From a virus: a DNA stretch of 45,512 bases. A model generated the notes under the pieces. It saw only the letters and a list, made by a program, of their open reading frames with translations. It was not told where the DNA came from and made no database searches. Positions 1 to 45,512 of this stretch are shown here, piece after piece. Both the position numbers and the translations under genes were made by a program. Location of the stretch: the IMG/VR virus record IMGVR_UViG_3300032282_002191, positions 1 through 45,512 of that record, one strand, 5' to 3'. Position 1 is the first letter of the stretch; every line of letters starts with the position of its first letter.

Positions 1-20
1 GCCGGCCCAAACTAGTCTGA

Positions 21-533
21 TCAGTAGTCGCCCTGAGCGAACTTAGGCACCTGACCGATCAGCTTCTCGTCGCGAAGTACCGCGTCGATCTCCTCGCGGG
101 CCAGCTGGGGGTCGAAGTCGGAGACACCCTCACCCTCCGGAGCGGCCTTGCGGTGATCGTCGTACTCGCGACGGATGACTTTCTTCTTGCCCTTGTTGAG
201 CTTCTCTGTGACTTTACGCATGGTCTCGAGGTTCTTCTCCTTGATGGCTGCGACCTCGTCGGCCGTCTTGGCAGCTCGCTGCTCGACGAACGCTTTGGAC
301 GTCTTCTTGACGATGGTCGACAGCTTGACTGTCTTCTGGGCCTTGGACGCCGGCTTAGCGTCGGTCAGGGTGTAACCCTCGACGAGGTTCTCCTTGATCA
401 TGTAGCGGTAGTAGCTGCGGGCCGATGCGACCGGCAGGTTACAAGAGGACATGATCATCTCCACGACCTGGTCGAAGGACTTGTCGCGGTTGGAGTTCAT
501 GATGTCGATGGCAGTCTGACGCTTGGTGCTCAT
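21..533 (-). CDS. conserved phage protein of unknown function, basic, possible N-terminal helix-turn-helix
   Basis: I do not recognise a named family. The 170-residue protein starts MSTKRQTAID; its first 60 residues look like a small helical domain (a segment with SARSYYRYM could be a recognition helix), then a Lys/Ala/Glu-rich middle that may be coiled coil, and a KKKVIRREYDDHRK basic patch before an acidic C-terminus. The ATG at 533 is preferred over a TTG 18 bases upstream because AAAGG lies about 10 bases before it. It has its own early-type promoter (583-611). Base composition is clearly more GC-rich than most of the window. A DNA-binding role is inference only. Confidence 0.7.
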   Translation of the reverse strand: MSTKRQTAIDIMNSNRDKSFDQVVEMIMSSCNLPVASARSYYRYMIKENLVEGYTLTDAKPASKAQKTVKLSTIVKKTSKAFVEQRAAKTADEVAAIKEKNLETMRKVTEKLNKGKKKVIRREYDDHRKAAPEGEGVSDFDPQLAREEIDAVLRDEKLIGQVPKFAQGDY

Positions 534-582
534 GATGTAGTTACCTTTCAATGTTGGGAACCATTCCCGATCTGATAGCTTG

Positions 583-611
583 ATTATACCCCATCTGGTA
601 GAAGCTGTACA
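583..611 (-). promoter_or_regulatory. early-type promoter for the 21-533 gene
   Basis: On the minus strand TGTACA (606-611), 17 bases, then TATAAT (583-588). TAACGG directly precedes the -35 box, as at the 10.86 kb promoter. It lies 50 bases upstream of the ATG at 533. Confidence 0.7.
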
Positions 612-639
612 CCGTTACTTTGCAGTTATTAACAGCTTC
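601..639. repeat. inverted repeat overlapping the -35 box
   Basis: GAAGCTGT (601-608) is repeated inverted as ACAGCTTC (632-639) with a 23-base loop. One arm overlaps the -35 element of the promoter at 583-611, so it could be an operator or an upstream transcription-end structure. There is no T run. Confidence 0.4.
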
Positions 640-652
640 TTTCAAACTGTGA

Positions 653-681
653 CTTTCGAGGTACAGATGTATTCTCGAAAG
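653..681 (-). terminator. hairpin downstream of the 46-residue ORF (possible terminator)
   Basis: CTTTCGAG (653-660) and CTCGAAAG (674-681) form a perfect 8-bp stem with a 13-base loop, 28 bases after the stop of the 709-849 gene. No U run follows, so it may be an RNA-stabilising or pausing hairpin instead. Confidence 0.35.
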
Positions 682-708
682 TAATCTCGTGTATTCGCAA
701 GTATTCCC

Positions 709-849
709 TTATTTGTCGTAGTATTTGATTAAGTTTTCGTAGTTGATGTCATAGGGAAGATTGAGAAGTTGAAGATTACGCAAGTATTCGCATTTGTCTT
801 TACTTGAAGTCAGAGATTTGAAGTCAGAGTAGATGTCAATGAGAGTCAT
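709..849 (-). CDS. small early protein, 46 residues, unknown function
   Basis: A short ORF starting MTLIDIYSDF, with Leu/Asn/Tyr-rich helical content and no recognised domain. The ATG at 849 is chosen because a strong ribosome-binding site, GGAAAGG, sits 7 bases upstream; the longer reading frame runs through the promoter. It has its own early-type promoter at 878-906, and a hairpin at 653-681 may end its transcript. Single small genes with private promoters are typical of phage early regions that encode host-takeover factors, but that role is only inferred here. Confidence 0.55.
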   Translation of the reverse strand: MTLIDIYSDFKSLTSSKDKCEYLRNLQLLNLPYDINYENLIKYYDK

Positions 850-877
850 AAGGTTTCCTTTCCGATTTGATGGTACC

Positions 878-906
878 ATTCTACCACCTTTAGAAGCCCC
901 TGTATA
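878..906 (-). promoter_or_regulatory. early-type promoter for the 709-849 gene
   Basis: On the minus strand TATACA (901-906), 17 bases, TAGAAT (878-883), with TGG just before the -10 box (extended -10 style). The ATG is 29 bases downstream. Confidence 0.6.
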
Positions 907-916
907 TAGCATAGTG

Positions 917-942
917 TGTTACAAACCGTCTTTTTTGTAACA
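917..942. repeat. 9-bp inverted repeat between two early genes
   Basis: TGTTACAAA (917-925) and TTTGTAACA (934-942) form a perfect 9-bp stem with an 8-base loop. It lies between the stop of the 957-1193 gene and the promoter of the next gene, so it may end transcription or bind a regulator. Related GTTAC/GTAAC hairpins occur near 10.9 kb. Confidence 0.45.
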
Positions 943-956
943 GGACTCGTACATAG

Positions 957-1193
957 TTACAGTTCAGTTACATTACTGGCCAGAAACTCATCGTCCTCGT
1001 CCTGGTGCCAATCCCTAAGGAAATCAATGGCTTGTGCGCGGTTCTCAAAAACTAGCTTGAAGCAGGGATTCCCACCCGCCGGTCCCTCGTTCCTGTAGGA
1101 GTGGACCTGTGGGCTCCCGTGGCGCTCCAGAAACACCAGAAACTCAAACACGGGGCAGTCATACGCGACGTCGATCTCAGTCATTACCTTCAT
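957..1193 (-). CDS. small early protein, 78 residues, unknown function
   Basis: No family recognised. The sequence starts MKVMTEIDVAYD and is a compact alpha/beta-looking protein with an acidic tail. The ATG at 1193 is preceded by GGAAAGG at about 8 bases. The gene has its own early-type promoter (1224-1252) and is followed by a hairpin (917-942). Like its two left neighbours it is GC-rich compared with the right half of the window, which fits a common origin or expression class for these short genes. Confidence 0.65.
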   Translation of the reverse strand: MKVMTEIDVAYDCPVFEFLVFLERHGSPQVHSYRNEGPAGGNPCFKLVFENRAQAIDFLRDWHQDEDDEFLASNVTEL

Positions 1194-1223
1194 GGTGTAC
1201 CCTTTCCATCAACCTATACTTAG

Positions 1224-1252
1224 ATCTTACCACACACCTCTCAGCATGTACA
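1224..1252 (-). promoter_or_regulatory. early-type promoter for the 957-1193 gene
   Basis: Minus strand TGTACA (1247-1252), 17 bases, TAAGAT (1224-1229), with TGG before the -10 box. The ATG is 31 bases downstream. Confidence 0.6.
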
Positions 1253-1434
1253 GGGCTAATAGCAGATACCTTTGTAACAGACTTCGATACACATGAGAGA
1301 CAGGTAGCGAGCCGCCAGTTCTTTGCATAGAGTTGCATCGCTTTCACTGCACTAGCGGTTTATTTTTAATGGTTTTTTAATGGCCGTAAAAAGGCAGCGG
1401 ATGTATGTATACCCGTAATTCATGCAATCTTGTG

Positions 1435-1479
1435 CAGGGTGAGATACAGTGAGTATCAGTAGATCGCAGTGGATATCAG
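1435..1479. repeat. iteron-like direct repeats
   Basis: CAGTGAGTATCAG (1447-1459) and CAGTGGATATCAG (1467-1479) differ at two positions and are spaced 20 bp start to start; a looser copy lies at 1435-1449. About two helical turns of spacing suits a protein-binding array. Confidence 0.5.
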
Positions 1480-1546
1480 ATCTTTACCTGATTCTAGCGA
1501 TCGTTGTCCGGATACGTGTACGTATCTTCCCTATCCAGATACGACA

Positions 1547-1577
1547 AAGGGAGAGCACGATTGAGATGCCCTCCCTT
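1547..1577 (-). terminator. hairpin terminator after gp32
   Basis: AAGGGAG (1547-1553) pairs with CTCCCTT (1571-1577), extended inward by GCA/TGC across one mismatch. On the minus strand it ends in CCCTTT, 38 bases beyond the gp32 stop. The T run is short, so efficiency is uncertain. Confidence 0.5.
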
Positions 1578-1614
1578 CTAGTATTAGAGAATCAGTATTA
1601 GCTTGCGGGTCTTG

Positions 1615-2541
1615 TTACGAGCTCGCGAGTTTCTTAAAGAATTCCATAGACTCCTCGTCCTCGTCGTCTTCAGCCGGTGCGGGAGCAGGTGATGAGGACT
1701 TGAACTTAGGTGCTTCTGCCCAAGGAAGATCCTGTTCCTGTGCAGCGGGATTAGCACGGGCTGCTGCAGGTGTCTTACCCAACGTAGATCCATCGAGACC
1801 TAGGACCCGATGAAGCTTGGACTTCAACTCGTCGTAGGACTTGAACTTATCGGGAGACACGAGCTCGGCCAGCGAGTACTCCTTCTTCCAGACAGATTCC
1901 ATCTCAGAGTCATCATCGAACAGCGGACCGGCACTCGCGAACTCAGACTTATCGTAGTTGCGATAACCCTCGACGTTACGAATCTTCAACTTGAAGTTAG
2001 CACCGGACCAGAGATCGAAAGGATTCATGGCGTCCTCGTCCGCGAACTGAGGATTCATAGCCTCATTCAACTTATCGAAGATCTTCTTCCCATACTTGAA
2101 CAGGAAGACCTTACCCTCGTTCTCAGGGTTCTGCTGGTCAGTGATCACGTATACGTTCGAGATAAACGCCAGCTTACGCTTCTGGGCGCGAGCGATCTCC
2201 TTGTCAGCCTCGATCCCAGAGTTCCACAACTGACTGTTGTACTCACCCACCGGATCGGGCTTACCCAACGTGGTCAAAGAGTTCTCAATGTACCACGAAC
2301 CCGTCGGTCCCTTGAACCCATGCGAGAACATACGGACGAAAGGCATATCTTCATCGGGAGGAGGCGGAAGGAAACGAACCACGGCGTAACCGTTACCAGC
2401 CTTGTCAACGTTCGGGTACCAGAAACGATCGTCCTTATCAGACGAACCCTGTCCACCACCATTGATCTTGCTGAGTTCTGAGGACAACTTATCCAGCGAC
2501 TGCTTGCCGGACATAGCTTTGAGCTTACTAAAATCTACCAT
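1615..2541 (-). CDS. 32: single-stranded DNA-binding protein, T4 gp32-like
   Basis: Gp32 coats single-stranded DNA in T4-type replication, recombination and repair. The 308-residue protein has the T4-like layout: a short N-terminal cooperativity segment, an OB-fold core with the signature FWYPNVDKAGNGYAVVRF-like start and FSHGFKG...WYIEN, and a very acidic C-terminal tail (AEDDEDEES) for partner binding. The His/Cys zinc ligands of T4 gp32 are not seen in the expected region after WYIEN. The ATG at 2541 is chosen for the CAGGAG site 6 bases upstream. A late promoter and a leader hairpin precede it, and gp59 lies next to it as in T4. Confidence 0.93.
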   Translation of the reverse strand: MVDFSKLKAMSGKQSLDKLSSELSKINGGGQGSSDKDDRFWYPNVDKAGNGYAVVRFLPPPPDEDMPFVRMFSHGFKGPTGSWYIENSLTTLGKPDPVGEYNSQLWNSGIEADKEIARAQKRKLAFISNVYVITDQQNPENEGKVFLFKYGKKIFDKLNEAMNPQFADEDAMNPFDLWSGANFKLKIRNVEGYRNYDKSEFASAGPLFDDDSEMESVWKKEYSLAELVSPDKFKSYDELKSKLHRVLGLDGSTLGKTPAAARANPAAQEQDLPWAEAPKFKSSSPAPAPAEDDEDEESMEFFKKLASS

Positions 2542-2580
2542 CGTATTCTCCTGTATTTGTTGTATTGATCGTATTGCGTA

Positions 2581-2601
2581 TGGACCCGTATCTTCGGTCC
2601 A
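2581..2601 (-). promoter_or_regulatory. hairpin in the gp32 mRNA leader
   Basis: TGGACC (2581-2586) and GGTCCA (2596-2601) form a stem with a 9-base loop near the 5' end of the predicted leader. Between it and the ribosome-binding site the leader is A-rich with repeated AATAC units. T4 gp32 represses its own translation through a 5' structure followed by unstructured A/U-rich leader, so a similar operator is plausible. Confidence 0.45.
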
Positions 2602-2604
2602 CAC

Positions 2605-2612
2605 TATTTATA
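2605..2612 (-). promoter_or_regulatory. T4-type late promoter upstream of gp32
   Basis: Minus strand TATAAATA, the T4 late -10 consensus, 64 bases upstream of the gp32 ATG. It lies immediately after the stop of the upstream gene, within a short spacer. Confidence 0.65.
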
Positions 2613-2615
2613 CTA

Positions 2616-3218
2616 TCACGAGTCACTAAACGTGTCAACCACTAATCTCTTAGCTCTCTCGCGATCGTACTGGACGAACGGACGATACTTCACGATCTTC
2701 TTAAGTACGTCACTCGCCACCGGATCATACTGCATCTCACGACTCCAGTACGACATACACTTGGCCAGATCGACCAAGATCACTACAGACTCGATACTCA
2801 CCTCGCCACGCATGTACTGACGCAGCAGGTACGGGTGCGACTCCTCGCTCCCGATCTTAAAGTTCGAGTCAAACTCAGACTTGAGCTTACTCAAATCATT
2901 CTTAAAGAGATACATCATGCTCTGACAACGCTTGGCCCAATCCATATAGATCTTCTGAGCCTGATCGCCATACGCCATGTCCTTGATCCACCTACGCTCG
3001 TCCTCCACGAGATTAGATATGATCAGGCCACGTGGGTCCTCGTGCTTGGCCAGCTTCTCAAACAACAAGCGATCCTTACGCTTGGTGAACGAGGCCGGAT
3101 TTACACGAGCTTTCCCGTTGTACTTGAAATAGTCATAGGAGGGCTGAGTGAAGTGCTGCTTGAGCGCCACGTACTCACGATAACATTCAAAAGCTGACAT
3201 CTTATGGTCTGTATCCAT
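2616..3218 (-). CDS. 59: DNA helicase loader, T4 gp59-like
   Basis: Gp59 loads the replicative helicase onto gp32-coated forks. The protein resembles T4 gp59 in length (about 200 residues) and pattern: FECYREYVALKQHF near the N-terminus, then a KYNGKARVN...KRKDRLLFEKL block matching the T4 KYN...RRDK.FFQKL block, and ISNLV followed by W about 10 residues later. It sits next to gp32 as in T4. The ATG at 3218 is used; a second ATG at 3200 (MSAFECYREY) just after the preceding stop is equally possible, and neither has a strong ribosome-binding site. Confidence 0.85.
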   Translation of the reverse strand: MDTDHKMSAFECYREYVALKQHFTQPSYDYFKYNGKARVNPASFTKRKDRLLFEKLAKHEDPRGLIISNLVEDERRWIKDMAYGDQAQKIYMDWAKRCQSMMYLFKNDLSKLKSEFDSNFKIGSEESHPYLLRQYMRGEVSIESVVILVDLAKCMSYWSREMQYDPVASDVLKKIVKYRPFVQYDRERAKRLVVDTFSDS

Positions 3219-3495
3219 TCTCTCTCAATATACGCGCTACGTACTCTCGTAGTCCACTGTCATCGTCTAATACGTACGCTTGGTATAACTCCCAAGTCAA
3301 GTCCGCTTTCTTACCATACGTGGTGTATCCTCGATCATTCAACTCCTCGATAAGCTGGTTGTCACTCATCTCATCGAGCGAGTACTCGCTGCAGGATACG
3401 TGATACCCACGTGACTCCAACTCGTCTCTCAACTCATCGGTGTCAATATCACTCACGTCTACCTCAACATCAACTTCTGTCGTAACGGTAACCAT
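3202..3495 (-). CDS. small acidic phage protein with SAP-like repeats
   Basis: Unknown function. The 97-residue protein opens with a Val/Asp/Thr-rich beta segment, followed by two related helical units, TDELRDELESRGY and DNQLIEELNDRGYTTYGKKADL, that resemble SAP-type DNA-binding helix pairs. Start ATG at 3495 overlaps the stop of the metalloprotease gene (TGATG), so translation is probably coupled. Its position between gp59 and gp33 suggests a replication or late-transcription accessory role, which is inference. Confidence 0.65.
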   Translation of the reverse strand: MVTVTTEVDVEVDVSDIDTDELRDELESRGYHVSCSEYSLDEMSDNQLIEELNDRGYTTYGKKADLTWELYQAYVLDDDSGLREYVARILRENGYRP

Positions 3496-3947
3496 CACTT
3501 GTTCCTGATATGTTGGATGTACTCATTATATAAGATCTTCTCGAGCGAGTGAGCCTCGATCTCCCACGGCAGGTCCCAGTATCCAGTCAAGTGAGACTCA
3601 AACACCTCACCTTTCCACTTACACTTGCGGGACCTGACGTAGTCGTACAACTCACCCTTCGCGTATTGCTTGACGTGGACCATCTCGTGGGCGATCGCCA
3701 GGAGCGTCTGCTTCTTGCTGAGGTCTCTCCTCACCGAGATCGTAAAGTCACGAGCCTTATAATTGTTATCATTCCAGTCACAATAAGCGTACACATCACC
3801 AGACATGTCCTCGTTGGTGAAGACTAGTTCTACTTCTACGTTGTGATAGAGTCGAGTGCCGAGCAGGCGATGAGCGTACCACTTCGTAGCTTCTTTGCAG
3901 AGCTTTACGTCGGTCTTCGCCGGTCTTCCCTTGGTCTTTAGATACAT
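3495..3947 (-). CDS. predicted zinc metalloprotease, SprT/HExxH type
   Basis: A 150-residue protein with a clear zincin motif AIAHEMVHVKQY (His87, Glu88, His91) and a downstream acidic site WEIEAH near residue 131 that could supply the third ligand. Small SprT-like or HExxH peptidases of this type occur in many tailed phages; their substrates are unknown to me. No signal peptide, so it should act in the cytoplasm. A T4-type late promoter (3974-3981) lies 27 bases upstream of the ATG, and the gene is coupled to the next one by a TGATG overlap. Confidence 0.7.
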   Translation of the reverse strand: MYLKTKGRPAKTDVKLCKEATKWYAHRLLGTRLYHNVEVELVFTNEDMSGDVYAYCDWNDNNYKARDFTISVRRDLSKKQTLLAIAHEMVHVKQYAKGELYDYVRSRKCKWKGEVFESHLTGYWDLPWEIEAHSLEKILYNEYIQHIRNK

Positions 3948-3973
3948 GGTTCACCACTATCTCGATCCATTCA

Positions 3974-3981
3974 TATTTATA
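3974..3981 (-). promoter_or_regulatory. T4-type late promoter before the metalloprotease gene
   Basis: Minus strand TATAAATA followed by TGAAT, overlapping the last codons of the upstream gp33 candidate and 27 bases before the ATG at 3947. Confidence 0.6.
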
Positions 3982-4207
3982 TGGGAAGCCGAGCTCCCCG
4001 CTTCAGAATGTTAAGATTTTCTGCTTCGACCTGAACTTTAGACTTAAACACCGGATCTTTCTTGATCAGACCCGCTGCGAACTCAACCTCGAGATTATTC
4101 TTCTCACACCAGTAGATCACGGCGTCGATGTACTCAAGGTTCTTACTACGACGTAGCTTCTCGATCTCCTCGTTGAAGCTGTTAGCTGCTGTAACCGCGT
4201 TGATCAT
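3977..4207 (-). CDS. 33: candidate late-transcription coactivator, gp33-like
   Basis: In T4-like phages gp33 bridges host RNA polymerase and the sliding clamp at late promoters. This 76-residue protein has an N-terminal helical part with YIDAVIYWCEKNNLEVE, then KKDPVFKSKVQVEAENLNIL, and ends RGARLPI, a layout I associate with gp33-like proteins of marine T4-like phages. Support comes from context: T4 also places 33 and 59 beside 32, and TATAAATA late promoters are present in this window. Similarity to T4 gp33 itself is weak. Its start codon overlaps the stop of the upstream membrane protein gene. Confidence 0.55.
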   Translation of the reverse strand: MINAVTAANSFNEEIEKLRRSKNLEYIDAVIYWCEKNNLEVEFAAGLIKKDPVFKSKVQVEAENLNILKRGARLPI

Positions 4208-4413
4208 TCTTCTTCTTCTTCCTCGATCTCAAAGCCACGAATGAATGATACACCGAGATCGAGGAGTCGATCCCACGCTACGAATAGGAGTGTCAGTGCG
4301 AGCCACGTCTTACCATCTACATCTGGCACCAAGCGAGTGGCGTAGGCCATGCAGATGAACGACAACAAGATAAAGATCGTGCCGACTTTCCAGTTCTTTA
4401 CTTCATAAATCAT
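4204..4413 (-). CDS. small two-helix membrane protein, unknown function
   Basis: The 69-residue protein has two predicted membrane segments (about residues 10-28 and 37-55: IFILLSFICMAYA and LALTLLFVAWD) and an acidic C-terminus ending in six Glu codons. The ATG at 4413 is chosen over a TTG 6 bases upstream because GGAG lies 7 bases before it. It is first after an early-type promoter (4437-4464) and overlaps the gp33 candidate by four bases, so the two are probably co-expressed. Function unknown. Confidence 0.65.
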   Translation of the reverse strand: MIYEVKNWKVGTIFILLSFICMAYATRLVPDVDGKTWLALTLLFVAWDRLLDLGVSFIRGFEIEEEEEE

Positions 4414-4436
4414 AGGCAATCTCCAAACATAGATCT

Positions 4437-4464
4437 ATTATACCACATCGAGTGTATATGTACA
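4437..4464 (-). promoter_or_regulatory. early-type promoter driving the 4413 gene and gp33/gp59/gp32
   Basis: Minus strand TGTACA (4459-4464), 16 bases, TATAAT (4437-4442), with TGG before the -10 box. The ATG is 23 bases downstream. Confidence 0.7.
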
Positions 4465-5841
4465 CTACTTGTTGTAGAAGTCAGCGATGAGCTTATAGAC
4501 CTCTGGGAATGTCTGTACCCAGTTCGTACCTCTCACTCGATCCAGCGAGTTCATGTAGGTTAAGAAAGCTTTCATCTTTGGCTTACACTCCTCGTCCGTA
4601 TACGTGTCGAGGTTGTTCTTCAAGAATCCCACGACGTGCTTAGAGTCGAAGCCCGAGATGCCTGAATTCTCGTAGATGTTGATCACCTTCTCCTTGATAG
4701 ATCTCGGGAGGTTCACGATGTTCACCTGCTCAGGATAGATCAGCAGGCGATTCTGGAACTGAGTGTATCCCAGAGGCTTGAAGTAGTTGTGGTGCTCGAT
4801 TGGAGCAAAGATCGAGTAGATACCTATGCAGCAGGTGATGTTGACGATCTTATCATTGAGTCCGTACTCCTCGAGAAGCTTAATGTTCTCCATCACACGA
4901 TCGAACTTAGCAGGGAAACGAATCAGGTTGTACTGCTCGCCTACACCATCGAGAGATACACGAATGATGACATCCTTGAACTCCTTGAGCATCTTCAGGA
5001 TCTTAGGGTTCAACACCGTGAGATTAGTGTCGTACTCCATAACGATATGCTTGGCGTATCCACGCTCGATCAACTTCTGAATGAATACGTCATGTACCGG
5101 CTGGATGAAGGGCTCACCGCCCGTGACATACACGTGGCGTAGGTGTGGCGCTAACTTATCGAACTGATCCCACCAACGTGGATCGTCGTTCCAATCAGGC
5201 ATGTCGTCAGTATACGTGGCGCGACGACCAACGTTCTTCTTAATGATGTTGTAGCGCTGAGTGCCTACATCGAAGAAGTCTTTACCGTTGACGAGCGTCT
5301 GATCCTCGTACCACAGAGTGCTATAAAGTGGCTCGCACATGATACACTTGGAGTTACACAGGTTGCTGAAGCGAATGTCTAAGCTGACTGGCATGGTGCG
5401 GATGCTACCATCTTCTTCCATCCACTTATCGGCGTTCTCCTCAGTCAGCGACCCAATCATAGGATAACCACCGGGACGATCAGGCATGTTAATATAGCCC
5501 CACTCGTTCTGGTAGTAAGAGCGTACTACACGTAGAGACGTAGGGATCTCACCCTGTGTCTCAGCTGCGTCGTCTCTATCCCAACACACGGTGCAGATAG
5601 GATGTCGTTCACCTTTCGACTGAGCTAGTCGTAGCTCCTTATGCCACTTACTGTTCATGGCGTCCATGATGTCGTGAGTCAATACGTTCATCACCTTACC
5701 ATTGTCGTCTACCGTGACACCGTGAGTCTCTACACCATCGACCTTATGTCCAGTGAAGCAGCAGATCTTGAAATCGCCTGACGGCAAGATCATGATCGAC
5801 GACCACGGCATAGTACAGAATGATTTACGATTGAAGCTCAT
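4465..5841 (-). CDS. radical SAM protein with extra N-terminal cysteine motifs
   Basis: A 458-residue predicted radical SAM enzyme. The 4Fe-4S/SAM motif LCNSKCIMC is Cys162, Cys166, Cys169, followed by TGGEPFIQP, a typical SAM-contacting strand. Before it lie FCTMPW, a CC pair (27-28) and CTVCW (83-86), which may bind an auxiliary cluster as in twitch/SPASM-like enzymes. The 31.4 kb protein has the same layout, so the two look paralogous. The ATG overlaps the stop of the DUF2061 gene (ATGA). The substrate is unknown; peptide, sugar or tRNA modification are all possible. Confidence 0.8.
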   Translation of the reverse strand: MSFNRKSFCTMPWSSIMILPSGDFKICCFTGHKVDGVETHGVTVDDNGKVMNVLTHDIMDAMNSKWHKELRLAQSKGERHPICTVCWDRDDAAETQGEIPTSLRVVRSYYQNEWGYINMPDRPGGYPMIGSLTEENADKWMEEDGSIRTMPVSLDIRFSNLCNSKCIMCEPLYSTLWYEDQTLVNGKDFFDVGTQRYNIIKKNVGRRATYTDDMPDWNDDPRWWDQFDKLAPHLRHVYVTGGEPFIQPVHDVFIQKLIERGYAKHIVMEYDTNLTVLNPKILKMLKEFKDVIIRVSLDGVGEQYNLIRFPAKFDRVMENIKLLEEYGLNDKIVNITCCIGIYSIFAPIEHHNYFKPLGYTQFQNRLLIYPEQVNIVNLPRSIKEKVINIYENSGISGFDSKHVVGFLKNNLDTYTDEECKPKMKAFLTYMNSLDRVRGTNWVQTFPEVYKLIADFYNK

Positions 5842-6269
5842 TTCTTACCCCACTTAACTAAGTTCCAAGTACGTTCATGTACGTAATAAACAATAGTGTT
5901 GAGTAAAGTAGCTACTGTGAGGAATGCAAGTGCTGTCTGCCAAGACCCTGTAGTCAAGAATGGAATCATAAAGTTATTGATAGTGATGAGTACTCTCCAC
6001 GTAACTGACTTACTGATCGTGCGTGGGTGTCCGTCGACAAACATCATCGTGTCACGTGGTTTTCTATTCCACTGGACCCAGTTCCAAGTTCTCTCATGTA
6101 ACCAGAATAGTAACATATTGATGACTACCGCGAAGCTGGCGATAGTGATTCCCTTCATCAACTCACCAGTCACTAACCATCCGTTAAAGATGTGACTGAG
6201 CGTGAAGCATACTCTAACTGTACATGTCTTAGCGATAGATCGAGCGTGTGTCTCTTCAAACTTACTCAA
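5838..6269 (-). CDS. tandem DUF2061 membrane protein
   Basis: The 143 residues contain two copies of the same unit (about 8-70 and 78-143), each starting SxxK(T/S)xTxRV and ending HERTWNxVxW, the signature of the DUF2061 membrane family. Each copy has two hydrophobic segments, giving about four membrane helices. DUF2061 proteins are of unknown function. No ATG fits the start: translation probably begins at the TTG at 6269, overlapping the upstream stop by 8 bases, with GGGA about 9 bases before it. Co-transcribed with PP-loop and radical SAM genes. Confidence 0.75.
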   Translation of the reverse strand: MSKFEETHARSIAKTCTVRVCFTLSHIFNGWLVTGELMKGITIASFAVVINMLLFWLHERTWNWVQWNRKPRDTMMFVDGHPRTISKSVTWRVLITINNFMIPFLTTGSWQTALAFLTVATLLNTIVYYVHERTWNLVKWGKK

Positions 6270-7383
6270 TGTAATATTTCCCGCTCGTTTGAGGAATGAT
6301 GTTACGTCTTTCCTGTCTATTTTCTGGATCGACGAATGTAAAGTAACTATTGGTTATATCGATGAATCGCTTCTTCTCATCTAAATTAGACTTAAAGAAC
6401 CACTCATCACGCAACGAGTAAGTGTATGAAGACGTCTTACCGTTACAGAATATCTGATTAGACCATCGAGGATACAAGATCGTCTTGACCACGTCATCTT
6501 TTAGATACTTATTAAACTTACGGGAGTATCCATTCGAGTGTTGAGGCTTACACTTCTCCTCAAAGTCGTCTTCGTTTACGCTCGAGTTGATAAACTTCTT
6601 GATTACGTGCGCCTGCTTAACAGGAATCAAGGGATAGTCGGGAGTCCAGTAAAAGAACTCGTCGTACCATCCCTTGAAATAGTTACGTTGTACGTATGGA
6701 CCCACACAGTTATCAACGTTGTCGGTGAAGTATACGTAGTGTCGTCCGTCGAATCCAAGTACGGGTTTCTCCTTACCCCACACGAAGCATAGCTTCTTAC
6801 CTGACTCGATGATCTTCTTATAGTCATCGATCTTATCGCGCAGCAAGTGTTTAGCTGGATTATTAGGACTGAAGTGGAAGTTAACGTTATACTCGAACTC
6901 GCTGGACCACGATGGTAGCAAGTCGAGCATGAGTTTCTCGATATCTACGAGTCGAAACTCAAACTCGTGACCAGCTTTCCTAAGTGATGTGATATCAGGT
7001 AACACGACGTTCGAGATCTCGGCGTTGTAATGATTCTGAGTATCACTCGTAGTCTTATAGTTCCAAGTCGTGGCGATCTCATCGATCTTGAGACCAGCGT
7101 CTATCCACGCGTTAAGAACGTTATGACTATCAGAGCCGCCGCTATACCAAAGTACAACATAATCATATGCTTCACGTATCTGTCTCGCTCTTTGCTTATA
7201 CATCTCCCACAAATCACCGGGAGGTTCAATCATCCAATCGATAGAGTCGTACACTTCTCTGTTGAAGTTCCACAGAAGTTGTGATCTATTTCTTTTAGCC
7301 CACTCCACAGCTTCGTACTTGCTGTACGAGGTGTGTTCACCTGCTTGGTAGTAACCAAACTTATCGGGACTAAATGTAATCAT
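6262..7383 (-). CDS. PP-loop ATP pyrophosphatase-like protein
   Basis: The 373-residue protein carries the PP-loop SGGSDS (residues 81-86) after a hydrophobic strand YVVLWY. This is the ATP-binding site of the adenine nucleotide alpha-hydrolase superfamily (QueC, TilS, PAPS reductase, asparagine synthetase). Such enzymes adenylate a carboxyl, amide or sulfur substrate. I cannot assign it to one of those families; the C-terminal half, rich in Trp/Tyr/Asn, looks phage-specific. The ATG at 7383 has GGAG 5-6 bases upstream. It starts 12 bases after the tRNA-Ile and is followed by DUF2061 and radical SAM genes. Confidence 0.7.
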   Translation of the reverse strand: MITFSPDKFGYYQAGEHTSYSKYEAVEWAKRNRSQLLWNFNREVYDSIDWMIEPPGDLWEMYKQRARQIREAYDYVVLWYSGGSDSHNVLNAWIDAGLKIDEIATTWNYKTTSDTQNHYNAEISNVVLPDITSLRKAGHEFEFRLVDIEKLMLDLLPSWSSEFEYNVNFHFSPNNPAKHLLRDKIDDYKKIIESGKKLCFVWGKEKPVLGFDGRHYVYFTDNVDNCVGPYVQRNYFKGWYDEFFYWTPDYPLIPVKQAHVIKKFINSSVNEDDFEEKCKPQHSNGYSRKFNKYLKDDVVKTILYPRWSNQIFCNGKTSSYTYSLRDEWFFKSNLDEKKRFIDITNSYFTFVDPENRQERRNIIPQTSGKYYIE

Positions 7384-7395
7384 CAACACTCCGAT

Positions 7396-7471
7396 TGGTT
7401 GTCGTGCCGGGATTTGAACCCAGATCGGACGCTTATAAGGCGCCTGCTCTCACCGTTTGAGCTACACGACG
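7396..7471 (-). tRNA. tRNA-Ile(UAU)
   Basis: Folds as a 76-base cloverleaf with encoded CCA. The anticodon stem GGCGC/GCGTC encloses CTTATAA, giving anticodon UAU (codon AUA). T arm CTGGG-TTCAAAT-CCCGG. The acceptor stem has six pairs plus a C1:A72 mismatch. AUA decoding would help AT-rich phage genes in a host that rarely uses AUA; that benefit is inference. Confidence 0.9.
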
Positions 7472-7476
7472 TTAAA

Positions 7477-7553
7477 TGGCGATCTCTGATGGACTCGAAC
7501 CATCGACCCACAGCTTAGAAGGCTGTTGCTCTATCCTGCTGAGCTAAGAGACC
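7477..7553 (-). tRNA. tRNA-Arg(UCU)
   Basis: A 77-base cloverleaf with encoded CCA and discriminator G. Acceptor GGTCTCT pairs with AGAGATC (one G:U); anticodon loop CTTCTAA gives UCU, reading AGA and possibly AGG; T arm GATGG-TTCGAGT-CCATC. It lies 5 bases before the tRNA-Ile in the same transcript as the tmRNA. Confidence 0.93.
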
Positions 7554-7613
7554 AATTCACTTTAGTAGTAAGTGAGCCCGTTCTGTTTCTAGGTGGAGCT
7601 CATACCCAAGAGA

Positions 7614-7655
7614 TTATGCCGCTAGGCGATTCTCAATAGGTGCATTATCGTTTGC
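7614..7655 (-). other. tmRNA tag reading frame ANDNAPIENRLAA
   Basis: The resume codon GCA (7653-7655) opens a 13-codon frame ending in TAA (7614-7616). The start ANDN and the end LAA match proteolysis tags of bacterial tmRNAs; the C-terminal LAA is the ClpXP-type degron. Confidence 0.92.
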
Positions 7656-7718
7656 ATCTAAACGTTGCTTTTGGTCTCCTCGCACCTTTACTACGCACGT
7701 CGATCCTATTTCGCCCCC

Positions 7719-7785
7719 ATCAAAGATACACTGGTCGGTGCGCCCAAGTTATCCCTTTTATCGCGTTAGGGAACCAATGTATCTA
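7719..7785 (-). other. tmRNA intervening segment, removed on maturation
   Basis: 67 bases between the acceptor-piece CCA and the coding-piece 5' end. Its ends pair: GATACATTGGT near one end with ACCAGTGTATC near the other (11 bp, one G:U), which would bring the two cleavage sites together for RNase P and 3' processing. Confidence 0.75.
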
Positions 7786-7856
7786 TGGTGGAGGCGGCGG
7801 GTACTGCCCCCGCGTCCGAAACGTTTATTCCATACGCCTCAACGACCTCAGCAAAC

Positions 7857-8216
7857 CTATTTATCGGACCATCCACGGAACGCTTCTTCGTTCAGGTAAC
7901 CATTCTTCTTTAGTGACCTGATCACCGCGAGCGCGATACCGTAGTTGTTGCGATTATTCTCCTTAGCCCACTCGACTGACTCAATCATATCTTTTACGTG
8001 TGGCTCAAACATTGTCATCGATGTGTCTGTGTGTCGCATGAGATCACCGTCACCGACACGACGCAGGTAATCCATGCCACCATCGACCGCGATAGCGCCA
8101 CACACGCACTGACGATAGTCATGTGTGTTAGCGGACCACGGCTCGTCGCCACAGTCGTGACAGATCACCGAGTTCTGAATGATCTTACGACGAAGTGAAT
8201 TCTCTTTCTCTGTCAT
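7857..8216 (-). CDS. zinc-binding-like protein, unknown function
   Basis: A 119-residue protein with CHDCGDEPWS followed by QCVCGAIAVDGG, a CxxC...CxC arrangement that could hold a zinc ion, then a helical C-terminal half ending EEAFRGWSDK. I do not know a function. The start ATG overlaps the stop of the SWIM-type gene (ATGA), so the two are likely translated together. Its stop codon lies within a TATAAATA-like box just before the tmRNA. Confidence 0.65.
   Translation of the reverse strand: MTEKENSLRRKIIQNSVICHDCGDEPWSANTHDYRQCVCGAIAVDGGMDYLRRVGDGDLMRHTDTSMTMFEPHVKDMIESVEWAKENNRNNYGIALAVIRSLKKNGYLNEEAFRGWSDK
7858..7865 (-). promoter_or_regulatory. possible late promoter for the tmRNA-tRNA unit
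   Basis: Minus strand GATAAATA, one base from the T4 late consensus, overlapping the stop of the 7857-8216 gene and just upstream of the tmRNA acceptor piece. Weak on its own. Confidence 0.3.
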
Positions 8217-8575
8217 GCTGCCCTCGCGATTCTAATGTGTTTACAGTCACCGCGATAACCGAAGCCTACACATGTACAGCTCGAGTTACCACTATTGAGT
8301 GTGACGAGATAGTTCTGACCGGGCTTAGAACCGGCTACACTCACCACTTTTACTTTTGACTCAGCCGGCTTCTTACGACCAGCACCTACGACTCGATCTT
8401 TCTCGATTACACGAAACGGGAACTGAGGATCACCGGTCGCTAGACAGAAATGATCGTCATTAACCCAGCGTGGATTAGGTACGACTTCGCCGGTGTAGTA
8501 GTTAAACTCCTGCATAGGAAACGCGTACGCTTGACGACGATTCCACAATACGTTCTTGACTTTTACCGTGATCAT
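8213..8575 (-). CDS. SWIM-type zinc finger protein
   Basis: The 120-residue protein ends in SCTCVGFGYRGDCKHIRIA, matching the SWIM finger CxCx(n)CxH (Cys-Thr-Cys ... Cys-Lys-His). SWIM fingers bind DNA or protein partners. The N-terminal 80 residues are not recognised. It is the fourth gene of a chain coupled by ATGA/TGATG/TAATG overlaps that starts with the DUF932 gene at 10.8 kb, which suggests a shared early role. Confidence 0.72.
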   Translation of the reverse strand: MITVKVKNVLWNRRQAYAFPMQEFNYYTGEVVPNPRWVNDDHFCLATGDPQFPFRVIEKDRVVGAGRKKPAESKVKVVSVAGSKPGQNYLVTLNSGNSSCTCVGFGYRGDCKHIRIARAA

Positions 8576-9693
8576 GTCACAACCTTTAGTAAGATAGTGT
8601 TCTCGTTGATACGTTCTTGAAGAGGCTTCTGAGTCTTAAGTTCTTCAATTTGTTTACGTATTACTATTTTACCACCATTCAGGATATTGTACACCACTTT
8701 TTCTGCCGCTCGGCCACAACCTCTCGACATAGACGTCTTCTCGTCGTAGCCGATGATCGACGACCTCTTAACCTGCAGGCCACCACGATCGATAGCTCGG
8801 AACACCGTGAGTACCTTATACTTGGTGTTGAAGGTCCACAGCTCTTGAGCACCGATGATCTTCTCAGGATTGATAGAGGCGATCTTAAAGGTATTATCTT
8901 CTTTCTGATACTTGAGGTGCTTGAGGATCTTCTCCTTAGACTGCGCTCGAGGCTTACGAGGAGCACGAGTCTTCTTAGCAACGTTGCCGTACTTAGCAGC
9001 ATCCTCGATCAGAGTGTTGAAGAACTTGATACGCTCAGCGAGTTGCTTCTTAGTCATGTGACTATAAGCTTCTTTGAGTTGCTCGTCGCCACCCTCGTAA
9101 GCTTCGATCAACTCGTCGAGCCAAGGACTATACTTCTGAATGATCATAGGTGCGTACACCGCAGGAATCTCACGAGTCTTTAGATACTCATAGAGACTGA
9201 AGACCTGCTCCTTGTCGATCATCTCCTCGATCTCACCGATGATGTCGTGACCCTTCTCACGGATACGATCTTGGATAGATGGCTTAAACGCTACGACTTT
9301 ATCTTCAGTATCTTCGACTCTAGCTTTAGCGAGTGTAGTCTGCAGTCGCTCGTCGATGAACGCTTTAGGATCACCGGGAAGAGTGTAACCCCTGTTGAGC
9401 ATACGACATACCCAAGCAACCGTCGATGGAACCCACGTATCAGGCACTCGACGAAACGTCTTGAGCTCATTGAGCATCTTATTTGCTTTGAGATAGTCAG
9501 CGATGTACTCACGAGCGTCTGACGTAGTACACATGTAGTTGTACCAGTTCAACGAGCTGGCGTACTCTGCTTGTGTCAGCGGCTTGTTGTACGTAGGTTC
9601 TTCACCGAGGTACTTCAAGTTAACGAGGTAAGCCTCGTTGCGAGTAACACGAGGTTTACCCTTACGCTTGACACTAAGCAGAGATTTAGCCAT
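8572..9693 (-). CDS. large conserved phage protein of unknown function
   Basis: 373 residues, basic, starting MAKSLLSVKRKGKPRVTRN. A helical N-terminal half is followed by a Lys/Arg-rich linker (KKTRAPRKPRAQSK, about residues 243-256) and a C-terminal domain with YKVLTVFRAIDRGGL that may be beta-rich. I recognise no catalytic motif. The basic linker suggests nucleic acid contact. The ATG overlaps the upstream stop (TAATG) and its own stop overlaps the SWIM gene start, so it belongs to the DUF932-led unit. Confidence 0.65.
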   Translation of the reverse strand: MAKSLLSVKRKGKPRVTRNEAYLVNLKYLGEEPTYNKPLTQAEYASSLNWYNYMCTTSDAREYIADYLKANKMLNELKTFRRVPDTWVPSTVAWVCRMLNRGYTLPGDPKAFIDERLQTTLAKARVEDTEDKVVAFKPSIQDRIREKGHDIIGEIEEMIDKEQVFSLYEYLKTREIPAVYAPMIIQKYSPWLDELIEAYEGGDEQLKEAYSHMTKKQLAERIKFFNTLIEDAAKYGNVAKKTRAPRKPRAQSKEKILKHLKYQKEDNTFKIASINPEKIIGAQELWTFNTKYKVLTVFRAIDRGGLQVKRSSIIGYDEKTSMSRGCGRAAEKVVYNILNGGKIVIRKQIEELKTQKPLQERINENTILLKVVT

Positions 9694-9872
9694 TATTGTT
9701 TTCCTTTTGTAAGTTCTTCGTTAATCACACGCATGACGATCCAAACGCTATCCTGACCGTACTTATCTGAGTACGGAAGCATGCAATTAAAGGCGGCCTG
9801 GTGTGTATCAAACACACCGGGACAGAAGACGTGGCCACCTTTGGACTCAACGATCACGACCCACACTTGCAT
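9693..9872 (-). CDS. small protein of unknown function, 59 residues
   Basis: Starts MQVWVVIVESKGGHVF at 9872, where the ATG overlaps the DUF932 stop (TGATG); the longer frame upstream lies inside the DUF932 gene and is unlikely to be used. The protein looks like a compact alpha/beta fold, with a beta hairpin and a helix around TDTHQAAFNCML-like residues. No family assigned. Its stop overlaps the next start (TAATG). Confidence 0.6.
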   Translation of the reverse strand: MQVWVVIVESKGGHVFCPGVFDTHQAAFNCMLPYSDKYGQDSVWIVMRVINEELTKGKQ

Positions 9873-10798
9873 CACGCTGCCTCCGCCATCTCGACTGCAA
9901 GCTCGAGAGCTTTTGTCTTGAGATTCTTGTTGTAGCCGTACCAAGCCGACTGCATACGTGTGTCAGTCGTACGACCAAGCTCGTGGTCGGTGAGGTAGGT
10001 GATAGCGTTGAAGGGCTGCCACCAAGAACCTTCGGCGTATTTAGCACCGGGTTGAGTGTGCAGGATCTCGAGAGCACGATCAGCTTTACGAGACACATCC
10101 TTCTTACCACCGGCAGGGAAGATGCGGTTGAAGTACTCGACGATGTCTTCGTTTTTAGCTTTCTTAGAGCCAAGGAACGATGCCATCTCCTTGTACCGGA
10201 TCAGCTTATCTTTGGCGATGCCGAGCATCTCCTTGGTGACGTCAGCATCGAACTCTTTACGATGACTGATCTTGACTGAGTTCTCAACTTTCTGATTGAG
10301 TGACAGAGTCAACGTATTGTTACACACCACTCGGATAGGAGTGAAGCGTACGTCAGTGCTGAAGCCGTAGCGATGGAAGTTGGAGAAGAGGAGGTAGGAG
10401 TCGACTTGGTCACCCTTGAACAGCTCGAAGGATTCTTTGACTTTAGCCAAAGCCCAAACGATCTGACCGTCACGAAGTGAGCCGGCAGTATGCATCTCCA
10501 TGTCACCAGCAGCAACGAACTCGTTGAAGAACTCGAAAGCTTCGTGATTCTGAATAGCATTCCAATCGTCACCGACGACGTCGAGGACGGAGTTGTCAGT
10601 CGAACGAACGAGTACACCTCGACCGATATCAACCTGCTTACCAGCCACCGTAGCGTATGCTGGGATCTTTTCGACCGTCCAGTTGAGACCAGCAGCCTCA
10701 AGCATTTGATCCGGAGTGAGATCTCCCGGAACCTTTACACCAAGCCCATGCCACGGAACTTCACCAGCATAAGCCATCGTTTCAACATTGTGTGCCAT
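9872..10798 (-). CDS. DUF932 (phage/plasmid-like) protein
   Basis: The 308 residues match the DUF932 pattern: a start with AYAGEVPWHGLGVKV, a central GDDWNAIQNHEAFEFFNEFV and later CNNTLTLSLNQ and WWQPFNAITYLTDHELGR. DUF932 proteins are common on phages and plasmids; their biochemical role is not established, and some are expressed early. It is first in a five-gene coupled unit (10.8 to 7.86 kb) behind a strong early-type promoter. GGAAAGG lies upstream of the ATG, as in the other early genes. Confidence 0.88.
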   Translation of the reverse strand: MAHNVETMAYAGEVPWHGLGVKVPGDLTPDQMLEAAGLNWTVEKIPAYATVAGKQVDIGRGVLVRSTDNSVLDVVGDDWNAIQNHEAFEFFNEFVAAGDMEMHTAGSLRDGQIVWALAKVKESFELFKGDQVDSYLLFSNFHRYGFSTDVRFTPIRVVCNNTLTLSLNQKVENSVKISHRKEFDADVTKEMLGIAKDKLIRYKEMASFLGSKKAKNEDIVEYFNRIFPAGGKKDVSRKADRALEILHTQPGAKYAEGSWWQPFNAITYLTDHELGRTTDTRMQSAWYGYNKNLKTKALELAVEMAEAA

Positions 10799-10831
10799 GA
10801 TGTTACCCTTTCCTTTCCAATTGATATAGTA

Positions 10832-10860
10832 ATTCTATCAACTTTTGATAAGGTTGTACA
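10832..10860 (-). promoter_or_regulatory. early-type promoter for the DUF932 unit
   Basis: Minus strand TGTACA (10855-10860), 17 bases, TAGAAT (10832-10837). TAACGG directly precedes TGTACA, exactly as at the 583-611 promoter. The ATG is 34 bases downstream. Confidence 0.7.
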
Positions 10861-10871
10861 CCGTTATTTTG

Positions 10872-10910
10872 AAAAAAGTATGTTACGAGTGTAACTGTTT
10901 ATGTTACACT
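10872..10910 (-). terminator. terminator after the PD-(D/E)XK nuclease gene
   Basis: AGTGTAAC (minus strand of 10903-10910) pairs with GTTACACT (10888-10895), an 8-bp stem, or alternatively GTTAC-ACTC-GTAAC forms; a run of six T follows at 10872-10877. It lies at the nuclease stop and just before the DUF932 promoter. Confidence 0.55.
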
Positions 10911-11603
10911 TCCGTCGTATACCTCTAGGACCCGCTGGATGTAATTCTCGCGGCTTTTAACGAAGACTTGAGGCTCAGGCTGGCCGTCGACTGCTATGAT
11001 GATAACGATCTGCGGGATCTTGAGAGCTGTCAACTCCTCAGCCATCATTGAGTAGCAGGTGGCTTGAGTAAAGTAGTCAATGATCCACTCCTCCTTCTTC
11101 TCCTTCAAGCTCGTCTTAAAGTCGACGATCGAGACTACACCATCAAACTCAGCGATGCAGTCCGTACGCCCAGCTGTGTATAACTTATTAGAATAGAGAG
11201 GAGCCTCGATGGCGAACACCTTACCGACGTGAGCGTCAAGCACAGGCTTGATACACTTGAACGTCATGATGTTAGCGGGCATGACACCATCGGGGTAATG
11301 CTCCTTGTTGAGCATGTATTCTTCGCAGATGGTGTGAATAGCCGTACCGCGATTGCCGGCTTGGATCTTGATCTTCTCAGCCTGATCTTTACCGACTCGC
11401 TCGATCCACTTATTGAGATGAGTATGATCTTTCTTTAGGCCGATGATTGTAGTCACTGACGGGTAAGCGATACCATCCGGTGCGAAGTAGTAGCGCTTAC
11501 CGTCAATGATTCGTGCTTCGAAGTCTTTAAGATCTACGAAATCATGCTCAAATGTTTTACCACGTTCAAACTTAGGCGACGATCTTAAGGCGGCTCTTAG
11601 CAA
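10899..11603 (-). CDS. PD-(D/E)XK family exonuclease (Cas4/RecB-like)
   Basis: The 234 residues have the exonuclease layout: YPSVTTIIG near residue 50, GTAIHTICEEYML (about 84-96), then GRTDCIAEFDGVVSIVDFKTSLKEKKEEWIIDYFTQATCYSMM, containing the D...DFK active site and the QxxxY-type motif. Such nucleases process DNA ends in recombination or degrade host DNA. No ATG fits; a TTG at 11603 with AAGGA about 9 bases upstream is the likely start, overlapping the phoH end by 32 bases. The position beside PhoH and RNase H supports DNA metabolism. Confidence 0.82.
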   Translation of the reverse strand: MLRAALRSSPKFERGKTFEHDFVDLKDFEARIIDGKRYYFAPDGIAYPSVTTIIGLKKDHTHLNKWIERVGKDQAEKIKIQAGNRGTAIHTICEEYMLNKEHYPDGVMPANIMTFKCIKPVLDAHVGKVFAIEAPLYSNKLYTAGRTDCIAEFDGVVSIVDFKTSLKEKKEEWIIDYFTQATCYSMMAEELTALKIPQIVIIIAVDGQPEPQVFVKSRENYIQRVLEVYDGSVT

Positions 11604-12324
11604 TAATATATTCCTTCACCATCGCGGAACGAACGATATCGTTCTCGTCGAAATCAATATAATCAAAAGACTTCATCCTGTCAAGGATTCTCATAAAGTC
11701 CGTCAATCCATTCTTCTCATGTTCTCTAGTGAAGTCTGACTGGCGGAAGTCACCACAGAATATGATCTTACAATTCTTACCTACACGAGTGATGACTGAG
11801 TCAAGCTCATGTAGAGTCATGTTTGCTATCTCATCAACCACAATAACGCAATCATTGAGAGTAATACCACGTATGAAAGAAGTACTGATGAAATCGACAA
11901 GATTCTTGTTTTTAAGATACTCATAGGCATCTCCTCTGTCAAATAGTTCATGAAAGATCGCTTGGTAGGGTGCTTCATAGACTTTTGATTTTTCTCTGTT
12001 GTTTCCGGGAAGGAATCCCATGTCACGCGTTGGGACAACTGATCGAACAATAACGAGCTTTCTATATCGAGATGAGTCGCTAAGGACTGTTTGAAGAGCG
12101 AGATACGTTGCGATGAACGATTTTCCTGTGCCTGCGATTCCGTGGAGGAGTAAGTTTTTGCCCGATTCATATGCTTCAAACGTTAGGCGTTGGTTGTTTG
12201 TTAGAGGTTCGATATTCTTTAACTTGAAGTTTAACTTTAATGAAGGTTCTTCATATTGTTTACCCTGCTGCTGGAGAATACGCTTTTGTTTTCTTGTTAA
12301 CCTAACGACTTTCTGTTGAGTCAT
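11572..12324 (-). CDS. phoH: PhoH-like P-loop ATPase
   Basis: A 250-residue PhoH-family protein. Walker A is GIAGTGKSF (62-70), Walker B CVIVVDEIANM, and the sensor-like FCGDFRQSD follows, all in the usual order. The basic N-terminus (RLTRKQKRILQQQ) resembles PhoH homologues of marine T4-like phages. PhoH proteins are often linked to RNA metabolism or phosphate stress, but their role in phages is not settled. The gene overlaps the downstream nuclease gene by 32 bases. Confidence 0.9.
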   Translation of the reverse strand: MTQQKVVRLTRKQKRILQQQGKQYEEPSLKLNFKLKNIEPLTNNQRLTFEAYESGKNLLLHGIAGTGKSFIATYLALQTVLSDSSRYRKLVIVRSVVPTRDMGFLPGNNREKSKVYEAPYQAIFHELFDRGDAYEYLKNKNLVDFISTSFIRGITLNDCVIVVDEIANMTLHELDSVITRVGKNCKIIFCGDFRQSDFTREHEKNGLTDFMRILDRMKSFDYIDFDENDIVRSAMVKEYIIAKSRLKIVA

Positions 12325-12335
12325 ATTATCTCTTT

Positions 12336-12578
12336 TTAATGAGTGTTAATCGTGCTCCTGGTGATGCCTTTTGAGTTTCCTTTCTTGATATGCTTGAGCA
12401 GATCGCGGAAACCGGCGTCAGGCTTACCCATACCTCTACCAGAGTGAATAAGCGGCGCACCATTAACGAGTTGAGTGATGTGTGGATTGTCACGTAAGAA
12501 ATCATCTAGAGCAGAGATAGTCATGAACTCCTCGTACTCCTCACCAGTATCATTATTCTTAAACTTGTAGGTTGGCAT
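12336..12578 (-). CDS. FmdB-like small conserved phage protein
   Basis: 80 residues, starting MPTYKFKNNDTGEEYEEFM and ending GKPDAGFRDLLKHIKKG...TINTH. The N-terminus resembles FmdB-type regulators (MPxYxFxC...) but without the zinc cysteines. It recurs next to phoH/rnh-like genes in marine T4-like phages as I recall them. The ATG at 12578 overlaps the previous stop (TAATG); a longer frame upstream is not needed. Function unknown. Confidence 0.68.
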   Translation of the reverse strand: MPTYKFKNNDTGEEYEEFMTISALDDFLRDNPHITQLVNGAPLIHSGRGMGKPDAGFRDLLKHIKKGNSKGITRSTINTH

Positions 12579-12811
12579 TACTTCTTTTTCCAATCTATTG
12601 TTGAGACTGACTCATCGAGCCAGATCTCGTCTTCGACGTCTAATGGATCCAGACCATCATCATCGAGATTCGTTAGGTCTTCTACACTCCTCACTCTGAG
12701 AGCGCGATCAAACCTACGTTCTTTTCTCTTATCAGACTTACCGCGAGTATCAACTTCATACTCGTCATCATATTCATACTTACGAAGTGACTTAAACTTT
12801 TGCTTGCTCAT
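12578..12811 (-). CDS. small charged phage protein of unknown function
   Basis: 77 residues from MSKQKFKSLRKYEYDDEYEVD, with a basic KSDKRKERRFDRALR stretch and an acidic second half (NLDDDGLDPLDVEDEIW). The ATG at 12811 lies inside the last codons of the upstream gene (20-base overlap); the longer frame further upstream is a shadow of that gene. Its alternating charge suggests a nucleic-acid or protein-binding adaptor, without direct evidence. Confidence 0.6.
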   Translation of the reverse strand: MSKQKFKSLRKYEYDDEYEVDTRGKSDKRKERRFDRALRVRSVEDLTNLDDDGLDPLDVEDEIWLDESVSTIDWKKK

Positions 12812-13223
12812 CGGGTACCAGTTCCGGAAATGCTTCTTTGACGATTGCTGACGTGAGTCCCTTGTACGGTAACTTCTTATCCTTGATGCTGCACAGAAGT
12901 AAAGCGTCTTTTGGATCGACTGACTCGAGAAGCTCGATGAACATCGACTCACGCTTCACTTGCTTTAGAGTAGGATACATTCCCTCGATGAAGTAAGGAA
13001 GCTTACGTGACTCACGAACGAAGATGTGTTCTTGGTCGGTGAGATCGTTTGGCTTGTAAGGTGGTACGCCTTCCGGTAGCTGCCACTTGACGTTGGGATC
13101 AAAAGCTCCCTGTAAAACCATACGCAATACTGTGCTATCATTATATCGAAGAGCTGCGATCTTCTCTTCTTTAGTCTTGAGTTTGGATACCTTATCCAGA
13201 AACTCAGCTACACCAATAACCAT
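12792..13223 (-). CDS. conserved T4-like phage protein of unknown function
   Basis: 143 residues, mostly helical, with VAEFLDKVSKLKTKEEKIAALRYND at the N-terminus and VKWQLPEGVPPYKPND in the middle. I recall related proteins near the RNase H gene of cyanophages and similar phages (DUF6433-like), always without assigned function. It starts four bases after the rnh stop, so it is co-transcribed with RNase H. Confidence 0.65.
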   Translation of the reverse strand: MVIGVAEFLDKVSKLKTKEEKIAALRYNDSTVLRMVLQGAFDPNVKWQLPEGVPPYKPNDLTDQEHIFVRESRKLPYFIEGMYPTLKQVKRESMFIELLESVDPKDALLLCSIKDKKLPYKGLTSAIVKEAFPELVPDEQAKV

Positions 13224-13226
13224 AGA

Positions 13227-14087
13227 TTAAAACTCCGAGATGTGTTCCATTAGATTTTTCAACTTATTACTTATAAAGTAGTTCATTAGCTTTGAACGAT
13301 CTTTACCCACTTGTGACTCATACTGCTCAATTACTTTACTGCTTATATATTCAGGTACGAAACTCAGGTCGATCAGAGTCTGGTTGCGATGCCAGTTACG
13401 AAGGATGATTGGATCCTCTATAGACAAGTCGTCGTTGACCAAGAACTGAGTGATCTTTTTAGCAGTCATAGGTTTCTGGCGCTCGCCGACAACAAAGCAA
13501 TTATCAGGAGAAAGTACGTTAGGTACGCCATCGCCGGAGTCTCCCTTAAGGATATGTTCTTGTAAGTAACGCTTAGGATTATCATGAGTGATCCACTTCT
13601 TACGAACCGGATCAAACTGCTTCACTCCGTCATATTTATGTAACTGAATGAAATCCTTGTCACCGGACAAGATCAAGATCTTGAGCCTAGCGCGATCTTG
13701 ACCGTTGAAGTTTTGGACGAGCGTGGCGATGATGTCGTCAGCCTCAGCGGACTCGACGTCGATGATACGATAGGGGAAGAAGTCTTTGAGTTCCTGACGG
13801 ATCTTACCGAGGCACTCAAAGATACCCTTCCAATCGAGCTCAGAGTTTTCTTTACTCTTCTTACGATTAGCTTTGTAGTAGGGATAGTACTGCTTGCGCC
13901 AGACGTTAGTGTTATCACATGCGATAACCATCTCGCCGAACTCATCACCAAACTTTACCTTGAATCCACGAAGAGCGTTCAACACCATGTGTCGGACCAT
14001 ATTCTCCTCGATCTGAGCGTTGGTGTGGTTACCCAACTGCATCATAAGATTAGCTAACATAACTTGGTTCAAGTCAACAATAATCAT
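13227..14087 (-). CDS. rnh: RNase H / 5'-3' exonuclease, T4 Rnh-like
   Basis: 286 residues of the FLAP/5'-nuclease superfamily. In T4, Rnh removes RNA primers from Okazaki fragments. Metal-binding acidic motifs are visible in order: IIVDLNQ at the start, VIACDNT, YPYYKANRKK (the arch region), VESAEADDIIATL, ILSGDKDFIQL and GDSGDGVPNVLSPDN (the helix-hairpin-helix start). Length is close to T4 Rnh (305). Located with phoH and a PD-(D/E)XK nuclease in a nucleic-acid block. Confidence 0.9.
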   Translation of the reverse strand: MIIVDLNQVMLANLMMQLGNHTNAQIEENMVRHMVLNALRGFKVKFGDEFGEMVIACDNTNVWRKQYYPYYKANRKKSKENSELDWKGIFECLGKIRQELKDFFPYRIIDVESAEADDIIATLVQNFNGQDRARLKILILSGDKDFIQLHKYDGVKQFDPVRKKWITHDNPKRYLQEHILKGDSGDGVPNVLSPDNCFVVGERQKPMTAKKITQFLVNDDLSIEDPIILRNWHRNQTLIDLSFVPEYISSKVIEQYESQVGKDRSKLMNYFISNKLKNLMEHISEF

Positions 14088-14099
14088 GACTGCACGACC

Positions 14100-14486
14100 T
14101 CAGTCGTTTCCTTTCTCAAAGTCGATTACGAGTGTTTCAGCAAGCGTAAACGAACCATCATCTTCTTTCACAAACAACTCATCTGCTACACGCTGCAGAG
14201 GATGAGATATACCATAGTACTTACAAAGGATGGAGCGTAGAGTTTCTACCAAGAGTGCACCATCTTTCAGGTTAGGATCATCATCATTCTCATCGTCGGG
14301 TAAGAAGTCGAAACCAGCTAACTCGATATTAGAGAAGATCATAGGAACGATAACAGATAGAGTCTCGTTGATATGATTGAACTTCACCTGACTTACGTTT
14401 AAAGCTACTTCAGCGTCACTTTGTGGCCCCACTGTTGGAATTGATACTTTCTTAGATGGAAAAGCGATTACATTGTTTGCTTGCAT
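14100..14486 (-). CDS. conserved phage protein of unknown function
   Basis: 128 residues starting MQANNVIAFPSKK, followed by a helical domain with VSQVKFNHINETLSVIVPMIFSNIELAGFDF, an acidic loop DDENDDDPN, and LVETLRSILCKYYGISHPLQRVADELF. The layout resembles a short hypothetical protein common in T4-like marine phages. It stands behind its own early-type promoter (14493-14520) and heads the rnh-phoH-nuclease block, ending 12 bases before rnh. Confidence 0.65.
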   Translation of the reverse strand: MQANNVIAFPSKKVSIPTVGPQSDAEVALNVSQVKFNHINETLSVIVPMIFSNIELAGFDFLPDDENDDDPNLKDGALLVETLRSILCKYYGISHPLQRVADELFVKEDDGSFTLAETLVIDFEKGND

Positions 14487-14492
14487 TACTTA

Positions 14493-14520
14493 ATTATACC
14501 ACAGCTGGTGTTTATGTAAA
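14493..14520 (-). promoter_or_regulatory. early-type promoter for the rnh-phoH block
   Basis: Minus strand TTTACA (14515-14520), 16 bases, TATAAT (14493-14498), TGG before the -10 box. An AATAAATA box (14522-14529) lies just upstream and might be a weak late promoter. Confidence 0.65.
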
Positions 14521-14529
14521 CTATTTATT

Positions 14530-15522
14530 TTAACAATAAGACGCGATACGGCTACCATATTCGTAGAAGCCAAAATCATAGACTTTACACTCAGTCCCAT
14601 CAGTTATTCTGTTAATAACTTCTTGCTTATTATCGGGATTCACGTAGAAGAGGAAGAAGCCTCCACCGCCAGCACCTAGAAGCTTACCTCCCAAAGCACC
14701 AGCCTCTAGAGCTTTATTGTATACGCCATCGAAGTAGTCGTTGCTGATGTCAGAGGCTACAGCTTTCTTATCCATCCAAGCGTCGTGAAGCAGAGAGCCG
14801 AAGTCGTCAAGCTTACCTTCTTTCAGGTAACGTGCACCGACATAAGCTTTATTACGCGAGCGCTTTACGAGATTAAACTTATCGATGTCACTCATCGCTT
14901 TTGCTTGCTTCTGCAAGATAGAGTTAGCGTTACGACCTTTGCCCGAATATACTAGGAGCAAACGTTGCTCGAGATCATTCCAGATATCACGATTGTATGT
15001 GATAGGCTTGATGTCTACGCTGTCATCGGCGTTGAACTCAAATAGGTTCATGCCACCGTACGCTGAAGCGTACTGATCTTGCTTACCGACAGGATAGTTA
15101 CACATGTTACGTTCGATATGATACGCCGTCTGAGCGAGATACTCTCTAGACGTATGACTCGAGTGTCTCTCACTGTTAGCTAGAGCGTTGATCAGACCTA
15201 GAGTAAAAGCCGAAGACGATCCTAACCCAGAACCCTTAGCAAGAATGTCAGCGATTGAAGCCACTGTGACTTCTTTAGAGATATCAAAATACTTCAAGCT
15301 CTCACGTGTGATAGCGTGTTGCATCTGCTCCACATCTGGAAACTCTTCGATCGTGTCATACATGATCTTGATACCCAGATGTGGAGTCTTATGAACCATA
15401 ACGTAGATAAACTTGTCGATAGTGACTGACAGAGCTGCACCTTTCTCCTTGGTGTAAAACTCTGGCATGTCACTACCACCGCTGAAGAAACTCAAACGCA
15501 GCGGAGTCTTAGAGAGGATCAT
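14530..15522 (-). CDS. hddA: D-glycero-D-manno-heptose 7-phosphate kinase (GHMP family)
   Basis: The 330-residue GHMP kinase phosphorylates C1 of heptose 7-phosphate to give the 1,7-bisphosphate. Family motifs are present: TPLRLSFFSGGSDMPEF at the N-terminus, the ATP loop AKGSGLGSSSAF (95-106), and a C-terminal KLLGAGGGGFFLF. N-terminal SFFSGGSD is diagnostic for HddA-type sugar kinases over other GHMP kinases. The start overlaps the glycosyltransferase stop (ATGA). The same operon carries GmhA, GmhB-like phosphatase, nucleotidyltransferase and transaldolase genes, which supports the heptose assignment. Confidence 0.85.
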   Translation of the reverse strand: MILSKTPLRLSFFSGGSDMPEFYTKEKGAALSVTIDKFIYVMVHKTPHLGIKIMYDTIEEFPDVEQMQHAITRESLKYFDISKEVTVASIADILAKGSGLGSSSAFTLGLINALANSERHSSHTSREYLAQTAYHIERNMCNYPVGKQDQYASAYGGMNLFEFNADDSVDIKPITYNRDIWNDLEQRLLLVYSGKGRNANSILQKQAKAMSDIDKFNLVKRSRNKAYVGARYLKEGKLDDFGSLLHDAWMDKKAVASDISNDYFDGVYNKALEAGALGGKLLGAGGGGFFLFYVNPDNKQEVINRITDGTECKVYDFGFYEYGSRIASYC

Positions 15523-16523
15523 GGTGTAGTCCTATAGATAAACTTTTGTTTAGGGATAGCACGAGAAGCTTCGTCCGGATACTGTTTGACGAGATCGTTA
15601 AGCATGATCTCCCACAGGTTCTTGATACGTGCGATGTTGTAACGACTATCGACGAACGTCTTATTGAAGTTCTGCATATACTTATGCTCACCGCTACGAA
15701 CGAAGTTGATAGCACCATTCAAGTGATTGATAAAGATGTTAGCGTGAGTGTTACGATCTTCAAAGTCACCGTGATACATAATGTTCAAGGCACCCGATGT
15801 TTCAGGCAAAGCACCAAAGTTAGGATGTACACACACTAGGCCGGCTGACATAGCTTCCAACATCGCCCGACATGACGTCTCGATCCAGATAGAGGGATAA
15901 GCAAAGATGTCCGCTTTATTCAAATGTTCTTTGAGTTCACTGTTAGGAACGAAGCCATGATACGTCATCTTCGGATGATTGCGAATCTGTTCGTAGAGCG
16001 GCTCGAACTGTTTATCCATCTCTTCCCAACCATAGATCTTAAAGCTAGAGAATACGTCGAGATGAATGTCGTCGTGCAACTCACAGAGTTTATCAAACAC
16101 TGGAACTAGAAGCTCAAGACCACGCTGAGGCGTAGATGTATACACTAAGCGAATAGTTCCATCATTTGGCTTATTGATCTCCGGCGCGGGTTCGATACCT
16201 GACTCAAGTATGATCGACTTAGTATCGTAAGGAATGCCATGCACCAACTGATAACGCTGATACTGCCAGTCGCTAATGAATACAAACTTATGAAAACTAT
16301 CTTGGAATGTTTTATCCTGAAACTTACGTGACTCAGGATCTTCCGCCAAGTCGTGGGCCCAGAAGATACGAATCTTCGTGGGATCAAGATCGCGAACACG
16401 AGAGCTTACGATCTGAAAGTTATCTAACAACTTAGGATCAATGATCTCAGCTAACTTACGCTTAGCGATCTCGGTCCCGCCGTTAGCGTTTTTAGAAACT
16501 TCGTTCTCTTCAAAAGCACTCAT
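15519..16523 (-). CDS. glycosyltransferase, GT4 type
   Basis: 334 residues with a GT-B, GT4-like pattern: an N-terminal NGGTEIAKRKL start, RIRIFWAHDLAEDPES, then the C-terminal donor-binding half with LVYTSTPQRGLELLV, FHGFVPNSELKEHLNKADIFAYPSIWIETSCRAMLEAMSAG (the E-x7-E-like motif). It probably transfers an activated sugar, plausibly the heptose made by neighbouring enzymes, to a glycan or protein. Acceptor unknown. The ATG overlaps the transaldolase stop and its stop overlaps the hddA start (ATGA both sides). Confidence 0.82.
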   Translation of the reverse strand: MSAFEENEVSKNANGGTEIAKRKLAEIIDPKLLDNFQIVSSRVRDLDPTKIRIFWAHDLAEDPESRKFQDKTFQDSFHKFVFISDWQYQRYQLVHGIPYDTKSIILESGIEPAPEINKPNDGTIRLVYTSTPQRGLELLVPVFDKLCELHDDIHLDVFSSFKIYGWEEMDKQFEPLYEQIRNHPKMTYHGFVPNSELKEHLNKADIFAYPSIWIETSCRAMLEAMSAGLVCVHPNFGALPETSGALNIMYHGDFEDRNTHANIFINHLNGAINFVRSGEHKYMQNFNKTFVDSRYNIARIKNLWEIMLNDLVKQYPDEASRAIPKQKFIYRTTP

Positions 16524-17251
16524 ATTGCAAACCCTGACTTAAGAGCATCATTATAAAACATCTCACATGTTTCTTTTGAGAACTGTGTAAGATCTTTACC
16601 AAAACCCTTAACTTTCTTGATTAGATCAGGAGTCATAGTAATGATATCGCATCCACACTCTTGAGCACAGATGTAGTTGTGAGCTTCGCGAGAACTTGCC
16701 CAGAGGAATTCTACATTGTCATCGGCTTCTCTAATTGAGTCATAGTACAAGACACCGCGGGAAATAATATCGCGTGGATTAACACCGACGTCAGCGATAC
16801 GACCCGCAAAGACGGAGATGATGGAAGGAGTCGTTCGTACGAGTGCGTTGAGAGTCTCTTCAATCTGTTGTACAGTAAAGACTGCAGTCACATTAACTTT
16901 GATACCTTCAGAACTTAACTGATTGATGATCGGTGCAGTCGACGTACCATCAGTATGCATGACGGGGATCTTCACATATACGGGGTAGTTGTACTCTTCG
17001 CCCCATGAATCAATGAGTCGTGCTTGACGCAAGATGTTTACCGGATCATCTGCAAATACTTCAAGACTAAGATTTGTATCTTCGCGCTTATCCGCCAGAT
17101 AAGCAATAACACGAGTAGCAAACTCAGCGTAATTAGTTACACCGGCTGCTCTCATTAATGTTGGGTTGGTCGTAAAACCAGAGATGGAAGAATCTTTTGC
17201 TGCAGTGATGATGCCATCTAGATCGGCACCGTCGGCATATAACTTAATCAT
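16520..17251 (-). CDS. tal: transaldolase (TalC-like)
   Basis: The 243-residue protein fits the short transaldolase/fructose-6-phosphate aldolase family. The N-terminus IKLYADGADLDGI, the FTTNPTLM motif and the Schiff-base lysine in VYVKIPV (Lys94) are in place, with INVTAVFTV-like and SVFAGRIADVG motifs later. Transaldolases interconvert fructose 6-phosphate and sedoheptulose 7-phosphate; here it could supply sedoheptulose 7-phosphate for the GmhA step. Marine cyanophages also carry TalC, usually linked to pentose phosphate flow. Start ATG at 17251 is used (GGAG 10 bases upstream); a TTG at 17260 is possible. Confidence 0.85.
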   Translation of the reverse strand: MIKLYADGADLDGIITAAKDSSISGFTTNPTLMRAAGVTNYAEFATRVIAYLADKREDTNLSLEVFADDPVNILRQARLIDSWGEEYNYPVYVKIPVMHTDGTSTAPIINQLSSEGIKVNVTAVFTVQQIEETLNALVRTTPSIISVFAGRIADVGVNPRDIISRGVLYYDSIREADDNVEFLWASSREAHNYICAQECGCDIITMTPDLIKKVKGFGKDLTQFSKETCEMFYNDALKSGFAI

Positions 17252-17783
17252 GATTTTCAAGCTCCGCGATAAGAGTACATGCTTGTAGAACGTTATCTAC
17301 AATGTAGTCAGGATAGATGTGTTCGTATTTTTCTGGGGTGGTGTATTTGTCGCCAACGAATATCGTGGTCAACTTACTCTTGTGACCGGCAACGATGTCT
17401 TTCCATCTGTCACCTACTATATAGCTACTTCCTCGATCGATCTTGTATGATTTGATAAGAGTCTCAAACATACCATTGTTTGGTTTATACCAAGCTGATC
17501 CTCGCTCATAAGCTACGAGCCCGTCGTCAATACCTAACCAGTTGACACACATACGTATCATCATCTGTAAGTGAGAGTTTTGTAGCTTACCGTCGTAAAC
17601 GTCGGGCTGATTCGTAGCGATGAGTGTTATGAAGTCGTGACTCTTGACGATTTGAACACCCTGTTTAGCGCCATCGATGAATCTGAACTCATCGATGTGC
17701 CAAGGTGCAGTCATCTCGCCGTTATGATCTACGAGATGATTAAGAACGCCGTCTCTGTCAAAGAAGACAGCGCGTCTTGTTAC
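17244..17783 (-). CDS. gmhB: HAD phosphatase, GmhB/HisB-N-like
   Basis: A HAD-family phosphatase with the nucleophile motif VFFDRDGVLNH, plus TNQPDV (motif II), WYKPNNGMFETLI and VGDRWKDIVAGHK (motif IV). GmhB removes the C7 phosphate from heptose 1,7-bisphosphate; the context next to GmhA and HddA fits. Family members usually hold zinc through Cys/His pairs; these cysteines are not evident here. No ATG fits: GTG at 17783, overlapping the previous stop (GTGGTAA), gives MVTRRAVFFDRDG; a TTG at 17834 would add 17 residues. Confidence 0.8.
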   Translation of the reverse strand, partial: VTRRAVFFDRDGVLNHLVDHNGEMTAPWHIDEFRFIDGAKQGVQIVKSHDFITLIATNQPDVYDGKLQNSHLQMMIRMCVNWLGIDDGLVAYERGSAWYKPNNGMFETLIKSYKIDRGSSYIVGDRWKDIVAGHKSKLTTIFVGDKYTTPEKYEHIYPDYIVDNVLQACTLIAELENHD

Positions 17784-18367
17784 CACTTTGTTTTGTTTTT
17801 TTGTAGTTTTGGGTGAGATACTAGACAATGCCAAACCACAGCCTGAAAGGCTTCACTATGAGGTGTCACACGAGATGGAGAAGGTGCTGGAATAACTACA
17901 GCAGCGTCACAATATTTAGCAGCGTATCCATCTTCCTTGCCAACGATCGCTACAGACGTAGCTTCAACCGACTTAGCAAGTTTAATAGCTTTGATGAGAC
18001 CTACTGACACATTCCGGTCTTCATCACCTCCGCCGACGGATAGAACGAAGATGGTGTCGTTACGGTTGAACCGACTGACTTTGAGATATTCTTCAAATAC
18101 GGTGTCAAATCCTTCATCATTTGTTCTAGCAGTAAGCTCTGACACGTTATCTGTAGGGCAGTAAGCTTCAATCCCACAGAGCTTACGTAAGTCGTTGACC
18201 ATGTGTGAGGCATTGCCAGCCGAGCCACCGACTCCCAGTACAAAAACCCTGCCTTGGCTGAGATCCCTAGTAGATTGGAGAACATTTGCAATTACCTCGA
18301 CCTTGTTCTTATCAACCATCGCGGCGATATTGACAACTTCTTCAAAATATTGATCACTGAAACTCAT
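17780..18367 (-). CDS. gmhA: SIS-domain phosphoheptose isomerase (GmhA-like)
   Basis: The 195-residue SIS protein resembles GmhA, which turns sedoheptulose 7-phosphate into heptose 7-phosphate. It has VLGVGGSAGNASHMVNDL (phosphosugar-binding loop), FVLSVGGGDEDRNVSVGLIKAI and VIPAPSPSRVTPHSEAFQAVVWH; the serine-rich loop and the HSEAFQ end match GmhA. The ATG at 18367 overlaps the nucleotidyltransferase stop (TAATG). It lies between the nucleotidyltransferase and HAD phosphatase of the same pathway. Confidence 0.85.
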   Translation of the reverse strand: MSFSDQYFEEVVNIAAMVDKNKVEVIANVLQSTRDLSQGRVFVLGVGGSAGNASHMVNDLRKLCGIEAYCPTDNVSELTARTNDEGFDTVFEEYLKVSRFNRNDTIFVLSVGGGDEDRNVSVGLIKAIKLAKSVEATSVAIVGKEDGYAAKYCDAAVVIPAPSPSRVTPHSEAFQAVVWHCLVSHPKLQKNKTKW

Positions 18368-18786
18368 TAACAACGTCCTCTCAATTCTGTTGTACTATAT
18401 TTATGATCGCGCTCGTTGTAGATAATCTTGATTCCACGCTTCTCACAGATGTCTTGACCCGTGACAAACGTATCCCTATACTCTACACCGACAAAGCGAT
18501 GTGTGATCGGTTCGATACCGAGAAGATTAATGAGATCCCATTCTGATTCGTATGGAATGATCTCATCTACAAACTTACACGCTCGAAGTTGAACGTAACG
18601 CTCATAAATCGATTGAACAGGTTTCTGCTTACGATCCGGACGATCGATAGTGGGATCAGTCTGCAGACCAACTATGAGATAATCTACTTGCGACTTACAA
18701 TCACGAAGCATCTCTACGTGACCAGCATGAAGCAAGTCAAAAGCACTACAAGTAAAACCAATCTTTAACGGACTAACAGGTTTCAT
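18367..18786 (-). CDS. cytidylyltransferase-like nucleotidyltransferase (RfaE-C/TagD type)
   Basis: The 139-residue protein shows the HxGH nucleotidyltransferase motif (FDLLHAGHVEML, His20 and His23), followed by VGLQTDPTI and the C-terminal STTELRGRC, the ISTxxLR-like motif of the TagD/HldE C-terminal domain family. The likely reaction activates heptose 1-phosphate with a nucleotide (ADP-, CDP- or other; base specificity cannot be read here). Its place in the heptose operon supports this; glycerol-3-phosphate cytidylyltransferase is an alternative. Confidence 0.8.
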   Translation of the reverse strand: MKPVSPLKIGFTCSAFDLLHAGHVEMLRDCKSQVDYLIVGLQTDPTIDRPDRKQKPVQSIYERYVQLRACKFVDEIIPYESEWDLINLLGIEPITHRFVGVEYRDTFVTGQDICEKRGIKIIYNERDHKYSTTELRGRC

Positions 18787-19364
18787 TTCTTCACCAACTT
18801 AAAAATAGAAGATTCATGATGCCACTTACCCAAGAACTCTACGTCATAATCTGTATCATCGAGGAACTCAATGAACGCTTTATACTCATGTTCTTCAAAG
18901 CCAGGATAATTATGAAACTCGTCGAATACTAGGATAGTACCATCTATGAAACGTTCTTTGAGTTTCTCTAATATAGATGATGTCGATGAATAGAGATCTG
19001 CGTCTAAGTGACAAAAGCTAACGTGTAACTTATTCTTTGAAAGAAAGTCATCGAGAGTGTCTTGGAATAATCCTACGACTAACTCTACGTTTTCAGGAAC
19101 GATTGGTAACTCTTCTTGAGCAAAAGAACCGACACCTATTTCAGGTCTCCAGTCTTCAGGTAAACCCTTGAAAGAGTCGAATCCGTACACTTTACCAGCA
19201 TGATGTGATGCAATACGTCGGATTGTTTGGCCTGTGGCCACACCGAACTCAAGAAACAAACCATCTTGAGTCGATGCAGCCACGACTTTCTCAAAGTTTT
19301 CGTATAACGTATTCTCTGATTGATACTGACCTAATAAAAGATCAACTTTTTCTTTACTGCTCAC
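18783..19364 (-). CDS. TylF/MycF-like SAM-dependent methyltransferase
   Basis: 193 residues with FLEFGVATGQTIRRIA (SAM-binding motif I), GFDSFKGLPEDWR and FCHLDADLYSSTSSILE, then LVFDEFHNYPGFEEHEYKAF. These match TylF/MycF-type O-methyltransferases that act on sugars or small glycosides. The likely role is capping of a sugar made by this operon. Starts with GTG at 19364, overlapping the upstream stop (GTGA). Confidence 0.8.
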   Translation of the reverse strand: MSSKEKVDLLLGQYQSENTLYENFEKVVAASTQDGLFLEFGVATGQTIRRIASHHAGKVYGFDSFKGLPEDWRPEIGVGSFAQEELPIVPENVELVVGLFQDTLDDFLSKNKLHVSFCHLDADLYSSTSSILEKLKERFIDGTILVFDEFHNYPGFEEHEYKAFIEFLDDTDYDVEFLGKWHHESSIFKLVKK

Positions 19365-20179
19365 TTAATTACCATGTATGTGTTGTCACCATCTTGGCCG
19401 GTGGTGTTGTGATGCATGTAAGTCGCGTTACGATTAGCGAACCACTTCTTGAAGTAGTCGCTGTTGTCAATCGTACCGAAGATCTTAGCTTGATACATCA
19501 CCAACCACTTATCTGAGTCGATGATCTTTTCCATGATCTTATCACGGAAGTCGATCGGAATCTCACTCAGAGACCAAGTAGCGATGACGAGGTCAGCTTT
19601 TTCAAGATCAGCGGGGTCAGATACGAAGTTAGCTTGAATATCTTGTTTGTTCAAGTAATAGTTCTGAATCTTTTGAACTTCAGGGAAGTCATAGATGGTA
19701 TATTTACCCTTGAACCCAAGATCATGAATCACCGAACACATGTCACCGTAACCGCCACCGATTTCTACGATGCTGTTGCAGTTCTTGATCTCTTCCGGAG
19801 TAAATCCACAGATAGCTAAGTGAGCTACGTCTTGAACACGCTGCATGCTAGTGTCAAAGTCGTCAGCAACTTTCAAGAAGTCTTCATTACCTTCCGGAAC
19901 ACCGATCCAATTTTCTTGAAGTGCATAACGAAAGTCTTCATTCTCATAAGCAGCGTTGAACGCAGCACCTAAGAATCGGGCTGTACGTCCACGAGTTACG
20001 AGTGGAACGTTGTGAACGCTCGCCCACAGACGAAAGCGTGGGAAAGGAAGATGATCGCAGTCATACTCAAACACTTCACGCATGGTCGGCCAATAGTCGG
20101 GACCATTTACTTGCTTAGCCTTGATAGCTTTTTGAGCCATCTCAGACTGATAGTCAAAATCAGAAAAGATTAGATTCAC
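19361..20179 (-). CDS. putative sugar O-methyltransferase
   Basis: 272 residues with a helical N-terminal part (LPFPRFRLWASVHNVPL) and a Rossmann SAM-binding domain: IVEIGGGYGDMCSVIHDLGFKGKYTIYDFPEVQKIQNYYL, then VIATWSLSEIP and a WLVMYQAKIFG strand. This resembles the sugar O-methyltransferase family found in polysaccharide clusters, where the DFPE segment is recurrent. Starts with GTG at 20179, overlapping the peroxiredoxin stop. Pairs with the TylF-like gene in the glycan operon. Confidence 0.78.
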   Translation of the reverse strand: MNLIFSDFDYQSEMAQKAIKAKQVNGPDYWPTMREVFEYDCDHLPFPRFRLWASVHNVPLVTRGRTARFLGAAFNAAYENEDFRYALQENWIGVPEGNEDFLKVADDFDTSMQRVQDVAHLAICGFTPEEIKNCNSIVEIGGGYGDMCSVIHDLGFKGKYTIYDFPEVQKIQNYYLNKQDIQANFVSDPADLEKADLVIATWSLSEIPIDFRDKIMEKIIDSDKWLVMYQAKIFGTIDNSDYFKKWFANRNATYMHHNTTGQDGDNTYMVIK

Positions 20180-20787
20180 TTGCCACGTTCCTTTTCAACT
20201 GCTTTAACGCGAAGATACGTTAAGATATTTTCAGGTGACGTCTCACCATACGGATCATCTTCAGCGTTGTTTCTAAATCCTGGCTCCTCGAACCAAGCTT
20301 CAATCACACCATTATTGACAATCATAGCGTAACGCCACGAGCGATCACCGAATCCTAGGTTCTCTTTCTGAACCAGCATATGCATCTTATTAGTGAAAGC
20401 TGCATTGCCGTCTGGAATGACTCTAACGTACTCAAGCTTCTGTTGCTTAGCCCAACAATTCATCACGAACGAGTCGTTTACTGAGACGCAATAGATCTCG
20501 CTGATGCCGAGATCGACGAAGTCGGCAAACTTTTCTTCGAATCCTGGAAGCTGGTAGGTGTCACATGTTGGTGTGAAAGCACCCGGAAGTGAGAATACAA
20601 TAACGCGTTTGTTACCAAACAAGTCGTAACTGTTTACATCACTCCAGCGATAAGGATTGGATCCCGCAACAGAATCGTCGCGAACACGGACTTTAAAGTT
20701 AACAGCTGGAACAACTGAGCCGATCCTATCTTTTGAAACTTTCTCGTGGTATTTAGCTTCCCACTGATCATCATCATAAATGTTCAT
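20176..20787 (-). CDS. peroxiredoxin, Prx5-like
   Basis: The 203-residue thiol peroxidase carries SLPGAFTPTCDTYQLPGFEEKFADF, where Cys75 is the peroxidatic cysteine in the PxxxTxxC motif, followed by CVSVNDSFVMNCWAKQQ, as in Prx5-type enzymes. No clear resolving cysteine at the C-terminus; the nearby glutaredoxin (21.7 kb) may recycle it. A GAGGAATT ribosome-binding site precedes the ATG. It heads the glycan operon; role could be protection from oxidative stress during infection. Confidence 0.85.
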   Translation of the reverse strand: MNIYDDDQWEAKYHEKVSKDRIGSVVPAVNFKVRVRDDSVAGSNPYRWSDVNSYDLFGNKRVIVFSLPGAFTPTCDTYQLPGFEEKFADFVDLGISEIYCVSVNDSFVMNCWAKQQKLEYVRVIPDGNAAFTNKMHMLVQKENLGFGDRSWRYAMIVNNGVIEAWFEEPGFRNNAEDDPYGETSPENILTYLRVKAVEKERGK

Positions 20788-20796
20788 GATAATTCC

Positions 20797-21153
20797 TCAA
20801 GCTTGACGAGTTATATATGTCCGACGAATCTGAGTAGCACCGAAGAACTTTTCAACGAGATCGATAACGACTGCTTCATCGTATGTCTTACATGAGAAGA
20901 CGTCGAGATACATCGTGTCGTTTTCGTTGACGAAGTGAGCGCAGATGTTTGAAGTTTCAATGAGCTGGACGAGAGTGAAGCCAGCCTTGTTACCCGAACC
21001 GAAGTCGTGGATCTGAGGCTCACCAAACGCCACCATGTCGATCTCTTCAACGAGCTGCTTAGCGAAGAGATATACGTTTTCATAGCTGGTGATCTTTTCG
21101 TGATCACAACCAGCACAATCGAGGATGAGGTGGTAACCCCAGTAATTAGACAT
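20797..21153 (-). CDS. speD: S-adenosylmethionine decarboxylase-like protein (SpeD)
   Basis: The 118-residue protein has the SpeD layout: YWGYHLILDCAGC, GFTLVQLIETSNICAHF and YLDVFSCK. SpeD cleaves itself at a serine to form pyruvoyl; that serine is Ser68, with conserved His73 and Cys88. The glutamate normally before the serine is Thr here and the following His is Asn. SpeD feeds polyamine synthesis, and phage versions are known from marine T4-like phages. Some SpeD-family members have changed to other decarboxylase substrates, so specificity should not be assumed. It overlaps the previous gene by 8 bases. Confidence 0.82.
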   Translation of the reverse strand: MSNYWGYHLILDCAGCDHEKITSYENVYLFAKQLVEEIDMVAFGEPQIHDFGSGNKAGFTLVQLIETSNICAHFVNENDTMYLDVFSCKTYDEAVVIDLVEKFFGATQIRRTYITRQA

Positions 21154-21430
21154 CAGTTTTCTCCTTAAGTTTGTTAATTAAAGTAAACTTTTTTTCTTCA
21201 TCCCATACAGAAAGATATTCATTATCTTCATGGAATAGTCTGAGATATTCTTCTTTGGTGATCTCTCTCGTAGAGAGATCCATCTCACCGAGATGTACTT
21301 GACTCATCTCATTGGCGTCACCAAAGAGAACGAGATCCGTTGCTTGATAGTTAGGTGCGTCGTCAGTGAGTTCAACTACGTAACGATGACGGAATTGAGA
21401 AAGAGTCTCAACCATAATCAACTTAGACAT
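21146..21430 (-). CDS. conserved small phage protein of unknown function
   Basis: 94 residues, starting MSKLIMVETLSQFRHRYVVEL, with an acidic middle and a helical, Lys-rich end. I associate this N-terminal pattern with small T4-like marine phage proteins of unknown function. ATG at 21430 follows the stop of the DUF2693-like gene by one base. The gene runs 8 bases into speD, so the two are co-translated. Confidence 0.65.
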   Translation of the reverse strand: MSKLIMVETLSQFRHRYVVELTDDAPNYQATDLVLFGDANEMSQVHLGEMDLSTREITKEEYLRLFHEDNEYLSVWDEEKKFTLINKLKEKTDV

Positions 21431-21431
21431 A

Positions 21432-21707
21432 TCAATATTCCGTGTCGATGATTTGAACGTAGCTCACTGAGTCGATGCGGAAAGAACGCCAACCGCCAGC
21501 ATTAACATCCCAAGCAGCAATCGTGTTCAGATTTTCTTTCTTCTGATGTTGCTCATCGAGATGATCGGGATTGTAGTTCTGAGGAAGATACTGAGGATCA
21601 AGAGTGCAACGCATCACACGTCCCTCACCATTCACTTTAGTAAAAGTCACTTCAATGATATGTGACTTAAGATCTTTAAGAATTTCATCACGCTTATATA
21701 CGGTCAT
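21432..21707 (-). CDS. DUF2693-like SH3-fold phage protein
   Basis: 91 residues. FTKVNGEGRVMRCTLDPQYLP and NTIAAWDVNAGGWRSFRIDSVSYVQ match the DUF2693/SH3-like family widespread in T4-like phages, whose members are small beta-barrels of unknown role. Placed between glutaredoxin and the small 94-residue gene; all are tightly spaced and probably one transcript from the 22.13 kb promoter. Confidence 0.75.
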   Translation of the reverse strand: MTVYKRDEILKDLKSHIIEVTFTKVNGEGRVMRCTLDPQYLPQNYNPDHLDEQHQKKENLNTIAAWDVNAGGWRSFRIDSVSYVQIIDTEY

Positions 21708-21714
21708 GTCTCAC

Positions 21715-21975
21715 CTATTCATTTAAAAGTTGTGTAGTCTCACTGTGTTCCTGATTTACTCGCTCGGCGAGCTGAGTGTAACCGCCGATGTAGAAACCAT
21801 CGACCGTAATGATTGGAAACGTTCTAGCCGTAGGGAACTGTTCCAAGATTTGTTCACGAGTAAAATCCAAACCAAGCTTATGTTCTTCGTATTGAATCTT
21901 ACGTGTGTTTAAGAGGTGTACTGCGCTCGTGCAGTACGGACAATTGTCCTTACTGTAAACTACTACTCTTTCCAT
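21715..21975 (-). CDS. grx: glutaredoxin
   Basis: 86 residues with the redox motif CPYC (Cys12, Cys15) after VVVYSKDN, then FPTARTFPIITVDGFYIGGYTQL containing the cis-proline (TFPII) and GGY glutathione-binding segment. It reduces disulfides, and in T4-like phages often serves ribonucleotide reductase (26.7-30.7 kb here) or the peroxiredoxin. Its ATG lies inside the last codons of the 45-residue upstream gene. Confidence 0.92.
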   Translation of the reverse strand: MERVVVYSKDNCPYCTSAVHLLNTRKIQYEEHKLGLDFTREQILEQFPTARTFPIITVDGFYIGGYTQLAERVNQEHSETTQLLNE

Positions 21976-22100
21976 GTGCTGATGATCTCTGTCCAGTATT
22001 CGTTGACGTCTGCGTTGTCTTCATAGTTGTAGCCGGCTTCGACCATGTCGAGGGCAATCATCTTCTCAAGCTCACTCATCATATCCCAATCGCGATCCAT
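21963..22100 (-). CDS. small acidic protein, 45 residues, unknown function
   Basis: A short ORF starting MDRDWDMMSELEK and ending WTEIISTWKE, acidic and helical. It has GAGGT about 6 bases upstream of the ATG, a promoter at 22130-22158, and overlaps the glutaredoxin start by 13 bases, so it is likely translated and coupled to grx. No family recognised. Confidence 0.6.
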   Translation of the reverse strand: MDRDWDMMSELEKMIALDMVEAGYNYEDNADVNEYWTEIISTWKE

Positions 22101-22129
22101 GATACCTCACAAAGTTTCAGTAATAAGAT

Positions 22130-22158
22130 ATTATATCTATACTAAGCGAAAATGTACA
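22130..22158 (-). promoter_or_regulatory. early-type promoter for the small ORF-glutaredoxin-SpeD block
   Basis: Minus strand TGTACA (22153-22158), 17 bases, TATAAT (22130-22135). ATG 30 bases downstream. Confidence 0.7.
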
Positions 22159-22161
22159 CTA

Positions 22162-22890
22162 TTATTTTAAGCTAAGTGATTGATCTTTTAACGACTGCTC
22201 ATATCTGTTAAGCTTATTAAGGTAGCCTCTATTTCTTAGCTCCTTAAAGATAAGGTTCTCAAAACTAAACTCACCGCCTCTAGAGATAGCTGCGCCTCTC
22301 ATGTCTCTAATCTTACGTTTGAATTCTCTAACAGCTTCGACGTTCATCTTATTCTTAATGATGTCGTCGATCGAATTCTTGTAGAACATAACCTTTTGTT
22401 TCAGCACTCTATCGTTCTTGAAGTCGTAGCTTCCACGATTCGGGAATTGTAGCCACTTATTACGGATGAGGGAATAGACACCCTGATTGCTGGCAAATCC
22501 GTCTTGGGAGTGTTGGGCGTAGGGCTCAAGCGATATGCCAAGTATCGAGATCTTATGGGTGAGTGTCCATAGTAGCTTCTTATCTTGAAGGTACTCATCT
22601 ATGATCTCTCTGCTCGCGCCTCTAGCAAATGTGTTTCTATCGATAACTATGTGTACATCGATATCTGACATGGGTGTATAGTTATAGTTTGCGTTACCTC
22701 CGAGAATGATGATATCTTGAATCATTGCTCGTGGAATCTTGGCGAAGTCAGCCCACGCGTAACCGAATTGAATGAGTTTTGATCTGACCTGTGGTTTTAG
22801 ATCATTACCGTTCCAAAGCTTAGGATTTAGCTCACTGTGATACTCGAGTGAGATCTTAGTTTCTGTGACGTAAGTCTTAAAGTTTTTCAT
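22162..22890 (-). CDS. nucleotidyltransferase-domain protein
   Basis: 242 residues. IIILGGNANYNYTPMSDIDVHIVID carries the GGN...SDID (GS...DxD) signature of the polymerase-beta nucleotidyltransferase fold, and the C-terminal third is basic and helical. Such domains transfer nucleotides to RNA, protein or antibiotics. T4-like marine phages carry similar genes without known targets. A T4-type late promoter (22912-22919) sits 22 bases upstream of the ATG, so it is probably expressed late. Confidence 0.7.
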   Translation of the reverse strand: MKNFKTYVTETKISLEYHSELNPKLWNGNDLKPQVRSKLIQFGYAWADFAKIPRAMIQDIIILGGNANYNYTPMSDIDVHIVIDRNTFARGASREIIDEYLQDKKLLWTLTHKISILGISLEPYAQHSQDGFASNQGVYSLIRNKWLQFPNRGSYDFKNDRVLKQKVMFYKNSIDDIIKNKMNVEAVREFKRKIRDMRGAAISRGGEFSFENLIFKELRNRGYLNKLNRYEQSLKDQSLSLK

Positions 22891-22911
22891 CCGGTTTACC
22901 CATGTTTTGGG

Positions 22912-22919
22912 TATTTATA
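22912..22919 (-). promoter_or_regulatory. T4-type late promoter for the nucleotidyltransferase gene
   Basis: Minus strand TATAAATA followed by CCC, 22 bases upstream of the ATG at 22890, overlapping the last codons of the upstream gene. Confidence 0.65.
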
Positions 22920-23148
22920 CTAACGCTAAAACGTTCATAACACCTGCGACATAGATGACTGAGACGACGCCTTGAATAACTAACAAAGACCACTTACGCC
23001 ACTGGATCGCGACGATAGCCCATCCAAAGTTACCGGCTAGACTCAAGTAGATGTTAAGAGGATAGATGTTAAACGCCGTTAGCACACAACCACATATAAG
23101 AACCGCGGTGGAGATCCACTCTGCCCAGAAAACCCAATTTAATTTCAT
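22915..23148 (-). CDS. small membrane protein of unknown function
   Basis: 77 residues from MKLNWVFWAEWISTAVLI, with about three hydrophobic segments (9-26, 31-47, 53-75) and WAIVAIQWRKWSLLVIQG between them. The layout suggests an inner membrane protein with a few helices. A PnuC-like or YgjV-like origin is possible but unproven. The ATG at 23148 overlaps the stop of the upstream 49-residue gene (TGATG); GTG/TTG upstream are less likely. Confidence 0.65.
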   Translation of the reverse strand: MKLNWVFWAEWISTAVLICGCVLTAFNIYPLNIYLSLAGNFGWAIVAIQWRKWSLLVIQGVVSVIYVAGVMNVLALV

Positions 23149-23297
23149 CACCAATGCCTTATTACGCCCGACACGATAAAGAAGTTAGTAATCACGTAAC
23201 ATAAAACTATTAGAGTCCTAACGATTGCTACACGATCCGCTTCTTTATCATCTTCGCTAGCTTTCTCACCTAGAGCTTTTGCCCATAAACGCCACAT
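23148..23297 (-). CDS. small membrane protein, 49 residues
   Basis: Starts MWRLWAKALGEKASEDDKEADR and ends in a hydrophobic helix, about residues 24-45 (IVRTLIVLCYVITNFFIV). One-helix membrane protein of unknown function. The ATG overlaps the ClpP stop (TGATG), and its own stop overlaps the next start, so three genes are translationally coupled. Confidence 0.65.
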   Translation of the reverse strand: MWRLWAKALGEKASEDDKEADRVAIVRTLIVLCYVITNFFIVSGVIRHW

Positions 23298-23860
23298 CAA
23301 TAGAACTCCACGATCTCATCTGCGATACCATACTTAACTGCTTCGGCTGCAGTCAACCATACGTCTTGAGGAGGAAGAAGATACTTCTTGATCTGAGACT
23401 CAGTCAGACCCGTACAACGCTTATAGTGTTCAACGATACGTGTGTGAGTGTTTTGGAACTCTTTGACTTGAGCCATCAACTCGTGTTCTTTACCATGTGA
23501 TCCCCACGAGTACTGATGTGAAAGGATCGCTGTGTTACGTGTGATGAAGCGTTTACCTTTCTCACCGGCGATAAAAGTCATAAGTCCACAACTAGCGATC
23601 TCACCTAAGCCATATGTGTACACAGGAATCTTTGATCCCTTCATAGTATCAATTAGAGCAAACGCGCCGGCGATCTCTCCACCCGGTGAGTTGATGATCA
23701 TCTTCATACACTTAGGACGATTCTTAGACATGAGATTACGGGCGATGATGAACTCGATCGCCTCGCCCGTAGAGTCTGCATCAAAATCTTTATTAAACAA
23801 GAAGTAATGATGGTCTTGAATATTAGGAATATCGTCTGACTTATCGTCTTTGCTGCTCAT
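23297..23860 (-). CDS. clpP: ClpP-like serine protease
   Basis: The 187-residue protein belongs to the ClpP/crotonase protease fold. MIINSPGGEIAGAFALID is the oligomer/active-site loop; catalytic residues look intact: Ser90 in GEIASCGL, His115 in ILSHQYSWG, Asp166 in PPQDVWLTAAEAVKYGIAD. Host ClpP works with a Clp ATPase in regulated proteolysis. No phage Clp ATPase is seen in this window, so it could use a host partner or work alone. In the same operon as CHAP-like and other envelope genes. Confidence 0.88.
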   Translation of the reverse strand: MSSKDDKSDDIPNIQDHHYFLFNKDFDADSTGEAIEFIIARNLMSKNRPKCMKMIINSPGGEIAGAFALIDTMKGSKIPVYTYGLGEIASCGLMTFIAGEKGKRFITRNTAILSHQYSWGSHGKEHELMAQVKEFQNTHTRIVEHYKRCTGLTESQIKKYLLPPQDVWLTAAEAVKYGIADEIVEFY

Positions 23861-23876
23861 AACAAAACCCCATTAA

Positions 23877-24686
23877 TTAAGCGTATGTTCTATAACCTAA
23901 TACTTTACTCACCGGATAGTAACCGACTTCAACTGACTTCTCAGTGTTACCGCCGAGTACTTTAACGTACTTGACACCATCAATCATTTCAAATCCTTCA
24001 AAGAATCCAACGTGGCCTGACCAACCGTCGTTGCCGCGAGCCAGCACTACGATGTCTCCTTCTTTAGGATCTTTAGTCTTAACACCCCACGTCAAGAAGC
24101 TACGGGCTCTAAGACTCTTAGTTGTCTCGAAACCTGCGCGGTTCAAGATAGCGTTAGCAAACGCAGCACACCAAGGAATGCGTGCTGGATCTACGGGCTC
24201 TTGGTTACCATGCGAAAGTAGAGTCTTTAGTTCGTGTCTATCTTTCTTCTGGTTCTTACCTTGCCACTTCTTAGCTTCAACTACTACTTCTTTAAACACT
24301 GGCTCACAAGTAAACCAGCTACACTTCATAACGATTTCTTTACGTGTCTGCTCACGTGACAAAACAACCTTAGTTCTAATCGGTGGCTCGTCGCGCTTAG
24401 CTAGAATCTCTTGTCTTGCTTTCTCTTGAGCCCAATACTCACTTGAAGATTGTTCATTAGAACTCGTGTAAGAAGAAAACATAGATTCATTCTTTAAGAA
24501 TGGATTATTCTCAGGCGCTACTTTAGCTGCACGAACATGCTTCTTCTGAATCTTCTTCTTTACAACTTTTTTCTTTACAGTCTGTTGAACGACTGTCTGT
24601 TCTGTAGAAGTTGGTTTTGCTTCAACGATTGAAGATGCTAAAAGAGCACCTACGGCAACCGTGGCCGCTAAAATTACCTTGTACAT
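23877..24686 (-). CDS. exported CHAP/TIGR02594-like cysteine peptidase or amidase
   Basis: 269 residues. A signal peptide fits the N-terminus (MYKVILAATVAVGALLASS...EA). A Lys-rich stretch (TVKKKVVKKKIQKKH) follows, then a C-terminal TIGR02594/CHAP-like domain with PWCAAFANAILNRAGF (catalytic Cys) and GHVGFFEG (catalytic His). Such domains cleave peptidoglycan crosslinks or stems. The signal peptide argues for export by the host Sec system, not holin release. Role: cell wall remodelling or lysis. Confidence 0.8.
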   Translation of the reverse strand: MYKVILAATVAVGALLASSIVEAKPTSTEQTVVQQTVKKKVVKKKIQKKHVRAAKVAPENNPFLKNESMFSSYTSSNEQSSSEYWAQEKARQEILAKRDEPPIRTKVVLSREQTRKEIVMKCSWFTCEPVFKEVVVEAKKWQGKNQKKDRHELKTLLSHGNQEPVDPARIPWCAAFANAILNRAGFETTKSLRARSFLTWGVKTKDPKEGDIVVLARGNDGWSGHVGFFEGFEMIDGVKYVKVLGGNTEKSVEVGYYPVSKVLGYRTYA

Positions 24687-24695
24687 TTTAATCTC

Positions 24696-25070
24696 CTATT
24701 TTCGGTGGTCCAGCACCTCAATCAAGAGTTTAGCTGTACCACTGTGAAAGAAGCCCAGAGCTTTTGCCCCACCACGTGAAACGTCGACTTCTCTTCCCTT
24801 AATAAACGGCCCTCTATCATTGACAACCGCGTCGATGGTAGTACCGGTCTTAACGTTAGTTAGCCGGAGCATGGTCCCGAACGGCAAAGTTCTATGGGCC
24901 ACCGAATACTTATCTGGATTGAATCTTTGACCGTCAGCTGTCCTCTTCCCGTCTTGGTACCAAGTAGCAGTACCTTGGTAAGACTTCTTTACAGCTTCAG
25001 CTTTTAGCTCTGGTAACGAAGCACAGCCGGTCAGCAAGACTGAATATATGAAAGTTATTAATTTCTTCAT
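24696..25070 (-). CDS. rlpA: RlpA-like septal lytic transglycosylase, lipoprotein
   Basis: 124 residues with a lipobox LLTGC (Cys16) and one double-psi beta-barrel domain: GTATWYQDGKRTADGQRFNPDKYSVAHRTLPFGTMLRLTN, later VVNDRGPFIKGREVDVSRGGAKALG. These are RlpA hallmarks, including the catalytic Glu/Asp region. It has no SPOR domain, so it is a minimal form. It would act on glycan strands in the periplasm, anchored to the membrane. It follows a promoter (25115-25142) inside the previous gene. Confidence 0.88.
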   Translation of the reverse strand: MKKLITFIYSVLLTGCASLPELKAEAVKKSYQGTATWYQDGKRTADGQRFNPDKYSVAHRTLPFGTMLRLTNVKTGTTIDAVVNDRGPFIKGREVDVSRGGAKALGFFHSGTAKLLIEVLDHRK

Positions 25071-25480
25071 TTTTGTGGTAGGTGCTTCCTATGGACTTTG
25101 ACCATAATCCAGCTATTATACCACATGTCGTGCTCAAGTACACCTTCATTAAACTGGTACTTAGCTTCCCAGTAGTTGCACTCGCCTTTAGTCTTACAGA
25201 GCCGCAGGATAACACGCGTGTAGTTATGTTTTCCTTGCGACTCAATCTCTTCTAGCAACTCTTTATTTGAGCCGTAGTAGTCTTTCCAATCTGATTCAAT
25301 AAGTGAGCGCTTCTTCTTGCCTTTGACTTGTTTCGTCTTAGTTTTTTTAAGAAGCTTTTTTCCGATATACTTTTTCTGAGATGAAACGTTTGTAATGATG
25401 TAGACGAATCCAAGGTAATCATCGAGGATTTCAGAGTCAACAACGTTTCCCTCATAGGTCCACGGATTCTCGTAAGACAC
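25067..25480 (-). CDS. GIY-YIG nuclease-like protein
   Basis: 137 residues. FVYIITN and KKYIGKKL give the GIY-YIG-like core, with DWKDYYGSNKELLEEI and YWEAKYQFN matching later family segments (the Glu of EAK is catalytic in family members). A basic insert KKTKTKQVKGKKKR lies after YIG. Similar proteins of T4-like phages are annotated as endonucleases of unknown target. The start is GTG at 25480 overlapping the upstream TAG (TAGTG). Confidence 0.68.
   Translation of the reverse strand: MSYENPWTYEGNVVDSEILDDYLGFVYIITNVSSQKKYIGKKLLKKTKTKQVKGKKKRSLIESDWKDYYGSNKELLEEIESQGKHNYTRVILRLCKTKGECNYWEAKYQFNEGVLEHDMWYNSWIMVKVHRKHLPQK
25115..25142 (-). promoter_or_regulatory. early-type promoter for rlpA, inside the GIY-YIG gene
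   Basis: Minus strand TGTACT (25137-25142), 16 bases, TATAAT (25115-25120), TGG before the -10 box. The rlpA ATG is 45 bases downstream. Confidence 0.55.
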
Positions 25481-25626
25481 TATTCGTCATCCCAGAGCTC
25501 ATCATCTTCATCGTCTTCTTCTTGGGTTTGCCAACCACAAAACGGACAAAACGAAGGTTCTTCTTTCTCACGATGAATCAACTGATACTCAGCGTCGCAT
25601 TGCTCACATAAAAAGTCTGTTCCCAT
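25480..25626 (-). CDS. zinc-ribbon protein, 48 residues
   Basis: A short ORF starting MGTDFLCEQCDAEYQLI with a second pair CPFC, giving CxxC(19)CxxC, a classic zinc ribbon, then an acidic tail EEDDEDDELWDDE. Probably a small nucleic-acid or protein adaptor. It directly follows the exported nuclease gene and its TAG overlaps the GTG of the GIY-YIG gene, which supports it being a real coupled gene. Confidence 0.72.
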   Translation of the reverse strand: MGTDFLCEQCDAEYQLIHREKEEPSFCPFCGWQTQEEDDEDDELWDDE

Positions 25627-25628
25627 TA

Positions 25629-26429
25629 TTATATCCTACACTGATTCTTTTTATCATCAGCCACTGTCTTGAGATCGACCGGCGGGATCGGGTTCTTAAC
25701 GTTCTTCACGTCAGGAACATTGAACGTATAGCCAGATGCTTTCTCAATATCAGCGACAGTTACTTGATATTTAGTAAAGTCTGGAGAGATGCCATTTTGA
25801 TTAGGCATCATAAATGCGATAGACTTCTTCGTGTTATTATCGATTAAGATCTTATAAAGTGCGTCCGGTACTACGACTTTATTGGCACCGATAGTCTTAG
25901 ATGATTCTGACCAGATGTTACCAGCGATGATGCTGTACGAGTGTTTAGTTGCATACACCCATGCGCGTTCCGCTGACTCAATATTCTTCCAAGTTCCACG
26001 ATTTACTGCTGGAAGTTGTGGACTCATGTTAGACATGATGAACGACTCGCGAGCAACTGTAACATCATAAGACATGTCAGCGTTATTAGCTAAGTGGCCC
26101 TGATCATAACCAGATCCAGCGTAGTCAGATGGCTTAGCTGAGTTTGCGCCTAATGATTGATCAGCGGCGAATGCATCATCTCGAGGCAAGCAACTGATAA
26201 CGTGATCTGGCGTAAGTGTCCAAGCTACCCATCCTGGAATCTTTGCAGCGTTACTATGAGCTAAGATGTAACCTGTGCGACAGATGATAGGCTCATTCTG
26301 TTTAACAGAAGGTGCACCGTATGGGATCATTGTAGTGCAAGCAGATGCTGGCTTAGGTGGAGCCTGCTCCGCGGCAAATACAGTAGATGAAATAGCGAGT
26401 AATGCTAGAAATAATACTTTAAGTTTCAT
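25629..26429 (-). CDS. exported DNA/RNA non-specific endonuclease (NUC1 family)
   Basis: 266 residues with a signal peptide (MKLKVLFLALLAISSTVFA). The catalytic block is YDQGHLANNADMS (residues 108-120), with His112 as general base, then SNMSPQLPAVNRGTWKNIE holding the Asn of the metal site. The family motif is DRGH; here Arg is Gln (Asp109-Gln110-Gly111-His112). It should act in the periplasm or outside the cell, degrading nucleic acids: clearing host DNA after lysis, scavenging, or destroying entering foreign DNA. Behind its own promoter at 26447-26474. Confidence 0.88.
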   Translation of the reverse strand: MKLKVLFLALLAISSTVFAAEQAPPKPASACTTMIPYGAPSVKQNEPIICRTGYILAHSNAAKIPGWVAWTLTPDHVISCLPRDDAFAADQSLGANSAKPSDYAGSGYDQGHLANNADMSYDVTVARESFIMSNMSPQLPAVNRGTWKNIESAERAWVYATKHSYSIIAGNIWSESSKTIGANKVVVPDALYKILIDNNTKKSIAFMMPNQNGISPDFTKYQVTVADIEKASGYTFNVPDVKNVKNPIPPVDLKTVADDKKNQCRI

Positions 26430-26446
26430 GCAAAATTCCTTTTTTT

Positions 26447-26474
26447 ATTATATACACTTTTTAGAAAATGTATA
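26447..26474 (-). promoter_or_regulatory. early-type promoter for the exported nuclease
   Basis: Minus strand TATACA (26469-26474), 16 bases, TATAAT (26447-26452), followed by an A-rich leader with AAGGAAT before the ATG. The promoter lies just beyond the 26480-26707 gene stop. Confidence 0.6.
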
Positions 26475-26479
26475 TAATG

Positions 26480-26707
26480 TTAGCAACTAACTTTAGATGG
26501 GCAACTACTTAGATTACAAACATAGTGAGTCATTTTACGTAAATCCATCCCACATCCTTTACACACGGCTGGGTTGATAGGAGGAATGTAATGTTGTGTA
26601 TTTGTTAGATCTCTTTGTGCAGCTTGGTAACCATCGTACCAACCTTTTTTATATTCATCATCAACGAGAACTCTATTTACAAGTCCTCCAATCTTTGGTG
26701 TTGTCAC
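26480..26707 (-). CDS. small zinc-binding-like protein
   Basis: 75 residues, starting with GTG at 26707 (overlaps the nrdB stop, GTGA). N-terminal half VLVDDEYKKGWYDGYQAAQRDL, C-terminal half VCKGCGMDLRKMTHYVCNLSSCPSKVSC with CxxC and further cysteines, likely a small zinc finger. Unknown function, conserved-looking position in the RNR operon. Confidence 0.65.
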   Translation of the reverse strand: MTTPKIGGLVNRVLVDDEYKKGWYDGYQAAQRDLTNTQHYIPPINPAVCKGCGMDLRKMTHYVCNLSSCPSKVSC

Positions 26708-27807
26708 AGTGAGAATCCTTTAAATGTGTCGGTGGTGACATCTTTCTTGACGCCACCATTGATGTAAGAAGTGATCTCGGTTTCTTGCGGTGCTACTTGC
26801 ACTTCTGCGCCGGAGATCCACTTCTGAGTCCAAGGAAGTGGATTGCTACCTCCCTTATAGGGCGTAGGCAGACCAACCGCTGTCATACGCTTATTAGCAA
26901 TCCATTCTATGTATTCACTCAATAACGCCTCGTTAAGACCAACCATCGACCCGTCACGGAATAGATAATTTGCCCAACGCTTCTCTTGGTTGACAGCGTC
27001 AACGAACAGATCGACGCAAACCTGTCGTGTCTCTTCCGATATCCTCGCGAAGTCTTCATCTTCTTTAACGAGCGCCTTAAGTAGCTGCTGTGTTCCCGCG
27101 AGATGCAGGTTCTCGTCTCTTGCGATGAACTTGATAATTTTTGCATTACCTTCCATCTTTTTGACTTCAGCGAAAGCCCAGCTGCACGCGAACGATACAT
27201 AGAATCTAACTCCCTCAAGGATGTTTACTGACATAAGTGCGAGCCACAATGCTTTCTTATGAGTGTAAGATGTAGGAACGAGATGGAGATGTGTAGCGCT
27301 CGACGCACGTTGATTTAGATCGATCAACTCATCGTAATACTTACTGATGTCGTCAGCACAGTCTACGATCTCCTTGATATCCATTATCTCGTCAAATACT
27401 TTAGATGGATTCGGATATATGTTCCGTATGATGTGTGTGTAACTTCTGCTGTGAATGGTTTCACTAAAAGTCCATGTAGTGACCCATGTCTCCAACTCTG
27501 GGAGGGAACAAATAGGACCAAACGCCGCTGTCGGAGCTCTACCTTGGACACTATCGAGTAGGATTTGTCTCTTAAGATTTGACGTAAATATGTGCTGTTC
27601 ATGAGGCGTAAGATCCTTAAAATCTTTTGCATCTTTATAGATGTCAACTTCTTCTGGACGCCAGAAGAAGCCGAGTTGTTTGTCAGTTAGTTTCTCAATC
27701 CATGTGTACTTTTGCTTGTCGTAACGCGCAACAGTTGGTGCGTCGTCAAAGAATGCTTTAACTTGTGTATGATCTTTTTTATTATTAGAATCAAATACTG
27801 AGTACAT
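26704..27807 (-). CDS. nrdB: class Ia ribonucleotide reductase beta subunit
   Basis: 367 residues. R2 houses the diiron-tyrosyl radical used with NrdA to make dNTPs. The radical site is intact: FSETIHSRSYTHI supplies Glu116, His119 and Tyr123; upstream LLDSVQGRAP and downstream ARDENLH match the iron ligands of class Ia R2. Length is close to E. coli NrdB (376). Preceded by a 74-residue gene; together with nrdA and SET gene it forms one leftward unit. Confidence 0.94.
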   Translation of the reverse strand: MYSVFDSNNKKDHTQVKAFFDDAPTVARYDKQKYTWIEKLTDKQLGFFWRPEEVDIYKDAKDFKDLTPHEQHIFTSNLKRQILLDSVQGRAPTAAFGPICSLPELETWVTTWTFSETIHSRSYTHIIRNIYPNPSKVFDEIMDIKEIVDCADDISKYYDELIDLNQRASSATHLHLVPTSYTHKKALWLALMSVNILEGVRFYVSFACSWAFAEVKKMEGNAKIIKFIARDENLHLAGTQQLLKALVKEDEDFARISEETRQVCVDLFVDAVNQEKRWANYLFRDGSMVGLNEALLSEYIEWIANKRMTAVGLPTPYKGGSNPLPWTQKWISGAEVQVAPQETEITSYINGGVKKDVTTDTFKGFSL

Positions 27808-28031
27808 TACTTGTCTTTCTTTAACTCTGAGATTTTTGTGCGACCGAGTGTTCTATTGAGTCTAGATCTTACGTCAGCATTTTCCCAAGTCCAGCATTCA
27901 CCGGTCTCATCTTGAAAGCAAACCCACATGATATCATTTTCCGGACCAGACCAGATCATCCAATGCGCGATTGCCCGACCCTTGGGCGTCATCAATGGAA
28001 TTGGTGGATCAATCCTTTGTATGTCTGTCAT
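27807..28031 (-). CDS. small conserved protein between nrdA and nrdB
   Basis: 74 residues: MTDIQRIDPPIPLMTPKG, then HWMIWSGPENDIMWVCFQDETGECWTWEN. A similar small protein sits in RNR operons of marine T4-like phages as I recall. Function unknown; perhaps a beta-strand-rich cap or RNR modulator. Starts 23 bases inside the SET gene with GAGGAAAT upstream, and its stop overlaps the nrdB start (TAATG). Confidence 0.65.
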   Translation of the reverse strand: MTDIQRIDPPIPLMTPKGRAIAHWMIWSGPENDIMWVCFQDETGECWTWENADVRSRLNRTLGRTKISELKKDK

Positions 28032-28422
28032 TTATTTCCTCGACTACTTTCCAGCCTTCATCACAAATATCTCTATAGTCTAGTGTCAGTTCTTCACCAA
28101 CTGCTATATCTTTATTCGTTATGTGTAGATACTTTGTCGGTGTAGTTAAGTTTGGTTTATCAGCATGATTTATAAAAATGATGTTATCGGAATGACGAAT
28201 GTATAGATCTAAGCTTCTATCGTAACAGTAAAAGTACTGTATGTGTTCCATAAGTGCAGAAGAATATCCATAATTTCTTGATACACTATCTAATTGTAAC
28301 CATCCATCTACTATATGATCATGTTTCCAAAATAAAGTATTTTTTGGAATAGGTTCATCTGCAAACAAACCCAAACCATGTATGCTGCTGGCTGAAACAT
28401 ATGTTTTATATAACATTGGCAT
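28009..28422 (-). CDS. SET-domain protein lysine methyltransferase-like
   Basis: 137 residues, essentially one SET domain. Visible motifs: SIHGLGLFADEPIPKNT (GxG at the N-flank), NYGYS, FINHADKPN (catalytic NHxxxPN) and GEELTLDYR (ELxxDY). SET enzymes methylate lysines on proteins using SAM; bacterial and viral examples are known. A phage version could mark host proteins, but the target is unknown. The ATG overlaps the nrdA stop (TGATG). Confidence 0.8.
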   Translation of the reverse strand: MPMLYKTYVSASSIHGLGLFADEPIPKNTLFWKHDHIVDGWLQLDSVSRNYGYSSALMEHIQYFYCYDRSLDLYIRHSDNIIFINHADKPNLTTPTKYLHITNKDIAVGEELTLDYRDICDEGWKVVEEINDRHTKD

Positions 28423-30701
28423 CAGATTTTACAAGCCTCGCAATCTTCTTCGTTAACTGCACCAGCGGCGAGTACAGGCATCTCATATTCACCGGCACCA
28501 TCGTTGGTGTTGAAGTAATATAGTTGCTTGCCACCATACTTATAAAACATCAGGAGGTGTCCGATCATCTCTGACATCGGGATCTTTTCATCTTCGTAGA
28601 ACTTTGGGTTATACGAGGTGTTAACACTGATACCTTGGTCGATGAACTTTTGAAGGATGGCGCAGATTTTAAGATAACCTTCCGGTGACTTTTGATCCCA
28701 TAGAAGGTCATATTTGTTTTTGAGCTTTCGAACTTCTGGTACAACTTGTTTAAGAACGCCGTCTTTTGATTGCTTAACTGATACAAGCGAGCGTGGAGGC
28801 TCAATTCCATTCGTTGCATTACTAATCTGCGCAGATGTTTCTGATGGCATGAGTGCCATAAGTGTACTGTTTCTGATTCCATATTGCTTTGCTGCTTCTG
28901 CAAGCTCTCTCCAAGGAAAGTTGTATTGCGGGGTAACCAATTCATCAACATCTCTTTTGTAAGTATCAATAGGGAAGATTCCATTGCCATACTTTGTTTC
29001 TCCACTCTTAGGGCATGCACCTTTCTCTTTGGCGAGATCGATAGATGCTTTAATTAGATAATAAGACCATGCTTCTGTATAAGCATGAAGTTTGTTTAGA
29101 CCATCAGAGTTAATGTGCTGATAATTAAGATCATTACGAGCGAGCCAGTAAGCGAGGTTAATAATACCGACACCAAGAGGGCGACGACCCATAGTGGAAT
29201 TTCTAGCTGCCAGTACTGGATAATCTTGATAGTCAAGTAACTCATCGAGAGCACGCACAGCAAGGGTACAAGGAAGTTCAAAATCAGCGGGATCACGAAT
29301 CTTTCCCCAATTAATAGCGGCTAGTGTACATAGTGAGATCTCTCCATTTGGATCATTAATATCATTAAGTGGCTTTGTAGGAAGATCAATCTCACAACAA
29401 AGATTAGACTGTTTGATTGGCGCTAGTTCTTTGATGAATGATCCGTGGTCGTTGGCATGGTCAACATTTTGCAGGTAAATTCTTCCTGTGTCTTTTCGCT
29501 CTTGCATAAAAGCTGAAAAGAGCTCAATGGCAGGGATTGACTTCTTTCTGAGTTTTGTTGAACGCTCATATTTTTCATATAGATCTCTAAACTTATCGGT
29601 ATCAATAAAAAAGCTGTCATACAAATCAGGAACATCATGAGGGCTAAACAAAGTAATGTTGCCGCCTGCCAAAAGTCTTTCATACATCACCTTATTAAAT
29701 TGAACGCCATAATCTAAACCGCGAATACGATTGTCTTCTGTGCCCTTGTTATTCTTGAGTACTAAGAGATCTTCGACCTCCAGATGCCAGATAGGGTAAT
29801 AAAGAGTTGCTGCACCGCCACGGACACCTCCCTGTGAGCAAGATTTAACCGCGCTTTGGAAGTGTTTGTAAAAGGGAATAACGCCAGTATGTGAAGCATC
29901 CCCGTTGCGAATAGGAGAGCCGATAGCACGAATACGACCAGCACTGATGCCAATACCAGCTTTTTGAGAAACATACTTAACGATCGAGGAAGCCGTCGCA
30001 TTGATGGAATCAAGTGAGTCATCTGTCTCGATAAGAACACACGAAGAGAACTGCTTTTGAGGAGAACGTAGACCCGCCATGATAGGAGTCGGTAGCGAAA
30101 TATCGAAATTAGATGTTGCATCATAAAGTTCCTTTATCCATTTGTTACGATCAGCACCATAGTTTCTAAACAGCACCATAGCGATGAGCATATATGCCAT
30201 CTGCGGCGTCTCAAAGATCTTACCAGTAACTCGGTTTCTTATGAGATACTTACCGCGGAACTGTTCCATTCCTACATAGGAAATGTTGAAATCACGTGTG
30301 TGATCAAGATAGCGATTAAGAGCATTAATGTCAGCTCCAGAATACCAATTAAGAATATCCTTGTCATAATACCCAGCGTCCACAACATTACGAACATGAG
30401 TGAGAAGATCAGGAACGTTAAAATCACCGTACACCTCTTTTCTTAGATGATAGTTAATGAGACGACCAGCGACATATTGGTAGCCGGGAGTGTCTTCACT
30501 GATGAGATCGGCTGACGCTTTAATGAGAGTTTCTTGAATGTCGCCGGTCTTGATGCCATCATAGAACTGGATGTGAGACTTGATCTCAACCTCTGACTCT
30601 GAGACGCCGTTTATACCTTCACAAGCCCAAGCTACCACTTTATGAAACTTATTGAGATCTAGTGGTTCTTTTCTACCGTCACGCTTGGTTACTTGGATCA
30701 T
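28422..30701 (-). CDS. nrdA: class Ia ribonucleotide reductase alpha subunit
   Basis: 759 residues, close to E. coli NrdA (761). Starts with an ATP-cone (IQVTKRDGRKEPLDL...). The active-site set is present: SSCVLIETDDSLDS (first Cys), NLCCEIDLPTKP (thiyl radical Cys region), SLCTLAAINWG (partner Cys), and a C-terminal CEACKI tail for reduction by glutaredoxin. PSETSAQ and NATNGIEP match conserved loops. It provides deoxynucleotides during phage replication. First gene of the RNR unit behind an early-type promoter. Confidence 0.95.
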   Translation of the reverse strand: MIQVTKRDGRKEPLDLNKFHKVVAWACEGINGVSESEVEIKSHIQFYDGIKTGDIQETLIKASADLISEDTPGYQYVAGRLINYHLRKEVYGDFNVPDLLTHVRNVVDAGYYDKDILNWYSGADINALNRYLDHTRDFNISYVGMEQFRGKYLIRNRVTGKIFETPQMAYMLIAMVLFRNYGADRNKWIKELYDATSNFDISLPTPIMAGLRSPQKQFSSCVLIETDDSLDSINATASSIVKYVSQKAGIGISAGRIRAIGSPIRNGDASHTGVIPFYKHFQSAVKSCSQGGVRGGAATLYYPIWHLEVEDLLVLKNNKGTEDNRIRGLDYGVQFNKVMYERLLAGGNITLFSPHDVPDLYDSFFIDTDKFRDLYEKYERSTKLRKKSIPAIELFSAFMQERKDTGRIYLQNVDHANDHGSFIKELAPIKQSNLCCEIDLPTKPLNDINDPNGEISLCTLAAINWGKIRDPADFELPCTLAVRALDELLDYQDYPVLAARNSTMGRRPLGVGIINLAYWLARNDLNYQHINSDGLNKLHAYTEAWSYYLIKASIDLAKEKGACPKSGETKYGNGIFPIDTYKRDVDELVTPQYNFPWRELAEAAKQYGIRNSTLMALMPSETSAQISNATNGIEPPRSLVSVKQSKDGVLKQVVPEVRKLKNKYDLLWDQKSPEGYLKICAILQKFIDQGISVNTSYNPKFYEDEKIPMSEMIGHLLMFYKYGGKQLYYFNTNDGAGEYEMPVLAAGAVNEEDCEACKI

Positions 30702-30717
30702 TTCTTCTTCTCCTTAA

Positions 30718-30730
30718 CAAATAAATACTA
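30718..30730 (+). promoter_or_regulatory. possible late promoter for the plus-strand pair
   Basis: Plus strand AAATAAATACTAT is close to TATAAATA, 45 bases upstream of the ATG at 30774, with the divergent early promoter of nrdA adjacent. Moderate to weak. Confidence 0.35.
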
Positions 30731-30758
30731 TTATACACTATTCGACAATCAATGTACA
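30730..30758 (-). promoter_or_regulatory. early-type promoter for nrdA-SET-nrdB
   Basis: Minus strand TGTACA (30753-30758), 17 bases, TATAAT (30730-30735). The ATG of nrdA is 29 bases downstream with AAGGAG. Confidence 0.72.
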
Positions 30759-30773
30759 ATAAAAAGGTGTGAT

Positions 30774-31061
30774 ATGGACGTTAACTCTATATTTAAGTTG
30801 ATCTCAGATGTAGGCTTCCCAATAGCAGCCGCTTGTGCTATGGGCTACTTCATTTTCTTAACGATTAAGTTTATTCTCGCGGGCGTTATGAGTGCTGTAA
30901 ACAGCATGAAAGGCATCATCATGGCTCTCGATAACAGAGTTAAGACGATGAACCACGATGTCATAAGAATCGACACTCTCGTCTCCAACGTTATGGGTGT
31001 TAAACCGGACACTGACCGTATCGCCCGTGCGGACGGCAAAAACGATGCAAGAAGGGATTGA
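30774..31061 (+). CDS. small membrane protein, holin-like (first of a pair)
   Basis: 95 residues from MDVNSIFKLISDVGFPIAAACAMGYFIFLTIKFILAGV; one clear membrane helix (about 15-39) follows a short amphipathic start, and the rest is soluble and helical. The second gene (31064-31414) has the same layout (VGFPIAAACAMGY vs YGFPIVAAGGMGY), so they look like a duplicated pair. Such proteins resemble BhlA/UviB-type holin-like proteins, but no lysis role is proven. AAGGTG precedes the ATG; upstream in-frame codons lie in the promoter region. Only plus-strand genes of the window. Confidence 0.6.
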   Translation: MDVNSIFKLISDVGFPIAAACAMGYFIFLTIKFILAGVMSAVNSMKGIIMALDNRVKTMNHDVIRIDTLVSNVMGVKPDTDRIARADGKNDARRD

Positions 31062-31063
31062 AT

Positions 31064-31414
31064 ATGGGTAATCTAGCGGACCTAATTGCAAAATATGGAT
31101 TTCCTATAGTCGCTGCTGGTGGCATGGGATACATGATCTACTATGTATGGACATGGGCCACCAAAGAAATTAAGCCTGTTCTCAATGATGCTAATGTAGT
31201 ACTTATAGCGCTCATCGACCGTATTCGTATGCTTGATAACGATTTAATTCGACTGAATCAAAAAGTCAACATAGTTCTTATGCTTCGTGAGATGAAGCAT
31301 GACGAGTTAGTAGCAAAAGCGAGCGAGTTCAGAAAGAGCGAGCGTGGGCCCGTAGACGCTCCAAAGCAAGAGACCGGTGAGCAGAAAAAAGAAGAATCCA
31401 GTAAAGTAAAGTAA
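31064..31414 (+). CDS. small membrane protein, holin-like (second of a pair)
   Basis: 116 residues starting MGNLADLIAKYGFPIVAAGGMGYMIYYVWTWATKEI, one membrane helix near 11-31, then a helical and charged tail (KQETGEQKKEES). The ATG follows the first gene's stop by two bases, with AAGGG upstream. The partner gene shares the GFP(I)xAAxxMGY core. Possibly a holin/antiholin-like pair; alternatives include membrane anchors for other functions. It converges on the minus-strand radical SAM gene with one base between them. Confidence 0.6.
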   Translation: MGNLADLIAKYGFPIVAAGGMGYMIYYVWTWATKEIKPVLNDANVVLIALIDRIRMLDNDLIRLNQKVNIVLMLREMKHDELVAKASEFRKSERGPVDAPKQETGEQKKEESSKVK

Positions 31415-31415
31415 G

Positions 31416-32573
31416 TTAGACAACAAGTTTGTAACCAAACACTTCTTCAAAGCTCTCATCTCTCATAGCGTCATAGTTCTTAGTTAATCTACAGAATTTG
31501 TCGAAGTCTTTGAGAGGTGAGAACTTTAAGACACCACTCATAGCTTCAAGTTCTTTCTTTACTCTCTTAAACTTAGGATGAAATAATTTAGAGTTAGCTT
31601 GATCTATTTGCTCAATCGCTATCTTTCTAAGTCTTTCATCTAAACATGATGGTGCCATACCAAGCGGGCGACCAGCAACGTGCATTTGAAAAGTCATATT
31701 ATTAAACTTTTCTATAGACTCATTATAAAAATCTATTAAAGCATTCATATCTAATACCGTATAAGCAGTAACAGTAGAATGAATCATAGGTTTAATGTTT
31801 GGAAGAGAAGCTAACTTATAAGCATTTTCTTTTACTATTTCCCAGTCAGTTCCTTTGCGCTGATACTCGGCAACTCTACCTACTGCATCTATACTAAGAT
31901 TGAGTCTAACATTCTTAAACTTAGTTATTTTCTCAGCAAACTTAGGATTATAGACACTACAGTTAGTGTAGATAAGTAATGCTACATCTTCTGACTTGCC
32001 GTTATCAATAAGTCTATCCATAAGATCATAATATTGTTTCATCAACAATGGTTCACCGCCCGTTAGAAACAAGTAGCGAAGATCTTCAGTAGAACTTATT
32101 ATCTCTTTCCAGTCTTTCTCGCTGATCTCGCTCAACTCATTAGTTTCAATGTTATGAAAGTTATGTGCGAAAGGAAACTTAGTAGCTTCTCTAGCAATCT
32201 CAATGCTGTTGGTAGGATTACACATCCTACACATGAAGTTACATTGGTTGCTACAACGTAGCTCTACGTACTCGAGAGGCTTATCAGCAAACTCAGTAAA
32301 CTTATCTTTAGTGTATTCGGGAAAGTTTCTAAGAAATTGTTGTCTGATACTTAGAAGATTCTTATCTTCATTACGCCAACAGTTACCACAGTTATTAGGT
32401 TTATCACCTTTTATAAAATCTTGTCTAAGCTTCTTTAGGTAATCACTTTTTAGAAACTCTTTTGGTGACATCTTAAGTTTATCAGCACTAGTGCAACAAA
32501 CACTCGCTTTATCCACTTGATAAAACATTGAGATCCACGGGGCCGGACAGAAAGAGTTATCTTCTTTTTTCAT
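31416..32573 (-). CDS. radical SAM protein, paralogue of the 4.5 kb gene
   Basis: 385 residues. CNFMCRMC gives Cys111, Cys115, Cys118 for the 4Fe-4S cluster, and TGGEPLLMKQ follows. N-terminal cysteine motifs FCPAPW, CC (26-27) and CGNCW (62-65) repeat the layout of the 4465-5841 protein, suggesting one enzyme class with an auxiliary cluster. Located at the leftmost end of an envelope-glycan island (glycosyltransferase, LpxH-like, cyclase, curli genes). Substrate unknown. Confidence 0.8.
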   Translation of the reverse strand: MKKEDNSFCPAPWISMFYQVDKASVCCTSADKLKMSPKEFLKSDYLKKLRQDFIKGDKPNNCGNCWRNEDKNLLSIRQQFLRNFPEYTKDKFTEFADKPLEYVELRCSNQCNFMCRMCNPTNSIEIAREATKFPFAHNFHNIETNELSEISEKDWKEIISSTEDLRYLFLTGGEPLLMKQYYDLMDRLIDNGKSEDVALLIYTNCSVYNPKFAEKITKFKNVRLNLSIDAVGRVAEYQRKGTDWEIVKENAYKLASLPNIKPMIHSTVTAYTVLDMNALIDFYNESIEKFNNMTFQMHVAGRPLGMAPSCLDERLRKIAIEQIDQANSKLFHPKFKRVKKELEAMSGVLKFSPLKDFDKFCRLTKNYDAMRDESFEEVFGYKLVV

Positions 32574-32574
32574 A

Positions 32575-33546
32575 TCAAACTCTTAAGTTATCGATAAACA
32601 TATTTGCAGTTTTTTTCCAGTCATAATTTTCTTTAATGAACTTAGAACAATGTGATGATTTAAGTTTAAGTGCTTTTTCACAGGCAATTTTAAGATCCCA
32701 ATCCATTGCTCCAACTTTTTTATTGAGAATATCAATTGGACCCGTAACTGGGTAAGCAGCAACTGGTGTTCCACAAGCAAGAGCTTCAATTATAACGAGA
32801 CCAAATGTATCTGTTTTTGATGGGAATACAAATACATCTGCGTTTTGATAGACAAAAGCTAAGTTTGTTCCTGATAACTTACCCATAAAATTAACACAAC
32901 GATATTTTTGTTTTAGTCTTTCTAACTCTGGGCCATCACCAATGACAACTTTAGTTGCTTTAACATCTAGATCTAAAAATGCTTCAATATTTTTTTCAAC
33001 TGAAACTCTACCGACGTAAAGAAACATAGGTATTTTTGCTTTTGGTTTTGGTTTAACTGGAGGTTTGAATAGGTTAGTATCTACTCCACGTGTCCACTTA
33101 ACGAGATTAACAAAACCACGGCGTTCTAAGTCTTTCTTTAAACTGTCAGTTGATACCATCACGGCTGAACTTTTAGAGTGAAACCATTTCATATAACGAT
33201 ACGTTAATCGTGTAGGAAAGTTAATCATAGCTTCAAGAAACTCAGGAAACTTTGTGTGATAACTCGTGGTAAAGTTTCTTTTATTTTTAATGCACCAGTT
33301 TCTTACTGCGAGTCCTATCGGACCCTCTGTAGCAATATGAATATACTTAGGGTTTAATTTCTTTATCTTCTTATCAATATTAATAGCAAAAGATAGTCTT
33401 ATCTCTTTATAAAACGGACATGGGAAAGACTTGAAGTCATTTGGTGTAATGAATACAACATCATCACACTCTTCTTGTATCTTCTTTAATGTCATTACTA
33501 CGCCATTGACCTGTGGGCACCAAGCGTCAGTTGCTATTAGTATCAT
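32575..33546 (-). CDS. glycosyltransferase, GT4 family
   Basis: 323 residues with MILIATDAWCPQVNGVVMTL (GT-B N-terminal GG/NGV loop), YIHIATEGPIGLAVRNWC, then FLYVGRVSVEKNIEAFLDL and VFPSKTDTFGLVIIEALACGTPVAAYPVTGP, the E-x7-E donor site. This pattern is that of mannosyl-type transferases such as those in lipid or glycan pathways. It pairs with an LpxH-like phosphatase, with the two genes overlapping by 20 bases. The pair also occurs in bacteria, so it may be a transferred module. Confidence 0.85.
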   Translation of the reverse strand: MILIATDAWCPQVNGVVMTLKKIQEECDDVVFITPNDFKSFPCPFYKEIRLSFAINIDKKIKKLNPKYIHIATEGPIGLAVRNWCIKNKRNFTTSYHTKFPEFLEAMINFPTRLTYRYMKWFHSKSSAVMVSTDSLKKDLERRGFVNLVKWTRGVDTNLFKPPVKPKPKAKIPMFLYVGRVSVEKNIEAFLDLDVKATKVVIGDGPELERLKQKYRCVNFMGKLSGTNLAFVYQNADVFVFPSKTDTFGLVIIEALACGTPVAAYPVTGPIDILNKKVGAMDWDLKIACEKALKLKSSHCSKFIKENYDWKKTANMFIDNLRV

Positions 33547-34291
33547 TCCATCTCACCAATTCAAATCTACCATCGTAGTGTTCAACAATAGCAGTGCAGG
33601 ATTCTACCCAGTCACCACAATTATAATATTTAATACCATTAAATTCGCTGATATTTGCATGATGAATGTGGCCGCATATGACACCAACAACATCTTGAGT
33701 CTTTGCAAAAGAAGCAAGCGTCTCTTCGTAGTTACCAATAAAGTTTACTGCTTCTTTAACTTTATATTTCGCCCAAGCACTTAGCGACCAATATGGTAAA
33801 TCAAACCAATTTCTAATTTTTGTTACGATGATATTAAGAGCCATCGCAAAATCATAAGCCCAAGAACCGAGATGTGCTAACCACTTTGCATTCTTAATAA
33901 CTGCATCAAATTGATCACCGTGTATGATAAGTATAGGTTTACCATCTACAGATATGTGAACAAAACGTTCCAGTATGTGAATGTTGCCAAAGAACTGATC
34001 ACCAAAGTTTCTTAATACCTCATCATGATTACCAGAAACATATATAATGTCTGTTCCTTTACGTCCACGTCTAAGGATCTTTTGTATAACGTCATTATGA
34101 CTTTGATGCCAGTACATATTCTTTGACATAGCCCAACAATCAATGATATCACCAACTAGATAAAACTTATCGCATTCAAACGTTTTCATAAAATCTAAGA
34201 GAGCGTTAGCTTGGCAAGCTTTAGTACCTAAATGTACGTCTGAGATGAACACAGAACGATACTTATTTACTATCGGTTCTGAAGACTCCAT
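33527..34291 (-). CDS. metallophosphoesterase, UDP-2,3-diacylglucosamine diphosphatase-like
   Basis: 254 residues of the calcineurin-type phosphoesterase fold: FISDVHLGTKACQANALLDFM (DxH), LVGDIIDCWAM (GDxxD), SGNHDEVL (GNHD), LIIHGDQFDAV and CGHIHHANISEFNG (GHxH). LpxH-like enzymes remove UMP from UDP-diacylglucosamine in lipid A assembly, but other homologues act differently. The context (glycosyltransferase, curli export, signalling protein) points to envelope modification. ATG at 34291 has GGGAG upstream and overlaps the cyclase gene by 29 bases. Confidence 0.8.
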   Translation of the reverse strand: MESSEPIVNKYRSVFISDVHLGTKACQANALLDFMKTFECDKFYLVGDIIDCWAMSKNMYWHQSHNDVIQKILRRGRKGTDIIYVSGNHDEVLRNFGDQFFGNIHILERFVHISVDGKPILIIHGDQFDAVIKNAKWLAHLGSWAYDFAMALNIIVTKIRNWFDLPYWSLSAWAKYKVKEAVNFIGNYEETLASFAKTQDVVGVICGHIHHANISEFNGIKYYNCGDWVESCTAIVEHYDGRFELVRWNDTNSN

Positions 34292-36326
34292 CCCAATTTT
34301 CTCCCGGTGGATTTTTCTTATATTCTTCTACTCTCTCCATCATCATATCATAATACTCTTTCATCTCACCGCTAAACGCGTTTTCAAGAGTCTTATAGTA
34401 ACCGTCAAGTCTATCCCACTCTTGTGCTCTATAAAGATTTATAAAGTCTTGATGAGTACGAGAATAAGCAATGTTGATACTATTCCTATCAACAATCGTG
34501 TAAATGTTAACACCTTCGGTCTTTCCTTTCACAGCAAGACAGTCTAGCTCTAAGCATAGATACTCGTCTTTAACATATTCATATGTCTTTGGACCAATCA
34601 CTAGCTTAACATGATATGGCTTTGACTGACCTTCTAGTCTTGAGGCCAAGTTAACAGAGTCACCGAGGCAAGTATAATCGAAACGCTGAGAGCTACCCAT
34701 ATTTCCGACAACAACAGAACCAGTATTGATACCAAGACCCATACCAAAAGCAGGAATACCTTCGTTGGCGATCTCAGCGTTGAAGCGATCCAAGTCGCCA
34801 AGCATTGAAAGAGCTGTCTTAACTGCATGTTTTGCATGATCCCTATCGTCTAGTGGTGCGTTCCAAAAAGCCATCTGAGCGTCACCGATATACTTATCTA
34901 GTGTACCCTCGTTCTCCAATATCTTAGCAGTCATCGCTGTCATGTAGCGATTCATAATTTGAGTAAGACCTTGAACGTTATATCCATAATGCTCACTAAT
35001 AGTAGTGAAGCCGCGAACATCAGTAAACATAATTGAAAGTTCTCTGGTTTCTCCTCCAAGGCGTAATAACTCCGGATTCTTTTGTAGTTTTTCTACAAGT
35101 GCTGGTGAAAGATAAGTACCAAACTGTTTCTTAATTTGAAGCTTTAATCTATTTTCACGCGCAAAGTTATTATAAATTAAGTGACCGAAGACTATACCAC
35201 AACTAAATAGGATGTAACTCGGATCCCATAGTTGTAACGACTGAGTGAACAGCAAGTAAGAACCACCCGCTAAGGAGACAACGAGTGTTAGCAACACAGG
35301 TATGGTCCAAAAGACCGAAACACGAGGTACTAGAACTAGTAATGTGCCTAACAACATTACTAGGAGCACTTGCTCTAATAGCTTACTCTCTGGTGACCTA
35401 CTGATAGACGTTCCATCAATAACTGTCTGAAGCGCTTGAGCTTGAATCTCATGTGCCCACTTCTCTCCGATCGGTGTAGCGATGATACCACCTACACCCT
35501 CGATAGTCAATCCTAACACGACTATCTTATCTTTTATTTTTTCTGGAACGAGTTCAGTCGCTTCGACACGCTCGAACTTGTTGTTCCAAGCGAGCCAGAT
35601 GCGCCCGTTTTGGTCGGTGCTGATCGCTGGGAATTGTGGGATGCGGACTGCTTCGACTCCTGCTTCACCGGTCTTGATCTGGTAAGAGGGGTCGCCAGCA
35701 ACTGTTCGTAGGGTTTCCAATACGAGAGAAGGATAAAGTGTATCGCCAATCCTAGCCAGCATAGGCAAACGACGAACCACACCGTCGCGCTCAGGAGCGC
35801 CGGCAAGAAGCCCCACACCAGCAGCGTTATCTGCCAGATCTTTAAGAGGAGCAACAGCCCCGCGCCAAGTATACAACCATGAATCAGGAGCATTACCGAT
35901 AGCAGCAAAACCTCTGCGAGCTGCATCTGGCGCTCTTGACTGAGCTGTTGGTGTCTGTGATATAACCACACCACCGGCGCCGATAGACTTTGCAAGATCA
36001 TTATCACCACCGGCTCTATCTTTCTCAGAGAATAGAATAGGAACGATAATAGCAGCAGCACCTGCTGCCCGAAGTTTCTCAATAGTTTGAGCGATGTCTC
36101 TACGATCGAACGGCCACTGTCCGAACTGCTGGACTGACTTTTCTCCGAACTCAACTAATACTACCTCTTCCGAATCTTTCTTATCCAAAGATGTAATGAA
36201 GTAGTCAAATGTTTTCAGTTGTAAAGTTTCAACAGGACTTGGATTTATGATGTAAACAGTAATCAGCAATAACGTCGTTATTGCCGCGGCCCACGTGCTG
36301 GTTAAGTATTTGCCCAGTGTTTCCAT
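34263..36326 (-). CDS. CHASE2-domain class III nucleotidyl cyclase
   Basis: 687 residues. N-terminal helix (about 10-30), CHASE2 sensor domain (30-330) with LKTFDYF, GQWPFDRRDIAQTIEKL and IGVRG-like segments, then a block of membrane helices (about 335-420), and a cyclase domain: FTDVRGFTTISEH, GTLDKYIGDAQMAFWN (metal Asp sites) and GINTGSVVVGNMGS...DYTCLGDSVNLASRLEG. It should make cAMP (or cGMP) in the cytoplasm in response to an extracytoplasmic signal. In bacteria CHASE2 cyclases accompany FecR-like genes; here a FecR-like gene is nearby. Translation starts at ATG 36326. Confidence 0.9.
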   Translation of the reverse strand: METLGKYLTSTWAAAITTLLLITVYIINPSPVETLQLKTFDYFITSLDKKDSEEVVLVEFGEKSVQQFGQWPFDRRDIAQTIEKLRAAGAAAIIVPILFSEKDRAGGDNDLAKSIGAGGVVISQTPTAQSRAPDAARRGFAAIGNAPDSWLYTWRGAVAPLKDLADNAAGVGLLAGAPERDGVVRRLPMLARIGDTLYPSLVLETLRTVAGDPSYQIKTGEAGVEAVRIPQFPAISTDQNGRIWLAWNNKFERVEATELVPEKIKDKIVVLGLTIEGVGGIIATPIGEKWAHEIQAQALQTVIDGTSISRSPESKLLEQVLLVMLLGTLLVLVPRVSVFWTIPVLLTLVVSLAGGSYLLFTQSLQLWDPSYILFSCGIVFGHLIYNNFARENRLKLQIKKQFGTYLSPALVEKLQKNPELLRLGGETRELSIMFTDVRGFTTISEHYGYNVQGLTQIMNRYMTAMTAKILENEGTLDKYIGDAQMAFWNAPLDDRDHAKHAVKTALSMLGDLDRFNAEIANEGIPAFGMGLGINTGSVVVGNMGSSQRFDYTCLGDSVNLASRLEGQSKPYHVKLVIGPKTYEYVKDEYLCLELDCLAVKGKTEGVNIYTIVDRNSINIAYSRTHQDFINLYRAQEWDRLDGYYKTLENAFSGEMKEYYDMMMERVEEYKKNPPGENWDGVFRTDSK

Positions 36327-36328
36327 GA

Positions 36329-36592
36329 TCAATACTGATTGATGATGTAAGGACTATTAGGACAGTAGCTGCCGCAAGTGATAGACAAGCTAAAAGACTG
36401 AGGCGTTTGACCCGATTGATTGGCGATGACTGATATAGAGTCTCCGCTAAGAGACAAGCTAGCAGAATGACCAGCACCAGATTGAGTAATAGAAACATTT
36501 TGAGTAGCTCCCTGAAGATTCACGGTAGCGTTATTAACTGTCTGTGAATAAGCAGCAGTAGTCATAAGAAGTAAAGCTAAAAATGTTCTCAT
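36329..36592 (-). CDS. small exported curlin-repeat-like protein
   Basis: 87 residues. Signal peptide MRTFLALLLMTTAAYS, then Asn/Gln/Ser/Gly-rich strands NVSITQSGAGHSASLSLSG and SVIANQSG that resemble curlin repeats, ending in a segment with CGSYC. Likely secreted, perhaps through the CsgG-type pore encoded 1.7 kb away. The ATG overlaps the FecR stop (TAATG). A subunit or nucleator of an extracellular fibre is inferred. Confidence 0.7.
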   Translation of the reverse strand: MRTFLALLLMTTAAYSQTVNNATVNLQGATQNVSITQSGAGHSASLSLSGDSISVIANQSGQTPQSFSLSITCGSYCPNSPYIINQY

Positions 36593-37704
36593 TAGTTACC
36601 CTGCTTTATATTGATGGTTGTTGTTCCAGCACTATTTACCATCTGCGTAATAGTAACGTTTTCTTGAGTTAGATTCAACGTCAAGCTATTATTCGTCGAT
36701 ACTTTAACTTCGGCGTAGGAACTACTAGTTTCACGATACAGAGTGACGTAGTCATTCTCAACGAAATATTTCAAGCCAGTTGCAGCATTATACTTAGGTA
36801 AGAGTGCATTGAATTCTACCAACTCATTACCTAAGAGCTGAGAGCTGGAAATATCGAGTAGATTATACAGGAAATCAGAGTCAAGATAGTTTCTATCTAG
36901 TTTGTTGTAGTCTTTAAGATAATCTTTACTTAACTCGGAATATGCTAATAGATCTTGACCAAGCAAGTCTTCATCGAGGAAGTTATACGCTTTTGTCACT
37001 GTAGTTTCTTGTTGAACGACTTGTCTAGGTGGCGTGACGATGATGAGGTTGTTGATCTGATCTAGACTAAGATTCAGAATAGCAGACTGAGGTTTCTGTA
37101 TACCTGAGTTAACTGTAACTGACTCAAATGGTTTCGTTAGCCAGATCTTACCCATGATTGTAGTGACGGATATAGATCCAGTGACACAGTCACGCTCAAC
37201 GTCTTTCCAACCAGCAGGACAAGAGGGAAGTAATATGATCGTTGATCTTCCCGTTTCATCTACTGATCCCGAAAAGTCTGTTCCTCTAACACCGATCGTC
37301 GCGGTAGGTGTCTCTACCACGACTTGTTGAGGATCGTTCTTTGCTATTTGTCCCGATGCATACTTAATCGTACCAAGAGCCATCTTGATTCCAAGCTTAC
37401 CAGTCTTCTTGGAATCATCATAAACGAACGTATCTATAACTAACTTCGAGTGCTCAGTGATTTGAACTTTCGTATCATCTTTAAAAGTGATACCGGCTCT
37501 GCTGTTAGCTGTAGTGACAGTGTCGTTCATTTCCACTTCGGACTGAACCGCAGATGGAACTACACTACCGGCTCTTTTAATCTCAGTTGGACCCGTCTGT
37601 TCAGTTACTTTTCCAACGTCAGCTTTAGTTGTGGTTGGACTTAACAGTAAGAGCGTTACCAGACCCAGTGATTGTAGAATTGACTTTACTATCAACGTTG
37701 CCAC
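36592..37704 (-). CDS. FecR-domain exported protein with curlin-like C-terminus
   Basis: 370 residues. A signal peptide (SILQSLGLVTLLLLSPTTTKA) precedes a FecR-type domain: RAGSVVPSAVQSEVEMNDTVTTANSRAGITFKDDTKVQITEHSKLVID, then TATIGVRGTDF. FecR domains sense or scaffold in the periplasm. The C-terminus (LTQENVTITQMVNSAGTTTINIKQGN) looks like curlin repeats. The start is GTG at 37704 or TTG at 37695 (AGGG 8 bases before the TTG), overlapping the curlin gene by 71-80 bases. Confidence 0.78.
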   Translation of the reverse strand: MATLIVKSILQSLGLVTLLLLSPTTTKADVGKVTEQTGPTEIKRAGSVVPSAVQSEVEMNDTVTTANSRAGITFKDDTKVQITEHSKLVIDTFVYDDSKKTGKLGIKMALGTIKYASGQIAKNDPQQVVVETPTATIGVRGTDFSGSVDETGRSTIILLPSCPAGWKDVERDCVTGSISVTTIMGKIWLTKPFESVTVNSGIQKPQSAILNLSLDQINNLIIVTPPRQVVQQETTVTKAYNFLDEDLLGQDLLAYSELSKDYLKDYNKLDRNYLDSDFLYNLLDISSSQLLGNELVEFNALLPKYNAATGLKYFVENDYVTLYRETSSSYAEVKVSTNNSLTLNLTQENVTITQMVNSAGTTTINIKQGN

Positions 37705-38308
37705 CCTGCTTAATATCTACAGTGTTAGTGGCACCTAATATATTCACGTTAGATTCATGACCATTGATGCCGGCGACACCAGTTTGTTTAATTGCTACAT
37801 CGTTACCGCCACCACCATCGATGAGAACAATACTTTTCGATCCAGACACTGAAGTAGAATCGCTTTGAATGTTTACAGTATTGTTATCGGTGTTGATAGT
37901 AACTGACGATATTGATACGCCCTCGATGTTCTGCGTGACAGTGTTTCCGTCACCAGTGATAGTGTTTGTGATCGTTGAACCGGAACATGATCCACCGGCG
38001 CCACAAGCAATTCCTACGGAGTTATTATCACCAGTTACATTGGAGTTTACAGTGACACCATCACCAGACACAGAAACGTTGGCAACGTTAGTGTTACCAA
38101 TCTGGTCGATTGTTACGATATTGTTCTGTCCGTTAAACGTTGCTTTCACGGTCGCGTTACCTACAGCATTCGAATTACCAGTTTGGGTGATGTTAATCGT
38201 TGAACCATCACCTATCTGATCAACATATACACTATTACCAGCTGCATTTGCATAATTTACCATAACCAAGAATGACAATAACGCCATCATTCTTGTTATT
38301 AGTTGCAT
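37625..38308 (-). CDS. curlin-like fibre subunit (CsgA/CsgB-like)
   Basis: 227 residues. Signal peptide (about 1-22, MVNYANA cut) then several Asn/Gln/Gly repeats of the curlin type: NSVYVDQIGDGSTINITQTGNSN, NIVTIDQIGNTNVANVSVSG, NDVAIKQTGV, NTVDIKQGGN. This pattern builds stacked beta-hairpins in amyloid fibres. It lies next to CsgG and CsgF, the export pore and chaperone of curli. No CsgE is seen. Secreted subunit of a curli-like fibre is inferred. Confidence 0.8.
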   Translation of the reverse strand: MQLITRMMALLSFLVMVNYANAAGNSVYVDQIGDGSTINITQTGNSNAVGNATVKATFNGQNNIVTIDQIGNTNVANVSVSGDGVTVNSNVTGDNNSVGIACGAGGSCSGSTITNTITGDGNTVTQNIEGVSISSVTINTDNNTVNIQSDSTSVSGSKSIVLIDGGGGNDVAIKQTGVAGINGHESNVNILGATNTVDIKQGGNVDSKVNSTITGSGNALTVKSNHN

Positions 38309-39121
38309 TTATTTTCCCTTCTTAAAGCTCCATAACTTTTTATCTGCGCCTTCTTTGACCATCTGAGTAACTGCCGCCTCAATCGCGATTCTTACGGCGT
38401 ATGTGGTTGGTTCATTAATCGACGAACCCGCTTCAAACTCTACTGCTTTCGTACCTGCGTCGACAAACTTTAAAACGTTAGTATTCACACCTGTACTATA
38501 GATCGTTTTAGTGACACCGGTTGAAAGAAGTATCTCTCCGGTGTTTATAGAAATCAACCTCAACATAATAGTTACTTCGTCTTTTCTGTATTCCTGAGAA
38601 GCTCCCACGCCCAAAAAGCGGGCGCCGATACCCCCAGTACCCAGATTAGAATCGTATCCAACAATCCCACCATCGATCATGATCCCTGCAACGATGAGAG
38701 GTGTAAGAGGCTTTGCTTGATCTTTCTCATACAATTCTCTCTGACTACGAATTAACTGACGTTCTTTGACTAGGTTCTCAAGAGCGACTCGCTCGACTGG
38801 CATGAACCATACACCTTTACCGGCATCTTGTAGCGCCTTAATTAAGAGTACTTCACCACCCTGTGTCACCGCAGAACTAAATGATGCGTAGTTCTGTGTA
38901 GGTTTTCTTTGACCAGTTAAATCAGCAAACTTATAAACAGCAATAGGAATTCTAGGTCCGTCGGGCGGCGTAAGATTCACCAACTCATTGAAACGCTTCG
39001 ACGTCTTGATAGCTTCTGGCGCTTCGGCGTATGGTTCAATAGTTTTCTTAGTAGTCACGCCTTGGCCTGAACAACTCGCGACAAGCATTCCAGCAAATAT
39101 AGCAATCCATAATCTCTTCAT
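38309..39121 (-). CDS. csgG: CsgG-like outer membrane secretion lipoprotein
   Basis: 270 residues with a lipobox LVASC (Cys17). It has the CsgG pattern IPIAVYKFADLTGQRKP, then WFMPVERVALENLVKERQLI, PLIVAGIMIDGGIVGYDSNLGTGGIGARFLGVGASQEYRKDEVTIMLRLISINTGEIL. CsgG forms a nonameric outer membrane channel that secretes curli subunits. The ATG at 39121 sits inside the csgF end region. The lipoprotein and csgF, curlin neighbours make the role strong. Confidence 0.93.
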   Translation of the reverse strand: MKRLWIAIFAGMLVASCSGQGVTTKKTIEPYAEAPEAIKTSKRFNELVNLTPPDGPRIPIAVYKFADLTGQRKPTQNYASFSSAVTQGGEVLLIKALQDAGKGVWFMPVERVALENLVKERQLIRSQRELYEKDQAKPLTPLIVAGIMIDGGIVGYDSNLGTGGIGARFLGVGASQEYRKDEVTIMLRLISINTGEILLSTGVTKTIYSTGVNTNVLKFVDAGTKAVEFEAGSSINEPTTYAVRIAIEAAVTQMVKEGADKKLWSFKKGK

Positions 39122-39126
39122 TTTTC

Positions 39127-39564
39127 TTACCACGCTAGACTTCCATAAGGAACAACGACTTCAGTGACATTACCAGCGGCATCAGTTATTCTCAGAGTAA
39201 TATTCGACCCGTCAGATGACCACGCAACGTTGTTAGTTGAAATGTCAAAAGACCCAGAAGTGTTACCGTTGTCTGAGAACAATTGCTCAGCTATCTTCTG
39301 AGATAATGTAGCATACACTCTACTCTCTAAGTTGTTTAAGAACTTAGCTAGATTGGTATTCTTAGCATCAGATGCAGCTTTGACAGCCTCTGCTTTTTGA
39401 TCATCAATTTGCTTCTGTCTTCTAGTTGCTTCAAGATTATCAATAGTCAAAACATGAGAAGAATAACCGACACCATTGAAAGACGGACTCTTAAATCCAA
39501 ACTGCATCTCACTAGCAAAAGAAGCAGAAGAAATTAGACAGAATACTATAACCATATTCTTCAT
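39127..39564 (-). CDS. csgF: CsgF-like curli assembly factor
   Basis: 145 residues. Signal peptide (MKNMVIVFCLISSASFA), then FGFKSPSFNGVGYSSHVLTIDNLEATRRQKQ, resembling the CsgF N-terminus that plugs into the CsgG channel, then a helical linker and a beta-rich end (VAWSSDGSNITLRITDAAGNVTEVVVPYG). It helps attach and shape secreted curli fibres. First gene of the island behind a TATAAATA late promoter, with CAGGAG upstream of the ATG. Confidence 0.88.
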   Translation of the reverse strand: MKNMVIVFCLISSASFASEMQFGFKSPSFNGVGYSSHVLTIDNLEATRRQKQIDDQKAEAVKAASDAKNTNLAKFLNNLESRVYATLSQKIAEQLFSDNGNTSGSFDISTNNVAWSSDGSNITLRITDAAGNVTEVVVPYGSLAW

Positions 39565-39583
39565 AATCGTCTCCTGTTTCTTT

Positions 39584-39591
39584 TATTTATA
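39584..39591 (-). promoter_or_regulatory. T4-type late promoter for the curli-like island
   Basis: Minus strand TATAAATA, 20 bases upstream of the csgF ATG. A late promoter here suggests csgF, csgG and the downstream genes are expressed late in infection. Confidence 0.7.
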
Positions 39592-39621
39592 AGTTAACGA
39601 AAATACCTTTAACTTTTACTT

Positions 39622-39655
39622 TGTCAAATAATTGACAGCAAAAAAATATTTTTTT
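39622..39655. repeat. AT-rich palindromes between thyX and csgF
   Basis: TGTCAA (39622-39627) and TTGACA (39632-39637) form a 6-bp hairpin with a 4-base loop; beside it A7-TA-T7 (39640-39655) is a perfect palindrome. Could terminate the thyX transcript, though it lacks a GC-rich stem. Confidence 0.35.
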
Positions 39656-40331
39656 AGATGTCTAGAGCGTCTTTCAGTGATGGGAACTGAGCAGTAATCT
39701 CATACCAAGCAGAAGTAGCTACCTCACGATGTTCTTTCTGAGTCTCTACACCCATACGAAGCTGGCAGTAATGGATCCAGCTACGGAGTGTACCATTCAT
39801 ATACATACGAGACATAGTCAACCCTTCCGGAAGAACAGCACGAGCCTGTTCTTTAGCGATGCCATTTTCTGTAGCCCACTGATATGCACCAGTAACCTTT
39901 CGAATAACATCGCGCTGATATGATTCCCATTGTCGCTGAAGTGCAGCATCATCTGTTTCGATACTATTCTGACGATTCTTCATGTCCTGAAGACGTGCGT
40001 TGCGTTCGACGAATCCAAGATCTTGTGTAGGATCGGCATAGCGCTGACTGAACTCTTGGAATGAGAACGAGCGGTGACGAAGGATCTGACGGGCGATGTC
40101 GCGAGTAGTATCGATCTCCATACAGATGCTGACCATCTCAAATGGAGACCAATGCTTATGCTTGGCAAGATACCTAAGCAGCTTAGGAGCTGTTTCTGTA
40201 TTCATTTGATTAGATGGATTGGATACACGAGCAACATAGGCAATAAACTCATCGACTGTCATTGGTGCTTCAAATGGATGTATTTGATTGATAGTTGGTT
40301 GTGTTACCGCAATAATTCTAGCATTGTTCAT
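39654..40331 (-). CDS. thyX: FAD-dependent thymidylate synthase
   Basis: 225 residues. ThyX converts dUMP to dTMP using FAD and methylenetetrahydrofolate. The motif RHRSFSFQEFSQRY (85-98) is the ThyX signature, with WSPFEMV before it. Length is usual for the family. The ATG at 40331 has AGG about 8 bases upstream; a GTG at 40340 is less likely. Together with RNR it supplies phage dNTPs. Confidence 0.94.
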   Translation of the reverse strand: MNNARIIAVTQPTINQIHPFEAPMTVDEFIAYVARVSNPSNQMNTETAPKLLRYLAKHKHWSPFEMVSICMEIDTTRDIARQILRHRSFSFQEFSQRYADPTQDLGFVERNARLQDMKNRQNSIETDDAALQRQWESYQRDVIRKVTGAYQWATENGIAKEQARAVLPEGLTMSRMYMNGTLRSWIHYCQLRMGVETQKEHREVATSAWYEITAQFPSLKDALDI

Positions 40332-40340
40332 TACATACAC

Positions 40341-41369
40341 CTATTTCTTTGTTGCGTTTACTCTTCTTACAGAATGACTTATTCCACAGTATTGTGTACA
40401 CCTTGACATTCTTTCTCTCAGAGCATCATTATTATACCAAAATCTTCTTAAATCACCTTTTTTGTTTAACTTTTGACCTGGGAATCCAGTTGAAAAACAA
40501 AGACGTGCAATACCATTCATATCAACCATAATATTTCGATCAAATGAATTACATATAAGTTTATCTGTACCTTTGCCTTGCCAACCTTTAATAGCATCAT
40601 CATTTTTATGTACACTATGATGATACATTCTTACAGTATCTATCCATTCAGGATCAAGGTTTAGTTTATACTTTTCACTGCACTGATTGAGTATTTCAAA
40701 TAATCCATCATGATCTTTAATGACATTTTTTTTATAAAACTTATCACCCCTATCGGTACCTGTTTCATCCTGTAAAGATCCAAACATAGGTTGCAACCAA
40801 TTGAGCTTAAGTTTGTCCGCTTTTAGATCATTAAGAACAAAGTCATAAAACTTATCTAGGTCACGATAGTTTTGTTCACACATAATAGACATAGCATAGA
40901 CGGGTGTCGGTATATTCAATTTTTGTCGAGCGGCTAATAGTAATTTAATAGCATTTACAGCCATATCAAATGAACCTATCACACCTCTTGTTGAATCATG
41001 TACTTCAGGAATGTAGCTGTTTAATGAGATTGTAATCTCTGTTGGACCTTCTAATATTAATCTTTCTGCCATTTCAGATGTAGTTACCATTGTACCATTC
41101 ATAACTGAAAAGCATTTTAATCCATGTTCTCTACACTTCTTGGTAATTGGCCAATACCGTTCAGGATTCATTAATGCTTCACCACCACAGATTACTATGG
41201 TACCTTTTGGATTTATTTCAGCAAATTCATCAATGATAGCGTTTCTATGTTCAATAGAAATATGACTAGGAAGAACAACTTCCTCTCTTGTCCAATACAT
41301 GCACGTCTTACACTTGAGATTGCATTGTAAATTAGTATCCAAAAAGAGAAACTTAGGAGGTATATTCAT
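40341..41369 (-). CDS. radical SAM protein with SPASM-like C-terminus
   Basis: 342 residues. CNLKCKTC gives Cys16, Cys20 and Cys23; IVICGGEALMNPERY follows. The C-terminal part has extra cysteines (ICNSFDRNIMVDMNGIARLCFSTG and CTQYCG), a SPASM-like pattern that may hold auxiliary clusters. Markedly AT-rich compared with neighbours. Its ATG overlaps the galactosyltransferase stop (ATGA). Likely acts on a peptide or sugar; substrate unknown. Confidence 0.78.
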   Translation of the reverse strand: MNIPPKFLFLDTNLQCNLKCKTCMYWTREEVVLPSHISIEHRNAIIDEFAEINPKGTIVICGGEALMNPERYWPITKKCREHGLKCFSVMNGTMVTTSEMAERLILEGPTEITISLNSYIPEVHDSTRGVIGSFDMAVNAIKLLLAARQKLNIPTPVYAMSIMCEQNYRDLDKFYDFVLNDLKADKLKLNWLQPMFGSLQDETGTDRGDKFYKKNVIKDHDGLFEILNQCSEKYKLNLDPEWIDTVRMYHHSVHKNDDAIKGWQGKGTDKLICNSFDRNIMVDMNGIARLCFSTGFPGQKLNKKGDLRRFWYNNDALRERMSRCTQYCGISHSVRRVNATKK

Positions 41370-42061
41370 GGATGATACTCGTTTTTTTTGATACTAATCT
41401 TAACATGTTTATAGTTAATATTTTCCAATACTACATTTGTTTCTTCAAGCACTTCATAGTTTAAACTATTTAAACCATTAGCATCAAATAGTATCGGTGA
41501 TCTCAAGAATTGTTTTAAAATATTTACATTATGCATTCGTTTTGATTGGTCTCTATCATGTTCAAATGAATCAAACCGACAATTATTACGATTAGAAATT
41601 GCTACATTTTTTATGAGACACCTTTCATAGAAATCATCATCTTCAACACCCCAGTACCAATATGCATTGCTATAACCATTTATCGTTTTAAAAGATAATT
41701 TATCTATTAAAACAACCCCACCCAAATAGTTATTATATGGCTTTGTGTAATTGAATTGTTTTACTTTTGTTGCTAATAAAGTTGCCCCATCACCATAAGA
41801 GTAGTTGTTTGCTTTCTCATCTGGTATCATATCAACATCATGAAAACAAAAGTAATCACAATCTTCACAATAAATTGAACCTACATTTTTTAAATGCCCT
41901 CTATTAAATAGTTCACCTTCTTGTTGTTCAACCACAACAATTTTATGATCTATTCTTGGCCAAGCATTTGTTAAACAATAACTTAACTTAGGCAAAAGAG
42001 CAGTTAGATGTTCTAATCTATCTCTGTATGGAATAATAATTCCTAGTTTCTTCCCGCTCAT
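41366..42061 (-). CDS. beta-1,4-galactosyltransferase-like glycosyltransferase (GT7)
   Basis: 231 residues. The family pattern is clear: IIIPYRDRLEHL, ELFNRGHLKNVG, DCDYFCFHDVDMIPD (DxD metal site), NYLGGVVLIDKLSFKTINGYSNAYWYWGVEDDDFYERC. This matches the GT7 beta-1,4-galactosyl/xylosyl group best known from animals, with scattered bacterial and viral members. Donor probably a UDP-sugar. Very AT-rich, coupled by TAATG to the upstream gene and by ATGA to the radical SAM gene. Confidence 0.85.
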   Translation of the reverse strand: MSGKKLGIIIPYRDRLEHLTALLPKLSYCLTNAWPRIDHKIVVVEQQEGELFNRGHLKNVGSIYCEDCDYFCFHDVDMIPDEKANNYSYGDGATLLATKVKQFNYTKPYNNYLGGVVLIDKLSFKTINGYSNAYWYWGVEDDDFYERCLIKNVAISNRNNCRFDSFEHDRDQSKRMHNVNILKQFLRSPILFDANGLNSLNYEVLEETNVVLENINYKHVKISIKKNEYHP

Positions 42062-42303
42062 TATTTACAGCTACATCCCTTAGCAGTGTTAATTATCTTT
42101 ACAGCTTCGATTAGTTTCTTTACTTCCCAGTAACTCTCCTCGACGATCCAAGTCTTGTTGCCGGAAGCGCAGTAGATAAAAGTACTCAAGCTTCCACCTG
42201 CCTGCTCCGAGTCCTCATACACCGAAGTGATGTGATCGGTGTTGATGAGGATCTCGTTACCGGCGTGCTTGCCGGATCTATTAGTTAGTTTAATGTGTGC
42301 CAT
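42061..42303 (-). CDS. small protein, FlbD-like pattern, unknown function
   Basis: 80 residues: MAHIKLTNRSGKHAGNEILINTDHITSVYED, later GNKTWIVEESYWEVKKLIEAV. The strand-turn-strand-helix layout recalls FlbD-type small proteins, but similarity is weak. The ATG at 42303 overlaps the previous stop (TGATG), its stop overlaps the next start. A GC content close to the primase region separates it from the AT-rich pair to its left. Confidence 0.62.
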   Translation of the reverse strand: MAHIKLTNRSGKHAGNEILINTDHITSVYEDSEQAGGSLSTFIYCASGNKTWIVEESYWEVKKLIEAVKIINTAKGCSCK

Positions 42304-42545
42304 CAAGCTTTCTCGTATTTGGTCTCGACCTCATCGATGAGTCGATTAGACATGTTGTGTAAAGAGACTATATATTCAGCTAGCTGGATGTCATGATTAG
42401 GAACGACACAAACCGCATGATTGTCACAGAAGATCTTAATCTTTCCGCCATCCGGCCAGTGAATCTTCCAGATCGACTTATCGTTACCGGTAATCTTCTT
42501 GAAGTCTTTGAGATGACGTAGGTTGTAGTACAGGTCATTTTCCAT
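42303..42545 (-). CDS. small phage protein of unknown function
   Basis: 80 residues from MENDLYYNLRHLKDFKKITG, then WKIHWPDGGKIKIFCDNHAVCVVPNHDIQLAEYIVSLHNM. No family recognised. The ATG at 42545 overlaps the phosphatase stop (TGATG); a longer frame upstream lies inside the phosphatase gene and is not favoured. Confidence 0.62.
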   Translation of the reverse strand: MENDLYYNLRHLKDFKKITGNDKSIWKIHWPDGGKIKIFCDNHAVCVVPNHDIQLAEYIVSLHNMSNRLIDEVETKYEKA

Positions 42546-42988
42546 CAGAAGTCTCCGTAGTTGACTTGGAAGCAGCGGATACCCTCTTCGCGCCACATCT
42601 TAACTACGCGGTCGCGATCGTCAAACACTAAAGCAGGTTCATACCCGTCTGTGACCATCTGAACTAGCAACTCACGCTTGATGAGGGAGTCGTCGCGATA
42701 GTCCATAGCCGGACGCATGTACAACGCGTCGTATGGGATGTTGTTCTTCTGCAGCCAAGCTTCAGTAACTTCTTGATACTCACGACCGCGACCGGTGCAG
42801 ATAACCACCGCGATGTTCATAGACGTAGCCACACAAGTGAACTGCGCGACGTCTTTGTTCACTGGGTCGTCGATCAGCTCGGCGTACCAAGAGTTCCAGT
42901 CTTTCGGCTTCTTATCTAAATGATGTGCACGACTAGACGAGTCAGCCAGCGTACCATCCATATCAAATATCCAACACTTCTTATTCAT
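42545..42988 (-). CDS. HAD phosphatase, PNK 3'-phosphatase-like
   Basis: 147 residues with the HAD nucleophile WIFDMDGTLADSS (Asp9, Asp11), WNSWYAELIDDPVN, VICTGRGREYQEVTEAWLQ (motif II), and YMRPAMDYRDDSLIKREL, then LVFDDRDRVVKMWR. This matches the phosphatase domain of T4 polynucleotide kinase (PseT). It lacks the kinase half, so it probably only removes 3' phosphates or other phosphates, perhaps in RNA end repair. It overlaps the next gene by 8 bases. Confidence 0.8.
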   Translation of the reverse strand: MNKKCWIFDMDGTLADSSSRAHHLDKKPKDWNSWYAELIDDPVNKDVAQFTCVATSMNIAVVICTGRGREYQEVTEAWLQKNNIPYDALYMRPAMDYRDDSLIKRELLVQMVTDGYEPALVFDDRDRVVKMWREEGIRCFQVNYGDF

Positions 42989-43202
42989 AATCTTTCTCTG
43001 CTTTCAACATATCAGACATCAACTTTGTGAATCCCGGTGCCAGAATATCGACTTCGCGGATAGACATGGTGTACGCCGCGGCGAGGACGGCAGCCAAGTG
43101 TGGGTCGTCACCATGCTTCTTCAACTCAGACCGGATAGTCTCCATCATAGAGCGTGAAAGCTCGACGATGGTCTCGGCCCTAATCATATTCATCTCATTC
43201 AT
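42981..43202 (-). CDS. small helical phage protein of unknown function
   Basis: 73 residues from MNEMNMIRAETIVELSRSMMETIRSELKKHG; mostly helical and Met-rich. The ATG at 43202 overlaps the primase stop (ATGA). A strong consensus promoter within the primase gene (43352-43380) lies about 150 bases upstream and could drive this gene and the downstream phosphatase separately from primase. No family recognised. Confidence 0.62.
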   Translation of the reverse strand: MNEMNMIRAETIVELSRSMMETIRSELKKHGDDPHLAAVLAAAYTMSIREVDILAPGFTKLMSDMLKAEKDYE

Positions 43203-44227
43203 GCTTTGCTCCACTTGGATAACGTCAACTTGGCCGCTAGGTCGCGATGAGTATTCTGGTCGATGACGTACTTGATGAACTCGGGTGAGAGGCCTCCCAA
43301 GATCATATCGTTAACATCTTTATACTGCATATTTTCCGGCCACAGACATATATTATACCCCATCATGATCGCTTTGTCAAGTTTCTTTACCGTCTCTTTG
43401 CTCCTAGGCTCGTTGTCGTACACGATGACTAGGTTTTCCTTAGGAAACGAGCCAATCGCAGACACCAGATCACCGCCAGCAGTCGCGATCGAATTAGGAA
43501 TAAACATAGAGTCGATGGGTCCCTCGAACACGTATACCTTTCGAGTAAAGTCGACTGTGTCCAGTCCGTAAACCTTTGGAACTGTCTCATCGAGAATGAT
43601 AGTGATGTACTTAATCTTAGACTCACCCAAGGCGCGACCTTGGTAAGCGTGAACGTTCTTGTCAGCGTCAAAGAAAGGTATAAGAAGCCTAGACTCGTCT
43701 CGTAGCAAGCTCGCACTATCAAACTTATCAGGAACGAGATTGTTAGTAAATTGCTTAAAATTAGGACAATTAAAAAGCTTGGCGTGATAGGGAGTAGGAA
43801 TACGTCGTGCATCTACTAGCTTCTTGACTCTATGATCCGGCGACAGCTGGGAGACTTTCTTGAGACCCTTGAGTGGGCCATCTTTCAAGAACTTAGGCTT
43901 CTCCATTTTCTTTATGAAAGTGTTAAGTTCTTCTTCCTGCGAGGTGTCTTTCCCAGCACCATCTTCTCGCAGCTTCTCCATGCGATACTCGTCGTAGAGT
44001 CGCTGGTCGATATCTTTGAGGAAATACTTGAAAGACTTAGAAGTACCGCAGTTGAAGCAATGAAAGCTGTACTGACCCTTCTTCTCATAGATCCAACCTC
44101 TAGCCTTGTACTTGGAGGTCTGGCTGTCGCCGCATACCGGACAGCGGAAGTTGAATCCCTTGTTTCTTGGCTTGAATTGCTGCAGTCGACCTGACAGCAT
44201 GCTGATATACTTGCGCTCTAACCACAT
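43199..44227 (-). CDS. 61: DNA primase, T4 gp61-like
   Basis: 342 residues. Primase makes RNA primers with the replicative helicase. Zinc-ribbon cysteines: FRCPVCGDSQ (Cys29, Cys32) and FHCFNCG (Cys57, Cys60). A Toprim-like part follows with YVFEGPIDSMFIPNSIATAGGD and NLVIVYDNEPRSKE, the acidic residues for catalysis. KARGWIYEKKGQYSFHC resembles gp61-type primases. The ATG has GGAG about 10 bases upstream and its own promoter. Confidence 0.92.
   Translation of the reverse strand: MWLERKYISMLSGRLQQFKPRNKGFNFRCPVCGDSQTSKYKARGWIYEKKGQYSFHCFNCGTSKSFKYFLKDIDQRLYDEYRMEKLREDGAGKDTSQEEELNTFIKKMEKPKFLKDGPLKGLKKVSQLSPDHRVKKLVDARRIPTPYHAKLFNCPNFKQFTNNLVPDKFDSASLLRDESRLLIPFFDADKNVHAYQGRALGESKIKYITIILDETVPKVYGLDTVDFTRKVYVFEGPIDSMFIPNSIATAGGDLVSAIGSFPKENLVIVYDNEPRSKETVKKLDKAIMMGYNICLWPENMQYKDVNDMILGGLSPEFIKYVIDQNTHRDLAAKLTLSKWSKA
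43352..43380 (-). promoter_or_regulatory. consensus sigma-70-type promoter inside the primase gene
   Basis: Minus strand TTGACA (43375-43380), 17 bases, TATAAT (43352-43357): both boxes match the bacterial consensus exactly. It lies about 150 bases upstream of the 42981-43202 gene and could feed the 43.2 to 39.7 kb genes. Confidence 0.6.
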
Positions 44228-44254
44228 ACGGCTTATCTCCGATCTGTTGTTAGT

Positions 44255-44282
44255 ATTATATCAAACTGATCGGGATTGTAAA
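44255..44282 (-). promoter_or_regulatory. early-type promoter for the primase gene
   Basis: Minus strand TTTACA (44277-44282), 16 bases, TATAAT (44255-44260). ATG 28 bases downstream. Confidence 0.65.
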
Positions 44283-44286
44283 CCTT

Positions 44287-44649
44287 TTAGTGCACTAGCA
44301 CTTTAAAATAATTAGCTAACATGGAGACTACGTAGGTACCCACGATACCTCCGCCTATAGCCATCCATACGTAACGTTCCATTCGGTTTATCTTCTCGGT
44401 GAGAGCTTTATGAGCCTCTGACGACTCTTTTCTAAGCTTCGAGATTTCTTCTAAGATACCGTTATCTTGTTCTCTCATCGTGTCGTACACATCTTTCAAT
44501 TTAACGTCTAACTCTTCTCTACGCTTCTCTAGGTAACCACTTATAGAGTCTGTAGTTTTTTCTTGATTAGTAATACGTTGCTCATGAACAGCCAGCATCG
44601 ACTTCAGGTCCATAGAGATCTGTGCAAGCTTCTCAATGATGCTATTCAT
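44287..44649 (-). CDS. coiled-coil protein with C-terminal membrane helix
   Basis: 120 residues from MNSIIEKLAQISMDLKSML, a long coiled coil (residues 1-95, Glu/Lys/Leu heptads) followed by one hydrophobic helix (YVWMAIGGGIVGTYVVSMLANYF) near the C-terminus. A tail-anchored-like layout, which could scaffold phage or host proteins at the membrane. The ATG is 49 bases before a longer upstream start in another context and directly follows the 59-residue gene. Confidence 0.65.
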   Translation of the reverse strand: MNSIIEKLAQISMDLKSMLAVHEQRITNQEKTTDSISGYLEKRREELDVKLKDVYDTMREQDNGILEEISKLRKESSEAHKALTEKINRMERYVWMAIGGGIVGTYVVSMLANYFKVLVH

Positions 44650-44650
44650 A

Positions 44651-44830
44651 TTACTTTTTACCGGCATTTGTCTGTATGAATCTCTTGAGAGGCATGATCT
44701 TCTTGCGATTGTATACGCCCGGCTCACCCTTAGCGCCGTTAGCTGTAACGCCGATACCATCGATGCCACCAGCTCCAGCGCTGTTCGTGGCTACCGGTCC
44801 CGTTCCGTCTTCTTTGATATCTTTCGACAT
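44651..44830 (-). CDS. small Gly/Ala-rich protein, 59 residues
   Basis: Starts MSKDIKEDGTGPVATNSAGAGG and ends RKKIMPLKRFIQTNAGKK: a flexible acidic-to-Gly-rich N-terminus and a basic C-terminal helix. The ATG overlaps the previous gene's stop (TAATG), and it stops one base before the next start. No known family; a virion or adaptor peptide is possible. Confidence 0.62.
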   Translation of the reverse strand: MSKDIKEDGTGPVATNSAGAGGIDGIGVTANGAKGEPGVYNRKKIMPLKRFIQTNAGKK

Positions 44831-45219
44831 TACAGCTTCCTTAAGATATTAATGATGTTCTCATCCATAGGGATAGTATCGGTATCTACTATCTTTTCAT
44901 CACGAATGTTATAGATCTTTTCTTGTAGTATATTTAACAATACTAAAAATGGCTTGATGTACATAAACTGATTCTTCATCTTAAGATACAAGATACGGTT
45001 TATGTGCTCCGCACTAAATACGTTTGAGAGGATCGTTAAGTGGTTGAGAATCAACCTCTCTTTCAACTCTCCACTCTCAACGTAACGTGTGATAAGTTTC
45101 TTTATGTACTTAATTCTCTTCAAATCTTCAAGAAACTCTTCAGTAGAGTAACATTGAGGATTATCATAGTACTTAGCACAATATATTAAAAAGTTATCGT
45201 CAGTCAACTTATCATTCAT
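44830..45219 (-). CDS. conserved phage protein of unknown function
   Basis: 129 residues starting MNDKLTDDNFLIYCAKYYDNPQCYSTEEFLEDLKRIKYIKKLI, helical throughout, with LKERLILNHLTILSNVFSAEHINRILYLKMKNQFMYIKPFLVLL. I recall related proteins in T4-like phages (DUF-type) with no assigned role. Coupled to the 59-residue gene by TAATG. Its own start lies 22 bases after the partial gene at the window edge. Confidence 0.65.
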   Translation of the reverse strand: MNDKLTDDNFLIYCAKYYDNPQCYSTEEFLEDLKRIKYIKKLITRYVESGELKERLILNHLTILSNVFSAEHINRILYLKMKNQFMYIKPFLVLLNILQEKIYNIRDEKIVDTDTIPMDENIINILRKL

Positions 45220-45241
45220 TACTTATTTTCATTGAATTAAA

Positions 45242-45511
45242 TCAGAACCAATATCTATTATAAAACTCGGAAATCATTAGTTCCATCTTATATATGATAC
45301 GAACTTTAAGGGTACGACTGTCACCCCAGTTAGTCCAATCACTGTAGAAGTACAAACCTCTTTCATCAAAGTTATCAAATGGATATATGGAACCATAGTC
45401 ATTTGAAAACCAGCTGCCAAAATCATTATTTGTATCAAAAGCAGTTTCCGGAAATGTAGCATTATCCCATTCTTTTATTGCTTGATCAAATAAGCCTACG
45501 TGTGTTTTTAT
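45242..45511 (-). CDS. partial protein of unknown function at the window edge
   Basis: An open frame of 89 codons running off the right end with no start inside the window, ending in TGA at 45242-45244. It reads with Trp/Tyr/Asp-rich segments such as LYFYSDWTNWGD and NDFGSWFSND, followed by a helical C-terminus (RIIYKMELMISEFYNRYWF). AT-rich. Could be a structural protein, but family is not identified. Confidence 0.6.
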   Translation of the reverse strand: MKTHVGLFDQAIKEWDNATFPETAFDTNNDFGSWFSNDYGSIYPFDNFDERGLYFYSDWTNWGDSRTLKVRIIYKMELMISEFYNRYWF

Positions 45512-45512
45512 A

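Follow-up and report, generated by a model that had tools for sequence, protein, structure and literature searches.

What would a T4-like phage of aquatic bacteria do with a curli-type secretion system, and why should its genes be read together with a FecR-domain protein, a membrane-bound cyclase and, further downstream, a pair of putative lipid-modifying enzymes? The locus is found in IMG/VR record IMGVR_UViG_3300032282_002191, whose whole length of 45,512 bases is here called the window.

Genomic setting of the curli-type module

The source is a T4-like phage of marine or freshwater bacteria, and a host search by tRNA and tmRNA gave a match that is generic across Alphaproteobacteria. The curli-type module occupies positions 34263 to 39564 on the minus strand and consists of six contiguous or overlapping ORFs, from csgF to a CHASE2 cyclase gene, just as the preliminary description had it. 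However, that description closed the block at the cyclase, while it continues to the left into an overlapping plcP-agt pair that had gone unmentioned. Upstream of the module there are thyX and radical SAM and glycosyltransferase genes, with no histidine kinase directly upstream, and T4-like genes are present on both sides (gp32-type SSB, primase, nrdA, nrdB, thyX, phoH and tail lysozyme). Four module proteins match PHROG phage families of their own (phrog_35372, 20175, 37870 and 35576), so relatives were already present in phage collections, and the identities of the module genes are almost certainly correct. The genes might also be host DNA at the edge of a prophage, a doubt raised in the preliminary description, or an artefact of assembly. 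End repeats are missing from the record, possibly a fragment, and this leaves some room for such an origin, but the T4-like genes that flank the module, its presence in the cultured phages HTVC008M and Melnitz and the lack of FecR and cyclase neighbors at the bacterial curli loci examined make it hardly credible.

Secretion genes and curlin-type subunit

The first gene, csgF (145 aa; positions 39127 to 39564, minus strand), encodes the T8SS accessory or chaperone protein (Pfam CsgF, 2.5e-16; phrog_35372) and is followed by csgG (274 aa; 38309 to 39133, minus strand), coding for the outer-membrane secretion pore (Pfam CsgG, 4.3e-52). CsgG aligns to the E. coli CsgG structures in the PDB (4e-47), and its lipobox-type Cys21 is invariant in an alignment of 12 phage-type sequences. 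Judged by these matches, the CsgG pore and the CsgF accessory protein of curli/T8SS are both present. The third gene (227 aa; 37625 to 38308, minus strand) would code for the secreted, CsgA/B-like curlin-repeat subunit. Here the evidence is mixed, since the place in the gene order agrees with this name, but the single Pfam Curlin_rpt match (20.2 bits) stays just below the curated cut-off of 20.7, and the match to NCBIfam CsgA is weak. An AlphaFold2 model of the subunit is a confident beta-solenoid (mean pLDDT of 86.7); because no PDB match passed a Foldseek E value of 0.001, the model backs the curlin-like status weakly.

CsgG and CsgF homologues and curlin-type repeats are shared with the curli system of E. 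coli (csgBAC/csgDEFG). In contrast to that system, the phage operon includes a FecR protein and a cyclase, and neither CsgE, CsgC nor CsgD was detected among the module genes and scanned neighbors with Pfam and NCBIfam. These three components are not needed in every T8SS. They are also absent in pelagiphages (PMC9599517).

FecR-domain protein, small secreted protein and cyclase

The fourth gene (370 aa; 36592 to 37704, minus strand; Pfam FecR, 4.8e-12; phrog_37870) codes for a putatively secreted FecR-domain protein with a beta-rich, curlin-like C terminus. Its model matches FecR-type CSS domains (4m0h and 6ovk, by Foldseek) and is laid out as a signal-peptide-like helix (residues 2 to 20), the FecR domain, a low-confidence linker and the beta-rich tail, whose final I-x-Q (I366/Q368) is kept in distant homologues. 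The periplasmic FecR/CSS domain is common to this protein and to the FecI/FecR/FecA anti-sigma regulator, but the phage protein has no N-terminal cytoplasmic anti-sigma part, the helix running straight into the FecR domain. A role as iron regulator, suggested in the literature, is therefore unsupported, and the protein should not be named an iron-citrate regulator. Next to it is the gene for a small, presumably secreted protein (87 aa; 36329 to 36592, minus strand), with a conserved QY end in an alignment of 16 phage sequences. The label “curlin-like,” given to both the FecR tail and the 87-aa protein in the preliminary description, agrees with their repeat pattern, position and conservation, but the tail has no family match and the small protein none in Pfam or PHROG.

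The module ends with a CHASE2-transmembrane class III adenylyl cyclase (689 aa; 34263 to 36332, minus strand; Pfam CHASE2, 3.2e-42, and Guanylate_cyc, 6.8e-20; phrog_35576). With this protein, the identities first proposed for csgF, csgG, the FecR gene and the cyclase were all borne out by Pfam scores above the curated cut-offs, and the expected folds are supported by the structural match of CsgG and by the catalytic residues retained in the cyclase. CHASE2 is followed by a hydrophobic membrane block and by the class III catalytic motifs FTDVRGF, DKYIGD and YTCLGDSVNLASR, and with these intact, activity is plausible. The roles of individual residues in metal binding, purine recognition and the transition state are presumably those of class III cyclases in general. 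Campylobacterota also have CHASE2 cyclases in a cluster with FecR-domain proteins (PMC9239204), together with TPR and phosphodiesterase genes. The cyclase stands beside a FecR-domain protein in both cases, but at the phage locus we found no adjacent TPR or cAMP-phosphodiesterase gene and the curli export genes are there instead. It is gene neighborhood that suggests CHASE2, FecR and curlin export to be linked.

Distribution of the module in phages and bacteria

The union of curli secretion, FecR and cyclase on a phage had been put forward as new, which it is not. The search for the same gene order that the preliminary description proposed recovered all six genes in Pelagibacter phage HTVC008M and in Methylophilales phage Melnitz (Melnitz EXVC039M), and the same order on over 30 further viral contigs, which excludes chance for the arrangement. 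Reports of csgF and csgG exist for pelagimyophages (PMC7029224, from 2020) and for Melnitz (PMC9004378), and Wittmers et al. 2022 (PMC9599517) described csgF-csgG-csgA/B-FecR-csgA/B-adenylate cyclase in pelagiphages, both podophages and myophages, with aggregation, exclusion or uptake as proposed functions. The adhesion, clumping and exclusion suggested for the window are likewise hypotheses already published, and cultures of Melnitz showed no sign of clumping (PMC9004378). The curli-FecR-cyclase union is, then, already published and still unexplained. The pelagiphage gene order, FecR and cyclase included, matches that of the window, although the podophage form has a histidine kinase upstream where the window has thyX. 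The proteins of HTVC008M and Melnitz are 31 to 50% identical to those of the window module, but the second curlin is 87 aa long in the window versus about 338 aa in Melnitz and 441 aa in HTVC008M, and, unlike the window, neither phage has plcP-agt after the cyclase.

In bacteria the situation is different. None of 10 genuinely bacterial-looking csgG loci (L075 to L079 and L092 to L096, including two that are short or reach a contig end) had a FecR protein or a cyclase of this type nearby, while most had curlin-type ORFs near csgF/csgG. The union therefore looks phage-specific. The CsgF cut-off was exceeded in only 5 of the 385 alphaproteobacterial genomes sampled. We rejected a bacterial origin for the full or partial six-gene set found on five genome contigs (L070 to L074), which are probably phage contigs in bacterial bins: L071 carries genes for a phage minor coat protein and a late sigma factor, and bin G001 has four csgF copies on four contigs. 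L072 and L073 showed no clear phage structural marker.

The plcP-agt extension

Overlapping the end of the cyclase gene by 29 nt starts a gene for a plcP-type phospholipase C/metallophosphoesterase (254 aa; 33527 to 34291, minus strand; Pfam Metallophos), and this is in turn overlapped by 20 nt by an agt-type GT4 glycolipid glycosyltransferase gene (323 aa; 32575 to 33546, minus strand; Pfam GT4). The first overlap is the same in L042, L043 and L044 and the second in L043, L044 and L046. One nucleotide after agt there is a radical SAM (twitch-domain) protein gene (31416 to 32573, minus strand; NCBIfam NF033640, 284 bits versus a cut-off of 170), which was not found at any of the other plcP-agt loci compared and is possibly the last gene of the operon. 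The operon thus reaches left beyond the cyclase through plcP and agt, and to about 31416 if the radical SAM gene is included.

In bacteria, the plcP-agt pair swaps phospholipids for glycolipids under phosphorus starvation (PMC4796936 and PMC8231724). A profile built from phage PlcPs found strong relatives in 143 of the 385 alphaproteobacterial genomes (best E value, 8e-114), and an agt-type glycosyltransferase adjoins plcP at 25 of the 30 alphaproteobacterial plcP loci inspected. With its metallophosphoesterase motifs and its agt neighbor, the phage protein is by sequence a member of the alphaproteobacterial PlcP family, and phospholipase C activity on PE/PG is predicted. As for Agt, 14 residues of the published set of SAR11 GTcp mutants (PMC8231724; the dimer residue Leu56 was left out) were mapped onto the phage protein, and all 14 were present, including H97, D246, R153 and W310. 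The phage enzyme has the His/Asp (Asp-type) catalytic dyad, the Arg/Trp of the DAG site and the motifs GRVSVEKN and FPSKTDTFG. Both genes, their order and all the mapped Agt residues are therefore shared with the bacterial operon (PMC4796936 and PMC8231724), but the phage pair overlaps the curli/cyclase operon whereas the bacterial one stands in the chromosome. In unrooted trees of PlcP and Agt, phage and bacterial sequences separate.

An alternative is that the phosphoesterase is a lipid A enzyme of the LpxH type and that the GT4 acts on LPS, in which case the extension would modify LPS and not glycerolipids. Homologues are indeed annotated as UDP-2,3-diacylglucosamine hydrolase, and LpxH structures were the only PDB relatives found for the phosphoesterase. 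However, the 254-aa protein scores 50.5 bits with the NCBIfam LpxH model, below the cut-off of 134, its closest bacterial relatives adjoin agt, and the GT4 shows, in the Asp form, the FPSxTDTFG motif that marks the Agt/GTcp group. We rejected the LpxH identity and consider an LPS-modifying extension highly improbable.

The sequence beyond the cyclase was long enough in 34 curli-module rows, and plcP followed within 1.6 kb in 6 of these (5 distinct contigs, window included), so lipid remodeling is not essential to the curli module. In L038 and L025, plcP is about 0.7 kb after the cyclase, and the intervening gene in L038 codes for a family 2 glycosyltransferase. Pelagibacter phage Mosig has a plcP without agt, annotated as diacylglucosamine hydrolase, that adjoins a phosphate ABC transporter gene. 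This neighborhood speaks for the phosphate recovery in the reading we prefer (see below). It would also suit another proposal, in which an ungated CsgG channel admits larger nutrients (PMC7029224 and PMC9599517) and PlcP-Agt adds phosphate recovery, but uptake has no need for CsgF or for conserved secreted substrates, and we think it very unlikely that the module serves this purpose. A literature search, mostly without subscription papers, returned no report of phage plcP, of phage plcP-agt or of phage lipid remodeling. The preliminary observation was correct and its core already published, while the plcP-agt extension of the phage curli operon is apparently unreported.

The plcP-agt segment comes and goes at a single site, flanked by the cyclase and by a pair of small membrane ORFs on the opposite strand. 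Comparing L044 and L051 with the window, the csgF, csgG, curlin and FecR genes are 33 to 47% identical, whereas the cyclases reach 71 to 72%, which suggests that the export genes have probably been exchanged as a block beside a more stable cyclase and core. These patterns agree with the transfer of modules between phage families that the literature already proposes.

Late promoter and timing of expression

The late promoter of the preliminary description is real in form. The motif TATAAATA is located at positions 39584 to 39591 on the minus strand, 19 nt upstream of the csgF ATG, and we take it, from T4 biology, to be the T4 late promoter core. The window has four exact copies against 2.15 expected, a count not above chance, but each of them directly precedes a gene on its coding strand. 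At about the same site before csgF, TATAAATA appears in 18 of 43 csgF rows (window included), and if NATAAATA is allowed, the motif is close before the start in 23; in most of the remaining rows csgF comes behind another reading frame. The module is thus likely to be expressed late here but not universally, about half of the related loci lacking the motif.

Two alternatives involve this timing. One is that the CsgG/CsgF pore has been repurposed for the timing of lysis, its late opening depolarizing or permeabilizing the envelope and aiding release, as proposed for Melnitz. The promoter before csgF, the two small membrane ORFs conserved beside the module, and the Melnitz cultures without clumping together with published modeling of the pore (PMC9004378) all fit, but two conserved curlin-like subunits, the FecR protein and the cyclase are left unexplained, and almost all loci retain secretion substrates; on balance this seems unlikely. 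The other is superinfection exclusion, with surface amyloid and altered lipids masking receptors against competing phages. The idea has been published for pelagiphages (PMC9599517), and lipid remodeling has been proposed to change phage adsorption (PMC9804370). However, the late motif, where it is present, suggests that the module comes into play when exclusion would largely have lost its use, and we find this explanation decidedly unlikely.

A proposed late envelope-remodeling operon

The reading we prefer, tentatively and at slightly less than an even chance, is that of a late operon in which a pelagiphage-type T8SS module and plcP-agt remodel the infected cell, at its surface as well as in its membranes. 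The gene identities and order, the conserved overlaps, the late-promoter motif and the catalytic residues are seen in the sequence; that subunits are secreted and form amyloid, that cAMP is made and that lipids are exchanged is what we infer. The operon would be transcribed late, and CsgG lipoprotein pores would form with CsgF in the outer membrane, giving the curlin-type proteins a way out of the cell to assemble at its surface. The FecR-domain protein, with its signal peptide and without an anti-sigma part, could be a periplasmic or fiber-bound partner of the CHASE2 sensor, through which the cyclase would report the state of export as cAMP. PlcP would cleave the phosphate head groups off membrane phospholipids, leaving diacylglycerol for Agt to glycosylate, so that the membrane is kept intact while phosphate is freed for phage DNA. 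The benefit may lie in phosphate recovery, cell tethering, exclusion of rivals or control of lysis, and the most likely one would be more progeny from phosphorus-poor, sparse hosts, by phosphate recovery along with the tethering of neighboring cells by surface amyloid. Against this reading, no such phage was reported, in the literature searched, to make a fiber, cAMP or a glycolipid, and the lack of clumping in Melnitz cultures also counts against it.

It is conceivable, although we would rate it as somewhat less than probable, that an operon for turning phospholipids into glycolipids is functional in a lytic phage and is translationally coupled to the module for amyloid export and cAMP sensing, with phosphate recovered from host membranes and the host surface rebuilt in one late program. 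The overlap with plcP-agt in some phages provides a testable clue that points to the envelope and to phosphate economy. If active, this would be the first phage-encoded pathway of membrane lipid remodeling, within the literature searched, and would bear on phosphorus cycling in oligotrophic waters.

Gene neighborhood and probable exchange of the curli module

The end of the cyclase gene overlaps a lipid-remodeling pair (window positions 32575-34291) known from bacterial phosphorus starvation, plcP (phospholipase C-type) and agt (GT4 glycolipid glycosyltransferase), for which we found no report in phages in the literature searched. In the comparison locus L038, a family 2 glycosyltransferase (L038:14818-15549) is placed between the cyclase and plcP and is an alternative partner for the latter. 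In Pelagibacter phage Mosig (L069:2903-4738), the plcP homolog, annotated as UDP-2,3-diacylglucosamine hydrolase, and a phosphate ABC transporter gene are divergently oriented.

This single 45-kb phage fragment encodes three radical SAM proteins (4465-5841, 31416-32573, and 40341-41369), two of which flank the curli/lipid operon. On the opposite (+) strand, at 30693-31414, lie two small ORFs that have similar starts (GFPIAAA and GFPIVAA) and a membrane segment at the N-terminus, neither with a Pfam match; the pair, kept upstream of nrdA in four comparison loci (L009, L028, L035, and L038), might have a lysis-related role. Elsewhere, there are consecutive GHMP-kinase-like, glycosyltransferase (phrog_2170), and transaldolase-family genes (14530-17260), as well as genes for tRNA-Ile and tRNA-Arg and for a tmRNA of the permuted type seen in Alphaproteobacteria (7396-7884; Rfam RF01849/RF04321).

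The phage curli module, full or partial, also appeared in five genome contigs (L070-L074) labeled Rhodobacteraceae, Flavobacteriaceae, and Pirellulales, one bin having four csgF genes spread over four contigs; these are probably phage contigs placed in bacterial bins. A CsgG match was also present in a short record (1499 bp) named "Salmonella phage S.Kent 1-2-1" (OR851715.1), which may represent host rather than phage csgG.

Two other loci (L044:3160-8029 and L051:1855-6733) combine a diverged csgF-csgG-curlin-FecR block with a cyclase similar to that of the window, and lack the small curlin gene between FecR and cyclase, an arrangement that is a sign of cassette exchange.
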